A stretch of 64,000 nt of DNA from Leeuwenhoekiella polynyae (GTDB lineage Bacteria > Bacteroidota > Bacteroidia > Flavobacteriales > Flavobacteriaceae): NCBI RefSeq assembly GCF_004104075.1, contig NZ_QOVK01000006.1:1-64000 (forward strand), written 5' to 3'. The notes under the pieces were generated by a model that worked only from the letters and a program-made list of their open reading frames with translations, made no database searches and had not been told where the DNA came from. Below are positions 1-64,000 of the stretch, piece by piece. How positions within the stretch are numbered: position 1 is the stretch's first letter; each line of letters opens with the position of its first letter. The position numbers were made by a program, and so were the translations under genes.

Positions 1-392
1 ATACAGACCAGTTCCCCATAGATGTTTTTGAAGTTACACAAGCGATGCTTGTTATTTTAGAAAGTGGTGGTATTCAGGGTGGTGGTATTAACTTCGATGC
101 CAAAGTACGCAGAAACTCTATTGATCTGGAAGATAAATTCATCGCCCACATTGCGGGTATGGATACCTTTGCAAGAGGACTTATCGCAGCAGACCATATT
201 CTTACTAACACAAAATATAAAGCCCTACGTAAGAATAGATATGCGTCTTTTGATTCTGGTACGGGCTCTCAGTTTGAAAAAGGAGAATTGAGCTTAGAAC
301 AACTCAGTGAGCTGGGAAGAAAAATCGGAGAACCTAAAGCGATTAGTGGACAACAGGAACTTTATGAGCAAATTATAGCTAACGCATTTTAA
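1..392 (+). CDS. xylA: Xylose isomerase, C-terminal part (5' end outside window)
   Basis: The open frame runs in from the left edge (first full codon at base 3) and gives about 129 C-terminal residues. The stretch with GGINFDAKVRRNS, then HIAGMDTFARGL and RYASFDSG, is characteristic of the C-terminal third of xylose isomerase. The Asp of NFDAK is one of the metal ligands in this family. The enzyme converts D-xylose to D-xylulose in the cytosol, the entry step for xylose released by the downstream xylanolytic genes. An ATG at 45 is internal and not the start. A short hairpin lies about 190 bases past the stop. Identity is secure; the rest of the gene and any xylulokinase lie outside the window. 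Confidence 0.95.
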   Translation, partial: TDQFPIDVFEVTQAMLVILESGGIQGGGINFDAKVRRNSIDLEDKFIAHIAGMDTFARGLIAADHILTNTKYKALRKNRYASFDSGTGSQFEKGELSLEQLSELGRKIGEPKAISGQQELYEQIIANAF

Positions 393-577
393 AAGTAAAC
401 TACTTCGGGGCAAGCCTGTCTGCCGACAAAGGCAAGCCCGCAAAGCATTAAACTGAACAAAACATTTTTAGAACGAGACAAGTCTCGAAGCATTTAAATC
501 TCGATTATTGAGTAAAAGAAATTGAATTGTTTGTTAGTATTATTTGAAGTGTGTTTTTACTGGCAACATTTTTGGGG

Positions 578-600
578 AGCCTCCTTGCGAGGCTTTCCTA
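578..600 (+). terminator. Possible terminator downstream of xylA
   Basis: AGCCTC-CTTGC-GAGGCT forms a perfect 6-bp stem with a 5-base loop at 578-594. It is followed by TTCCTATAATAT, a poor U tract. It lies 186 bases after the xylA stop. The stem is convincing, but the weak U tract keeps confidence moderate. Confidence 0.4.
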
Positions 601-636
601 TAATATATTGATATTCTTTACAGCATATAAATGACT

Positions 637-652
637 ACTTAATCGATTGCGA
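637..652. promoter_or_regulatory. Operator-like 16-mer upstream of the GPH transporter
   Basis: ACTTAATCGATTGCGA matches the palindrome ACGCAATCGATTGCGT found before the GH67 gene at 13 of 16 positions, including the whole AATCGATTGCG core. It is about 340 bases before the transporter ATG. The site is inferred to be bound by the LacI-type protein encoded at 16167-17210. Confidence 0.4.
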
Positions 653-993
653 TACGTAGTAAGTTTTAGTTCTACAATACGTAGATTGTTCTTGAATATT
701 TAGGATGTGTTAGTAAAAAGGGCACAGTTTAGATAAACTGATTAAGAAGAAATAAGGGAAATTTTTTTTGAAAAAATAGCTAATAGTCAAAAAAACTATA
801 ATACTTATATGTTTTTGTATATCCTTGTATTACATTTAGTTATTAAAAGATAAATCAATATTAGATTTCAATTTTTATTAATAGTTGAATAGCCTGTTAT
901 AGTATTATCATCGTAATTATGAGTACTGAAATTATATGGGTAAATGATATTTATAAATGAATGTGTTTAACTAGTTAAAGTAGATGAAATAAT

Positions 994-2475
994 ATGAAAT
1001 CAACCCAAGATAATATTTCTGTAATAGAGAAAATAGGATATAGTTTAGGCGATCTGGCGGCTAATCTTATTTTTCAGACCTTAATGACCTTTCTGGCTTT
1101 CTTTTATACAGATGTTTACAAAATACCACCGGGTAAAGCGTCTTTTATCATTTTTACAGGAGGGATGATAGGTGCCTTTTTTAACCCGGTAATGGGTGTT
1201 ATTGCCGATCGTACTAAGACGCGATGGGGAAAATTTCGTCCCTGGATTTTATTTACTTCCATTCCTTTTGGTATTGTAGCAATCCTTGCTTTCAGCACGC
1301 CAGATTTTGATTTGACCGGTAAAGTGACCTATGCCTTGATTACCTATATTTTATTGGTGATCATTTATTCGGCTAATAACCTGCCTTATGCCTCACTTAG
1401 TGGCGTTATGACCGGAAATATGTCTGAGCGTAACAGTATTTCTTCGTATCGATTTGTAGCAGTGATGGTTGCTCAATTTGTCGTACAGGTGCTTTTATTA
1501 CCACTCGTTCTAATTCTTGGGGAAGGAGATAAGGTAGAGGGTTTTAAACAAACCATATGGTTGTTTGCGATTGTGGGGGTTGTCTTTTTTATCATTACCT
1601 TTTTAACTACCCGGGAACGCGTGTTACCGCAGGCAGAAGGAGTTTCTTCCGTTAAGCAAGACATTAAGGATCTTGTGAGAAATAAGCCCTGGCGTGCCGT
1701 TTTACTGATTACCATTTTTGTTTTTGTCACACTTTCCTTAAAGGGTGGGATGTATGTGTATTACTTTAATGATTTTGTAGATAATGCAAGTCTTAGCACA
1801 TTCTTAGAAAATATAGGCTTTAACGGGTTTATATTAAATCTAAATGAATGGCTTATAAATATGGGTTTCGTAGGCTTTACCTGGCCTGACGATCCTGCTA
1901 CTTCCGGGTTTAGCCTGTTTAATGCCGGAGGTATTATTATGATGATGGTAGGAATCGGGTTTTCAAAACCCCTTGCAGACAAATTTGGTAAGCGGGATAT
2001 ATTTGGACTTAGCCTGTTTTTATCCGCGGTGTGTCTCGTTCTCTTTTACTTTTATGACAATGATGCTATTGCATTAATATTTATAACACAATTGGTTCAC
2101 GGTCTGTTTTACGGTATATCTACCCCTTTGTTGTGGGCGATGATTGCCGATGTTGCAGATTACTCAGAGCTTATTAATTTCCGCAGGGCTACAGCGATTA
2201 TTTTTTCAGCAATGATCTTTGGTCTTAAAGCAGGCTTGAGTATTGGTGGTGCTTTAGTTGCAGGATTATTAGCCTGGTATGGGTATGATGAGCAGGCAGT
2301 ACTTCAGGATGCGTTAACCATTTCAGGTATTAAACTCTCGGTAAGTATTTATCCGGCACTTTTCTTCTTCGTAAGTGTTGCTTGCCTGATTTTCTATAAA
2401 ATTAACAAGGCTAAAGAACTTGAGATACAAGAAGAATTATCAAACAGACGCGAGCCTTCACCTAAAAGATTATAA
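994..2475 (+). CDS. GPH-family (MFS_2) sugar:cation symporter
   Basis: A 493-residue integral inner-membrane protein with about 12 hydrophobic segments. The N-terminal GYSLGDLAANLIFQ, the ADRTKTRWGKFRPW loop after TM2/3 and IADVADYSEL in the second half are hallmarks of the glycoside-pentoside-hexuronide:cation symporter family (MelB/XynB/UidB type). Members import xylosides, glucuronides or other glycosides with H+ or Na+. The gene sits between xylA and a GH10 xylanase, with a signal-less GH43 enzyme in the same run, so uptake of xylose or short xylo-oligosaccharides into the cytosol is the likely role. A hexuronide substrate is the main alternative, given the glucuronate genes nearby. The xylanase gene starts 15 bases after its stop. 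Confidence 0.9.
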   Translation: MKSTQDNISVIEKIGYSLGDLAANLIFQTLMTFLAFFYTDVYKIPPGKASFIIFTGGMIGAFFNPVMGVIADRTKTRWGKFRPWILFTSIPFGIVAILAFSTPDFDLTGKVTYALITYILLVIIYSANNLPYASLSGVMTGNMSERNSISSYRFVAVMVAQFVVQVLLLPLVLILGEGDKVEGFKQTIWLFAIVGVVFFIITFLTTRERVLPQAEGVSSVKQDIKDLVRNKPWRAVLLITIFVFVTLSLKGGMYVYYFNDFVDNASLSTFLENIGFNGFILNLNEWLINMGFVGFTWPDDPATSGFSLFNAGGIIMMMVGIGFSKPLADKFGKRDIFGLSLFLSAVCLVLFYFYDNDAIALIFITQLVHGLFYGISTPLLWAMIADVADYSELINFRRATAIIFSAMIFGLKAGLSIGGALVAGLLAWYGYDEQAVLQDALTISGIKLSVSIYPALFFFVSVACLIFYKINKAKELEIQEELSNRREPSPKRL

Positions 2476-2490
2476 ACTTAAACTACTTAA

Positions 2491-3630
2491 ATGAACAATT
2501 TATCGTCACTTATTCTACTGGCAGTATTGCTGGTAAGCTGCAAGCCTAATAAATTTTCAGATACTGCGCAGTTAGATGAAAAACCGTTAAAATTAAAAGA
2601 AGCTCTGGCAGATAAGTTTCTTATAGGTACTGCTTTAAACATAAGACAGATTAACGGTTACAACCCTGAAGAAATGGAGGTCGTACGAGAAAATTTCAAT
2701 TCTATTGTTGCTGAGAACTGTATGAAAAGTGAACGTCTGGTTCCTAATCAGGGGGAGTATGATTTCTCTGCTGCAGACAAGTTTGTAGCTTTTGGCGAAG
2801 AAAATAATATGGTCATTCACGGGCATACACTCATTTGGCATTCTCAAACTCCTAAATGGTTTTTTAAAGACAGTCTCGATCAGGAAATTACTCGTGAAGA
2901 ATTGATTTCCAGAATGAAAAATCACATCAATACGGTTGTATCTCGTTACAAAGGAAAAATAAAAACATGGGATGTCGTAAATGAGGCTGTTCTGGATGAT
3001 GGGACACTGAGAAAAAGTAAGTTTTACGATCTTCTTGGAGAAGATTTTATAAAAATGGCTTTTGAGTTTGCTCACGAAGCAGATCCTGATGCAGAATTAT
3101 ACTACAACGATTATTCAACCTCTTTACCTGAAAAAAGAGAAGGTATTGTGCGTATGGTAAAAAACCTACAGGAGCAGGGAGTACCCATCCATGGGGTAGG
3201 GATGCAAGGCCATGTAGGGATGGATTATCCGGAGCTTGAAGAGTTTGAAAAAACTATTGTTGCGTTTTCAGATTTAGGCCTTAAAGTTTCAGTAACTGAA
3301 TTTGACATTACCGTGCTTCCTTCTCCATGGGATAATCAGGGTGCCGAGGTTTCTGCAAATTTTGAATACAAAGAAGATATGAATCCGTATCCGGAAAAAT
3401 TACCGGACTCTGTAAGTACGGCTTTCAATAACAGGTGCTTCGATTTTTTCAAATTGTTTCTAAAACATGAAGATAAGATTGATAAAGTAACCCTATGGGG
3501 CGTTAACGATGGCAATTCATGGAGAAACAACTGGCCGATAGGGGGACGTACCGACTATCCGTTGCTTTTTGACCGGGATAACAAACCAAAAAGTGTTGTA
3601 GACTCAATCATTGCAATCGTAAAAAAATAA
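2491..3630 (+). CDS. GH10 endo-beta-1,4-xylanase, lipoprotein
   Basis: A 379-residue single-domain family 10 glycoside hydrolase. Residues 1-17 form a lipoprotein signal with lipobox LLVSC (Cys17). The TIM barrel fills the rest: HGHTLIWHSQTP at about 110-121, the acid/base Glu165 in WDVVNEA, and the nucleophile Glu270 in VTEFDI. It retains anomeric configuration and cuts internal beta-1,4-xylosyl bonds. No carbohydrate-binding module is present. The lipoprotein signal suggests attachment to the outer membrane, probably facing outward. It lies 15 bases after the transporter gene and 8 bases before a GH43 gene, so all are probably co-transcribed. A second GH10 lipoprotein is at 29355-30434. Confidence 0.96.
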   Translation: MNNLSSLILLAVLLVSCKPNKFSDTAQLDEKPLKLKEALADKFLIGTALNIRQINGYNPEEMEVVRENFNSIVAENCMKSERLVPNQGEYDFSAADKFVAFGEENNMVIHGHTLIWHSQTPKWFFKDSLDQEITREELISRMKNHINTVVSRYKGKIKTWDVVNEAVLDDGTLRKSKFYDLLGEDFIKMAFEFAHEADPDAELYYNDYSTSLPEKREGIVRMVKNLQEQGVPIHGVGMQGHVGMDYPELEEFEKTIVAFSDLGLKVSVTEFDITVLPSPWDNQGAEVSANFEYKEDMNPYPEKLPDSVSTAFNNRCFDFFKLFLKHEDKIDKVTLWGVNDGNSWRNNWPIGGRTDYPLLFDRDNKPKSVVDSIIAIVKK

Positions 3631-3638
3631 ATTCTATT

Positions 3639-5219
3639 TTGGGAATAATCAAGAATACATGTTGTTTTAAAAGTTCGCTTTTAGGTTTAACTATGTTTGT
3701 GCTTCAGGCAGCTGCACAAAATACGGCGTCAAACCCGTTGATCCATGCAGATGTACCCGATATGGCTATCATACGGGTTGACAGCACCTACTATATGAGT
3801 AGTACTACGATGCATATGAGCCCCGGAGTACCCATAATGAAATCAAAAGATCTCACGAACTGGGAACTTGTAGGCTATGCCTATGACAGACTCGTGGAAA
3901 ATGATGCAATGAATCTTGAAAACGGACAACAAACCTACGGGCGAGGTTCGTGGGCAAGTTCATTAAGGTTTCATAAGGGTACCTATTACTTATCAACTTT
4001 TTCAGCAACGTCTGGGAAAACGCATATTTATACAACCGGAGATATTGAGAACGGCCCCTGGGAAAAACACGAGTTTGCCCCTTCTTATCATGATCACACG
4101 CTCTTTTTTGAAGACGGAAAGATTTATATGATTTGGGGAGCGGGAGAGCTCAGTATCGTTGAGCTTAAGGATGACTTTAGCGGAGTGAAAGAAAATACGC
4201 GGCAGGTTTTAATTAAAAATGCTACTGAGCCTATAGGTGCCTCAATCATTTTACCCGCTGAAGGATCGCAACTCTTTAAACACAATGATAAGTATTACTT
4301 ATTCAACATCGCCTGGCCTCGTAATGGGATGCGTACAGTGATCATTCATCGGGCAGATCAAATAAAGGGTCCTTATGAAGGCAGAATTGCACTTCAGGAT
4401 AAAGGCGTCGCACAGGGCGGATTGATAGATACACCGGCTGGTGAATGGTTTTCGTATCTTTTTCAGGATAGTGGGGCAGTGGGGAGAATCCCTTATTTAG
4501 TTCCTGTAAAATGGGTAAATGACTGGCCGGTTCTGGGTGTTGACGGTAAAGTTCCGGAAACCCTCGACTTACCAGAAAATGGAAGTTTGATTCCGGGCAT
4601 TGTAAACTCAGACGATTTTGATCGGCAAGTGGGAGATCCTGCGCTTCCTTTGGTTTGGCAGTTTAACCACAACCCTGATAATTCGTTGTGGTCGGTTTCA
4701 GAACGTCCCGGCTATTTACGCCTAAAAACCGGAAGAATTGATACCCTGTTTCTACAGGCAAAAAATACGCTTACCCAACGCAGCATAGGTCCTGAATCTT
4801 CAGGCTCTATTAAAATGGATGTGACCAATATGAAGCCTGGTGATTTTGCCGGATTAGCGATCCTTCAGAAAAAATACGGACTGATCGGAGTAACCTGTGA
4901 AGGAGATCAAAAATCAATCTTTATGAGTAAAAACGACGAAGATGGGGGCTTACTTTCAAAAATTGAACTCAATCAGGATACCGTGTATTTTAAAATTGAA
5001 TGTGATTTTAAAAACCGAACAGATAATGCGTATTTCTACTACAGCCTAAATGGAGAAACCTGGGAGTCTCTAGGCGAAGTATTGCAGATGCAGTATACCC
5101 TCCCGCATTTTATGGGCTATCGCTTCGGTTTGTTTAATTATGCTACTGAGAATACAGGTGGTTCTGTCGATTTTGATTATTTCAGAATAACAGATACACT
5201 GTCTGCTAAAACCAATTAG
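3639..5219 (+). CDS. GH43 enzyme (beta-xylosidase/arabinofuranosidase) with C-terminal beta-sandwich
   Basis: A 526-residue secreted family 43 protein. The start chosen is a TTG at 3639: it gives a normal Sec signal (Lys5, hydrophobic core, AAAQ cleavage near residue 27), whereas the first in-frame ATG (residue 19) would leave almost no signal. The five-bladed propeller begins at about residue 33 with ADVPDM, whose Asp41 fits the general base. AEGSQLF at about 205 fits the catalytic acid. Residues from about 320 to the end resemble the concanavalin-like domain that follows GH43_11/12-type catalytic domains. Predicted to release xylose or arabinose from xylo-oligosaccharides in the periplasm. 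The exact specificity cannot be read from sequence. The next gene starts on the base after its stop. Confidence 0.88.
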   Translation: MGIIKNTCCFKSSLLGLTMFVLQAAAQNTASNPLIHADVPDMAIIRVDSTYYMSSTTMHMSPGVPIMKSKDLTNWELVGYAYDRLVENDAMNLENGQQTYGRGSWASSLRFHKGTYYLSTFSATSGKTHIYTTGDIENGPWEKHEFAPSYHDHTLFFEDGKIYMIWGAGELSIVELKDDFSGVKENTRQVLIKNATEPIGASIILPAEGSQLFKHNDKYYLFNIAWPRNGMRTVIIHRADQIKGPYEGRIALQDKGVAQGGLIDTPAGEWFSYLFQDSGAVGRIPYLVPVKWVNDWPVLGVDGKVPETLDLPENGSLIPGIVNSDDFDRQVGDPALPLVWQFNHNPDNSLWSVSERPGYLRLKTGRIDTLFLQAKNTLTQRSIGPESSGSIKMDVTNMKPGDFAGLAILQKKYGLIGVTCEGDQKSIFMSKNDEDGGLLSKIELNQDTVYFKIECDFKNRTDNAYFYYSLNGETWESLGEVLQMQYTLPHFMGYRFGLFNYATENTGGSVDFDYFRITDTLSAKTN

Positions 5220-6581
5220 ATGATGAAAAAAACATACGGTATACTTCCCAGATTATTCCAGAGAAAGCAATATAGCTTTATATTGATCGCCACGTTTATG
5301 CTTGGTGTTCAATTCATTTGGGCGCAAAACCCGTTAGTACGCGATCAATACACAGCAGATCCTACTGCTCGTGTATTTAATGATAAAATATATGTATACC
5401 CTTCTCACGACATTATGTGTACCGAAGAAAAAGGTCGTCCGGGGTGGTTTTGTATGGAAGATTACCATGTTTTTTCTTCAGAAAATCTCACAGAGTGGAA
5501 AGATCACGGGGAAATACTCAATCAAAAAGATGTGTTCTGGGCTGATGACGAAGGATATAGCATGTGGGCTCCCGATTGTGTCGAGAAAGACGGTAAATAC
5601 TATTTCTACTTCCCTACAAAACCAAAGGATACTGAAGGCTTTACCATAGGTGTTGCAGTAGGTGACAATCCCGAAGGTCCGTTTACTCCGCAGGAAAAGC
5701 CTATTGCTAATGTGAATGGGATAGATCCCAATGTGTTTATTGATAGCGATGGTCAGGCGTATCTATACTGGTCGGGACGCGATATTTGGGTCGCTAAGCT
5801 AAAGCCGAACATGCTTGAGCTCGCTTCAGAGCCTCAGATTATAGCCAATCTTCCCCAGGAAGGGCATAAAGAGGGGCCGTTTGTTTTTGAGCGCAACGGC
5901 ATCTATTACTTGACCTATCCACACGTAGAAAACAAAACAGAACGTCTAGAGTATGCGATGGGTGACAGCCCAATGGGACCTTTTAAGGTTACTGGGGTTA
6001 TTATGGACGAAAGTCCTACAGGTTGCTGGACCAACCATCATTCTATTTTAGACTATAAAGATCAGTGGTATTTGTTTTACCATCATAATGACCTGTCACC
6101 AGATTTTGATAAAAACCGTTCTATACGCGCAGACAGTCTCTCTTTTAATGCAGACGGAACGATTAAAAAAGTAATACCCACATTGCGTGGAATAGGAATT
6201 AATAAGGCTTCAGGAAAGCTTCAGATTGATCGGTATAGTGCTAAAAGTGCCAATGCAGTGTTGCATTTTAATAATTCGCAAAACACCTTTGAAGGTTGGA
6301 ATATTGCTTTAAACCAAAACGATTGGGTACAATATAATGCTGTAGATTTTGACAAGACGTATGCTAGTCTGGCGATGCGGGTGAATGCTACCGAAAAATC
6401 GCAACTGCAGATCGTAGATACGACCAAAAATACCATACTTGCGGAGATTGAAATCCCGGGAAACACGGGATGGCTTGAATATGAAGCAGCCCTACCTCAA
6501 ATAGAGCCTGCTGTTTACAATTTAAAAGTGGTGTTAAAAGCAGGTGAGGCAAGCATAGACTGGATACGCTTTAAGAGCTAA
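5220..6581 (+). CDS. GH43 enzyme with C-terminal CBM6, secreted
   Basis: 453 residues: signal peptide ending near WAQ (residue 36), GH43 propeller at about 38-320, and a CBM6-like beta-sandwich at about 345-453 (NQNDWVQYNAVDF and IDWIRF at its end). Catalytic residues visible are base Asp47 (TADPTA), pKa modulator Asp169 (NGIDPN) and acid Glu218 (HKEGPF). The enzyme inverts configuration and most likely removes arabinofuranose or xylose from xylan fragments, with the CBM6 holding the xylan chain. ATG follows directly on the previous TAG, which implies translational coupling. The following gene encodes a related GH43 that lacks both the signal and the CBM6. Confidence 0.92.
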   Translation: MMKKTYGILPRLFQRKQYSFILIATFMLGVQFIWAQNPLVRDQYTADPTARVFNDKIYVYPSHDIMCTEEKGRPGWFCMEDYHVFSSENLTEWKDHGEILNQKDVFWADDEGYSMWAPDCVEKDGKYYFYFPTKPKDTEGFTIGVAVGDNPEGPFTPQEKPIANVNGIDPNVFIDSDGQAYLYWSGRDIWVAKLKPNMLELASEPQIIANLPQEGHKEGPFVFERNGIYYLTYPHVENKTERLEYAMGDSPMGPFKVTGVIMDESPTGCWTNHHSILDYKDQWYLFYHHNDLSPDFDKNRSIRADSLSFNADGTIKKVIPTLRGIGINKASGKLQIDRYSAKSANAVLHFNNSQNTFEGWNIALNQNDWVQYNAVDFDKTYASLAMRVNATEKSQLQIVDTTKNTILAEIEIPGNTGWLEYEAALPQIEPAVYNLKVVLKAGEASIDWIRFKS

Positions 6582-6643
6582 AACGCTAGTGCAAGCCCAA
6601 CGAGAAGAATCATTAAAATAATAATAGTTATAAAAATTAGACA

Positions 6644-7609
6644 ATGAAAGAACCCAGATACCTAGTAGATCACGCGTATATGGCAGATCCTTCTGCTCAT
6701 GTATTCAATGGTAAAATTTATATTTATCCTTCTCACGACGTAGAATCTGGAATCCCCGAGAATGATAACGGAGATCATTTTGATATGCGTGATTACCATG
6801 TGTTCTCAATGGATGCAATAGACGGTGAGGTAACTGATCACGGCAAAGTACTGAGTGTAAAAGATATTCCGTGGGCAGGCAGACAGCTTTGGGACTGTGA
6901 TATCGCCTTTAAGGACGGTAAGTATTACCTGTATTTTCCACTAAAAGACCAGACAGATATTTTTAGAATAGGTGTTGCCATAGGAGATAAGCCTGAAGGT
7001 CCATTTAAGCCATTACAAGCGCCTATGAAAGGGAGTTTCTCTATTGACCCATGTTTATTTAAAGACGATGACGGTGCGCATTATATGTACTTTGGAGGCT
7101 TGTGGGGCGGTCAGTTGCAGCGCTACAGAGAGGGTAAAGCTATTGAGTGTGGTGCAGAACCGGCAGATAACGAGCCAGCTTTACCCGCAAGAATTGCAAA
7201 AATGAGTGATGATATGCTGGAATTCGCCGAAGCGTCTAAACCCATTGTTATCTTAGATGATGAGGGAAAGCCTTTAACAGCTGGAGATCATGACCGAAGA
7301 TTTTTTGAAGCTTCCTGGGTGCACAAATACAAAGGGACTTATTACTTTTCGTACAGCACCGGAAACACGCATAAGTTGTGTTATGCAACAGGAGATAATC
7401 CGTATGGACCGTTCACCTATCGCGGAGTAATCTTAACACCGGTTGTAGGCTGGACGACACATCATTCAATTATCAAATTTAACGACAAATGGTACCTGTT
7501 CTATCACGACAGTGTTCCTTCAGGAGGTAAGACCTGGTTAAGAAGCATGAAGGTGATTGAATTTGACTACAATCCTGACGGCAGCATCAATACCCTGCAG
7601 GGTTCTTAG
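6644..7609 (+). CDS. GH43 enzyme without signal peptide, probably cytosolic
   Basis: 321 residues, nearly just the catalytic propeller. The protein starts MKEPRYLVDHAYMADPS with no hydrophobic leader, so base Asp15 lies right at the N terminus. Asp135 (SIDPC) and Glu222 (FFEASW) fit the pKa modulator and acid. The large insertion with WGGQLQ and the overall look match the GH43_1 beta-xylosidase/arabinofuranosidase type. It is followed by a strong terminator at 7627-7651. Together with the GPH transporter and XylA it suggests a cytosolic route for imported xylobiose or arabinoxylobiose. No upstream in-frame start would add a signal peptide. Confidence 0.9.
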   Translation: MKEPRYLVDHAYMADPSAHVFNGKIYIYPSHDVESGIPENDNGDHFDMRDYHVFSMDAIDGEVTDHGKVLSVKDIPWAGRQLWDCDIAFKDGKYYLYFPLKDQTDIFRIGVAIGDKPEGPFKPLQAPMKGSFSIDPCLFKDDDGAHYMYFGGLWGGQLQRYREGKAIECGAEPADNEPALPARIAKMSDDMLEFAEASKPIVILDDEGKPLTAGDHDRRFFEASWVHKYKGTYYFSYSTGNTHKLCYATGDNPYGPFTYRGVILTPVVGWTTHHSIIKFNDKWYLFYHDSVPSGGKTWLRSMKVIEFDYNPDGSINTLQGS

Positions 7610-7626
7610 TCCCAAAATAATCATTT

Positions 7627-7651
7627 AAAAGAGGCTTATGCCTCTTTTTTT
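7627..7651 (+). terminator. Intrinsic terminator after the GH43 gene
   Basis: AAAAGAGGC-TTAT-GCCTCTTTT is a perfect 9-bp stem with a 4-base loop, followed by TTT. It lies 18 bases after the GH43 stop and ends the transporter-GH10-GH43 run. The CE15 gene starts 52 bases further on and so probably has its own promoter or depends on read-through. Confidence 0.85.
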
Positions 7652-7702
7652 GGTTTCAGACAGGTTTCTCGCTACTAATCCAATCCTTTAAACCGAATTC
7701 GT

Positions 7703-9073
7703 ATGTACTTCAAAATATCTAATGTTTTTGTATTACTTACATTCATTTTTTTGCCTCTGGTACTGTTTTGTCAAAATACGGCTCAGATACGCGATAGCAT
7801 CAATACCTACACGTATCTTGATTTTAAACACATGAAAGAACAGCTGGAAATCGCTACTGAAAACAGACCGGGACCGTCAGGAAACCCCAATGATTCAAAT
7901 GCTGCAAATACCGATGAGTCTGCCGTAAGGGAATATATTCTACCAGATTTGTTAATCGCCAAAAATGGAGAAAAGATTTCCACATCAAAACAGTGGGAGC
8001 GCCTACGAAGACCAGAACTTATTGAAAGCATCGAAACTGAAATGTATGGCCGCATTCCGGATAACATACCGGAGATTTCTTGGATTGTCGAATCTACTAG
8101 AGATACGGTGATAGGTGGCGTGCTCATTCAGGAAGAACGTTTAAAAGGTATAGTTGATAATGCTGTCTATCCTGAAGTAGAAGTTGAAATTCAGGTGCTT
8201 TTAGGATTACCCAAATTGGAAAAAAGGAGTGCCATTCCTGTAGTAATTGAACTGGGATTTTTGAATTCTCCCTTCGGTAAGATCAACGAGCCTTCCAGTT
8301 ACTTTATTTCACCTTATGTGCCGCGTTTTAAACAACAACTTACTATGCAAGGCTGGGGCTATGCCATTTTAGACGTAAATAGCATTCAGGCTGATCACGG
8401 AGCTGGTTTGAAATCGGGTATAATAGGTTTGGTAAATAAAGGTGAATCACGGTCACCCGATGATTGGGGAGTATTAAGAGCCTGGGGTTGGGGTGCAAGC
8501 AAGCTGGTTGATTATTTTTCGGAAAGAGCTGATGTAGATCAGGAGCGTGTTGCGGTAGAAGGCACTTCCCGTTACGGAAAGGCTGCTTTAGTAGCGATGG
8601 CTTTTGATCCGCGTATTTCCTTAGGTTTTATTGGTTCTTCAGGTGCTGGCGGTGCTTCCATTTTGCGCAGAAATTTTGGGGAATCTGTTGAGAATTTAGC
8701 CTCAACCGCAGAGTATCATTGGTTTAGTGGAAATTTTATCAAATATGCGAGTCTTAAAACGGTAGACGATCTTCCGTTTGACGCGCACTCGGTCATCGCA
8801 CTCTGTGCGCCGCGCCCGGTGTTTATAAGTGCAGGATCTTCAGCTATAGAAGGAAATTGGGTTGATGCTAAAGGTATGTTTCTGGGAGGTTTAAATGCTA
8901 GTCCGGTTTATAAGCTGTACGGATTTAAAGGCTATGCAACGAATGATTTTCCTTTTATGGGAACTGCCCTTACCGAGGGAGAACTAGCATTCAGACAACA
9001 CGGAGGCGGGCATTCAACCGGTCCCAACTGGAGTACCTGGATTGCATGGGCCAGAAGGTATTGGGATAACTAA
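7703..9073 (+). CDS. CE15 glucuronoyl esterase
   Basis: 456 residues with a signal peptide (hydrophobic core 8-23, cleavage near FCQ). The alpha/beta-hydrolase fold carries EGTSRYGKAAL around nucleophile Ser289, the CE15 G-x-S-R-x-G-K signature, and GGGHST with His437 near the C terminus. WGVLRAWGWGASKLVDY before the nucleophile is also typical of the family. CE15 enzymes split ester bonds between 4-O-methyl-glucuronic acid on xylan and lignin alcohols. In this locus the enzyme would expose glucuronate for the adjacent GH115 and GH67 alpha-glucuronidases. The gene is convergent with GH115; 101 bases separate the stops, with only a weak ACTAA/TTAGT hairpin at 9089-9102. Confidence 0.9.
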   Translation: MYFKISNVFVLLTFIFLPLVLFCQNTAQIRDSINTYTYLDFKHMKEQLEIATENRPGPSGNPNDSNAANTDESAVREYILPDLLIAKNGEKISTSKQWERLRRPELIESIETEMYGRIPDNIPEISWIVESTRDTVIGGVLIQEERLKGIVDNAVYPEVEVEIQVLLGLPKLEKRSAIPVVIELGFLNSPFGKINEPSSYFISPYVPRFKQQLTMQGWGYAILDVNSIQADHGAGLKSGIIGLVNKGESRSPDDWGVLRAWGWGASKLVDYFSERADVDQERVAVEGTSRYGKAALVAMAFDPRISLGFIGSSGAGGASILRRNFGESVENLASTAEYHWFSGNFIKYASLKTVDDLPFDAHSVIALCAPRPVFISAGSSAIEGNWVDAKGMFLGGLNASPVYKLYGFKGYATNDFPFMGTALTEGELAFRQHGGGHSTGPNWSTWIAWARRYWDN

Positions 9074-9174
9074 TACTTTTGATTCAATACTAAGTTTTTA
9101 GTAAAGAAAAATATGTGATACAAAATGCTTTAAATACTGATTTAAATGAATTCAAACGAATAAGAATAGATCCT

Positions 9175-11982
9175 CTAATCTGTTGCGATCTTTTTGGTAA
9201 GAGGTACAAGATAGGTATCCTGCAGGTTGTTAGGTGATTTAAAAACAAGTTGTTGTACAACTACACCCGGGTCTTTGCCAAAGATTTTAAGTGTATGATT
9301 TCCTGGTAATAGATTGACTGCTGTTTTTACACGAGTCGCGTTGTTGCTAACACTTGCTCCCCAATTGTCAGAGGTGTCCTGATGCATATTTAATACCTGC
9401 ACAGCACCTTCATCAATTTGATACTTAAATGCTAAGCCTCCTTGATTTTTAAAATCTAAAGTAGGAGAGAGGTAGAAGGTAAGTGTACCTTTTAATTCCT
9501 GCTCAGTATAAAACTCATATTTTAGTTGGGTATTAGCATTGGTTATTTCTTTTGAAAAGCGTTTCTCGGGTCTAAGCGCTATATCTTGTCTACCAAGATC
9601 GGATATTACTTCCCAACCTGTATTTTTAACAAATCCGTCTGCGGGTATAGTGAGCATTCCGTTGTATGCCAAAAAGCCTGTAGCATTTTCAGAATACGGT
9701 GCATAAGATACCCGTATTTCAGCTTCCTGATCAACAGATTTAATTGAAAACGAAGTGGTAACAGGCTCTTGAGGAAGCTTCTTTAGATTAAGTTTTAATT
9801 CAATAACCTGTTCTTCAGAAAAAGATCCTTTCTTGAGGTTTGCCGTAAGCCACTTAGGCAATTTGTTCAGTTTAAAATCAAGGTCGTCAACCCCCGTATT
9901 AAAAAGGGTAATCTGCTGAACGGTATGTGATTGATCGAAAGGAAGAATTTCAAGCGTATTCACTTTAGGATAAAAAGCTGTTGTTCCTGATGTAACAATA
10001 CCTAACTTACCAGTTTGTGGTATTTCAATTGTGTTGGTTTCTGGTTTTGTGTTTTTACGGGGTTCTTGCCAGTAGGTGTATCCAATATGAGTTTGATCCA
10101 TAAAATGATTCCATTTTGAATCATTAAGGCTATGATAGGCTTCGGTTAATGCTTTGTCGTTTTCAAATAATTCCTGAACTAGATCTGAATATTGGTTGGT
10201 TGTATTTCGGCCTTGTTTCGCATACAATTTGTTTTTTGCTGTAGCGATGTAAAGTCGGTTAAGATTTGCCATTGCTTCAATAGGAAACAAGACCAACTGA
10301 TAATAAGCAGATTGATATACAACATCCAATTTATCTTTGATTGCAAGCGCTTTCTCCTCTAAATTCTTATATTCCTCTAGAATAGTCCCAGCCTCATTAG
10401 AGTACGTTAGACTGAACGTTTCCGGGCTCAATAATTCGGGTTTACGACGGCTTGCCAGAGTTGAATAGGTCTGCAATAATTCTGCTATTTCAGAAGCATA
10501 AGTATCTCCAAATTGCGCTGCTGCCCATTTTTTGGGATAGTTTGCAAGATCTTTTAAGTCAAATTTTTCCGGATTCCAGGCGTAGTCGAGAAAGAAACTC
10601 GTTGGGTATTCCATCGGCTTAATATCGCCCACATTTACAATCCATATTTTACGGGCGTTGTAAGCATATGCCAGAGACATTTGCTCATACACTCTTGAAA
10701 TCTGATTGGTGTTGAGCCATTTGTAATTACGCGGACCGCCCACATAATCAAAATGGTAGTAAATACCGTATCCCCCTGCGCGTTCCCCTTCTTCGGGATT
10801 GGGTAATTTTCTAATATTTCCCCAGTTGTCATCAGCAAGGAGTAGTGTTACATCGTCTGGAACACGCATTCCCTGATCGTAATAATCCTGAACCTCTTTA
10901 TACAAAGCCCAGAGTTGTGGCGTTTCATTAGCAGGTTTTTGCGTAACCGCTTCAATAATATCCCGTTGATCCTTTACAATACCCTCGAGCAATTCAATTG
11001 CAGTACCTTCGGTCATGGGTTCGTCACCATCCCCGCGCATGCCTACAGTAACAATACTTTCGTTAGTATCCATTCGCTCAATTCCTTTTTTCCAAAAATC
11101 GCGTAAGGTTTCGGCATTCGTAGTATAATTCCAGTCTCCTACTCCATACTTATCCCATTCTGCGTGTGCCCGCATTAAAGGTTCGTGATGCGAAGTTCCA
11201 ATCACCACACCATATTTTTCAGCTTCAATCGGGTTTTGTGGATCGTCATCATAAAAAGCACGTCCCCACATCGCAGGCCAAAGGTAGTTCCCCTTCAATC
11301 TTAAAATCAGTTCAAAAACATGCTCATAGAACTCGTGGTTAAACGAGCCAAAATTTTCTCCAACCCATCCTGAAAGTGCCGGAGCTTCGTCGTTGATGAA
11401 AATACCTCGATACTGCACTTTAGGTCCCATATCAGTAAATGATTTTGACGTAATGTAAAGCTCTTTTGATTTTTTTACAGGAACGTCTGCCCACCAATAC
11501 CATGGGGAAACTCCTATTTTTTCTGAAAGTGTATAAACGCCATAAATGGTACCGCGTTTATCGCTACCGGCTATTACCAGATTTCCATCAATCTGCTGAA
11601 TTGTAAAGGCTTCCCATTTATTTTTGATGGAATCGGGATTGAGCTTTCCGGAAACGATCAGTTCATCCAGATACTTGCTTTTACCCAAAGTCCCAATGAT
11701 TACCCCGCCACTTCCCTTAAAAGTTTCTGCAAGCTCTGGCTTTATAGAACTTACACGTTCTATATCCTTTTGTAAATTTTCAACCGCAATATGAACGCCC
11801 TCGTAATCTTCGGCATCAATTACTAACTGCGCGGCAGTAGTACCACCAATAAGCTTAAATGCACCCGCTTCTGTATTTTGAGAAACCGAAATATTCTGAG
11901 CAACTAAATCTGTACTGCTAAAAATTAAAACGATTGCGAAGAAAAATAAGGACGATTTTATTGATATAGATTGAATGAACAT
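9175..11982 (-). CDS. GH115 xylan alpha-1,2-glucuronidase
   Basis: 935 residues with a Sec signal (cleavage near LVAQ, residue 29). The order fits GH115: an N-terminal alpha/beta domain (to about 190), a TIM-barrel core with YRGIFINDEAPAL and GNYLWPAMWGRAFYDDD, a helical middle region with ARKIWIVNVGDIKPMEYP, and a long C-terminal beta-sandwich region. These enzymes remove (4-O-methyl)glucuronic acid from both internal and terminal xylose residues of polymeric xylan. This complements GH67, which needs the terminal position. It is the last gene of the GH67-SDR-uxuA-GH115 run, 29 bases after uxuA. Length is usual for the family. Confidence 0.95.
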   Translation of the reverse strand: MFIQSISIKSSLFFFAIVLIFSSTDLVAQNISVSQNTEAGAFKLIGGTTAAQLVIDAEDYEGVHIAVENLQKDIERVSSIKPELAETFKGSGGVIIGTLGKSKYLDELIVSGKLNPDSIKNKWEAFTIQQIDGNLVIAGSDKRGTIYGVYTLSEKIGVSPWYWWADVPVKKSKELYITSKSFTDMGPKVQYRGIFINDEAPALSGWVGENFGSFNHEFYEHVFELILRLKGNYLWPAMWGRAFYDDDPQNPIEAEKYGVVIGTSHHEPLMRAHAEWDKYGVGDWNYTTNAETLRDFWKKGIERMDTNESIVTVGMRGDGDEPMTEGTAIELLEGIVKDQRDIIEAVTQKPANETPQLWALYKEVQDYYDQGMRVPDDVTLLLADDNWGNIRKLPNPEEGERAGGYGIYYHFDYVGGPRNYKWLNTNQISRVYEQMSLAYAYNARKIWIVNVGDIKPMEYPTSFFLDYAWNPEKFDLKDLANYPKKWAAAQFGDTYASEIAELLQTYSTLASRRKPELLSPETFSLTYSNEAGTILEEYKNLEEKALAIKDKLDVVYQSAYYQLVLFPIEAMANLNRLYIATAKNKLYAKQGRNTTNQYSDLVQELFENDKALTEAYHSLNDSKWNHFMDQTHIGYTYWQEPRKNTKPETNTIEIPQTGKLGIVTSGTTAFYPKVNTLEILPFDQSHTVQQITLFNTGVDDLDFKLNKLPKWLTANLKKGSFSEEQVIELKLNLKKLPQEPVTTSFSIKSVDQEAEIRVSYAPYSENATGFLAYNGMLTIPADGFVKNTGWEVISDLGRQDIALRPEKRFSKEITNANTQLKYEFYTEQELKGTLTFYLSPTLDFKNQGGLAFKYQIDEGAVQVLNMHQDTSDNWGASVSNNATRVKTAVNLLPGNHTLKIFGKDPGVVVQQLVFKSPNNLQDTYLVPLTKKIATD

Positions 11983-12011
11983 ACGTACGTTTTTTGTGTT
12001 TTTATAGAACT

Positions 12012-13178
12012 CTAAGAAGGCTGTAAACCCAATTCAAGACCGGTAAGTTCTGCGAGGCCTTTAAGCCTGCCAATGAACGAATAGCCTACGTAATAGGGTT
12101 TGTCTTTTTCTAATGTGTGCAGGTAACCGTGGTCAGGTCGCATGGGTATTTTTTTACCGGTTGATGCTGCGTAATTCATAATATGTTGCAGCACTTGCTT
12201 CATAGGCACATCGCCATCCAGATGATCGGATTCAAAGAAGGTGCCGTCTTCAAATTTTCGAACATTCCTCAAGTGTAAAAAATGAACACGTTCTTTGTAT
12301 TTTTCAAAAATATCAACGAGTTGGTTTGCAGGATTTGCACCCAATGATCCTGTGCAGTAGCAGAGTCCGCAAGCGGTAGATTCAATATTTGAAAAGATAA
12401 AGTCCAGATCGGTTGCTTTACTTACAATACGTGGAAGTCCCAATACTGAAAATGGCGGATCATCCGGATGAATCGCCAGTTTTGAGCCTACAGCTTCAGC
12501 AGTAGGCGTAACGGCTTCTAAAAACAACACTAAATGTTCCCGAAGTTTATCTTCATCGATGTCTTTGTATTCCTCCAGTTGTGTCAGCAAATCTTCTGTA
12601 GTAAAATCTTCAGTACTTCCCGGAAGTCCCAGCATCACGCTATTCTTTAAAACTTTGATATCTTCTTCAGAAAAGCTTTCAAATTTCTGTTTAGCCTCGT
12701 TAATTTGGTATTTGTTATAATCTGCTTCTGCTCCGGGTCTTTTCAGAATAAATAAGTCAAAAGCACGGAATTTTACGGGGTCGTATTTTAGAATTTCGGC
12801 TCCTGCTTCGTTTTTAAAGCGGTGATCAGTACGCACCCAATCCAAGATGGGCATAAAATTATAGGTGATGGTGTAAATCCCCTGATCGGCCAGGTTTTTA
12901 AGACTTACCTTATACTTTTCGATAAGCTCCTCAAAGTTTCCGGTGCGCTTTTTAATATTTTCATGTACCGGAAGGCTTTCAACCACTTCCCAGATCATTC
13001 CGGCGTCTTCAATTTTAGTTCTGGTCTTTTCTATTTCTTCTGGGGTCCAGATATCCCCAACAGGGATGTGGTGTAGCGCCGTTACAATTCCGGAAATACC
13101 GGCCTGACGCAAATCTTCTAAGCTTAATACATCACGCTCTCCATACCAGCGCATTGTTTTGATAATTGAAGTTTTCAT
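12012..13178 (-). CDS. uxuA: Mannonate dehydratase
   Basis: 388 residues, cytosolic. The N-terminal MRWYGERDVLSLEDLRQAG, the HHIPVGDIW segment, IHPDDPPFSVLGLPRIV and MRPDHGYLH near the C terminus are UxuA signatures, and the last two hold metal-binding His residues. It dehydrates D-mannonate to 2-keto-3-deoxygluconate, the step after reduction of fructuronate in glucuronate catabolism. Its ATG follows directly on the SDR stop codon, so translation is coupled. Glucuronate isomerase (UxaC), KDG kinase and aldolase are not in this window and must be encoded elsewhere. Confidence 0.96.
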   Translation of the reverse strand: MKTSIIKTMRWYGERDVLSLEDLRQAGISGIVTALHHIPVGDIWTPEEIEKTRTKIEDAGMIWEVVESLPVHENIKKRTGNFEELIEKYKVSLKNLADQGIYTITYNFMPILDWVRTDHRFKNEAGAEILKYDPVKFRAFDLFILKRPGAEADYNKYQINEAKQKFESFSEEDIKVLKNSVMLGLPGSTEDFTTEDLLTQLEEYKDIDEDKLREHLVLFLEAVTPTAEAVGSKLAIHPDDPPFSVLGLPRIVSKATDLDFIFSNIESTACGLCYCTGSLGANPANQLVDIFEKYKERVHFLHLRNVRKFEDGTFFESDHLDGDVPMKQVLQHIMNYAASTGKKIPMRPDHGYLHTLEKDKPYYVGYSFIGRLKGLAELTGLELGLQPS

Positions 13179-13919
13179 TTAAAATCCTATTGAGTTTCCA
13201 CCGTCAACACAAAGTACGGTGCCGGTTGTAAATTTTGATAAGTCGGAAGCGTAGTAAAAAACCGTATCGCCAATGTCTGAAGGCTCTCCCAGCTTAGCCA
13301 TAGGCGTTCTGCCTAACACTTTATTTTTGCGTTCGGGGTCACTATCCAGGGCTTTACTAGACATATTGGTTTTGATAAAACCGGGAGCTACACAGTTTAC
13401 ACGTATGCCATACTGAGCCAAGTCAACCGCCATAGAACGCGTCATTCCTTCAATAGCCGATTTGCTGGCCGTATAAGCTACCACTTTGGGAATCCCATAT
13501 TGAGCAGCCATCGAGCTGATGTTGATGATGCTACCTGAGTTTTGTATCTTCATGACTTTAGTAACCTCGCGGCTCACTGCAAAAACGCTGATAAGATTTG
13601 TATGAATAATACGCTGAAATTCATCATCTTCAACTTCCAGAAAATCCTTTTTCATATTGATTCCTGCATTATTCACCAGTATATCAATACCACCAGCTTC
13701 TTCTGTAATATGTGCTATCGCTTGAGGAATTTTGTCAAGTTCACTAAGATCGAGAATATAAGAACGGGCATTAGGTCCTAATTCTTCGAGGGCTTTTTCA
13801 GTTTTTTCAGGATTTCTACATATGATATAGGTTATGATGTTTTCGTCACAAAGTTTTTTTGCGATTGCAAAACCTAGACCGGCATTTCCACCGGTAACAA
13901 GAGCTATTTTTTGTTTCAT
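13179..13919 (-). CDS. SDR-family oxidoreductase, probable D-mannonate/fructuronate reductase
   Basis: 246 residues, a classical short-chain dehydrogenase: TGGNAGLG nucleotide-binding motif at the N terminus, NNAG at about 86-89, catalytic Ser in ISSMAA, Tyr/Lys in YTASKS, and DGGNS at the C terminus. The family signature gives only NAD(P)(H)-dependent oxidoreduction. The role is inferred from the gene lying directly between GH67 and uxuA, where the fructuronate to mannonate step (UxuB function) is missing. Alternatives are a gluconate- or other sugar-acid dehydrogenase. It starts 3 bases after the GH67 stop and abuts uxuA. Confidence 0.85.
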   Translation of the reverse strand: MKQKIALVTGGNAGLGFAIAKKLCDENIITYIICRNPEKTEKALEELGPNARSYILDLSELDKIPQAIAHITEEAGGIDILVNNAGINMKKDFLEVEDDEFQRIIHTNLISVFAVSREVTKVMKIQNSGSIINISSMAAQYGIPKVVAYTASKSAIEGMTRSMAVDLAQYGIRVNCVAPGFIKTNMSSKALDSDPERKNKVLGRTPMAKLGEPSDIGDTVFYYASDLSKFTTGTVLCVDGGNSIGF

Positions 13920-13922
13920 TTC

Positions 13923-16073
13923 TTAATCCCAAGAGGGTTTTATACCGGGAGCATAAGGATCCCGTATAGATTCATAGTATTTGAGTGTGTGCGGTGCTTT
14001 GGGGATAAAATCAGGTAGTTCCATTTTTGAAAACTGCTGAAAATACAGCAGGCAGGAATCCCGCCACCATTGAGCTTCTTCCAGTTGAATGCTTAATAGC
14101 ATTTCAGTTTTTTTATAAGCGATTTCATCAACATAAGGTTTCATTTGCTCCCAAGTGTTGATCATTTTTTCAACTTCTAGAACCCCGTCCTGATAATGTC
14201 TCGCAAGATTGTACCAAAGGGTTTTACCATTTTTCAGCTTATAACCCCATGGAACATGGTGAAACCAAAGCAGGTATTTTTCAGGAGTTGTTTCGATATT
14301 TGAATAGGCTTTTTCGATTTCTGGTGCATATTGTGATAAGGCATCACTGCCTGTTGCAGTACGGTCGAAGCCAATGCCCAGACTGTCTGCTTTATGGTAA
14401 TAAACTGAAGTCCAGTCTTCACGACCTAAATCTTTTACCCAAGGTCCAGGTCCTTGATGATGCCCTTCTGCCATCATATGATGCAATCCTAAAGGAGTCA
14501 TATAATCTACCACGGCTTCGCGTGAATCGAGCAGGAGGGAAGTCATAGGTTTTACAAATGCTGGATCTGTAGAAAAGGTCATTCCCAACCATTCTTGAGC
14601 GATGGTTTTAGCTTTAAGTTCCGGGTTCCAGGCAAGTCTGCCAAAGCCATACCAGTTGGCTTGCGCAAAAGGATGACCGGTCCAGTTACGGGCATTACCT
14701 ATATTTGAGACTCCTGCAATACCGGTTAGTTGGGTGTCTGTCAACGAGCCAGCTACCACTTTTGCAACCGTACTTCCCTTGCCTTGTGAAAATGTATCTT
14801 CCTGTAAAGTCTCTTCAAATAATTTAGGTAAAAACACCAGATGAGACATACCACCCAGATATTCCTGAGTGATTTGAAATTCCATCATCAAAGGGGTTTC
14901 TGGCATAGCGCCAAAAAGCGGATGAAAAGGCTCTCTTGGCTGAAAGTCTATTGCCCCATTCTTAACCTGAACCAGAACATTGTCTTTAAAGGTCCCGTCA
15001 AAAGGGACAAACTCGGTATAGGCCTGCTTGGCACGATCATCAGGTTTCTCGTCTGAATAAACAAAAGCCCGCCACATAACAATCCCGTCATGGGGAGCAA
15101 CTGCTTCTGCCAGCATATTTGCTCCATCAACATGCGATCTGTTGTAATTATTTGGTCCGGGTTGTCCTTCAGAATTTGCTTTTACCAGGAAGCCTCCAAA
15201 ATCTGGAATTTCGGCATAGATTTCTGTTGCTTTATCTTTCCACCATTGACGCACTTCTTCATTGAGTGGATCTGCAGTTTCTAACCCGCCAATTTCAATT
15301 GGTGCCGAGAAACGTGCAGTTAAGTAAACCTGAATTCCGTAAGGTCTAAAAGCATCTGCCAAAGCTTTTACTTTTTCGAGATAGTTTTTCTGAAGTATAT
15401 ACGCACTTGCATTTACATTGGTAAGAACAGTGCCGTTTATACCTATGGATGCATTGGCACGCGCATAATCTATATATTCCTGTTTGATGAGATTTGGTAA
15501 CAAGTGCCAGTCCCAGATGGAAAAACCAGCATAACCACGCTCTATCGTGCGGTCAAGGTTATCCCAATGATTCAGCAGACGTTTTTTTATTTTAGGTGAA
15601 TCTGTAATTGAAAGTTCAGTCAAATCTTTATGCAGTTGGAGCTGTTTTAAATAGGTAAAAACACCATACAATAAGCCTTGATCTGTCTTTGCGGTAATTA
15701 GAATTTTAGCTGTTGATTTACTGGGAATAGTTTGTATGCTAAAGCCTTCATCATTAATAGAATCGATAAGGTTTTGCTTAGGTTTTAAATTTTTAGGAAG
15801 ATCAGCTACTTTTCTAATAAGTAAAGTAGGATTCTCTTCTGAGAACTGGGGTTTCTGCGAAAGCATACCTTGCATTGCCAGTTTGAGTTCCTTTTGTATG
15901 ACCTTACCTGTTGAAGAAGTGGTGTCCAGACTTATGGCTTCATTTAATTCTGAATAGTGTTGGCGAAGCTTGGCGTCATCGACGGTTTTATATTGAAGCC
16001 AAAGCTTGTATCCGTCTTGTGCACTACCATAAGAAGATACAAATACTAAAAGTCCTAGTATTAGTTTTTTCAT
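13923..16073 (-). CDS. aguA: GH67 alpha-glucuronidase
   Basis: 716 residues with a signal peptide (cleavage near YGSAQ, residue 19). Features of GH67 are HWDNLDRTIERGYAGFS, NASIGINGTVLTNVN and the catalytic-acid motif KANSEGQPGP with Glu302. SNIGNARNWTGHPFAQANWY in the second half also fits. It removes (4-O-methyl)glucuronic acid from the non-reducing-end xylose of short aldouronic acids. It is the first gene of a four-gene operon. A perfect 16-bp palindrome lies at 16111-16126, 38 bases before the ATG, and is the likely LacI-family operator. The signal peptide puts it in the periplasm, whereas some family members elsewhere are intracellular. Confidence 0.96.
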   Translation of the reverse strand: MKKLILGLLVFVSSYGSAQDGYKLWLQYKTVDDAKLRQHYSELNEAISLDTTSSTGKVIQKELKLAMQGMLSQKPQFSEENPTLLIRKVADLPKNLKPKQNLIDSINDEGFSIQTIPSKSTAKILITAKTDQGLLYGVFTYLKQLQLHKDLTELSITDSPKIKKRLLNHWDNLDRTIERGYAGFSIWDWHLLPNLIKQEYIDYARANASIGINGTVLTNVNASAYILQKNYLEKVKALADAFRPYGIQVYLTARFSAPIEIGGLETADPLNEEVRQWWKDKATEIYAEIPDFGGFLVKANSEGQPGPNNYNRSHVDGANMLAEAVAPHDGIVMWRAFVYSDEKPDDRAKQAYTEFVPFDGTFKDNVLVQVKNGAIDFQPREPFHPLFGAMPETPLMMEFQITQEYLGGMSHLVFLPKLFEETLQEDTFSQGKGSTVAKVVAGSLTDTQLTGIAGVSNIGNARNWTGHPFAQANWYGFGRLAWNPELKAKTIAQEWLGMTFSTDPAFVKPMTSLLLDSREAVVDYMTPLGLHHMMAEGHHQGPGPWVKDLGREDWTSVYYHKADSLGIGFDRTATGSDALSQYAPEIEKAYSNIETTPEKYLLWFHHVPWGYKLKNGKTLWYNLARHYQDGVLEVEKMINTWEQMKPYVDEIAYKKTEMLLSIQLEEAQWWRDSCLLYFQQFSKMELPDFIPKAPHTLKYYESIRDPYAPGIKPSWD

Positions 16074-16110
16074 AAGTTTAAAATATAGGAAAGTGAATTT
16101 AATAAAAATA

Positions 16111-16126
16111 ACGCAATCGGTTGCGT
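16111..16126. promoter_or_regulatory. LacI-type operator, near-perfect palindrome, before GH67-uxuA-GH115
   Basis: ACGCAATCGGTTGCGT has perfectly complementary arms ACGCAA/TTGCGT and a central CG, the usual architecture of LacI/GalR operators. It lies between the end of the lacI-type gene and the start of GH67, 38 bases before the GH67 ATG. It is the reference site for related sequences found at 637, 17271, 19756, 63659 and 63781. Repression relieved by a sugar ligand is the usual mode for this family, but the sign of regulation is not shown by sequence. Confidence 0.75.
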
Positions 16127-16166
16127 AAAATTTGTGTTTTAAGATAGAAATCTACTTTTTTACACG

Positions 16167-17210
16167 CTATTGAATGGGTGTGCTTTTACGTAAACTTGAT
16201 GCTCTTACAATTAAATGCGTATCCATTACTGAAATTTCTTTTGCTATCTCTGCGCCTTCATTTCCGGAATGTTCCAAAATTCGACGTGTTGATAGCTCTC
16301 CCATTTTTTGAGCCGGATGGTAAACGGTAGATAATGCCGGTTCTACAATAGAAGAAATAGGATCATCATTAAAACCAATAATTGCAACATCTTCAGGGAT
16401 TTTATATCCTGATTTTTTTAAATAAATGATAGCGCTTACAGCTGCAGTATCGTTTGAAGAGAAAATGCCATCGGGTGGTGAAGCTAAATTATAAAGCGCT
16501 TCGGTACATTGCTGGCCTTCTTCAAAACTTAAGGAATTCATATAAATAATGAGTTCTTCGTCTACAGGGAGATTATATTTTTTGAGCGCATCTACATAAC
16601 CCCTTCTGCGTTCACTATAAACGTTTATATGCTGAGAACCTGCAAAATGAGCAATGCGTTTGCAACCTTGCTCTATGAGATGTTCTGTAGCCCGATAGCC
16701 AGCAGTGTAATTATCAATTATTACGTGATAACTGGGAAAATCTTTAGGAACACGGTCTACAAATACCACCGGAATATCCTGATCAACAAACTGATTAAAA
16801 TGATCAGTGTTTTGGGTTTCCATACTCAGCGATGCGATTATTCCGCCTACACGGCTGTCAAATAATGCTTTAGCGTTTGCAATCTCGTTAGTTATACTGT
16901 CATTAGATTGCGAGATGATGACATTATACCCTTTTTTGCGTGCTTCGGTTTCTATACCACTAATTAGGTTAGAACCAAAAGGCCTACTTATCTTAGGAAC
17001 AAGAACACCTATGGTTTTGCTTTTGTTTTTACGAAGGCTGGCTGCAATAGAATTAGGGCGATAGCCTTGCTCTTTAGCAGCCTTTTGAATGAGTTGAGTA
17101 GTCTTTTTACTGATACTTTTATGATTTTTTAGAGCCCGGCTAATTGTACTTGCAGAATAATTTAATTCACGTGCTAAATCATGAATGGTTAGGGTTTTCT
17201 TTTTTTTCAT
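16167..17210 (-). CDS. LacI/GalR-family transcriptional regulator
   Basis: 347 residues from the ATG at 17210. The helix-turn-helix is TIHDLARELNYSASTISRAL (about 7-26), followed by the hinge with YRPNSIAASLRKNKSKTIG and a periplasmic-binding-protein-like sensor ending in HLIVRASSL. An ATG at 17252 would add 14 residues not typical of the family. It lies upstream of a good -7 box (17228-17235), so 17210 is preferred. The protein probably binds the 16-bp palindromes at 16111-16126 and related sites, including one before its own promoter. The ligand is unknown; position beside GH67/uxuA suggests a glucuronate- or xylose-related sugar. Confidence 0.93.
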   Translation of the reverse strand: MKKKKTLTIHDLARELNYSASTISRALKNHKSISKKTTQLIQKAAKEQGYRPNSIAASLRKNKSKTIGVLVPKISRPFGSNLISGIETEARKKGYNVIISQSNDSITNEIANAKALFDSRVGGIIASLSMETQNTDHFNQFVDQDIPVVFVDRVPKDFPSYHVIIDNYTAGYRATEHLIEQGCKRIAHFAGSQHINVYSERRRGYVDALKKYNLPVDEELIIYMNSLSFEEGQQCTEALYNLASPPDGIFSSNDTAAVSAIIYLKKSGYKIPEDVAIIGFNDDPISSIVEPALSTVYHPAQKMGELSTRRILEHSGNEGAEIAKEISVMDTHLIVRASSLRKSTPIQ

Positions 17211-17227
17211 CCGTAAAAATTGAATTG

Positions 17228-17235
17228 CAAATATA
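17228..17235 (-). promoter_or_regulatory. Candidate -7 box of the lacI-type gene
   Basis: On the minus strand the bases read TATATTTG, an exact match to the Bacteroidetes -7 consensus TAnnTTTG. Transcription would begin about 7 bases on, giving a leader of about 10 bases before the ATG at 17210. No well-spaced -33 TTG was found. Confidence 0.4.
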
Positions 17236-17270
17236 ACGTTTTCGACTGACAAGATTAGTTTTGATCAGGA

Positions 17271-17286
17271 ACGCTATCGATTGTGT
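17271..17286. promoter_or_regulatory. Operator-like 16-mer upstream of the lacI-type gene
   Basis: ACGCTATCGATTGTGT matches ACGCAATCGATTGCGT at 14 of 16 positions. It lies about 36 bases upstream of the candidate -7 box, which suggests autoregulation. Confidence 0.55.
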
Positions 17287-17415
17287 TAAAATACGTAATA
17301 GCCAGTTATAATTAGGCTATGATACTTTTTTCCGTTAAACTATGGTTTAAATGATCAGCATCTTTTCAATTTTAACTTAACTTTAAATGAATACTATAGC
17401 TGATAAGGCGTATTA

Positions 17416-19518
17416 CTAGTAGGTGATCAGTTTCAGCGCTTCTGCAGCAGTTTGAACAGGGAATTTACACGAGCGTTGTTCACAAATATAGATATAGGTT
17501 TTATCTGCAATCCAGCGATCTTCAAACACAGGAATTGAGCTCTCTTTGTTAGTAAACAAAATTAACGTATTAGGTAAGTTGAACCCTTGTAAATCTTTAG
17601 CGAGTTGACCTCCTGAGGACCCTGCTATTGCTATATCATAAAAGGGATATATAAGATTAAGTTGAAGCTCTTGCCATTGTGCAAAAGACGAAGGCGAGGT
17701 AGTGATATCATTTGACATGCTTAAAATCATGGCTTTAGCTTTATCCATTAAGCTATCCTCGTAGGTAATGTTTGAAAGAAGGAACAAATTTTTTGCCAGT
17801 ACTGCATTTGCAGAAGGCATAACGCCGTCGTTAGTAGTGACAATAGGTGAGATGAGATTATCCTGACTATTGTATTTAAAAAGCGGCGAATCTTCAACTT
17901 TAAAATCTGTTATAGTTTTTGCTGTTAATTGTTGTGCATTGTTTAGGTATTTTTCAGTTCCGGTTATGCTATACAGTTTTAAGGAAGCCGAAGCCAGAAA
18001 AGCATAATCATCCAGAAAGCCCTTTACGGTTTTGCTATTTGACTTGTAGGAATGAATAAGCGTCTGATTTTTCCACGATTTTTTCCACAACTCGGCATAG
18101 GTTGCTTCAGCTTGATTCAAATACGTTTGATTACCTGTAGCAAAAAAGGCATCGCCTAAAGCCTCTATAGTTAACGCATTCCATGAAACTATGATTTTAT
18201 CATCTTTAACGGGAAATGGTCTTTTTGCGCGTAATTCCTGTAAATTTTTATTCCAGTTTTTTTTTAGGTCTTCAAGCTTGTCTGAAGAAATTTGATTTAC
18301 CACGGCAAATAGGGAATCAGTTTGGTTTTTTAATAAATGATATTCATCGTTGGCACTCGGTTTTTGATCTTTAATAGCATAGTATGAATCAAAAAGTGCT
18401 CTTTCAGTTTTAATTGCTTTAGATAGTTCCTCGCCTGAAAAGATATAGTAAGCTCCTTCCTCGCCATCGAGGTCTGCATCAAGAGCAGCTTGATAAACTC
18501 CTGCAGCATTTTTCATATCTCTATTTAGAAATGCAATAGTTTCTACTATTCGGGATTTATATACCGGCTTCTTATAAATTTTATACGCTTTTGCATAGAG
18601 GCTCACAAGCTGGGCATTATCATACAGCATTTTCTCGTAGTGGGGTATCTGCCAGCGTTTATCGGTACTGTATCTAAAGAACCCCCCGCCCAGATGATCG
18701 TAAACTCCTCTTAGCGCAATATTATCAAGTGTTGTCTCCAGATAGTTTAACGTTTTTTGATCATTATTAAGAATAGCAAAATCCATTAAAAAATTTAAGG
18801 TAGGTGGAAGCATAAATTTTTGACTACCTGTATTACCTCCGTATTTAAAATCCCAGTTCTCTTGCCAGTCTAGTACTTGTTTTTTTATAGAGTCTCTTGA
18901 TATAACTCCAGAAGTTACATTTGGTCTGGAATAGTCATTAAGCTCTTTAATACGACTGGTCACTTCATCCGCATACTCAATTGCCCGCTCAGGATTGTCT
19001 TTATAAAGGCTATCTATGTTTTTTAAGGTCTGTAACCATTCTTCTTTAGAGTGGTAAGTTCCACCATAAAGAGGTTCACCGTTGGGTAAAAGAATCATAT
19101 TGAGAGGCCAGCCTCCTGAGCCGGTCATAAGCTGTAATGCAGTCATATAGACCTGATCTACATCAGGACGTTCTTCACGATCTACTTTTATATTTATAAA
19201 GTTAGCATTCATCAATTTTGCTACAGTATCGTTTGAGAAGGATTCTTCTTCCATAACGGTACACCAATGGCAAGAAGAATATCCAATACTTATAAGAACC
19301 AATTTATTTTGTGTTTTGGCTTCTTCAAAAGCAATTTCACTCCAGGGTTTCCAGTCAACGGGGTTGTGAGCATGTTTTAAAAGATAGGGGCTGGTCTCAC
19401 TTATTAAAGCATTAGTATGAGCATAGAGCTGCTCATTATTGTTAGAGTTTTTGCAACCTGTAGTAAATAGTATTACCACAAGAACAAAAAGGAGACTACC
19501 TATTCTATTATGAATCAT
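17416..19518 (-). CDS. DUF255/thioredoxin-like YyaL-family protein, lipoprotein
   Basis: 700 residues. A lipoprotein signal (FTTGC, Cys22) precedes a thioredoxin-like domain beginning [21 protein letters not shown], with the CxxC-like CHWC at 83-86 and [13 protein letters not shown]. The remainder is an (alpha/alpha)6-type region with [12 protein letters not shown] and [14 protein letters not shown], as in the YyaL/SPATA20 family. The biochemical function is not established. The C-terminal half resembles N-acylglucosamine 2-epimerase-like or glycosidase toroids, so sugar chemistry is possible. It lies between the lacI-type gene and susC-like gene 1. It could be a bystander. The lipoprotein signal is unlike the signal-less form common in the family. 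Confidence 0.85.
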
Positions 19519-19718
19519 GGATTATTAGAGATGATAAATTTACAATACAACAATAAAGATGGCTAAAATATAAAAGATCATTATTTAAATGTTTTAAAAA
19601 CACTACTAAATGTTGTTTTGTGCTCTTAAGATTGATTTTTAGGGCTTTATTAGGCTTTAATGCAACAAAATTTAAAGAGGTTGCATCATTTGTTCTAGTG
19701 CTATCGAGGTACTGGAAA

Positions 19719-19726
19719 TACTTTTG
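19719..19726 (+). promoter_or_regulatory. Candidate -7 box for susC-like gene 1
   Basis: TACTTTTG fits TAnnTTTG. The nearest upstream TTTG (19689-19692) is 26 bases away, longer than usual, so the -33 box is uncertain. Transcription would start near 19733. Confidence 0.35.
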
Positions 19727-19755
19727 TGAAGCATTGATTGATTAAAATAATTTTC

Positions 19756-19771
19756 ACGCAATCGATGTAAC
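19756..19771. promoter_or_regulatory. Operator-like half-conserved site before susC-like gene 1
   Basis: ACGCAATCGATGTAAC keeps the first 11 bases of the ACGCAATCGATTGCGT palindrome, but its right arm is degraded (11 of 16). It lies just downstream of the candidate start point, where a bound repressor could block elongation. This is the weakest of the family of sites. Confidence 0.35.
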
Positions 19772-19822
19772 AGTAGTGATGAATTAAAATATTTAACAAA
19801 ATCAAAATCAAATTTCACCAAT

Positions 19823-22813
19823 ATGACTAAAATTAAACTTGCAATTCTTGCGTTTGCATTTCTGCTTACAGGGGCAGAACTTTTTGCGCAGACTAAAACT
19901 ATTACAGGTACTGTAAAAGATCCTACAGGAATGCCACTTCCCGGAGCTTCTGTCGCCGTAATAGGTACTAACAAGGGGGCTTCAACAGATTTTGACGGTA
20001 TGTTCTCAATCGATGGAGTTGCAAATAGTGATAAACTACTCATTACCTATGTAGGTTTTGTAGAGCAAGAGTTGAATGTTGGCTCTCAAACAACTTTTGA
20101 CATTACGCTTGAAGAATCTGCAGAAGCATTGGAGGATGTAGTAGTTGTGGCTTATGGTTCACAAAGTAGAACTAAAGTTACCGGGGCTATTTCTACTGTA
20201 GACTCTGAAGCTATTGATGCATTACCGGTTACTAATGCAGAGCAAGCTCTACAAGGTAGAGCACCTGGTGTTACTGTTACTAATGCCGGAGCACCCGGGA
20301 CAACACCTAATGTAAGAATTAGAGGGTTAGGTACCTTCGGAAATAACGATCCTTTATATGTTATAGATGGTGTTATTGTGGGTAATTTATCAGGTATAAG
20401 TCCATCGGATATTGAATCTGTATCCATTTTGAAAGATGCATCTACTACTGCGCTTTATGGGTCATTAGGATCCAACGGAGTTGTTTTGGTAACTACCAAA
20501 AAAGGAAAACAGGGTAGAGGTACACTTACTTTTAACGCTTATAGCGGTTTTCAAACCATTCACAAGCGCTATGACATATTAAACACAGATCAATATTTAC
20601 AATTCGCATCTGAAGTTGGTGTTAATATCAATAGACCTGATGATTTCTTAAATAATTATACTGACTTTCAGGATGCTATTTTTCAATCTGGGGTAATTCA
20701 GAACTACAATGCGGCATACTCTGGGGGTAATGAAAACGGTACCTATAGATTTTCAGCAAGTTATCAGGATCAGGAAGGAGCAATAATCAACTCTGGTTTT
20801 GAGCGTTTTTCATTTAGAGCTACTTCAAACTTTACATTGGGTAACTTTAAAATGGGAGAAACTATGTCTGTGGCATTTGGAAGAACAAAACCGATTTTAG
20901 AGAGTGGTGGTCGTTCATTAATAGAACATGCTATTAAAGTTGCGCCTTATCTTAATATTTACAACGATAACAATTTAGGAGGTTTTCAGGGACCTAACAG
21001 TGCAGCAGATGGTCAGGATGCAGAAAATCCTGTTCGTGTTCAAACGATAAGTGATTTTGAGACAAAAAATATTTCTGTAATTGGTAATGTATACGCTGAG
21101 TATGAACTATTAGATGGCTTAAGTTTTCGCTCTCAGGTGGGTCTAGATTTCTTTAATGGGTTGACTAATCAATTCACTCCTGCATTTAATGATGATGATA
21201 TATCCGGAACGACACATTTCCAAAACTTTGCATTTGCATTTAGAGGAAATTCACGTGGGCAGGCAATTACTTTTGATAACAGTTTGAGTTATAAAAAGAC
21301 ATTTAATGATGTACATAACTTTGAAGCTTTAGCACTAATCGAGGACTATAATAGTAAAACCGAAAATTTCTCAGCAGAAGCGCGTAACACGATATCGAGT
21401 GACATTAAAGAATTAGGTAATGAGCAACAAGCTGCCAGTAGTTCTACTTTTGAAAACAATCGCTTTAGCTACTTAGCACGTGTAAATTATGATTATGATG
21501 ATAAGTATATTATTTCAGCATCGTTTAGACGAGATGCTTCTTCTCGATTTGGAGCTAATAACCGTTGGGGTAACTTCCCCTCAGTTTCTGCAGGTTGGAA
21601 TATTGCAAAGGAAAACTTTTTAGACAACATTAATTTTAATACTTTAAAACTAAGAGCAAGTTATGGTATTGTGGGTAATGATCGAATTGACGATTATGCA
21701 TACGCACCTACATTGTTTAGTCCATTTGTTTATCCAATTGATGATGCCGCAGCAATTGGTACTACTCCTAATGGTTTGCCAAATCCCGATTTAAAGTGGG
21801 AGGAAACAAGTATCCTAAATTTAGGTGTTGATCTTGCAGCATTTAACAATCAGTTTACTGCTTCAGTAGAATATTATAGGAATAAAAGTGATGATTTATT
21901 AGTACCTGTTTTGTTGGTTCCATCACTGGGGTATAGTAGCGATACACAATTTAGAAATGCAGGTTCTGTAGAAACTAGAGGTGTAGAATTAGCTTTGGGT
22001 TATAATGATTATGATGGTGATTTTACCTGGTCTGCTAATGTGAATATTGGTACAAGTACTAATGAAGTTCTCAATTTAGGAGGAAATTCAGAACAGTTCT
22101 TTGGTGATGGATTTGAAGGTCAGCAGATTGTTCGAGCCCAACCGGGAGAACCTTTGTTTCACTTTTACGGTTTAGTAACAGACGGTATTTATCAAGATCA
22201 GGCTGAAATAAATGAGGTGTTTACATCCAACCCTGATCCAGAAGGTATAGCACCAGGTGATATACGCTTTGTTGATACTAATGGTGACGGTACTATTAAT
22301 TCTGCAGATAGACAGATAATAGGTAATCCGTATCCGGATTTGACCTATGGGTTAAATTTCGATGCGCGTTATAAGAATTTTGATTTCAATTTATTTATTA
22401 ATGGTGTTGCGGGTAATGATATTTATAATACGAATATCTATGACCTACAGGGTATGACGCGCTTATTTAATGCAGGTGTTGAAGTGTTAGATCGTTGGAC
22501 TCCAACGAACCCTTCAAACACAATTCCTCGATACGCTGGTGCGACGCAAAATGTTGGAGTTTCAGACCGTTTTGTGGAAGATGGTTCATATGCAAGACTT
22601 AAAAATTTAAGTATTGGATACACTTTTGATGAAGAAGTAATTGATTTTATACAACGATTAAGAGTATATGTGAGCGGTCAAAACCTCATAACGTTGACCA
22701 ATTACTCAGGATTAGATCCCGAAGTTGTAAGTAGAGCTGGTGAAGTAGGTCTAGATCGTGGAGATTATCCACAACCGGTATCTTTTTTATTAGGACTTGA
22801 ATTATCATTTTAA
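19823..22813 (+). CDS. SusC-like TonB-dependent outer-membrane transporter (pair 1)
   Basis: 996 residues: signal peptide (cleavage near LFAQ, 23), carboxypeptidase-D-like regulatory domain (about 24-110, with GTVKDPTGMPLPGASV), VVVAYGSQSRTKVTGA leading to the plug domain (RIRGLGTFGNNDPLYVIDG, about 140-240), then the 22-strand barrel ending in LGLELSF. It imports oligosaccharides through the outer membrane with energy from TonB. The susD-like gene follows 11 bases on. Substrate specificity cannot be read directly; the linked GH10 and LacI-type operator suggest xylan fragments. Length is typical for the family. Confidence 0.96.
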   Translation: MTKIKLAILAFAFLLTGAELFAQTKTITGTVKDPTGMPLPGASVAVIGTNKGASTDFDGMFSIDGVANSDKLLITYVGFVEQELNVGSQTTFDITLEESAEALEDVVVVAYGSQSRTKVTGAISTVDSEAIDALPVTNAEQALQGRAPGVTVTNAGAPGTTPNVRIRGLGTFGNNDPLYVIDGVIVGNLSGISPSDIESVSILKDASTTALYGSLGSNGVVLVTTKKGKQGRGTLTFNAYSGFQTIHKRYDILNTDQYLQFASEVGVNINRPDDFLNNYTDFQDAIFQSGVIQNYNAAYSGGNENGTYRFSASYQDQEGAIINSGFERFSFRATSNFTLGNFKMGETMSVAFGRTKPILESGGRSLIEHAIKVAPYLNIYNDNNLGGFQGPNSAADGQDAENPVRVQTISDFETKNISVIGNVYAEYELLDGLSFRSQVGLDFFNGLTNQFTPAFNDDDISGTTHFQNFAFAFRGNSRGQAITFDNSLSYKKTFNDVHNFEALALIEDYNSKTENFSAEARNTISSDIKELGNEQQAASSSTFENNRFSYLARVNYDYDDKYIISASFRRDASSRFGANNRWGNFPSVSAGWNIAKENFLDNINFNTLKLRASYGIVGNDRIDDYAYAPTLFSPFVYPIDDAAAIGTTPNGLPNPDLKWEETSILNLGVDLAAFNNQFTASVEYYRNKSDDLLVPVLLVPSLGYSSDTQFRNAGSVETRGVELALGYNDYDGDFTWSANVNIGTSTNEVLNLGGNSEQFFGDGFEGQQIVRAQPGEPLFHFYGLVTDGIYQDQAEINEVFTSNPDPEGIAPGDIRFVDTNGDGTINSADRQIIGNPYPDLTYGLNFDARYKNFDFNLFINGVAGNDIYNTNIYDLQGMTRLFNAGVEVLDRWTPTNPSNTIPRYAGATQNVGVSDRFVEDGSYARLKNLSIGYTFDEEVIDFIQRLRVYVSGQNLITLTNYSGLDPEVVSRAGEVGLDRGDYPQPVSFLLGLELSF

Positions 22814-22824
22814 AAAAAAACATT

Positions 22825-24324
22825 ATGAAAAACTATAAAATTTTCTCCTTGTTTGCATTGTTTTTTGTGGTAACACAATCTTGCGACAATAGTGATCTTG
22901 AACTTGTAAATCCAAACGCGTTGATTCCGGAGACCTATTTTGCTAACGAAGAGCAAATAAAGTCTGCTGTAAATGCATCTTATGCGCAAAATCAGGTAAA
23001 TGCTCTCTATGGTCGATTATTATTTTATATGTATGATAACATGGGTCAGGATAATAGTCCAAACCCTCAACAGGAAGCTAATAAAGTAACCTATAATAAT
23101 TTCACTTTTGATTCGAGTAATAATGAAATTGCTGAATACTGGAATAGCTGTTTTAGGGGAATAAATAAAGCGAATTTTGTTATTTCTAATATTGACAGAA
23201 TTAACGCAATTCAAGAGTCTGAGTTAGCACAAGATATAAAAAATAAATACATCGCTGAAGCACGTTTTTTAAGAGGGCATTATTACTTTCTATTAGTAAC
23301 TCGCTTTGGAGGGGTGCCACTCTATGAAAGTCTTAGAGATGAATCTGAAAGTACGATAGGTTTGCCACGCTCGACAGAAGATCAGGTTTACGATTTAATT
23401 ATTGATGATTTTCGCTTTGCTGCAGATAATCTTTTTTCGCGTGATCAGGAAGTGACTGGTAGAGCTACTAAGGGTGCTGCATTGGCTTATTTAGGTAAAG
23501 CTTTATTATATCAAGAGCAGTACGCCGAAGCCTACGATGCTTTTGATGATATAACTGGTTATGATCTTGAAGAGAGTTACTTTGACAATTTTAAAGAAGA
23601 AACAGAGCACGGTATTGAATCGCTATTTGAAATAGAATTTGACAGAGCTTTAGGTACCAGTACAAAATGGGATTCTAACGTTAATGGCGAAGGTTTTAAC
23701 GAGTCTACTTTTAGAGGTCAGGATTATGGCGTTTTAGACTGGTTTAACGTATATCCTTCACAAGACTTATTAGATGAGTATGAGGAAGGGGATATCCGTT
23801 CTGCTGAAAACTTTTATTTTGTAGGTGACACCTACGCTGACGGTAATGGTGGGGGCGTTATTGAAGAAAGTGACCTTTCAACTACGGCAGGAATACGCCC
23901 GGCGGGTTGGAGAAAATACCAGAACTATTACCGTAGAACTGCAGAAGAACAAGAGTCAAGTATAAACTTTAAAGTTATACGTTATGCTGATGTGCTGTTG
24001 ATGAAAGCTGAAGCTGCTAATGAAACAAGCAGAACTCCTGAAGCGATTGATTTAATAAATCGCGTTAGAGATAGAGCTGGACTTGACGATATACAAGACA
24101 ACCTCTCGCAAACACAGGTATTTGACGCTATAGTTCATGAGCGTAAAGTAGAATTAGCAGGGGAACAGGTGCGCTTCAATGATATTGTGCGATGGGGTAT
24201 TTCTAATACAGAGTTAGCAGGTACTGGTTTTCAACAAGGCAAACATGAATTGTGGCCTATACCAGATCGTGAGATTAGTTCTAATGAATCGATTACTCAG
24301 GCAGATCAGAACTCAGGATATTAA
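22825..24324 (+). CDS. SusD/RagB-like substrate-binding lipoprotein (pair 1)
   Basis: 499 residues with lipobox TQSC (Cys20), then the helical TPR-rich SusD fold. Marks of the family are the N-terminal LVNPNALIPETYFANEEQ, EARFLRGHYYFLLVTRFGGVP, and the C-terminal LINRVRDRAGL, HERKVELAGEQVRFNDIVRWG and LWPIPDRE. It caps the SusC-like transporter and captures glycans at the cell surface. It is followed after 19 bases by a strong terminator at 24344-24380. Confidence 0.96.
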   Translation: MKNYKIFSLFALFFVVTQSCDNSDLELVNPNALIPETYFANEEQIKSAVNASYAQNQVNALYGRLLFYMYDNMGQDNSPNPQQEANKVTYNNFTFDSSNNEIAEYWNSCFRGINKANFVISNIDRINAIQESELAQDIKNKYIAEARFLRGHYYFLLVTRFGGVPLYESLRDESESTIGLPRSTEDQVYDLIIDDFRFAADNLFSRDQEVTGRATKGAALAYLGKALLYQEQYAEAYDAFDDITGYDLEESYFDNFKEETEHGIESLFEIEFDRALGTSTKWDSNVNGEGFNESTFRGQDYGVLDWFNVYPSQDLLDEYEEGDIRSAENFYFVGDTYADGNGGGVIEESDLSTTAGIRPAGWRKYQNYYRRTAEEQESSINFKVIRYADVLLMKAEAANETSRTPEAIDLINRVRDRAGLDDIQDNLSQTQVFDAIVHERKVELAGEQVRFNDIVRWGISNTELAGTGFQQGKHELWPIPDREISSNESITQADQNSGY

Positions 24325-24343
24325 TCTGAATTGGTTTTCCATT

Positions 24344-24380
24344 GAAGCAACACTATTTTTATAGTGTTGCTTCCTTTTTT
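24344..24380 (+). terminator. Intrinsic terminator after susD-like gene 1
   Basis: GAAGCAACACTAT-TTTT-ATAGTGTTGCTTC is a perfect 13-bp stem with a 4-base loop, followed by CTTTTTT. It probably ends most susCD transcripts. The VCBS gene starts 35 bases later and would then depend on read-through or its own promoter. Confidence 0.9.
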
Positions 24381-24414
24381 AGAACGCTTTTAATTTTCCT
24401 TAACCCTTCTAATT

Positions 24415-27400
24415 ATGATTTTTAGGACACAGTTATTTTTAATGATTTTAGTTTGTGGCTTTTGTGCACATTTTTTGAGTTCCTGTACAAAATCCCAAAA
24501 GGATCAAAGTGCTGAACTTAATATTAATTTTAAGATTTTTGAAAGTTTAAATTCTGATGCAACGGGATTAGACTTCAATAATGTACTTACCGAAAACGAC
24601 TCTCTCAATTATTTCACCTACAACTATATTTATATGGGCGGCGGCGTTGCTGCAGGTGACATCAATAATGATGGTCTTATAGATCTGTATTTTACCGGTA
24701 ATCAGGTTCAGAATAAATTATATCTCAACAAGGGTAATCTTCAATTTGAAGACATCACCATACCTGCGGGTATGGGTGGTGATGACCGCTGGTATACAGG
24801 AGTTACGATGGCAGATGTGAATGGTGATGGACTTCTGGATATCTACTGCTCTGTAAGTGGCAAGTTTGAGCCGCATACCAATCAGTTGTTTATAAATAAA
24901 GGAGATAACACGTTTACCGAAAAAGCTTCAGAATACGGTCTTGCTGACGCCGGGCATAGCATTCAGGCTACTTTTTTTGACTACGATAAGGACGGGGATT
25001 TAGATATGTATCAGGCGAATTATCCGCCTACCAAGTTCAGTTCGCCTACCTGGGTTTACAAGCAGTATATGCGGGATCCTTCAGACCTTCAGACAGATCA
25101 TCTCTACGAAAACACCGGTACCGGTTTTGTTGATGTAACTGATAAGGCCGGTTTACGATCCTACAATCTTTCGCTAAGCGCAACCATAGGGGATTTAAAT
25201 AACGATTCCTGGCCCGACATCTATGTTTCAAGCGACTTCAACTCACCCGATCTTATGTATATCAACAATGGAGACGGAAGCTTTAAAGAAGTGATCAAAG
25301 AGGCTACAGCACAGACTGCATTTTATGGAATGGGCGTGGATATTGCTGATTTTAATAATGATGGCTTGCTCGATTTCTTTCAGGCTGATATGGACGCCAA
25401 GATCAATCGCCGAAAGAAAGCAAATATGGCCAGTATGAATGCCGATTTGTTTTGGAGCGTGGTAGATGCGGGATTTCATTATCAATACATGCACAATTGT
25501 ATGCAACTGAATAACGGGGTTTTTAATACTGAAGGAATTCCCGATTTCTCTAATATTTCACGCATAACCGGAACTTCTTCTACAGACTGGAGTTGGGGAC
25601 CCTTATTCGCCGATTTTGACAACGACGGACTCAAAGATTTATTCATCACCAACGGAACACGTCGCGAGATCAACGATAATGACTATTTCAACCGTATCGA
25701 AGAAAAAGGGGGAATTGCTCAGGACAGTTTGTTGTTTTGGAGCCAAAACATTCCCGAAGAGAAGCTTGACAATTTTATGTTTCAGAACAAAGGCGATTAT
25801 CATTTTGAGAAAGCCAATAAATACTGGAATATAAGCTTTAAAGGATTTTCAAATGGAGGCATTTACGCAGATTTAGATAACGATGGGGATTTGGAATTGG
25901 TGACCAATAATATTGACGACCCGGCTTCCATCTTTGAAAATAGGGCATCAGAACGGTCTAATTTTTTAAGGGTAAAATTTAAAGGAAACAGCGCAAATAC
26001 GATGGGCGTAGGCAATAGGGTGTATGTCACTACAGGTGATACGATCCAGATGCAGGAGCTCACGTTGACAAGAGGTTTTCAATCTTCTGTTGCTCCGGTT
26101 TTATATTTCGGACTCAATAATGCAGAAAGCATTGATGAGGTTCGTGTAGTATGGCCTAGTGGTAAAGAAGAGATCCTTCGCGAAATAGTGGTAAATCAGG
26201 AATTGATTTTTGAAGAAAATAATTCAGCAATGTCTGAGAACACGATCAATCCATCTCAGGAAGAAACACTTTTTACACAAGCTGATTCCACTGCATTCCC
26301 AAAATTTAAACACGTAGAGAACACCTACGATGATTTTAAAGATCAGGTCTTATTACCTCACAAAATGTCAGAATTTGGTCCGGCATTAACAGTAGGAGAT
26401 GTGAATAATGACGGACTTGAAGACTATTATGTAGGTGGTGCTAAAGATGAGGAAGCCGCGCTTTTCATTCAAACCACAAACGGAATGAATCGGATTGATT
26501 TAGAGGCTTTCCAAAGCGATAAGGGGTATGAGGATGTAGACGCCTTGTTTTTTGATGCAGATGGTGATGGGTTTCAGGATCTTTATGTGGTAAGCGGTGG
26601 CTACGAATTTGCGAAAAAACCACAACTCTTAAACGACAGGCTTTATCTCAATGATCAAAAGGGAAATTTTAAAGCGGTAGCTGATGCCTTGCCCAAACTA
26701 CAGTCAAGTGGTTCTAAAGTGTATGCTGAAGATTTTGATGGGGACGGAAAGCAGGATTTACTGGTTTTAGGAAGACAAATTCCGGGTAAATATCCGGAAC
26801 CTGCTTCGTCGTTTGTTTTAAAAAATACAGGTACCACCGGCAATCCCCAATTTGAGATTGATGATGAAATGCAACCGGAAGCATTTACAGATTTAGGTAT
26901 GGCAACCGCTGCTTCGGTTTCAGATTTCAATCAGGATGGCAGAGCCGATATTGTGATCGTAGGGGAGTGGATGCCCATTCGATTCTTTAAAAATACCAAA
27001 ACCGGTTTCCTTGAGGTTACAAATGAAATGCTTTCTCAAGACACTACAGACACTACCGGCTGGTGGTGGAGTATAGCTTCTGGGGATTTTGATGGGGATG
27101 GGGATACAGATTACATACTGGGTAATAATGGCTTGAATTACAAGTACAAGGCTTCAGAAGAAGAATCTTTTGATATTTACGCAGGTGATTTTGACAACAA
27201 TGAAAACGAGGATATTGTATTGGGGTATTATAACGACGGAAAACAATACCCGCTACGTGGCAGACAGTGCTCATCTCAGCAAATTCCGGGAATCAAGAAA
27301 AAGTTTAAAGATTATGCCAGTTTTTCTGAAGCGACCCTTGATGAGGTGTATTCTGAAAAAGTATTGAACAGTTCGTTGCATTATCAGGTAAAATCCTTTG

Positions 27401-27759
27401 CCAGTATTTATTTGGAAAATAAGAATGGCAAAATGGTAGTACATCAATTACCTAGAGCTGCACAGCTTTCAAGTGTGACTAGTATTCTTGTAGAAGACTT
27501 TAATGAAGACGGAAATCTGGACGCTGTATTAGCCGGAAACTTATACCAGTCTGAGATTGAAACACCGCGTAATGACGCCTTTAGAGGAGTATTTCTCGAG
27601 GGAAATGGTGAAGGCGGGTTTACAGCTTTTAGTCCTGCCGAAACTGGTTTATTTATTCCGGGAGATGTGAAAAATCTAAGTCCGTTTCGCCTCGGATCTA
27701 AAAACTATATTTTGGCCGCGAAAAATTCAGATTACCTACAAGTATTACGCATTAATTAA
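24415..27759 (+). CDS. VCBS/FG-GAP repeat lipoprotein with ASPIC/UnbV domain
   Basis: 1114 residues with lipobox LSSC (Cys24). Two blocks of FG-GAP/VCBS-type repeats carry calcium-loop-like D-x-[DN]-x-D-G motifs: DINNDGLIDLY, DVNGDGLLDIY, DYDKDGDLDMY and DFNNDGLLDFF in the first half; DVNNDGLEDYY, DADGDGFQDLY, DFDGDGKQDLL and DFNEDGNLDAV in the second. Between them lies an ASPIC/UnbV-like domain with VWPSGKEEILREI (about 575-600). This predicts a large calcium-stabilised beta-propeller protein on the outer membrane, probably binding or scaffolding. No enzymatic site is evident. Proteins of this type often accompany SusCD pairs. The next gene, 87 bases on, encodes a PAP2/haloperoxidase-like enzyme. 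Confidence 0.85.
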   Translation: MIFRTQLFLMILVCGFCAHFLSSCTKSQKDQSAELNINFKIFESLNSDATGLDFNNVLTENDSLNYFTYNYIYMGGGVAAGDINNDGLIDLYFTGNQVQNKLYLNKGNLQFEDITIPAGMGGDDRWYTGVTMADVNGDGLLDIYCSVSGKFEPHTNQLFINKGDNTFTEKASEYGLADAGHSIQATFFDYDKDGDLDMYQANYPPTKFSSPTWVYKQYMRDPSDLQTDHLYENTGTGFVDVTDKAGLRSYNLSLSATIGDLNNDSWPDIYVSSDFNSPDLMYINNGDGSFKEVIKEATAQTAFYGMGVDIADFNNDGLLDFFQADMDAKINRRKKANMASMNADLFWSVVDAGFHYQYMHNCMQLNNGVFNTEGIPDFSNISRITGTSSTDWSWGPLFADFDNDGLKDLFITNGTRREINDNDYFNRIEEKGGIAQDSLLFWSQNIPEEKLDNFMFQNKGDYHFEKANKYWNISFKGFSNGGIYADLDNDGDLELVTNNIDDPASIFENRASERSNFLRVKFKGNSANTMGVGNRVYVTTGDTIQMQELTLTRGFQSSVAPVLYFGLNNAESIDEVRVVWPSGKEEILREIVVNQELIFEENNSAMSENTINPSQEETLFTQADSTAFPKFKHVENTYDDFKDQVLLPHKMSEFGPALTVGDVNNDGLEDYYVGGAKDEEAALFIQTTNGMNRIDLEAFQSDKGYEDVDALFFDADGDGFQDLYVVSGGYEFAKKPQLLNDRLYLNDQKGNFKAVADALPKLQSSGSKVYAEDFDGDGKQDLLVLGRQIPGKYPEPASSFVLKNTGTTGNPQFEIDDEMQPEAFTDLGMATAASVSDFNQDGRADIVIVGEWMPIRFFKNTKTGFLEVTNEMLSQDTTDTTGWWWSIASGDFDGDGDTDYILGNNGLNYKYKASEEESFDIYAGDFDNNENEDIVLGYYNDGKQYPLRGRQCSSQQIPGIKKKFKDYASFSEATLDEVYSEKVLNSSLHYQVKSFASIYLENKNGKMVVHQLPRAAQLSSVTSILVEDFNEDGNLDAVLAGNLYQSEIETPRNDAFRGVFLEGNGEGGFTAFSPAETGLFIPGDVKNLSPFRLGSKNYILAAKNSDYLQVLRIN

Positions 27760-27846
27760 AAAGTGCTACTTGAAAAAACTATTTGTGTGTGTGTTTGACA
27801 CTAGTAAAATTTTGTTTATTTATACTTTATGTTTTAAGATTTTATT

Positions 27847-29340
27847 ATGAAATATTTCAGTTTGAAAAAGGCTTTTTCAGCATTGATTTTTGTTGTTGTT
27901 TTAAGCGCTTCTCAGTCTTATGCTCAGGAGTATGTTCCGGTTCTCACCCTTGAAGACCGTCTTGAAGAAATGAGTGACCACAATGTAGCTTACCAATGGT
28001 CTGAAATGGCAATAATCGCCACCGCAAACGATACTGATCGTATCGCTCCAAGACCTACGGTTACTTCAAGATTTTTGGCGTTGATTTTTGTTGCTGTTTT
28101 TGACGCATGGTCTGTCTTTGACGATGCGGCAATACCGGTTTATCTAGAAGACTATGATAAATTTCCGAAAGAAGAGCAAACCTTAAGCAATAAGGAAAAG
28201 GCCATAAGCTATGCTGCTTATCACGCATTAAAAGAATATTATCCCTACGACAGCCTTCAATACAAGAAGTTTATGCTTCATTTGGGGTATGATCCTAATG
28301 ACGACGCTACAGATCCTACTACACCTGCAGGAATAGGTAATCTGGCTGCAAAGACAACGATTAAAGCCCGTCATAATGACGGGGCTAATCAATATGGTGA
28401 AGTTGAAGGATTTCCGAAACCGTATTCAGATTATAGCAATTACCAGCCTGTAAATACGGTAGATCAGTTAAACGATTACGACCGCTGGCAACCAAAATAT
28501 TTCACCCGGGAAACCGGCGAAAAATTTGCTCCTTCATGTTTGACACCTTATTGGCAGCTGGTTGAACCCATCGCCCTCAGAACTGCAGATCAGTTTAGAC
28601 CGGGACCACCACCTAAAGTCGGTTCAGAACAACTTCAAAAGGAAGTGGAAGAGGTGGTTGAATTGCAAGCTAACCTTACAGATGAAGAACGGGCGCTTGT
28701 AGAATTTATGCGTGATGGTCCACAGTCTGTACAGCAGGCAGGCCACTGGTTGAAGTTTGCGCAAAAGGTTTCTCAACGAGACAATCACAATCTGGATGAA
28801 GATGTAAAAATGTTTTTTGCCAATCAGGTAACGGCAATGGATGCGTTTATTGCTTCCTGGGATTCTAAAATGTTTTACGATTCGGCAAGACCTTTTGCTT
28901 TAGTGCATCATTATTTTAAAGACAAAGAGATTAAAGGCTGGAAAGGCCCGGGTCTTGGTACCGGAATCATCAAAGGTGAAGACTGGCGTCCCTATTCACC
29001 AGCGGCTTTTCTCTGCCCTCCGTTTCCCAGTTATACCTCGGGTCACAGCACGATAAGCGGTGCCTGCGCTGAACTTTTAAAGTTATGGACCGGTAGTGAT
29101 TATCTCGACGTAAAGGTAGAATTAGTTCCCGGTGCTCTAACGGAGCCTCAGGCATTGGGAGAACCCATCGTACTTGATTTTCCCACTTTTACTCAGGCTG
29201 CAGAAATGGCCGGAATCTCACGGGTTATGGGTGGCTATCATATTCAGGCAGATAATATTGCAGGTTTAGAACTGGGGCGTGCAGTTGCGCATCAGGTTTG
29301 GGACTTTTACAATTATCATACAGGACAATCAAATCAATAA
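27847..29340 (+). CDS. PAP2-superfamily vanadium-haloperoxidase-like protein, secreted
   Basis: 497 residues with a signal peptide (cleavage near SYAQ, 27). The vanadate/phosphate-binding signature of vanadium haloperoxidases and acid phosphatases is complete: Lys341-x6-Arg348-Pro349 (KMFYDSARP), a PSYTSGH version of PSGH with His400, and Ser458-Arg459-x5-His465-x3-Asp469 (SRVMGGYHIQAD). Such proteins oxidise halides with H2O2 when loaded with vanadate, or act as phosphatases. Sequence alone does not decide between these. The gene lies between a VCBS lipoprotein and a GH10 xylanase 14 bases downstream, so it belongs to the same transcription unit. Confidence 0.85.
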   Translation: MKYFSLKKAFSALIFVVVLSASQSYAQEYVPVLTLEDRLEEMSDHNVAYQWSEMAIIATANDTDRIAPRPTVTSRFLALIFVAVFDAWSVFDDAAIPVYLEDYDKFPKEEQTLSNKEKAISYAAYHALKEYYPYDSLQYKKFMLHLGYDPNDDATDPTTPAGIGNLAAKTTIKARHNDGANQYGEVEGFPKPYSDYSNYQPVNTVDQLNDYDRWQPKYFTRETGEKFAPSCLTPYWQLVEPIALRTADQFRPGPPPKVGSEQLQKEVEEVVELQANLTDEERALVEFMRDGPQSVQQAGHWLKFAQKVSQRDNHNLDEDVKMFFANQVTAMDAFIASWDSKMFYDSARPFALVHHYFKDKEIKGWKGPGLGTGIIKGEDWRPYSPAAFLCPPFPSYTSGHSTISGACAELLKLWTGSDYLDVKVELVPGALTEPQALGEPIVLDFPTFTQAAEMAGISRVMGGYHIQADNIAGLELGRAVAHQVWDFYNYHTGQSNQ

Positions 29341-29354
29341 ATACCAAAAGAAAC

Positions 29355-30434
29355 ATGCAAAACACAGCACCTGTTTACTCCGCATTCATGATTTTATGTT
29401 TAACCCTTTTTACGGGATGTGTCTCAGAACTAACAGAGGAAAAAGGACTTAAAGATTATAGTTCATTTTCCGTTGGTGGAGCTGTCGAAATCAGACAGGT
29501 GCTGCAGGATAGCATGCTAGAATCCATTATACAGGAAAATTTCAACAGTATTACTGCCACATCAGATATGAAAATGTATGCTATTGCGCCTCAGGATAGC
29601 GTTTACAACTGGGATAGAGCCGATAGTCTGGTTGATTTTAGTCAAAAGAACGACTTGCGCCTTTTTGGTCATACCCTGGTGTGGCATTCGGGTACGCCCA
29701 GATGGGTTTTCCAAAAAGGAGTTGAAGACAGCCTCTGGTTGGGTGATTTTCTTAAAAGCTATATTCAGGATTATGTAGGCCGTTATAAAGGTAAAGTCGC
29801 AGCCTGGGACGTAGTTAATGAAGGTTTTGACACGCAGGGCGGTGAATTCCGAAAAACACTTTGGTATAATACCTTAGGTAAAGAATATATAGCAAAAGCT
29901 TTTAGATATGCGCACGAGGCAGACCCTGAGGCTGAGTTGTTTTACAACGATTTTAATCTGGAACGGGATACTGCAAAACTCAATGGCGTACTCAAAATGG
30001 TTGAAGAACTCAAAGCAGACCATGTACCCATTACCGGTCTCGGCGTCCAAATGCATTTGCGTATGGACATTCCTGATAGTCTCATACGCGAGAGTGTGCG
30101 CAAAATGGCGGCTACAGGTCTGAAAATTCATTTTTCTGAACTGGACATTATTTTCAATAGACACGATGATACCCGTGGAGGAGGAGAGCAACTCTACAGC
30201 AGAGTCACTCCGGAAATGTTGGAGGAACAGGCAAAAAAGTACGAGACTGTAGCAACGATTTATAGAGAAGAAGTGCCTGCTGACCAACAATTTGGTATTA
30301 CCTTTTGGGATTTTACAGATCGCGATACGTGGATCAATCCATTTTTTGAATTAAAGGACTGGCCTACAATTTATAATAGTGAGCTAGAGCCAAAACCGGC
30401 GTATTATGGATTTAGAAAAGGTTTGACAGATTAA
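29355..30434 (+). CDS. GH10 endo-beta-1,4-xylanase, lipoprotein (second copy)
   Basis: 359 residues from the ATG at 29355. This start gives a clean lipoprotein signal (LFTGC, Cys22) and a 14-base gap. An ATG at 29298 would overlap the preceding gene and precede the signal. Catalytic residues are acid/base Glu156 (WDVVNE) and nucleophile Glu262 (HFSELD), with FGHTLVWHSGTP and FWDFTD as family marks. It is a bare GH10 domain without CBM. It differs clearly from the GH10 at 2491-3630, so it is not a recent duplicate. The stop lies 2 bases from that of the convergent HTCS gene. Confidence 0.95.
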   Translation: MQNTAPVYSAFMILCLTLFTGCVSELTEEKGLKDYSSFSVGGAVEIRQVLQDSMLESIIQENFNSITATSDMKMYAIAPQDSVYNWDRADSLVDFSQKNDLRLFGHTLVWHSGTPRWVFQKGVEDSLWLGDFLKSYIQDYVGRYKGKVAAWDVVNEGFDTQGGEFRKTLWYNTLGKEYIAKAFRYAHEADPEAELFYNDFNLERDTAKLNGVLKMVEELKADHVPITGLGVQMHLRMDIPDSLIRESVRKMAATGLKIHFSELDIIFNRHDDTRGGGEQLYSRVTPEMLEEQAKKYETVATIYREEVPADQQFGITFWDFTDRDTWINPFFELKDWPTIYNSELEPKPAYYGFRKGLTD

Positions 30435-30436
30435 AA

Positions 30437-33400
30437 CTATTTTATATCAGTAGGCAATTTTCCAAATTCAGATTTGAAGCATCTCGTGAAATAGGACGGA
30501 GTCGAGAAGCCTACTTTGTAGCCAATCTCGCTAACCGATTCTTCGCCGTTCTCCAGTAATTCTTTTGCTTTTTCCAAACGAATTTTACGAATGAATTCAT
30601 TTGCAGTCTGACCGGTTAATGCTTTGATTTTACGATACAACTGACTTCGGCTTAAATACAGTTCATTCGCGAGATTCTCTACATTAAGCTTAGGATCATC
30701 AATGTTTTTGTAGATGTAATTGATCACTTTGGCTATAAATTTTTTATCTATAGATGTACTGTTTGCCTTTAAATCGGCAGTACTCAATTCACTAAAATAT
30801 TTTGTAAACAGTTTTTGTCTGTTTTCAATAAGTTGTTTGAGTTGAGAGCGTACAATTTTAATATTAAAAGGCTTGTTGATATATGCATCAGCACCCGCAT
30901 CAAGTCCGGCAAGCCAATCGTCTGTTTGTGCTTTTGCGGTAAGCATAAGCACAGGAATGTGACTGGTTTTAATATCTCTTTTAAGCCTTCTGCAAAATTC
31001 AACACCATCCATTTGAGGCATCAGAACATCGGTAAGAATAACATCTGGAATAATTTTTAGTGCCTGTTCAAGACCTTCTTCTCCATTGATGGCCTCAACA
31101 ACTTTATAGTAATCTTTCAATTGCTCTTTTAAATACGTGCGTAGTTCAAAGTTATCTTCAATGATCAGGAGGGTATTAGGCTTTTCAGGCTCATTTTCAG
31201 GAGGATTTTTTGTTACGCTATCCTGTGGTAATTCGATCATAGAATCTTCTGTTTCCTGTTCAGGAATAAGTTCAGATGTACTTAATAGTTCAGAACTATC
31301 AAAATGTTCTTTGCCAAGTGCCAGATAGATTTTAAAGGTTGTGCCTTGATTTACTTTACTGCTCACCTCAATCTTACCTTTATTCATGATTAAAAAACTG
31401 CGTACTACTTCAAGACCTATACCAGTACCACCATAATACTGTTTATTCATTCCTTCAACCTGATAAAAAGGATCAAAAACTTTCTCAATTTCTTTTTTGG
31501 GAATTCCAAAACCAGTGTCTTCAACCTGAATCTCAAGAGCTTCAACCGGACTTTCAAAAGAAATTTCAGGTAATATTATAGGCTCTTCGGTGCGTTTGAG
31601 AGAGACAGAGACCAAGCCATTATCTGGAGTCGCTTTAAATGCATTTGAAAGTAAATTAAATATTATTTTTTCTAACATGCCGGGGTCAGCATAAACGCTC
31701 AGATCGTCTTCTTCAGAAGTTACCTCGAGGGCAATATTACGTTGATAGGCTTCTTCTTTAAAATGAGCAACAATGTTTTCGCAGAAGGGAGTAATGGTAA
31801 TTTTTTCAACCTTTATGACGGTTTTTTTAAACTGAAGTTTTCTAAAATCCATCAGCTCGTTAATCAAACGAATTAAGCGTTCTGTATTGCGAAAGATACT
31901 TCTGTGCTTTGCAGCTATTTCCTTCGGGAATGTATAGGTTTTAGTAGTGATTATATCTTCAATAGGATTTTTAATAAGCGTTAAAGGAGTGCGAAACTCA
32001 TGAGAGATATTCGTAAAAAACTGAAGCTTTCTGTTATTTAATTCTTCTTCCTGCTGGCGTTTGTCACGTTCATATTGAATCAGGCGTTTTTCGGCGATTC
32101 TATTTTGAGTAAATGTATAGGCGAAATAGGCCAAAATAATAATGATTACAATATAAAGTGTTATTGCCCAAGTCTGTTTATACCAGGGGTGAAGTATTGT
32201 AATCGCTAAGGCGATAGGGTCTTGAGTCCAAAAGCCATCATTATTTGCTGCTTTAACTTTAAAGGTGTAATTACCAGCAGGGATATTTGTATATGTTGCA
32301 CTTTTAGTATTGCCTACATAATTCCAAGAGTTATCAAAGCCTTCAAGAATATAGGCATAGCTATTATCTGAGGGTCTTGTAAAATCTATAGAAGCATAAT
32401 CAATGGTAAAGACAGATTGATCAGGTTTAAGAGTAAGTTTATCTGTAGAAAATAAGACCTCATTTAAAGGAGAGTCTTCGGTTTTTGGACCTACTTTTTC
32501 GTTAAAAAGGCGTAACTCAGAAAAATAGAGGGAAGGTTGCTGAAGATTTATGTTTAAAACAGTAGGGTTAAAAAAATTAATCCCATTATAGCTTCCAAAA
32601 TACAGCATATCCTTGCTGCTTTTTAATACCGAATTGTTGTGAAAATCATTAGCAAGAAGTCCATCATTTGCGGTGTAATTTATGACTTCATTATTTTCCG
32701 GGTTAAATTTGGAAATACCGTTATTTCCGGCTAACCAGATCATGCCTTGTGAATCACTTATTATCGATGCGATTGTTTGTTTTTCTATTTGATCCTGAAA
32801 CCATTTATAAGAGTTTGACTTGACGTCATACTTAAATAACCCTCCGCCATCTGTCCCGATCCATACATTTTCCTGAGCATCCATGTATAGCGATAAAATG
32901 TAATACTGTAAATCATTGCTCTGCTTGGCAGCATACATTTCTTTATTTTTTGATTCTACTTTGTAACCGTTTGCCTCTTTTTTTACAGTAAATAACCCTT
33001 TTGTGGTACCTACCCAGAGCAGGTCATTCTTATCTATTAATATTTTCCGCACATCACAATTAGCAATACCGGCATTGCTAAACACTTCACTGTTAAGCCT
33101 AGTAAATTTAGAAGTCTTTGGGTCAAATGTTTGCAGCCCGGCATTAAAGGTGCCTATGTAGATCGTTCCCTGAGAGTCTTCGGCAAAACAGATAGTACTT
33201 CTGGAAGCCAAACCATCTTCATTTGTGTAATTTTTAAATCTGGAGCTTCCTTTTTTAAGGAAAAAGATCCCTGCATTCCAAGAGCCCGCCCATAAATTTT
33301 TCTTACTGTCAAAAAACAGGGTTTGTATATCACCGGTGGACAAACCTTTGGCAATGGGATTATTAGGATCAATTAAATGGGTAAAGTGTTGCGCTTTCTT

Positions 33401-34570
33401 GTTTAAAACATCAATCCCGCCACCATCCATACTAATCCATAATCTGGAATCCTCATCTTCGAGAATTCCGGTAACTGAGCCATCTTGTAAAGACTCCTTT
33501 TTATAAGGAATGCTTTCAATATCTTTAAATCGATCAAAATCAGGGTCATAAAAACTGATGCCATCACTGTAATAACCTATCCAAACACGTTGATCTTTAT
33601 CTACAAAAAGGCTCCAGATCGAGTTAGATTGTATGAGATTATCTCCAAATTTGCTTTGCGTATAATTGTCTATTAATTCGCCTTCCTGGTTGAGAATAAA
33701 AAGTCCGTCATTTTCAGTACCTACTAGAATTTTACCCCGATCAATTTCAACTATAGAAAGAATACGTTTGTTTGTGATGGGCAACTCCCGGTAATTGTAA
33801 ACTTTTTCATTTAAATCAAGCCGAAATAAGCCGTGGCTATAGGTACCTATCCAAAGATTACCATCAGAGTCTTTGCATAATTTGCTAATGTGATAGGGTA
33901 TACGGGATTTTTTTTTGTTTAAAATGAATTCACTGCGATCAATTTGCCCAGTCTGGTCATTGTACTCAAAAAGCCCGAGAGAAGTTCCCAGATAGATATT
34001 AGACTGGGCGATCTCAATACTATTAATACGCAGCCAGTCATTATTAATAGGAGTTCTAAAAGGTATCGATGTAATCTTTCCTGTAGGGATATCTACCTCA
34101 TAAACTCCATTATTGTGAGAGCCTACGATGAGTGTATTTTCTTCGAGACTCTCAATACAATGAATGGCAAATGGCTTTTCTGTATCTGAAGTTTTAAGGC
34201 TTATGTTTTCAAAATCATCGGTTTCGGGCCGGTATCGGTTTAAGCCTTTTTCAGTACCCAACCAGATGTTTCCAGTTGAATCTGTATAAATTGCATGAAC
34301 CAATGAGCTACTTAATGATTGCTCATCTTTCCAGCTCTCTTTATATGCAGTAAAAGTGCTTCCGTCAAACTTATACAAACCAGCACCATAAGTAGAAAAC
34401 CAGAGAAAGCCGTTGGTGTCCTGAGCAAATGCAGTCACTGCACGCTGAACCGGTAGGTTTTTCACCTCGGTAAATTTAAGTTTCTCCTCTAAGTCCTGAG
34501 CTGACAGGACTGTAAAAGTTGCTGTTAAAAGCAAGAAGAATATAATAATGAATCGATTAAATATCATCAT
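30437..34570 (-). CDS. Hybrid two-component system (sensor kinase-response regulator-AraC)
   Basis: 1377 residues in one chain: signal peptide (to about 24), two-component-regulator propeller repeats forming the periplasmic sensor (about 30-700, recurring G-LW-GT motifs), a Y_Y_Y domain (about 705-790), a membrane segment (about 797-820), HisKA with phospho-acceptor His857 in NISHEFRTP, HATPase_c (about 905-1025, GGTGIGLEV), a receiver with Asp1181 in LTDVLMPQ, and an AraC-type HTH (about 1270-1377). Such proteins bind a specific oligosaccharide in the periplasm and activate nearby utilisation operons. It is divergent from the 12-gene enzyme operon starting at 34960, the obvious target. A linear xylo-oligosaccharide is the likely ligand by context. 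Confidence 0.96.
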   Translation of the reverse strand: MMIFNRFIIIFFLLLTATFTVLSAQDLEEKLKFTEVKNLPVQRAVTAFAQDTNGFLWFSTYGAGLYKFDGSTFTAYKESWKDEQSLSSSLVHAIYTDSTGNIWLGTEKGLNRYRPETDDFENISLKTSDTEKPFAIHCIESLEENTLIVGSHNNGVYEVDIPTGKITSIPFRTPINNDWLRINSIEIAQSNIYLGTSLGLFEYNDQTGQIDRSEFILNKKKSRIPYHISKLCKDSDGNLWIGTYSHGLFRLDLNEKVYNYRELPITNKRILSIVEIDRGKILVGTENDGLFILNQEGELIDNYTQSKFGDNLIQSNSIWSLFVDKDQRVWIGYYSDGISFYDPDFDRFKDIESIPYKKESLQDGSVTGILEDEDSRLWISMDGGGIDVLNKKAQHFTHLIDPNNPIAKGLSTGDIQTLFFDSKKNLWAGSWNAGIFFLKKGSSRFKNYTNEDGLASRSTICFAEDSQGTIYIGTFNAGLQTFDPKTSKFTRLNSEVFSNAGIANCDVRKILIDKNDLLWVGTTKGLFTVKKEANGYKVESKNKEMYAAKQSNDLQYYILSLYMDAQENVWIGTDGGGLFKYDVKSNSYKWFQDQIEKQTIASIISDSQGMIWLAGNNGISKFNPENNEVINYTANDGLLANDFHNNSVLKSSKDMLYFGSYNGINFFNPTVLNINLQQPSLYFSELRLFNEKVGPKTEDSPLNEVLFSTDKLTLKPDQSVFTIDYASIDFTRPSDNSYAYILEGFDNSWNYVGNTKSATYTNIPAGNYTFKVKAANNDGFWTQDPIALAITILHPWYKQTWAITLYIVIIIILAYFAYTFTQNRIAEKRLIQYERDKRQQEEELNNRKLQFFTNISHEFRTPLTLIKNPIEDIITTKTYTFPKEIAAKHRSIFRNTERLIRLINELMDFRKLQFKKTVIKVEKITITPFCENIVAHFKEEAYQRNIALEVTSEEDDLSVYADPGMLEKIIFNLLSNAFKATPDNGLVSVSLKRTEEPIILPEISFESPVEALEIQVEDTGFGIPKKEIEKVFDPFYQVEGMNKQYYGGTGIGLEVVRSFLIMNKGKIEVSSKVNQGTTFKIYLALGKEHFDSSELLSTSELIPEQETEDSMIELPQDSVTKNPPENEPEKPNTLLIIEDNFELRTYLKEQLKDYYKVVEAINGEEGLEQALKIIPDVILTDVLMPQMDGVEFCRRLKRDIKTSHIPVLMLTAKAQTDDWLAGLDAGADAYINKPFNIKIVRSQLKQLIENRQKLFTKYFSELSTADLKANSTSIDKKFIAKVINYIYKNIDDPKLNVENLANELYLSRSQLYRKIKALTGQTANEFIRKIRLEKAKELLENGEESVSEIGYKVGFSTPSYFTRCFKSEFGKLPTDIK

Positions 34571-34959
34571 AATTAGGGTAAGCTTATGTAGATTAAAATA
34601 AATTTAATTTTCAGTTTTGAAATGACTTTTTAATGGTATAAGTTGGATCGACTGACTTAAAGTAATCAGACTTAAATCTTTCTAATCAAATGTAGTCCCT
34701 ATTCATAGTATTTTAAGAAAGCTACAAGTGCCTAATTATTTTCACTAAAACTTGTTTTCTATCCAACTATTTTTAAATAATGAAGGTATTCATTGCTTAT
34801 GTATAAATATTTGATAAAAATTTTTAGAAATAAAATTTAAAAAACAAGTTCATAAATGTAATCGCAACACTTTTCGTAATTTACACATTTTAGACTTATA
34901 GTCTTTTAAACCATTTGATAAATTTATAGTCTAAGTTTCACAAACCAAGTTTAAAATTT
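34571..34959. promoter_or_regulatory. Divergent regulatory region, HTCS gene and GH97-led enzyme operon
   Basis: 389 AT-rich bases with no coding sequence. The only clear symmetrical element is AGACT-TAT-AGTCT at 34892-34904, with its half TTATAGTCT repeated at 34924-34932, 28 bases downstream. TAAGTTTC at 34932-34939 is a near match to the -7 consensus. The position just before the operon suits binding sites for the AraC domain of the HTCS. Confidence 0.5.
34892..34932. promoter_or_regulatory. Palindrome plus repeated half-site, candidate HTCS binding site
   Basis: AGACTTATAGTCT (34892-34904) is a perfect 5-bp-arm palindrome around TAT. TTATAGTCT occurs at 34896-34904 and again at 34924-34932, with starts 28 bases (under three helical turns) apart. 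It ends 27 bases before the GH97 ATG. Assignment to the HTCS is inference from position. Confidence 0.4.
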
Positions 34960-36891
34960 ATGAAAAACACGCTTTCCATCTTTTTTATATGCGTTAGTAT
35001 AACCCTTTTTTCTCAAAAGGAGCAAATAAGTGGACCTGATAATAAGCTTCAACTCAGCGTAGAATTGGTTAATGCTAAGCCGGTGTATTCGGTTAGTTAT
35101 GAAAATATTCTTGTAATTGAGAACGCACCTTTAGGCTTTACTACAAATGAAGGGGATTTCAGCAAAGATTTGGTTTTTGTTGAAGCTGTAAAGGATGCCC
35201 TTACTAAAACCTACGTTCAGGACAAAATAAAGCAGTCTCATGTTACTTATAAAGCTAACACACTTCGCTACACGGTAAAGGATTCTAAAGACCGTCAGTT
35301 TTCTGTTTTATTTCAGGTGAGCGATAACGATATTGCATTTCGGTACGAAATTTCAAAATGGGGAGATACCCGCGTTATTGTGGTGGAGCGAGAGCGTACC
35401 GGTTTTAATTTTCCCGAGGAGACCACCTCTTTTCTATCTAATGTGATGCGCCCGATGACCGGTTTTGCACGTACGGCACCCAGTTATGAGTCGGCTTACC
35501 GGGCAGATCAACCCCTAATCGAACAAAAAGCTCTCGGAGGTTATGTGTTTCCGGGATTGTTTAAAGTAAAAAATGAATTCTGGGTACTGCTCTCTGAAAC
35601 CGGTGTGCGTAGTCTGTATCCGGCTTCGCATCTTAGTTCCTATGAAGACGGAACTTTTTACGTAGAATACCCTAGTGAAAAGGAAAATAATGGTTTCGGC
35701 AGTAGTGGCGCGCAACTGGGTTTGCCAGGAGTTACTCCCTGGCGTACCATCACGGTTGGCAAAAGCCTAAAACCTATTGTAGAAACGACTATTCCCTGGG
35801 ATGTGGTTGAACCCCTTTACGAGCCTTCACAGGATTATGAATATGGTAAAGGCAGCTGGAGCTGGATTATCTGGCAGGATGCCAGTATGAATTATGACGA
35901 CCAGAAAGCGTATATCGATCTGGCAGCAGCGATGGATTTTAAATACATCCTCATCGATGCCTGGTGGGACGAGCGTATAGGTTATGAGAAAATGAAAGAA
36001 CTCATTGATTACGCGGCTTCTAAAGATGTAGGTGTTTTTCTGTGGTACAATTCAAATGGCATTGTCAACGATGCTTTTCAGACTCCGCTTAATAAAATGA
36101 ACACCTCGATTGAGCGTAAACAAGAAATGAAATGGCTTAAAGAAGCCGGAGTCAAAGGGCTTAAGGTTGACTTTTTTGGAGGAGATAAGCAGGAAACCAT
36201 GCGCCTGTATGAAGATATTCTCTCGGATGCGAATGATTACGGATTGATGATCGTGTTTCACGGAACCACCCTACCGCGCGGTTGGGAGCGTATGTACCCC
36301 AATTTTGTGGGGAGTGAGGCTGTGGTAGCTTCAGAAATGCTGGTATTTGTTGAGGATGTGCGTAAAAAAGAAGCCTATAACGCGAGCATGCATCCTTTTA
36401 TACGCAATGCTGTGGCGAGTATGGAGTTTGGTGGAGTAGTTCTCAATGATTATTTGAATAGAGGAAATGAATCCGGGCAAAAACGCCTGACCACTGATGC
36501 ATTTCAATTGGCTACCGGGGTTTTGTTCCAAAATCCGTTGCAGTTCCTAGCACTAACCCCAAATAATCTGGATGATGCGCCAAAGTTTGAATTGGATTTC
36601 CTAAAAAAACTACCAACCACCTGGGATGAAACCCAATTTATAGATGGCTATCCCGGTATGTTTTCGGTACTGGCAAGACGTCATGCAGATACCTGGTATG
36701 TGGCGGGCATTAATGCCGAAGCAGAGCCTAAAAAACTGAGTTTGGACCTTCCTTTTTTAGCAGGCAAAACCGTCACGCTCATCAATGATAAAAATTCGGA
36801 AACCTTCACCAAAAAGATAACGATTCCAAAAAGTGGAAAGTTGGCATTAACCATTCAGCCTGGAGGTGGATTTACACTTGTAAATGACTAG
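34960..36891 (+). CDS. GH97 glycosidase, retaining (alpha-galactosidase-like)
   Basis: 643 residues with a short signal peptide (to about 19). The fold order fits GH97: an N-terminal beta-super-sandwich (about 25-270), a TIM barrel (WSWIIWQDASMNYDDQ, YILIDAWWDE), and a C-terminal beta domain. GLKVDFFGGDKQ places an Asp (residue 404) where retaining members have the nucleophile; inverting SusB-type alpha-glucosidases lack it. Characterised retaining members are alpha-galactosidases, so removal of alpha-galactose from xylan side chains is a reasonable guess. It is the first gene of the enzyme operon; the next gene starts 3 bases after its stop. A second GH97 is at 50704-52650. Confidence 0.92.
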   Translation: MKNTLSIFFICVSITLFSQKEQISGPDNKLQLSVELVNAKPVYSVSYENILVIENAPLGFTTNEGDFSKDLVFVEAVKDALTKTYVQDKIKQSHVTYKANTLRYTVKDSKDRQFSVLFQVSDNDIAFRYEISKWGDTRVIVVERERTGFNFPEETTSFLSNVMRPMTGFARTAPSYESAYRADQPLIEQKALGGYVFPGLFKVKNEFWVLLSETGVRSLYPASHLSSYEDGTFYVEYPSEKENNGFGSSGAQLGLPGVTPWRTITVGKSLKPIVETTIPWDVVEPLYEPSQDYEYGKGSWSWIIWQDASMNYDDQKAYIDLAAAMDFKYILIDAWWDERIGYEKMKELIDYAASKDVGVFLWYNSNGIVNDAFQTPLNKMNTSIERKQEMKWLKEAGVKGLKVDFFGGDKQETMRLYEDILSDANDYGLMIVFHGTTLPRGWERMYPNFVGSEAVVASEMLVFVEDVRKKEAYNASMHPFIRNAVASMEFGGVVLNDYLNRGNESGQKRLTTDAFQLATGVLFQNPLQFLALTPNNLDDAPKFELDFLKKLPTTWDETQFIDGYPGMFSVLARRHADTWYVAGINAEAEPKKLSLDLPFLAGKTVTLINDKNSETFTKKITIPKSGKLALTIQPGGGFTLVND

Positions 36892-36894
36892 AAC

Positions 36895-38256
36895 ATGAAG
36901 AAAAGTACATTTTATATACTCTTTAATCTGATGGCGATTGGCATGGTATGCGCCCAAAACCCCATCATACAAACCAATTATACCGCAGATCCTGCGCCTA
37001 TGGCATATAACGGGAAAGTATACCTCTATACCTCCCACGATGAGGACGACTCCACCTGGTTTACGATGGATGACTGGCGCCTGTATACCACAGAGGATAT
37101 GGTCAACTGGACTGACCATGGTACGGTGTTGAGCTATAAAGACTTTGACTGGGCACAGCGCAACGCCTGGGCTCCGGTCACTACAGAGCGTGACGGTAAA
37201 TTCTACATGTATGTGCCCATCACAGACCGAAATGGTAAAAACGGGATTGGAGTTGCCGTAGCGGATAGTCCGTACGGACCGTTTGTAGACCCTTTAGGGA
37301 AACCCCTTATCCAGGAGCGTCAGGCTGATATTGATCCTGCAGTTTTTATTGATGATGATGGGCAGGCCTATTTGTTTTGGGGAAATCCCGTGTGTTATTA
37401 CGTGAAGTTGAAGGAGGATATGATTACAGTTGAGGGTGAGATACAACAAATACCCAATACAATCGAAGCCTTTGGCAAACGGGAAGGCGAACCTAACGAG
37501 CGCCGTCCTACAACTTACGAAGAAGGTCCCTGGGTGTATAAACGCGACGGATTGTACTACCTGATTTTCGCCGCAGGTCCATTACCCGAACACCTGGGCT
37601 ATTCCACCAGCAAAAATATCACGGGACCGTATACCTATCAGGGCAAAGTGATGCCCAGACAGGGAGGGGCATTTACAAATCATCCGGGAGTGATTGATTA
37701 TAAAGGAAAAACCTTCCTGTTTTATCACAACGCGGCACTTCCGGGCGGAAGTGGCTTTACACGTTCGGTGGCTGTTGAAGAGCTGAAATTTGATAAAAAC
37801 GGAAACATTCCGGAGCTTCAGATGACCGAAGGAATTACCAAAAGTTTACAGGTCTTGAATCCGTTTTTAAAAAATGAAGCCGAGACCATCGCCTGGTCTG
37901 AAGGACTTAAGGCACACGAAAATGAAACTGTAGGTGTTTTTGTGACGGCTTTGAAAAATGATGCGTACAGTAAAGTACGCGATGTTGATTTTAGAAAAGA
38001 GGGTGCCACTCGTTTTACAGCTCGAGTGGGCACTACTCACAACAGCGATGTGAGTATGGAAGTTCATCTGGATCGCAAAGACGGGCCACTTGTAACTTCT
38101 TTTAAAGTACCGATGACCGGAGGGGATGACCGCTGGGCTTTGGTTTCTCAGGAGATCGAAAAGGTGACCGGCGTGCACGACCTCTATTTTGTATTCAAAG
38201 GAAAAGCGGCAACTAAAATTCTGTTTTTTGATTACTGGATGTTTTCAGAAAACTAA
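36895..38256 (+). CDS. GH43 enzyme with C-terminal CBM6 (arabinoxylan type)
   Basis: 453 residues: signal peptide ending VCAQ (21), GH43 propeller at about 22-315, CBM6-like beta-sandwich at about 328-453. Visible catalytic residues are base Asp32 (YTADPAP), pKa modulator Asp147 (DIDPAV) and acid Glu210 (EEGPW). The catalytic-plus-CBM6 arrangement is common in arabinoxylan arabinofuranohydrolases. The subfamily is not assigned here. It is a close relative of the protein at 52674-54065, including the NPIIQT start and an ETIAWSEG motif at the start of the CBM. Start and stop codons almost touch the neighbouring genes. Confidence 0.92.
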
Positions 38257-40713
38257 ATGAAGTCTAAAATGATGAGCATAAAAAGTACATTCATACTGAT
38301 TTTTCTGGGTATTTCGGCGTATGCCCAACAACCTGATATGAGCTTGCGCTACGATGAACCTGCAAAACTTTGGGTTGAAGCGCTTCCGGTGGGTAATGGT
38401 CGTTTGGGAGCTATGGTCTATGGCGATCCCGACCACGAGACCATTCAATTAAATGAAAATACCCTATGGGCCGGGCAACCCTATCGCAACGATAATCCAC
38501 AGGCTAAAGAGGCATTGCCTCAGGTACGTCAGCTGATTTTTGACGGTAAATACGCTGAAGCTCAGGATTTGGTCAACCAAAAATTTTTTAGCGGTAAAAG
38601 CGGAATGCCTTATCAGACTTTGGGTAAACTGCATCTTGATTTCAAGAATGTCGGTTCGGTTACAGGCTATTCCAGAACCCTTGATCTGGAAACTGCTGTG
38701 GCAACCACGAGCTGGTCCCGCGACGGTGCGGATTATAAAATGGAAGTATTTTCCTCATTTCCCGATCAGGTAATTGTGATTCAACTTTCAGCAAGCAAAG
38801 CCGGAGCCCTCAATTTTTCGGCTTCATTGAGCAGACAGGAAGGTGCAACTTCTTTTGTGGATGCCGAAAACATTTTGCATTTAGAGGGTACGGGCAGTGA
38901 CCACGAGGGCATTGAAGGTGCCATAAAGTTTGAAGCTCAGGTAAAAGCAAAAACCACCGGTGGAAGCCTTTTGCAAAGCGAAAAAAAACTGGAAGTTTCT
39001 CAAGCAGACTCCGCCACCTTGTACATCTCGATGGCTACCAATTTTAAAAGCTATAACGATATCGGGGGCGATGCCAATGCTAAAGCGATGGCTTTTTTAG
39101 AATCGGCTGCTCAAAAAAGCTATACCTATTTAAAAGAGGCACACCTTAAAGACTATCAAAACTATTTCAATCGGGTTCAGTTTAAGCTGGGTGAGGCAAA
39201 GCCAAATAGCGCTACTACCGATGAACGCGTAGCCCATTTTAAAGATGGAAATGACTTGGCGCTGGTGCCGTTGTATTTTCAGTTTGGGCGGTATTTGTTG
39301 ATTTCGTCTTCACGACCCGGTGGCCAGCCCGCAAATTTACAGGGGATTTGGGCCAATGATCTAAAACCAGTTTGGGACAGCAAATACACCATAAACATCA
39401 ACACCGAGATGAATTACTGGCCTTCAGAAAGTACCAATCTTTCTGAATTACACGAGCCTTTGATTCAAATGATCCGCGAACTTTCAGAAACCGGGCAGGA
39501 AACCGCCCGGGAAATGTACGGAGCTTCAGGCTGGGTTGCCCATCACAATACCGATATCTGGCGCATTACTGGTCCGGTAGATGCTGCTTTTTGGGGAATG
39601 TGGCCAATGGGCGGTGCCTGGCTTTCGCAGCATTTATTTGACAAATATGAATATACCGGCGATACGCAGTTTCTGGATTCGGTGTATCCCATACTTGAAG
39701 GTTCTGCACGCTTTCTGCAGGATTTTTTAGTAGAAGAACCGGAGCACGGTTGGTTGGTAATTGCACCTTCCATTTCGCCCGAAAACGCACCCTACAGCGA
39801 TCATCCGGAGTCGGTAACGGCTGGCGCCACGATGGATAACCAGTTGGTTTTTGATGTGTTTACTAAAACCCTTCGGGCTTCAAAAATTTTGAATAAAAAA
39901 AGCGATCTTTTAGATGAGATTGAAGCCAGTCTTCAGCGTTTACCTCCGATGCAAATCGGGAAATGGGGGCAGTTGCAGGAGTGGATGTACGATTGGGATA
40001 ACCCAAAAGACAACCACCGCCATGTATCGCATTTATACGGATTGTACCCTTCCAATCAGATTTCGCCTTATCGTACTCCGCAGCTTTTTGAGGCTGCAAA
40101 AACATCTCTGGTGGCTCGGGGCGATGAATCAACCGGCTGGTCTATGGGTTGGAAAGTCAATCTTTGGGCACGTTTGCTAGACGGCAATCACGCGTATAAA
40201 CTCATTCAGGATCAACTTACGCCGTCTATTCAGCCTGATGGAAAACAAAAAGGAGGAACCTATTCCAATCTGTTTGATGCACACCCGCCGTTTCAGATTG
40301 ACGGGAATTTTGGCTGTACCGCCGGGATTGCCGAAATGCTTATGCAAAGTCATGATGGTGCCATTCATATCCTACCGGCTTTACCCGATGCCTGGAAAAC
40401 AGGTTCCATTACAGGTCTTAAAGCCCGTGGTGGTTTTGAGGTTAATCTGGAGTGGGAGGCGAATAAAGCCAAAACACTAGAAATTACATCAGCATTAGGA
40501 GGTGTTTGCCGGGTTCGCTCCTACCAGCCGCTTCAAGGTGAAGGTTTGATAGAATCTAAAAAAGCAGCAGAAACCGGTTTTTTCCAAACTCCGAATCCCA
40601 AAGAACCGCTTATTACTAATCCCACAGCATCAACACCCGACCTCATAACGGTTTTTGAATACGAGTTACAAACAGAACCTGGAGAAACTTACATTTTAAC
40701 GCCAAAGAACTAG
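38257..40713 (+). CDS. GH95 alpha-L-fucosidase/alpha-L-galactosidase-type enzyme
   Basis: 818 residues with a signal peptide (cleavage near YAQ, about 23). The start at 38257 follows directly on the previous stop; in-frame ATGs at residues 5 and 6 are also possible. GH95 marks are LPVGNGRLGAMVYG and NENTLWAGQP at the N terminus, SRPGGQPANLQGIWA, NINTEMNYWPSE carrying the conserved Asn pair, and FQIDGNFGCTAG with the catalytic-base Asp. The family acts on alpha-1,2-linked L-fucose, or on L-galactose in complex glucuronoarabinoxylans (shown for a Bacteroides ovatus xylan-locus member). Given the surrounding xylan genes, L-galactose or a galactosyl decoration is the likely target, but fucose is not excluded. 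Confidence 0.93.
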   Translation: MKSKMMSIKSTFILIFLGISAYAQQPDMSLRYDEPAKLWVEALPVGNGRLGAMVYGDPDHETIQLNENTLWAGQPYRNDNPQAKEALPQVRQLIFDGKYAEAQDLVNQKFFSGKSGMPYQTLGKLHLDFKNVGSVTGYSRTLDLETAVATTSWSRDGADYKMEVFSSFPDQVIVIQLSASKAGALNFSASLSRQEGATSFVDAENILHLEGTGSDHEGIEGAIKFEAQVKAKTTGGSLLQSEKKLEVSQADSATLYISMATNFKSYNDIGGDANAKAMAFLESAAQKSYTYLKEAHLKDYQNYFNRVQFKLGEAKPNSATTDERVAHFKDGNDLALVPLYFQFGRYLLISSSRPGGQPANLQGIWANDLKPVWDSKYTININTEMNYWPSESTNLSELHEPLIQMIRELSETGQETAREMYGASGWVAHHNTDIWRITGPVDAAFWGMWPMGGAWLSQHLFDKYEYTGDTQFLDSVYPILEGSARFLQDFLVEEPEHGWLVIAPSISPENAPYSDHPESVTAGATMDNQLVFDVFTKTLRASKILNKKSDLLDEIEASLQRLPPMQIGKWGQLQEWMYDWDNPKDNHRHVSHLYGLYPSNQISPYRTPQLFEAAKTSLVARGDESTGWSMGWKVNLWARLLDGNHAYKLIQDQLTPSIQPDGKQKGGTYSNLFDAHPPFQIDGNFGCTAGIAEMLMQSHDGAIHILPALPDAWKTGSITGLKARGGFEVNLEWEANKAKTLEITSALGGVCRVRSYQPLQGEGLIESKKAAETGFFQTPNPKEPLITNPTASTPDLITVFEYELQTEPGETYILTPKN

Positions 40714-40720
40714 AACAACG

Positions 40721-43132
40721 ATGAATCCTATTCAGGGAAATACATTAAATCTTTTTAAAACAGTGCTTTGTTTGGTGCTGTTTTGCACCGGTGCAGCAAG
40801 TTTTGCACAAAGCAAACTCTATAAGAATACATTTGATCTGGATGAGGTGACCCTTTTAGAAGGTCCATTTCAGAAGGGTCGGGATTTGAATATTGAGGTG
40901 TTGCTGCAGTACGATGTTGACCGATTGCTGGCGCCTTACCGTATTGAGGCCGGTCTGGAACCTATCTCAGATCCGTATGCAAACTGGGCAGGGCTAGACG
41001 GTCACGTAGGTGGGCATTACCTCTCTGCAATGGCCATGAATTACGCCGCAACTGGTAGTACCGAATGTAAAAAGCGAATGGATTATATGATAGCCCAACT
41101 TGACACCATTCAACAGGCAAACGCTGTCAACAATCCGTCCTGGGGTGTTGGCTATTTAGGTGGAATGCCCAATAGCGAAAAGGTTTGGTCAACTCTCAAA
41201 GATGGGGATTTATCAGCATACAAACAGTCCTGGGCGCCCTGGTATAATATTCATAAAATGTATGCGGGTTTGCGTGATGCCTGGTTGTATGCAGATGATG
41301 AGCGTGCCAAAAGCCTTTTTCTGAAGTATTGCGATTGGGGAATGGCCATCACGGCAGATCTTGATGCAGCGAAGATGGAAGAAATGCTGGATGTGGAACA
41401 CGGCGGAATGAACGAAATCTATGCCGATGCCTATCAAATAAGTGGTGAACCTAAATATCTGGAAGTCGCAAAACGGTTTTCGCATAAAAGACTACTCAAT
41501 CCACTTGCTGAGGGCAACGATATTTTAAATAATATGCACGCCAATACCCAGATTGCCAAATTTGTAGGTTTTGCACGCATAGCGGAATTAGCAAATACCG
41601 AAAAATACAAGGATGCTAGTCAATTTTTTTGGAAAACGGTAGTTGAAAACAGAAGCCTTGCATTTGGCGGAAACAGCCGTAGGGAGCATTTTCCCAGTAA
41701 AGCTTCGAGTATAGATTATGTAAACGTGATTGACGGGCCAGAAACCTGTAACTCCTACAATATGCTCAAATTGACCGAAGATTTATTCCGTATAAATCCA
41801 CAGGCAAAGTATGCTGAGTTTTACGAGCGCACGCTTTTTAATCACATCAGATCTTCCCAACACCCAGAGCACGGCGGTTATGTGTATTTTACATCAACAC
41901 GACCCAGGCACTACCGCGTGTATTCAGCTCCCAATGAGGCGATGTGGTGCTGCGTGGGCACCGGGATGGAAAACCACGGCAAATACAACCAGTTTATTTA
42001 TACGCATAGCGAAAATGCCCTGTATGTAAATCTTTTTGTGGCTTCAGAAGTAAACTGGAGCGAAAAAGGAATACGCTTAAAGCAAACCACAGGCTTTCCG
42101 GAAGAAGAACAAACCCGCCTTGAAATCATAAAAGGTAATGCCGCTTTTAACCTGAACCTGCGATACCCTTCCTGGGCCAAAGCAGATGGTTTTAGCATTA
42201 CGGTAAATGGAAAACCGGTTGAGGTAAATGTCGAAAAAGGTTCTTACGTGACACTCAGCCGGAATTGGAAAAAAGGCGATGTCATTTTGGTACAATTTCC
42301 TATGGAAAATACTACCGTAGCAATGCCCAACGTACCCGAATATCAGGCTTTTATGCACGGCCCAATCTTGCTGGGTGCTAAAACGGGAACTCAGGATTTA
42401 AACGGACTTATTGCCGGAGATGGCCGCTGGGGACAGTATCCTTCCGGGAAATTCCTTCCGGTAGATCAGGCTCCTATTCTTATAACCGAAAAGCTTTCCG
42501 ATCTGGCAAATCAATTAGAGCCGGTTGCTAACAAACCCTTGCATTTTACTTTAGATACCAAAGTTTTGAACAGCGACAAAAATTTGGAATTAGAGCCTTT
42601 TGCCAACATTCACGATGCACGGTATATGACGTATTGGCTTTCGCTCACGCCCGAAGGTTACACCAGTTATACCGATTCATTAGCGGCTTTGGAAAAGCGA
42701 AAAATCAAAATCGAAAATCGTACCCTCGACTATGTGGCTACCGGAGAACAACAGCCCGAAACCGATCATAATATGCAGGAAGAAAAATCCAGAAGGGGCA
42801 ATGCCAATGAAGATTTCTTTAGGGAAGCTCCTGCTGATGGTTATTTCAGTTATGAATTTGCAACAAATTCTCAAACCGATCTTAGCCTGCTGGTTCGGTA
42901 TTGGGGAGCAGAATGGGGCGGCCGCAAGTTTGACATTTATATCGATGATCAAAAATTGGTTACCGAAGACAACACCAAACGCTGGGAACAATCTCTGTTT
43001 AAGGACGTAGTCTATGAAATTCCCAATGAACTGGTTAAAGGTAAAAAACAGATACGCGTGAAATTTCAGGCGTTACCATACAACACAGCCGGAGCAGTAT
43101 ACAACATACGACTCCTGCGTTCTGAAAAATGA
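40721..43132 (+). CDS. GH127/GH146-type beta-L-arabinofuranosidase
   Basis: 803 residues with a signal peptide (cleavage near SFAQ, 30). The (alpha/alpha)6 domain has LDGHVGGHYLSAMAM, WAPWYNIHKMYAGLRDAW and EHGGMNEIYADAY. Zinc-site and catalytic residues of the GH127/146 type are present: Glu341 and Cys343 (ETCNSYN) and Cys410-Cys411 (WCCVGTG). The long C-terminal part fits the DUF4986-type extension seen in GH146 rather than compact GH127 enzymes. It would release beta-L-arabinofuranose, an unusual linkage in this otherwise alpha-arabinose-oriented locus. It starts 7 bases after the GH95 stop. Confidence 0.88.
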   Translation: MNPIQGNTLNLFKTVLCLVLFCTGAASFAQSKLYKNTFDLDEVTLLEGPFQKGRDLNIEVLLQYDVDRLLAPYRIEAGLEPISDPYANWAGLDGHVGGHYLSAMAMNYAATGSTECKKRMDYMIAQLDTIQQANAVNNPSWGVGYLGGMPNSEKVWSTLKDGDLSAYKQSWAPWYNIHKMYAGLRDAWLYADDERAKSLFLKYCDWGMAITADLDAAKMEEMLDVEHGGMNEIYADAYQISGEPKYLEVAKRFSHKRLLNPLAEGNDILNNMHANTQIAKFVGFARIAELANTEKYKDASQFFWKTVVENRSLAFGGNSRREHFPSKASSIDYVNVIDGPETCNSYNMLKLTEDLFRINPQAKYAEFYERTLFNHIRSSQHPEHGGYVYFTSTRPRHYRVYSAPNEAMWCCVGTGMENHGKYNQFIYTHSENALYVNLFVASEVNWSEKGIRLKQTTGFPEEEQTRLEIIKGNAAFNLNLRYPSWAKADGFSITVNGKPVEVNVEKGSYVTLSRNWKKGDVILVQFPMENTTVAMPNVPEYQAFMHGPILLGAKTGTQDLNGLIAGDGRWGQYPSGKFLPVDQAPILITEKLSDLANQLEPVANKPLHFTLDTKVLNSDKNLELEPFANIHDARYMTYWLSLTPEGYTSYTDSLAALEKRKIKIENRTLDYVATGEQQPETDHNMQEEKSRRGNANEDFFREAPADGYFSYEFATNSQTDLSLLVRYWGAEWGGRKFDIYIDDQKLVTEDNTKRWEQSLFKDVVYEIPNELVKGKKQIRVKFQALPYNTAGAVYNIRLLRSEK

Positions 43133-43147
43133 TAAATAGTGATTAAA

Positions 43148-46854
<3,707 letters not shown>

Positions 46855-46859
46855 TAACT

Positions 46860-50695
<3,836 letters not shown>

Positions 50696-50703
50696 AAGTT
50701 AGA

Positions 50704-52650
50704 ATGAAAATAAAAACCGGATATACTAAACATGTATTCTCCCTTTTAATGCTGTGCATTTTGAGCGGGTTTGCCTATGCACAGGAGGCTGAAGTGACTT
50801 CTCCCAATGCGAAGGTTGAAGTGTCATTGCTTAACACGCAGGAGGGTGAGCAGGGTAGCTGGTATTTAAAAGTTTTTTACAATAATGAAGGTGAAAGGGT
50901 GGAAGTCATTCCACAAATAGACCTGGGTTTGGTACTTGATGATCAGGATTTTTCAGAAACGCTCAGGTTTATCAAAGTTGCAAAACCCCGATCGATTCAC
51001 GAGCAGTACACTATGGTTCACGGAAAGTCTCATAAACGGGAGAATGAAGCAAATGAAGTACGGGTTCAGTTTAAAAACGAAAAGTCAACCAGGCTGAATC
51101 TTATATTGAGAGCTTATAATGACGGGCTCGCTTTTAGCTATGAATTGCCCGAAAAATTTAAGGAACAGGTCGTGCTTGAAGAAAAAACGGCTTACACCAT
51201 TCCAGACAGTACGGTGCGCTGGCTCCAAAAGTTCAATCCGGCTAACGAGGGCTATTATCGAAAGTCGAATTACGCAGAAGTGCAAAGCGACTGGGCGTAT
51301 CCTGCTTTGTTTCATACCCCAGACACTACAGCATGGTTTTTGATACACGAAGCCAATTTGATGCGAACCTATGCCGGAACCAAATTGAAAAACACAGACG
51401 ATGCCCACAAGTATAAATTGGTATTTCCTGATGATTGGAACGGCCGCGGCAAGGGAGAGCGACTACCAACGATTAACGGGCCATGGCAATCACCGTGGCG
51501 GGTTATTATGGTGGGGGAGCTTGAGGACATTGTATCTTCAACGCTGGTTGAAGACGTATCAGAACCCAGTGTCATTGATAACACTGACTGGATCAAACCG
51601 GGGCTTGTATCCTGGAATTACTGGTCAAACAATCACGGGACCAAAGATTATCAGGTAGTTACCCGCTTTGCAGATCTGGCCGCAACTATGGGCTGGCGGT
51701 ATACGCTTTTGGATTGGGAATGGGATGCGATGGGCAACGGAGGCGACCTGGAAGATGCGCTTGAATATATTCACGACATTGGAGTAACGCCATTAATTTG
51801 GTACAACTCCGGGGGAGATCACAACTGGGTTGGAGCCACACCTAAAGACCGTATGCTTACCCATGAAAACCGGGTTGCAGAATTTAAAAAGCTCAACAAA
51901 CTGGGTATTGCTGGCGTCAAGGTTGATTTTTTTGAAAGTGAAAAACAGGATATGATCAACTACTATTTGGATATTATTAAAGACGCCGCTGAGTATAACA
52001 TTATGGTCTATTTTCACGGTTCTTTGGTTCCCAGAGGTTGGGCCAGAACGTACCCCAATGTGATGACCTACGAGTCGGTACGTGGCGCTGAGTGGTATAA
52101 CAATGTGCCCGATTTTACTTTTGAAGCTCCGGTACACAACACCATTCTTCCCTTTACCCGCAATGTGGTGGGCTCTATGGATTATACACCGGTGACTTTT
52201 ACCAATTCTCAGCACCCACATCTTACTTCCTACGGTCACGAGTTGGCATTGGGTATTGTATTTGAATCTGGATTACAGCATTTGGCAGACCGCCCCGATG
52301 GCTATTTGGAGCTTCCAGACGCAGCAAAAGTTTTACTCAGAAATCTTCCTGCGAGTTGGGATGAGATCAAATTGCTTTCCGGTTATCCCGGAAAAGAAGT
52401 AGTTATCGCCAGAAGGTCTCAGGACAATTGGTATCTGGGAGGTATCAATGCTGAAGATCGGGAGAAACGTCAACAGCTTTCGTTTTCGTTTTTACCAAAA
52501 AACAACAAATACAGATTAACCTTAATTACAGATAGCGAACACGATAAGAAATTAAAAACGGAGCATCGGGTCGTGGATGCTTTCGAAGAACTAAATATCA
52601 GGATGTTGCGTCGGGGTGGGTTTTCAGCATTTCTCGAAAAAATAGATTAA
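50704..52650 (+). CDS. GH97 glycosidase, retaining (second copy)
   Basis: 648 residues from ATG 50704, 8 bases after the previous stop. An in-frame ATG at 50650 overlaps the upstream gene and was not used. Signal peptide with cleavage near AYAQ, N-terminal beta-sandwich, TIM barrel (YTLLDWEWDAMGNGGD) and C-terminal beta domain. GVKVDFFESEKQ gives Asp408 as the likely nucleophile, and YESVRGAEWYNN carries the acid/base region. Like the first GH97 it is of the retaining type, so alpha-galactosidase rather than SusB-like alpha-glucosidase. The two are diverged, and each is followed by a GH43-CBM6 gene. Confidence 0.92.
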   Translation: MKIKTGYTKHVFSLLMLCILSGFAYAQEAEVTSPNAKVEVSLLNTQEGEQGSWYLKVFYNNEGERVEVIPQIDLGLVLDDQDFSETLRFIKVAKPRSIHEQYTMVHGKSHKRENEANEVRVQFKNEKSTRLNLILRAYNDGLAFSYELPEKFKEQVVLEEKTAYTIPDSTVRWLQKFNPANEGYYRKSNYAEVQSDWAYPALFHTPDTTAWFLIHEANLMRTYAGTKLKNTDDAHKYKLVFPDDWNGRGKGERLPTINGPWQSPWRVIMVGELEDIVSSTLVEDVSEPSVIDNTDWIKPGLVSWNYWSNNHGTKDYQVVTRFADLAATMGWRYTLLDWEWDAMGNGGDLEDALEYIHDIGVTPLIWYNSGGDHNWVGATPKDRMLTHENRVAEFKKLNKLGIAGVKVDFFESEKQDMINYYLDIIKDAAEYNIMVYFHGSLVPRGWARTYPNVMTYESVRGAEWYNNVPDFTFEAPVHNTILPFTRNVVGSMDYTPVTFTNSQHPHLTSYGHELALGIVFESGLQHLADRPDGYLELPDAAKVLLRNLPASWDEIKLLSGYPGKEVVIARRSQDNWYLGGINAEDREKRQQLSFSFLPKNNKYRLTLITDSEHDKKLKTEHRVVDAFEELNIRMLRRGGFSAFLEKID

Positions 52651-52673
52651 AGCAGCATTTAATTCAGAATACT

Positions 52674-54065
52674 ATGAAAGAAATTAGAACAAAACATATG
52701 GGTTTTACCGCTCAGCTCTTCCTGTTTTTAGCAGTATTTAGCTACGAAGTCCGGGCGCAAAATCCCATTATACAAACCTATTATACGGCAGATCCGGCGC
52801 CTATGGTTTATGGCGATAGGGTGTATATGTACACCACCCATGATCAGGATACGGCCAGTACTTTTTTTAGGATGTACGACTGGCGCGCCTATTCTACAGA
52901 TGATATGGTAAACTGGACCGACCACGGAAAAATATTTTCTTTGGATGATATTTCTTGGGGAAACGACCGTGCCTGGGCCGCTCAAACTGTTGCTCGCAAC
53001 GATAAATTCTACCTGTATTTCTGCGCGCTTAATGAGCAAAAAAATAAAATGTCTGTAGGTGTTGCGGTTTCAGACAAACCAGAAGGACCTTTCAAAGATG
53101 CTTTAGGTACATCGCTGGTAGATGCCGATTGGGGAGACATTGACCCTACGGTTTTAATTGATGATGATGGAGATGCTTATATGTATTGGGGAAATCCAAA
53201 ACTTCATTATGTAAAGCTCAATGAGGATATGATTTCTTATGATAAAGAAGTTGGTGTGGTAGAAGTTGCGGTAACACCCGAAGCTTTTGGTCCCGGAGGA
53301 AAACGTAATCCAGAACGAGGAGGTTATGTGGAAGGCCCGTGGTTGCACAAGCGCAAGGATTTGTATTACTTATTGTATCCGGCTGGGGGCATTCCCGAGC
53401 ATTTGGCCTATTCCACCAGTAAAAGTCCTGTCGGTCCCTGGAAGTATCAGGACACGATTATGCCGGTCATTCAGGAAGGAGGGGCTTTTACCAATCATCC
53501 GGGACTTGTCGAGTTTAAGGGGCAACCTTATTTATTTTACCACAATGGAGATTTGCCGGGCGGACAGGGCTTCAGAAGATCAGTCTGTGCTGTGGATTTT
53601 GAATTTAATGCCGATGGAAGCATTCCGTTAATGGAACACAGCCGTGAAGGAATCACGAAAGCAGTTAAGAACCTAAATCCGTATCAGCGTGTTGAAGCCG
53701 AAACCATCGCCTGGTCAGAAGGTGCGAAAACCGATCAAAATGATGAGGTGGGAGTCTTTGTAAACCAGATTCACGATGGGGATTATATCAAAGTACGAGC
53801 GGTAGATTTTGGAGAAAAATCTCCAAAGAAATTTTTTGCTCATCTGGCAGGCGGCGTTGCAGGATCAACTATTGAAATTCGACTTGATGGGGTAGACCAG
53901 CAGTTAATAGGTACGTTGGTTGTTCCTGCTTCCGGGAATCGCGAGGTGTACAAAGAAATTTCAACGAAGATAGACGGAGCAAAAGGTGTACACGATCTCT
54001 ATTTGGTATTCAAAGGAACGGCTAAAGAAGAATTATTCAACTTTGATTCGTGGTATTTCAAATAA
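52674..54065 (+). CDS. GH43 enzyme with C-terminal CBM6 (paralogue of 36895-38256)
   Basis: 463 residues: signal peptide with cleavage near VRAQ (29), GH43 propeller with base Asp40 (YTADPAP), Asp157 (GDIDPT) and acid Glu220 (VEGPW), then a CBM6-like domain from about 335, opening with ETIAWSEG. The whole architecture and many motifs are shared with the GH43 at 36895-38256. Arabinofuranosidase on arabinoxylan is the likely role. A 129-base gap follows, the largest inside the operon. Confidence 0.92.
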   Translation: MKEIRTKHMGFTAQLFLFLAVFSYEVRAQNPIIQTYYTADPAPMVYGDRVYMYTTHDQDTASTFFRMYDWRAYSTDDMVNWTDHGKIFSLDDISWGNDRAWAAQTVARNDKFYLYFCALNEQKNKMSVGVAVSDKPEGPFKDALGTSLVDADWGDIDPTVLIDDDGDAYMYWGNPKLHYVKLNEDMISYDKEVGVVEVAVTPEAFGPGGKRNPERGGYVEGPWLHKRKDLYYLLYPAGGIPEHLAYSTSKSPVGPWKYQDTIMPVIQEGGAFTNHPGLVEFKGQPYLFYHNGDLPGGQGFRRSVCAVDFEFNADGSIPLMEHSREGITKAVKNLNPYQRVEAETIAWSEGAKTDQNDEVGVFVNQIHDGDYIKVRAVDFGEKSPKKFFAHLAGGVAGSTIEIRLDGVDQQLIGTLVVPASGNREVYKEISTKIDGAKGVHDLYLVFKGTAKEELFNFDSWYFK

Positions 54066-54194
54066 ATCAGTTGATGCGTGTATTGAATTCAGTTGTACTG
54101 ATTTTTCGAAAAAAATGATTGCTATCTAAATTCAGAGCAAACGCATTAACGAGTAATAAATCAACATAAAAACTAAATAATAGCTCTATTAAAC

Positions 54195-56282
54195 ATGAAG
54201 AACTTAAAATATACATGTTCCAACCTCCTGTATTTTGCTGTATTTCTATTCGCGGTGCAGGGAATGCGAGCGCAAAATTATGTCGCTGAAACAACTGGAA
54301 CTCATCAGCCTGCGGTGCATAAAACTAGGGGGAATCCGTATCTGCCACTTTGGGAGCATCTGCCTGATGGTGAGCCCAGGGTTTTTGAAGATCCTGACAA
54401 TCCCGGAAAATACAGAGCATACATCATCGGTTCGCATGATGTGCGATACACCAGTTATTGCGGTCCGGATATCAGAATCTGGTCTGCTCCGGCCGAAAAT
54501 CTTTCGGAGTGGAAGGATGAAGGCCCTGTCTTCACCTATCAGGTTGATGGGGAGTGGGATGTGATGTATGCACCGGATTTAGTTGAAGTAAAAGATAAAG
54601 ACGGTAACAAAACCTATTACCTGTACCCGCATAGCCGCGGCTGGAATCGCGAAGCCATGGTGGCCAAAGGAAGCCGCCCTGATGGTCCGTTTACGCCTAT
54701 TAACCTTACCGCAGATGGAAAAAGAACAGTTCCCGGAAGTATCCTGGGCTTTGATCCCGCCATCTATATTGAGTACATTGATGATCCTACTGATCCAGAC
54801 TACGAAATAGGGTTCAGGGCCTATGGCTATTGGGGCTTTCAAAAATCTTCTGCTGCACAGCTGGATCAAAATACCATGTATTCCTTAAGACCCGGGACTG
54901 AAGTTATTGAGCGCTTATTACCAGCCAGCCGCAGATATGGGGTTATTCGGGATCCGGAAGGGACTGAGTTTCCAAAAATCTATGAAGGAGAGGATTTGGG
55001 CAGTTTTAATTTCTTTGAAGCTTCCTCCATTCGTAAAGTTGGAAATAAGTATGTCACGGTCTTTAGCGGTTATTCAGGACCAGATTATGGCGTGGGAAGT
55101 TCGAATTCCACCTTGCGTTATGCAGTGGCAGATTCTCCCTTAGGACCCTGGAGAAGTGGCGGAGTTTTGGTTGATTCGCGGGCACCGGTACTCAACGAGG
55201 ACGGAACCGCTATTCAGACGACCTATTCCGGCCACAATACCCACGGAAGTATTGAGCAAATCAACAATCAATGGTATGTTTTTTACCATCGCCCGCCACG
55301 CGGTTTTGGCTTTGCTCGCCAACCTATGGTCTCACCAATATCGGTTTCCTGGGATGAAAAATCAGTAGAAGAAGGGGGCTCCGTTTACCTTCGCGGATAC
55401 GATCCGTATGCATCAGATGAAATTTGGACGGCAAAGGCCTCAGATGATTTGGAATACAAGGGCGCAGAAGTTACTTCAGAAGGATTTCATATTTTCGGGC
55501 TCGATCCTTATCAATATTATTCTGCCGGGTATGCCTGCTATCTTTCTGATATCGGCATTCAGCAGGACGCATGGGATATCTGGGATAATCATATGCCTAT
55601 TTCCGGACTGAAAAATGGGCACGTCATCGGCTATAAATATTTTGGATTTGGAGGGGTGAAGGAAGACCAAAAAGGCGTAAGTGCCTTTGAAGGAACGGAA
55701 GAAGGGAACGAAACCATGTTCAACCTGTTCCTGAAACCACAATCAGAAAAATCATTTAAAATTCAAATTTGGTTAGATGGCCCCTGGGATAACCCGACCT
55801 GGAACGGAAAGCAAATAGGTGAAATTATAGTTCCCGCAAATGCTGAAAACGAGATTACTCAATTTACTGTAGATGTTTCTGAATTTGTAGACAATCTTGA
55901 TGAGAAGCACGCGATATTTCTCAGGATAGAAGGCCCTGAAGCAGAATCGCTCGGTGAGCTTGTAGGGCTTGGTTTTAGTTCAAAGGATAAGCCAATCAAT
56001 CGTCCAGAGGTTCCTGAGGTAGTCATTGCTGCAAATGGCAAGAATCTTGATCTACCAAAGACTCCGGTGAGGTCCACTAAGGATAACGGTATTACAGGCT
56101 ATGATATTTATGAGGCACGCTTTAATGCTGAAGGTGCCGCGTCTGCACCGGTAATAACGGTACAATCGGACAACCCGGAAGTAAAAATTGATATTACGCA
56201 GGCGTCATCACTTTCAGAAAAAGCCGTTGTTAAGTTTGACTACAAGGGTATTGTAAAAACCTATCAGGTAGTGTTTGAATAA
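54195..56282 (+). CDS. Divergent GH43-like protein with long C-terminal beta region
   Basis: 695 residues with signal peptide (cleavage near MRAQ, 27). Residues about 45-400 form a GH43-like propeller: PDGEPRVFED then YIIGSHD, LGFDPAI (Asp187, pKa modulator) and FNFFEASS (Glu275, acid). The usual base motif ADP is replaced by PDGEPR, so the base would be Asp58 or Glu60. A GH43 branch with DGEP-type starts is known, so this need not mean loss of activity. Residues about 430-615 look like a CBM6/CBM-type beta-sandwich, and about 620-695 like another small beta domain. The substrate is unknown; context suggests a xylan side chain. Confidence 0.75.
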   Translation: MKNLKYTCSNLLYFAVFLFAVQGMRAQNYVAETTGTHQPAVHKTRGNPYLPLWEHLPDGEPRVFEDPDNPGKYRAYIIGSHDVRYTSYCGPDIRIWSAPAENLSEWKDEGPVFTYQVDGEWDVMYAPDLVEVKDKDGNKTYYLYPHSRGWNREAMVAKGSRPDGPFTPINLTADGKRTVPGSILGFDPAIYIEYIDDPTDPDYEIGFRAYGYWGFQKSSAAQLDQNTMYSLRPGTEVIERLLPASRRYGVIRDPEGTEFPKIYEGEDLGSFNFFEASSIRKVGNKYVTVFSGYSGPDYGVGSSNSTLRYAVADSPLGPWRSGGVLVDSRAPVLNEDGTAIQTTYSGHNTHGSIEQINNQWYVFYHRPPRGFGFARQPMVSPISVSWDEKSVEEGGSVYLRGYDPYASDEIWTAKASDDLEYKGAEVTSEGFHIFGLDPYQYYSAGYACYLSDIGIQQDAWDIWDNHMPISGLKNGHVIGYKYFGFGGVKEDQKGVSAFEGTEEGNETMFNLFLKPQSEKSFKIQIWLDGPWDNPTWNGKQIGEIIVPANAENEITQFTVDVSEFVDNLDEKHAIFLRIEGPEAESLGELVGLGFSSKDKPINRPEVPEVVIAANGKNLDLPKTPVRSTKDNGITGYDIYEARFNAEGAASAPVITVQSDNPEVKIDITQASSLSEKAVVKFDYKGIVKTYQVVFE

Positions 56283-56329
56283 TCTTTACTCAATTAAATT
56301 TTATACACCATAAATTAAATTCGCATATA

Positions 56330-58063
56330 ATGAAAAAACAAAATTTACTACTCGCGCCGGCACTGGCGCTAATTCTGAGCTTTTCGAGCTTCGATTTTAT
56401 GACAGAGCGGCCGGACCCTCCCAAAAAAGGAGTGCCGGTATTTTCCAACGTTGTTTATGAAGGAAATGATGCTGTTTACAACGAAAATCCATTGGAGGCT
56501 AATGAATTTTACAATCCTATTTTACAGGGTTGCTATCCCGATCCTGCCATAACCCGCAAGGGAGATGATTACTATTTGGTAGCATCGTCATTTGCGATGT
56601 TTCCCGGGGTGCCAATTTTCCATTCTAAAGATTTGGTGAACTGGAAACAAATTGGTCACGTTTTAGATCGCGTATCACAACTTGATGTGCACGATACCGG
56701 GATCAGTCAGGGGGTGTATGCACCGGGAATTACCTACAATGAAAACAATGATACCTTTTATATGATCACGACTGCATTTGCGGGTGGAGCAGGGAATATC
56801 ATTGTAAAAACCAAAGACCCGATGCAGGGTTGGGGCGAGCCTATAAAAATGGATTTTGACGGGATTGATCCTTCGATCTTTTTTGATGACGATGGTAAAG
56901 CCTATGTGGTGCATAATGATGCTCCCAACAAAGGGGAAGAATTGTATCAGGGACATCGTGTGATTAAAGTTTGGGAATACGATGTCGAAAAAGACCAGAT
57001 CATAAAGGGAACCGATAAAATCATAGTAAATGGCGGCGTTGATTTAGCCGATAAACCCATTTGGATTGAAGCGCCTCACCTGTATAAGAAAGATGATACG
57101 TATTATTTGATGTGTGCCGAAGGTGGAACCGGAGGCTGGCACAGTGAAGTGATTTTTAGGAGCGATAACCCTAAGGGTCCTTTTGTTCCTGCACCCAGCA
57201 ATCCTATTTTGACCCAGCGTTATTTCCCGAAAGACCGAAAAAACAATGTAGACTGGGCTGGTCACGCAGATATTATTGAAGGCCCAAATGGTCAATGGTA
57301 CGGCGTTTTTCTGGCTGTACGTCCCAATTCAGCGGGTCAGGTAAATACAGGAAGAGAAACCTTTATTTTACCGGTTGACTGGTCTGGAACCTATCCGGTT
57401 TTTGAAAACGGTCTGGTGCCTATGGAGCCAAAATTAGAGCTTCCGGAAGGTGTTGAAAATAAAACCGGTGAGGATGGTTATTTCCCCAACGGAAACTTCA
57501 CGTTTGAGGAAGATTTTAGTGGTGATAAACTGGATTACCGCTGGATCGGTTTGAGAGGTCCGCGTGAAGCATTTATCAAGCAAACCAAGAAAGGGTTGGA
57601 AATCGAGCCTTTTGACGCTGAAATCACCGAATTGAAGCCTACTTCAACATTATTTCATCGTCAAATGCATAAGACCTTCAGTTTTAAAACTGATTTGACC
57701 TACAAACCAAAATCGGATGAAGACTTTGCCGGGATTACCGCTTTACAGAATGAGCGTTCTAATTATGCCTTTGGGGTAACCAAGAAAGACAAAGACTATT
57801 ATATCGTTTTACAACGCACCGAAAGAGGAAAGTCCAGCATTGTAGCCAGTGAGAAAATTGATCTGGATGACGAAATCTCATTGAAAGTGGAAGGGGACAA
57901 TGCTGATTATAAATTCAGCTATGTTATCGACGGAGATACCTATAAAAATCTGGGCGGAACCGTGAGTGGAGATATTCTTTCAACCAATGTAGCCGGAGGT
58001 TTTACCGGAGCTATGGTTGGGTTATATGCGACTTCGGGGAACTCTATCGAGCCAGCTGAATAG
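56330..58063 (+). CDS. GH43 beta-xylosidase/arabinofuranosidase, subfamily 12-like
   Basis: 577 residues with an N-terminal hydrophobic signal (about 5-22). The catalytic propeller opens with NPILQGCYPDPAI (base Asp71), followed by GVPIFHSKDLVNW, pKa modulator Asp180 (DGIDPS) and acid Glu247 (WIEAPH). After about 370, EDFSGDKLDYRWIGLR marks the concanavalin-like C-terminal domain that completes the active site in GH43_11/12 enzymes. It probably releases xylose or arabinose from arabinoxylo-oligosaccharides. It is the last gene of the operon; a terminator follows 20 bases on. Confidence 0.93.
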   Translation: MKKQNLLLAPALALILSFSSFDFMTERPDPPKKGVPVFSNVVYEGNDAVYNENPLEANEFYNPILQGCYPDPAITRKGDDYYLVASSFAMFPGVPIFHSKDLVNWKQIGHVLDRVSQLDVHDTGISQGVYAPGITYNENNDTFYMITTAFAGGAGNIIVKTKDPMQGWGEPIKMDFDGIDPSIFFDDDGKAYVVHNDAPNKGEELYQGHRVIKVWEYDVEKDQIIKGTDKIIVNGGVDLADKPIWIEAPHLYKKDDTYYLMCAEGGTGGWHSEVIFRSDNPKGPFVPAPSNPILTQRYFPKDRKNNVDWAGHADIIEGPNGQWYGVFLAVRPNSAGQVNTGRETFILPVDWSGTYPVFENGLVPMEPKLELPEGVENKTGEDGYFPNGNFTFEEDFSGDKLDYRWIGLRGPREAFIKQTKKGLEIEPFDAEITELKPTSTLFHRQMHKTFSFKTDLTYKPKSDEDFAGITALQNERSNYAFGVTKKDKDYYIVLQRTERGKSSIVASEKIDLDDEISLKVEGDNADYKFSYVIDGDTYKNLGGTVSGDILSTNVAGGFTGAMVGLYATSGNSIEPAE

Positions 58064-58083
58064 TTTATTTTGTTTTTAATACT

Positions 58084-58113
58084 AAAAAAGAGGTCAAGGT
58101 GGCCTCTTTTTTT
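58084..58113 (+). terminator. Intrinsic terminator of the 12-gene enzyme operon
   Basis: AAAAAAGAGG-TCAAGGTGG-CCTCTTTTTT, a 10-bp stem with 9-base loop and a run of T, 20 bases after the last GH43 stop. Its A-rich left side would also allow some function on the other strand. Confidence 0.85.
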
Positions 58114-58442
58114 ATGGAGTATTGCCAACTATTTAATTTTACTCAATAGTCTGAGCGCAGCGCATTTTACTGAATAACCTGATTTTAGTCTAAAAACTGC
58201 TCTACATACAGGGAGACTTCGGTTGGTACTATTTATTTGTCAGTATAGCTGGTTTTAATGCTTATACTTTAAATGTAAATCGATATCAGAAACATACTCG
58301 TGATTAAGTACTGCTTTACTCCAGAGAGTCTCTCGGGTATCTTCTTTTTAAAAGGTATAGGTAGTAAAGCAACACTTGTCTTTAGTCTTTAGTTAATTGA
58401 TTTAGATTTCCTTTTAGCTGTAGCCTCTTTTAGGAATAAAAA

Positions 58443-58476
58443 AACTGCCCAAAAGTTTTTAAGCTTTTGGGCAGTT
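58443..58476 (-). terminator. Intrinsic terminator of the susCD pair 2 transcript
   Basis: AACTGCCCAAAAG and CTTTTGGGCAGTT form a perfect 13-bp stem around an 8-base loop. On the minus strand it is followed by a run of T (58437-58444) and lies 25 bases after the susD-like stop. Confidence 0.9.
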
Positions 58477-58501
58477 GCTATTTCAAACGCTTAATTTAAA
58501 A

Positions 58502-60430
58502 TTAATAGCCTGGGTTTTGATAGGCATCTTTTTCTGCCTGAGAAACGTCCATTGCATCAAGCTGACCTTGAGGAATTGGTCTCAGATAATGATACGGCTC
58601 AATTGTACGGGTAAAAGTCTGTGGACTGTGGTCTCCATATGCATTGCCTGATATACTATAGCTAGCTGCCACTTCATCCCAAGTTTGAGTACGAACTAAA
58701 TCATACCAGCGGTAGCCTTCACCAAAATATTCTCGAGAACGTTCCTCCAGAATATAGTCGATGGTAATCACTGCTGGTGTCTCATTAACCAGTGTAGCAC
58801 TATTATCTTCTATACGCTCTTCTTGTTCTCCGTTATCAAAGCGCCACTTACCGGCACGTTCACGAATAACGTTGATTAAATCCCGTGCACTTTTACCACC
58901 TTGTGGAGCTGCACCTTTTACAGCCGCTTCAGCCGCAATAAAATAGAATTCAGAGTACTTTGCAATTGGGAAAGGTCTGGTTAGACCAGCGTTAGGCGAA
59001 CCTAACCCACCATTATTATCTGTTCTATACGTTCCTAATTTCCATAGACCCGGATATACAACACGACTTATACCATTTGGATTGATAACAAAATCTGATC
59101 TTCCGGGAAGGGAACCGGCACCAATAGATGCCTTATTTCCGGAATAATCAACAGCAGGATCATCCTCATCTAAGAAGGTAAGTACAGCCTCACCCGGTCC
59201 TACTGGAATATCGTTAGCATTAGGATATTCAGTAAAATCTGCTGGGGATAGTTTATCTCTGTTGTTACGGTAACTTGTTGTAAACGTAGCATCATATCTG
59301 GAGTCGTTATCTTTGTCTGCAAACGTATTTTTGAATACTTCTATTGGTGGAGCCATACGTGTCCATGGACGACCGTAGCTCTGCGCAGCTTCACGCTGAA
59401 CGGTTGATACGTTATCACTGCTTCTTATAGCAGTATAGTTCCAAGTAGCCATCCAAACAGAAGCATTATCCTGATCACCTGAAATACCAAAACCTAAACT
59501 GGCACCATTATAAATTTCACTTTCTTCGGTATGATCGGCGTAAAGCATCATTTCTGCATGACGATCATTAGGAGCCCAATGCACATCGTAAAAATACTCT
59601 AGTAAAGTGTACGGTCCCGGATTATCAATTGCAGTTGTCGCTATGTTATACGCTTGTTGAAAATAATAGGCTGCATCCTTTCCATCAGGATCTGTACGTG
59701 GAGTATCAGGATAGGTTGGAATATTATTTGGATTTTGCAACCACCAGGCGTAAGTTAAATAGGCTTTGGCTAAATACAAACGAGCAGTATTCTTAGTTGC
59801 TGTACCAGTCAAACGAGGCTGTTCTGGAAGGTTTTGTACAGCCAGTTCCAAATCAGGAAATATAGCTTTAGTATATATTTCTGGGACAGTATTACGAGTA
59901 GATCCACGGAAGGTAGAAGTATTAAATACCAGTTCTCCTGATCCTAAATCTAAAGGAACACCACCATAGGTTTGAACTAATAGAAAATAATCAAAGCCAC
60001 GAAAGAATCTGGCCTCGGCCACTAAAGACTCTGCAATACCTACAGCTTCTGCATTTTCAATAATACCATTAGCTGTATTGATTGCTCCAAAACAACTAAA
60101 CCATGGCCCTGCCGGTGGCGCCGAACTTGAGATTATAGAACCCACACCAGACAAGTCCATATCTTTAAAGTTACCATCTGCACTTTGCGCATAGGTATAT
60201 TCATCAGTTCCTGTCTCAGTTGAGTTATAGTAGTTCCACGCGCCATATAAAAAGCGCAAATGCGTATATAAAGCGGTAATACCACCCTCAACACCATTTT
60301 CTGTCTGAAAGAATTCTGGTGTAAAAACATTTCTGGGGTTTTCCTCTAGAATATCTTCTGAACAAGAAGTAAAACCTACCCCAACAGCAAGAAAAACCAG
60401 GAAGGCAATTTTAAATTGTATTTGTTTCAT
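58502..60430 (-). CDS. SusD/RagB-like substrate-binding lipoprotein (pair 2)
   Basis: 642 residues with lipobox FTSC (Cys23). The N-terminal EDILEENPRNVFTPEFFQTENG, EARFFRGFDYFLLVQTYGGVP, and the C-terminal DLINVIRERAGKW, EERSREYFGEGYRWYDLVR and YLRPIPQGQL are SusD-family motifs. It is about 140 residues longer than the SusD-like protein of pair 1, with large insertions in the middle, a size seen in SusD proteins of xylan loci. It would bind xylan or xylo-oligosaccharides at the cell surface beside the SusC-like transporter encoded 10 bases upstream. Confidence 0.96.
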   Translation of the reverse strand: MKQIQFKIAFLVFLAVGVGFTSCSEDILEENPRNVFTPEFFQTENGVEGGITALYTHLRFLYGAWNYYNSTETGTDEYTYAQSADGNFKDMDLSGVGSIISSSAPPAGPWFSCFGAINTANGIIENAEAVGIAESLVAEARFFRGFDYFLLVQTYGGVPLDLGSGELVFNTSTFRGSTRNTVPEIYTKAIFPDLELAVQNLPEQPRLTGTATKNTARLYLAKAYLTYAWWLQNPNNIPTYPDTPRTDPDGKDAAYYFQQAYNIATTAIDNPGPYTLLEYFYDVHWAPNDRHAEMMLYADHTEESEIYNGASLGFGISGDQDNASVWMATWNYTAIRSSDNVSTVQREAAQSYGRPWTRMAPPIEVFKNTFADKDNDSRYDATFTTSYRNNRDKLSPADFTEYPNANDIPVGPGEAVLTFLDEDDPAVDYSGNKASIGAGSLPGRSDFVINPNGISRVVYPGLWKLGTYRTDNNGGLGSPNAGLTRPFPIAKYSEFYFIAAEAAVKGAAPQGGKSARDLINVIRERAGKWRFDNGEQEERIEDNSATLVNETPAVITIDYILEERSREYFGEGYRWYDLVRTQTWDEVAASYSISGNAYGDHSPQTFTRTIEPYHYLRPIPQGQLDAMDVSQAEKDAYQNPGY

Positions 60431-60440
60431 AATTAATTTT

Positions 60441-63400
60441 TTAAAATTTTACATTCAACCCTAGAAGGAAGTTACGTGTAGTAGGTACGTTGGTTCCTAT
60501 GGTCGCAATTCCTCTCGAAATGAAACCTGCCGTACCTGTAGCAGAGTTTTGCGCGTTACCAGAACCATCTGATCCTGAGTTTGTTTCAGGATCCATTCCA
60601 GATTCTTTATGATAGGGAGAAAATAAAACAAATGGATTTTGAACGGTTGCATAAAGTCGTAAGCTATTGAGTCCGGCTTTTTCTACAAGAGAAGACTCAA
60701 AATTATAGCCAAGTGTCATCGCACGTATTTTTAAATATGAGCCATCAAAATACCCCATAGTTCTACCATATCGTGGTCCATCACCATCCTGAATTCCTCC
60801 CGGTGCAGGATATTTAGCATCAGTATTTGTTGGGGTCCAGTAATCCACATCAATATTATTTCTTCTTCCGGTAAGTAAATTCAAATAACCAGCAGAAGAA
60901 TAAAGTGTACTAATTAAAGTACCACCACTTTGAAAAACACCTACCATATTAAAATCAAAGTTTTTATAGGCTAAGCGCGTATTAAAACCACCTTGAAAGT
61001 CAGGAGTTGGATCTATGATTTGTCTATCATCAGAATCAATTTGACGCACCGGTGAGCCATCTTCATTGAATTCTCCGGTATATTCTACTTTAATCATACC
61101 CACATTACCACCTGGTTCGTAAGTCTGTAAATACTGGAAATCAGGATCATCTTCATTCCAAAGTCCTATATTTTTATGGTCATAAATTACATTGATGGGG
61201 GATCCTACAAACCAAAGCTGTCCTTCATTTCGGTCCTGACCACTTGCCAAAGAAACAATTTCGTTTCTGTTAGTATACAAGTTGACACCAAAATCCCAGG
61301 TAAACCCATCAGGGTTATCTAAAATAGTGGCGTTTAAAGCGACTTCAAGACCTTTATTCTCGGTAGCACCTATATTTCCTACAAATGATCCAACACCAGA
61401 AGTTGAAGGTAACCCTACGCGGTACAAAATATCATTAGTTTTGGTTGTGTAATACTCTACAGTACCCGAGAGGCGGTTATTAAATAAGCCGAAGTCGATA
61501 CCATAGTTATAGGTTTCAGAAAATTCCCAGCCTAAATTTGCGTTTGGCAAATCCTGAACAAAATAACCTGTAGCAAAAGTATCACCGAAGTTATAATTAC
61601 GAACACCAAGATTACCAAGCGTTGCGTAATTTGCAACTGCCTGATTAGAGGTTTCACCATAACCTGCACGAAGTTTAAGGAGGCTTACCCAATCTACATC
61701 TTGCATAAATTTTTCGTTGGCAACATTCCAACCTAATGAGATTGCAGGATAGGTCACCCACTTATTTCCGGGTGCCAGTCTTGAAGAACCGTCAGCACGT
61801 ACCGTAGCGGTTAATAAATACCGATTATCGTACTGGTAAATAGCTCTACCCATTATTGATTCTAGTCCATTTTCACCATAATCGCTTCCATAACCTGTAA
61901 TATCTTCCAATAATGCAGAATCCAGATTATAGAATAAAAATTGCTCATTTGGTATGTTTCGGGCATTTAAAAATGAACTTTCTGATTTTGAGTTTTGAAC
62001 CGAATAGAGACCTACAATGTTGACTTTATGCTTGTCTGCAAAAGTTTTATCATAGGTTAATAAATTTTCAATTACATAATCCTGAAATAAGTTGCTGCTG
62101 TTTCCTGCGCTATTGGGTGCAAAAGGATCAATATTAGCAACTCCCTGCCCGTTAAAAAATCCATCACGGCTGGTACGTAGATTTAAACCAATATTAAGTC
62201 TGTATTTTAATCCGTCAACTCCTGGGATACTTACTTCACCGTATAAGTTATTGTACGTACCAAAATCTTTCTGAAGATTCACTCGGCCTTCTCCCAAGCC
62301 TTTAAGCGTACTGCGTGTAGTTACCCAGAAGTCATCAGCAGGCATACTTACCACACGCTTTAGACTTCCATCTTCGTTATAAGGATTAAGAATAGGTGTA
62401 GCACTAAGATTTCCATAAATCCCGGTTCCGGCGGCATTGGTAACATTCCAATTCATAATTGAGTTAATACCAAAGCGGAAAGCACCTACCTGCTGATCGA
62501 TCTGTGCTCTTAGCGAATAGCGCTGAAAATTTTCCACCGGCAATACTGAAGTTTCTTTAAAGTAACCTCCACCAAAACTGTAGCTTCCATTTTCTGTTCC
62601 TCCTGTAACACTAAAGTCATGATTGGTTTGCAAGCCTGTGCCATAAATCAAACCCTGCCAGTCAGTATTTACATTGGGATCTTCATCTGCACCATAATTC
62701 TCATAAATTGGAACCCCACTTTCTTGTTGTAATGCTGTAGCCTGACGAAGAGCTACAAACTGCGGTCCATTCATCATCGGATATTTTGCAAATACCTCTT
62801 TAGTGGCATAATATGTATTGTAGCTGAAGGTTGCCTTTTGTCCCTTTTGACCCGATTTTGTGGTAATCAAAACAACTCCGTTTGCTCCTCTTGAACCGTA
62901 AATTGCGGTAGCGGAAGCATCTTTAAGAATATCAATACTCGCTATGTCGTTAATACTAATGTCATTTAGCCCCCCTGAAAAAGGAATACCGTTTAAAACG
63001 ATTAAAGGGTCATTACTTCCTGAAAGTGAACGCACACCACGTATACGTATGGAAGCATTGTCAGCACCGGGTCTGGTACTTGTTGTTGTAATTTGTACCC
63101 CAGGAGCACGACCTTGTAAAGCCTGTTGAAAGTTTGCAACCTGTACTTCTTCAAGCTCATCGCCGTCTAGTGATACTACAGAACCGGTAACCGACTCTTT
63201 ATTCTGAGTACCGTAACCGATAACAACTACTTCACTTAAGGATTGAAGATCATTTTCAAGTACAGTATTTACCTGAGCTCTGTTGTTAACAGGTACCTCT
63301 TTTGCCTCATAGCCTACAAAGCTAAAGACTAATACACCGTCTCCCGGTACATTATTTAAGGTGTAATTTCCGTCAAAGTCGGTTACTGCACCATTGCTAG

Positions 63401-63563
63401 TACCTTTTACGATAACATTAACGCCTGGTATAGGGCCATTGCCATCACTCACAGTTCCCGTGATTGTTGATTGAGCGTAAATTCCTGAGCAGAAAAATAC
63501 ACTTAAGAAGAAGAGCCCCAGATACCTGAGTGTTTTCTTCTGAAAAAGTAAAATGCTTTCCAT
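60441..63563 (-). CDS. SusC-like TonB-dependent outer-membrane transporter (pair 2)
   Basis: 1040 residues: signal peptide (cleavage near IYAQ, 31), carboxypeptidase-D-like domain (about 32-115, GTVSDGNGPIPGVNVIV), VVVIGYGTQNKESVTGSV, plug domain (SIRIRGVRSLSGSNDPLIVL, about 155-245), and a beta-barrel ending LLGLNVKF. It takes up oligosaccharides with the SusD-like partner. The upstream region has a -33/-7 type promoter and two operator-like palindromes, so this pair is probably under the same LacI-type control as the glucuronidase operon. Confidence 0.96.
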   Translation of the reverse strand: MESILLFQKKTLRYLGLFFLSVFFCSGIYAQSTITGTVSDGNGPIPGVNVIVKGTSNGAVTDFDGNYTLNNVPGDGVLVFSFVGYEAKEVPVNNRAQVNTVLENDLQSLSEVVVIGYGTQNKESVTGSVVSLDGDELEEVQVANFQQALQGRAPGVQITTTSTRPGADNASIRIRGVRSLSGSNDPLIVLNGIPFSGGLNDISINDIASIDILKDASATAIYGSRGANGVVLITTKSGQKGQKATFSYNTYYATKEVFAKYPMMNGPQFVALRQATALQQESGVPIYENYGADEDPNVNTDWQGLIYGTGLQTNHDFSVTGGTENGSYSFGGGYFKETSVLPVENFQRYSLRAQIDQQVGAFRFGINSIMNWNVTNAAGTGIYGNLSATPILNPYNEDGSLKRVVSMPADDFWVTTRSTLKGLGEGRVNLQKDFGTYNNLYGEVSIPGVDGLKYRLNIGLNLRTSRDGFFNGQGVANIDPFAPNSAGNSSNLFQDYVIENLLTYDKTFADKHKVNIVGLYSVQNSKSESSFLNARNIPNEQFLFYNLDSALLEDITGYGSDYGENGLESIMGRAIYQYDNRYLLTATVRADGSSRLAPGNKWVTYPAISLGWNVANEKFMQDVDWVSLLKLRAGYGETSNQAVANYATLGNLGVRNYNFGDTFATGYFVQDLPNANLGWEFSETYNYGIDFGLFNNRLSGTVEYYTTKTNDILYRVGLPSTSGVGSFVGNIGATENKGLEVALNATILDNPDGFTWDFGVNLYTNRNEIVSLASGQDRNEGQLWFVGSPINVIYDHKNIGLWNEDDPDFQYLQTYEPGGNVGMIKVEYTGEFNEDGSPVRQIDSDDRQIIDPTPDFQGGFNTRLAYKNFDFNMVGVFQSGGTLISTLYSSAGYLNLLTGRRNNIDVDYWTPTNTDAKYPAPGGIQDGDGPRYGRTMGYFDGSYLKIRAMTLGYNFESSLVEKAGLNSLRLYATVQNPFVLFSPYHKESGMDPETNSGSDGSGNAQNSATGTAGFISRGIATIGTNVPTTRNFLLGLNVKF

Positions 63564-63658
63564 AAAACTTAGTTTGATTGAATTAATTAGTCATTTGAGT
63601 TAATTTGAATTGATGCGTCTTCATATAATACTTTAGAAAACATTAACATTTATTATAC

Positions 63659-63674
63659 ACTCAATCGATTTCGC
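63659..63674. promoter_or_regulatory. Operator-like site in the leader of susC-like gene 2
   Basis: ACTCAATCGATTTCGC matches ACGCAATCGATTGCGT at 13 of 16 positions with an intact AATCGATT core. It lies about 80 bases downstream of the predicted transcription start and 96 before the ATG. Confidence 0.4.
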
Positions 63675-63755
63675 TAATAATAAAAGTTATAATAATTAAG
63701 AAAAATAAAATGTATTTATGACAGTTATTGTCTTTAGTACTATATGTATTATTTT

Positions 63756-63786
63756 CAAATGTATGTAAATCTCACGTACCACACAA
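63756..63786 (-). promoter_or_regulatory. Promoter of susC-like gene 2
   Basis: On the minus strand, TTG (63786-63784), 20 bases, then TACATTTG (63763-63756). The second element is an exact fit to the Bacteroidetes -7 consensus, and the spacing fits the -33/-7 architecture. The predicted leader is about 185 bases. The -33 element falls inside the operator-like site 63781-63796. Confidence 0.6.
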
Positions 63787-63796
63787 CCGATTGCGT
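63781..63796. promoter_or_regulatory. Operator-like site overlapping the -33 box of susC-like gene 2
   Basis: ACACAACCGATTGCGT, whose complement ACGCAATCGGTTGTGT differs from the perfect site at 16111 at a single position. The overlap with the -33 element is what is expected of a repressor site. Confidence 0.65.
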
Positions 63797-64000
63797 AAAT
63801 TTTGTTTTAATATTTTTTTAGTTCTGAATGAAGTCAATAAAATATTGATTGTTAATGCATTATAAATTAGGTTTATTTTCAACCTCAATAAAATAAAAGG
63901 AGCAAATCAAGTTTTTATGTATCAAAACTAGTTTTCAGATTGAAAGAGTTTTACATTTTAAAGTGTTTAATCCACACTATAGAAGCTAATTTTTCGATAT

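Follow-up and report, generated by a model that had tools for sequence, protein, structure and literature searches.

The 64,000 nucleotides of DNA analysed here (the window) form the beginning of contig C6 in the 4.79 Mb genome of Leeuwenhoekiella polynyae and carry a glucuronoxylan locus, in which Pfam recognizes two SusCD pairs, an HTCS, a LacI-family regulator, glycoside hydrolases and esterases. A first-pass annotation had noticed a 16-bp palindrome at six places of this locus and proposed one LacI-type regulon over all of it. But which regulator would read these palindromes, and which of the genes would it govern? We suggest, with a probability of roughly 0.87 and on grounds of sequence, that the palindromes are predicted operators (consensus RYGCAAYCGRTTGCRY) of the LacI encoded at 16167-17210 and that they mark a glucuronoxylan regulon.

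The locus and its predicted operators

The genes concerned, all assigned by Pfam, are:

994..9073, plus strand: MFS_2 (GPH-type) transporter, GH10, three GH43 and CE15; possible target behind the weak site 637
9175..13919, minus strand: genes downstream of GH67
9175-11982, minus strand: GH115
12012-13178, minus strand: UxuA mannonate dehydratase
13179-13919, minus strand: SDR, uxuB-like
13923..16073, minus strand: GH67 alpha-glucuronidase, first gene of the operon
16167..17210, minus strand: LacI-family regulator, 347 aa counted from ATG (also from translation and tree)
30437..34570, minus strand: HTCS sensor-regulator, the second regulator of the locus
58502..63563, minus strand: SusC 2 / SusD 2, predicted target pair

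The tight spacing of GH67, uxuB, uxuA and GH115 suggests that they form a single operon. For lacI, the TTG start of the listed open reading frame at 17252 probably lies too far upstream. The window opens with the C-terminal part of a xylose isomerase (3-392), a gene truncated by the contig start; a second, full-length xylose isomerase is found at C1:250043, and a terminator-like hairpin can be made out by eye near 577-600. The SusCD 1 gene set includes a vanadium-chloroperoxidase/PAP2-like protein (27847-29340) and a large FG-GAP/ASPIC-UnbV protein (24415-27759).

All six 16-mers noticed previously were found again at the same positions and with the same identities. Scanning the contig up to 83 kb with a weight matrix trained on 14 GH67-upstream sites, all of them from other genera, placed 16111, 64098, 63781 and 17271 on top:

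16111..16126, no strand assigned: operator 1, ACGCAATCGGTTGCGT, 38 bp upstream of the GH67 start; rank 1, 26.6 bits
C6:64098-64113 (L024 1098-1113): new site, TTGCAACCGATTGCGT; rank 2, 24.3 bits
63781..63796, minus strand: operator 3, ACGCAATCGGTTGTGT, upstream of susC 2; rank 3, 23.2 bits
17271..17286, no strand assigned: operator 2, ACGCTATCGATTGTGT, 61 bp upstream of the lacI ATG; rank 4, 17.3 bits
637..652, no strand assigned: weak site, ACTTAATCGATTGCGA, 342 bp upstream of the GPH/MFS_2 transporter gene; rank 7, 13.1 bits
63659..63674, no strand assigned: weak second susC 2 site, ACTCAATCGATTTCGC; rank 8, 11.8 bits

Thus three of the six places hold good sites (16111, 63781 and 17271) and one more lies outside the window, while 637 and 63659 are weak and 19756 is unsupported. 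The additional site, 98 bp past the window end and so invisible to the first-pass annotation, is situated 57 bp upstream of a GH3-SASA esterase-FG/GAP-GH31 gene set. The site before lacI makes autoregulation possible. The matrix scores of 637 and 63659 are on par with those of matches inside genes, and 63659 may be auxiliary or simply unrelated. As the contig starts within xylA, site 637 sits between xylA and the transporter gene; we hold it loosely, in part because its left half resembles the palindrome near another LacI, on C14. The candidate at 19756, before susC1, scored 5.1 bits (rank 28), which is noise level, and has a single good half-site. Comparison with G144, the genome of a sister species in the same genus, is uninformative for 19756 because the surrounding region is 95% identical throughout. 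In this genome 16111, 17271, 63781 and 64098 are all unchanged, and the cores of 63659 and 637 are kept amid altered flanks, the 63659 stretch having diverged.

Above-noise sites were absent before susC1, HTCS/GH97a, SusD2, hyp695 and FG-GAP 1 and from the gap between CE15 and GH115. With six other promoter regions of the window, including that of HTCS/GH97, lacking a LacI-type site, the idea of one regulon over the whole xylan locus is not supported.

How far could these matches be due to chance? In 100 dinucleotide shuffles the best matrix score averaged 12.9 bits and reached 24.6 bits, so that a matrix score by itself is no proof. With at most 3 mismatches, the 16-mer of the first-pass annotation is matched 6 times in the window when both strands are counted, which amounts to 3 distinct sites; shuffled sequence gave 0.33 matches on average. 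The pattern ACGCAATCGATTGCGT, also with at most 3 mismatches, marks 5 sites in the window, where 0.23 are expected per 64 kb (P ~4e-6), and a sixth at C6:64098. Over the whole 4.79 Mb, however, it matches 23 times at 3 mismatches as compared to 21 times for the reversed-pattern control; the enrichment is therefore local only, and it is local clustering and stricter matching that are informative. The clustered sites are all intergenic (6/6), as opposed to 4/17 elsewhere in the genome, where 12 of the 17 matches outside C6 lie inside listed ORFs and one (C1:383898) overlaps a gene start. The match at C11:55772 (19.1 bits), 131 bp upstream of a GH43-CBM6 gene, is a possible distal target; no counterpart at 1 mismatch was present among the G144 matches listed. 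The match at C1:560272 adjoins another LacI. A plasmid search with window positions 16000-17300 gave no match.

The site accompanies the LacI ortholog in the Flavobacteriaceae

Conservation was assessed in 397 genomes of the family, sampled in two parts, with a LacI of at least 50% identity over the protein taken as ortholog and a match with at most 2 mismatches within 400 bp upstream of GH67 taken as site. In the extended sample 5 LacI candidates were scored per genome, and genomes with weak GH67 matches (G207, G323 and G379; E 2e-5 to 2e-4) were counted as GH67-negative. The first sample (199 genomes) contained 18 genomes with the LacI ortholog, and GH67 was found in 24 genomes, namely in 17/18 ortholog genomes and in 7/181 others. 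The site was present upstream of 16/18 GH67 genes in the 17 LacI genomes and of 0/7 without LacI. Composing the pattern RYGCAAYCGRTTGCRY after viewing matches in relatives carries a risk of circularity; as a control, the 16-mer of the first-pass annotation was searched in other genera with at most 4 mismatches and gave 14/16 versus 0/7. Moreover, 200 permuted half-sites matched on average 0.01 and at most 1 of the 18 GH67 upstream regions.

The second sample consisted of genomes that had played no part in devising pattern and matrix. It contributed 14 further ortholog genomes, of which 13 have GH67, as well as 11 genomes with GH67 only. Here the site precedes 12/14 GH67 genes in the 13 LacI genomes as compared to 0/12 in the 11 genomes without (Fisher 1e-5, to be read as nominal, like the other P values, because genera are shared and homologous promoters are not independent), and the reversed pattern matched 0/26 GH67 upstream regions. 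For 8 of the 13 genomes, the first sample held no ortholog genome of the genus, and the site is found in 8/8 of these; the other 5 belong to genera already represented among the ortholog genomes of that sample. Taken together, the site lies at 28/32 GH67 genes in 30 genomes with the LacI ortholog and at 0/19 in 18 LacI-free genomes. Of the 397 genomes, 30 contain LacI as well as GH67, 2 contain only LacI, 18 only GH67 and 347 neither of them (P 3e-30). The co-occurrence of site and regulator over the 48 GH67-bearing genomes makes the LacI the best candidate reader, in agreement with the LacI-type nature originally ascribed to the palindromes.

Among 15 genera the site is 80% identical, a value inflated by pattern-based picking, whereas identity falls to 36-39% in the 30 bp to either side. 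A conserved site amid diverged flanks points to selection on the site rather than to a promoter conserved as a whole. Whole-genome pattern counts amount to 87 versus 11 for the control in the 18 ortholog genomes and to 170 versus 94 in the 181 others; the forward counts, which include some sister-type palindromes, differ between the two groups with P 2e-9. The four GH67 genes that lack the site are both copies in G110 (L238, L253) and both in G308 (L277, L288); they belong to the genus g111, which has the LacI ortholog (54%) and GH67, yet 0/4 GH67 genes with the site. With 1 mismatch allowed, the pattern matches 1, 1 and 0 times in the ortholog genomes G061, G110 and G115. Conversely, G037, G105 and G041 lack the ortholog yet contain 8, 7 and 5 matches (control, 0 each); a similar site may be used by another regulator in these genomes.

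LacI, its paralogs and the HTCS as candidate readers

The window LacI has an N-terminal helix-turn-helix (PF00356, 42.9 bits, cut-off 27) and an effector domain that matches PF00532, PF13377 and PF13407 above their cut-offs, with CcpA and PurR structures among the matches. It is 97% identical to the LacI of Leeuwenhoekiella aestuarii, and a quick tree, obtained by a short search and containing the window protein twice, sets the orthologs apart as a clade of their own (SH-aLRT 98). The hinge helix of LacI proteins inserts a leucine at the central CG of the operator. In the window protein this helix reads SIAASLRK, and the leucine is kept across the 20 clade sequences inspected; the central CG is present in 65/65 oriented site-gene pairs, which were preselected by matrix score. 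The sites at 16111 and 17271 flank lacI as central-CG palindromes near its own gene.

The genome encodes eight LacI proteins. A palindrome scan that covered six of the eight loci, all but C1:9300 and C35, found no palindrome near the lacI genes on C5 and C3 and palindromes at four loci, all with the central CG but with different bases around it. The half-site is of the (A)CGCAAY-CG type for the window LacI, of the GTGCAAA-CG type with an AACGTT core at C1:102030 (GTGCAAACGTTTGCAT), of the TTGTAAT-CG type at C1:559914, which encodes a uronate-type LacI (TTGTAATCGTTTACAA and GTGCAATCGATTGTAT), and of the ACTTAAT-CG type on C14 (ACTTAATCGATTTAGT). A sister motif of about RTGTAATCGATTRCAY adjoins uronate catabolism genes in L204, L207, L181 and L183 and is also found at G000:C1:560272; in L183 and L204 it additionally adjoins a LacI paralog (37% identical).

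Could a different LacI protein encoded in the genome, such as that of C1:102030 or C1:559914, read the sites, the window LacI being a mere neighbour? We regard this as very improbable, although C1:102030 is the closest own-genome paralog (46% identical), adjoins a palindrome close to the operator and has a nearly identical recognition helix (SASTISRAL), so that cross-binding is possible. The palindromes next to the paralogs differ from the operator, however, G172 encodes a member of the C1:102030 group and yet has a GH67 gene without the site, and the site tracks the separate ortholog clade. Still harder to credit is that the palindromes belong to the HTCS or to another xylan regulator. The HTCS is encoded in the same locus, and a homolog of at least 41% identity is present in 6/16 LacI genomes of other genera in the first sample (G111, G113, G030, G154, G127 and G164). 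But the palindrome has a LacI-type shape, and site presence was not found to track HTCS presence across GH67 genomes. In 4/7 LacI-free GH67 genomes of the first sample (G011, G129, G172 and G075) a homolog of the window HTCS (at least 45%) is encoded no more than about 2 kb from the GH67 match, and LacI and site are both absent. On the other side, the site precedes GH67 in the LacI genomes G108, G040, G175, G049 and G157, where none of the 24 candidates scored in each gave an HTCS match at E 1e-200. These two sets of genomes indicate that loci use the HTCS, the LacI or, as in the window, carry both. It is as if the two regulators may replace each other at GH67, and the earlier idea of two sensors acting in parallel would fit this evolutionary pattern.

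Proposed mode of action

The geometry of the promoters offers a hint as to how the window LacI would act. The Flavobacterium consensus is TTTG at -33 and TANNTTTG at -7, the -33 motif being described as much less evident in the part of the study consulted (PMC6847099). Downstream of operator 3 we find:

63756..63763, minus strand: putative -7 element TACATTTG, 17 nt beyond operator 3

The TTG of operator 3 lies 20 nt upstream of this element, that is, in the -33 position. More generally, a -7-like TAnnTTT, a looser form chosen after viewing aligned sequences, occurs at +32/+33 from the first base of the site in 14/65 oriented pairs (nominal P 3e-11) and not in the other 51. In these 14 pairs it starts 16-17 nt past the site, with the operator TTG 19-20 nt upstream of the box. 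The background is about 1% per offset, and 3/53 sites that are followed by no gene have the box at +32/+33. The exact TAnnTTTG shows a weak peak (4/15 matches at +32/+33, a position at which 4/69 pairs have it). Since the site would cover the -33 element in this arrangement, bound LacI would block the promoter, and most members of the LacI family are repressors. That only 14/65 pairs have the box at the set distance leaves some room for a LacI that acts as an activator or as a roadblock at some sites and not by covering -33, which we consider rather improbable given that the site does cover -33 wherever the box is at the preferred distance.

Predicted targets and candidate inducer

The genes behind sites are GH67-uxuB-uxuA-GH115, lacI and susCD 2 in the window and GH3-SASA esterase-FG/GAP-GH31 beyond it. 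In relatives sites precede susC, GH3, GH115, GH10, GH11, GH43 and transporter genes, and also xylB-xylA in G143 (20 bits) and, as a 4-mismatch site only, in G154. The operator is further found about 205 bp upstream of tkt-tal in G175 and G049 (L197 5255-7958, L208 2157-4860). It precedes IlvD/EDD-GntP-FAA hydrolase operons in G113 and G154 (L189 5046-9999, L195 1117-5014), the former joined by an aldehyde dehydrogenase gene; this gene set is suggestive of an oxidative pentonate pathway. Finally, genes for DUF6807 or 3-keto-disaccharide hydrolase proteins lie behind sites in G108, G175 and G049. Three genera are represented, with DUF6807 genes in L186 (5034-8735) and L201 (2594-4964), both with Gfo/Idh/MocA oxidoreductases, and in L205 (4034-4849), and with a 3-keto-disaccharide hydrolase gene in L202 (5181-6587). 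These operons could possibly be a novel branch of xylan catabolism.

Which breakdown product would then be sensed? The same regulon might respond to a uronate (glucuronate, fructuronate or aldobiouronic acid) through a UxuR-like regulator, an alternative that we judge unlikely but worth taking seriously. Alpha-glucuronidases and uxuAB form the core of the targets; in both G113 and G108 the site is located between GH67 and uxaC, with kdgK, kdgA and dctP following uxaC in G113; it precedes uxuB-uxuA in G094 even though GH67 is absent there; and 19-bit matches lie inside dctP of G175 and G049. In addition, a LacI-type UxuR serves glucuronate in Bacteroides (PMC3878776, as far as its accessible text goes). 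However, the pentose-side targets of the relatives, xylB-xylA, tkt-tal and the pentonate-type operon, speak for a xylose-type inducer. So does the observation that the kdgK-kdgA-dctPQM sets of G175 and G049 adjoin a LacI paralog (in G175) or TGTAATCGATTRCA-type sites. Judged from target content alone, a xylose-type inducer would thus be favoured over a uronate.

For the window LacI as a repressor we propose the following scheme. A LacI dimer would bind across the central CG and cover the -33 region of Bacteroidota-type promoters, and would in this way repress GH67-uxuB-uxuA-GH115, susCD 2 and the GH3 operon past the window end, and possibly also lacI itself. Release would be brought about by a glucuronoxylan breakdown product in the cytosol, xylose or a short xylo-oligosaccharide being the likeliest, and the HTCS would add a separate activation cued by periplasmic oligosaccharide.

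Glucuronoxylan use is accompanied by a soluble LacI and its predicted operators over 30 Flavobacteriaceae genomes. The operator provides a sequence handle by which uncharacterised genes can be linked to xylan use, and regulator replacement and stacking become directly testable through the occurrence of either HTCS or LacI at GH67. Only tentatively do we extend this to one LacI clade that would act as master repressor of glucuronoxylan use throughout the Flavobacteriaceae and would link the breakdown of the polymer with pentose metabolism and also, in several genera, with extra operons. If this were true, the DUF6807-Gfo/Idh/MocA, 3-keto-disaccharide hydrolase and IlvD/EDD-GntP-FAA operons would suggest that xylan products are handled by an oxidative route, by way of keto-sugars or pentonate.

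Comparison with known systems

In Xanthomonas, XylR is a LacI repressor for xylanase and xylose genes. XylR and AraR are named as LacI-family repressors in the xylan regulation of other phyla, and the control of Bacteroidota polysaccharide loci is attributed mostly to HTCS and sigma/anti-sigma pairs, in the part of the review consulted (PMC10766802). For Bacteroides, xylose use has been assigned to an NrtR-type XylR (Ravcheev et al. 2013, PMC3878776, in the part consulted). As uronate genes in Bacteroides and, in other phyla, xylan genes are known to be under LacI control, the regulon proposed here is of a known kind, and our search of the open-access literature found no description of a LacI glucuronoxylan regulon in Flavobacteriaceae. 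A related case is Gramella flava, where a figure of the xylan PUL shows lacI with aguA (GH67), xylA and xylB and the accessible portion of the paper describes no operator or regulon (PMC5306329).

By function the system resembles the xylan regulators of other phyla in that a LacI repressor would act on xylanase and xylose genes (PMC10766802, in part); it differs from them in phylum and promoter type. With UxuR (BT1434) and similar regulators of Bacteroides it shares the LacI family, the Bacteroidota, the prediction by comparative genomics and the glucuronate side; by contrast, its targets are the polysaccharide-level GH67, GH115, susCD and GH10 together with pentose genes (PMC3878776, in the portion consulted). 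In operator sequence the system resembles PurR of Escherichia coli, whose consensus ACGCAAACGTTTGCGT is likewise a 16-bp palindrome with a central CG and ACGCAA half-sites (PMC4576408, from the part consulted), and whose plan of a helix-turn-helix and a periplasmic-binding-like domain is that of the window LacI. PurR differs in that its central CG is flanked by A and T, where C/T and A/G are found here, and in its purine ligand, which is not expected for a regulator whose predicted targets are glucuronoxylan genes.
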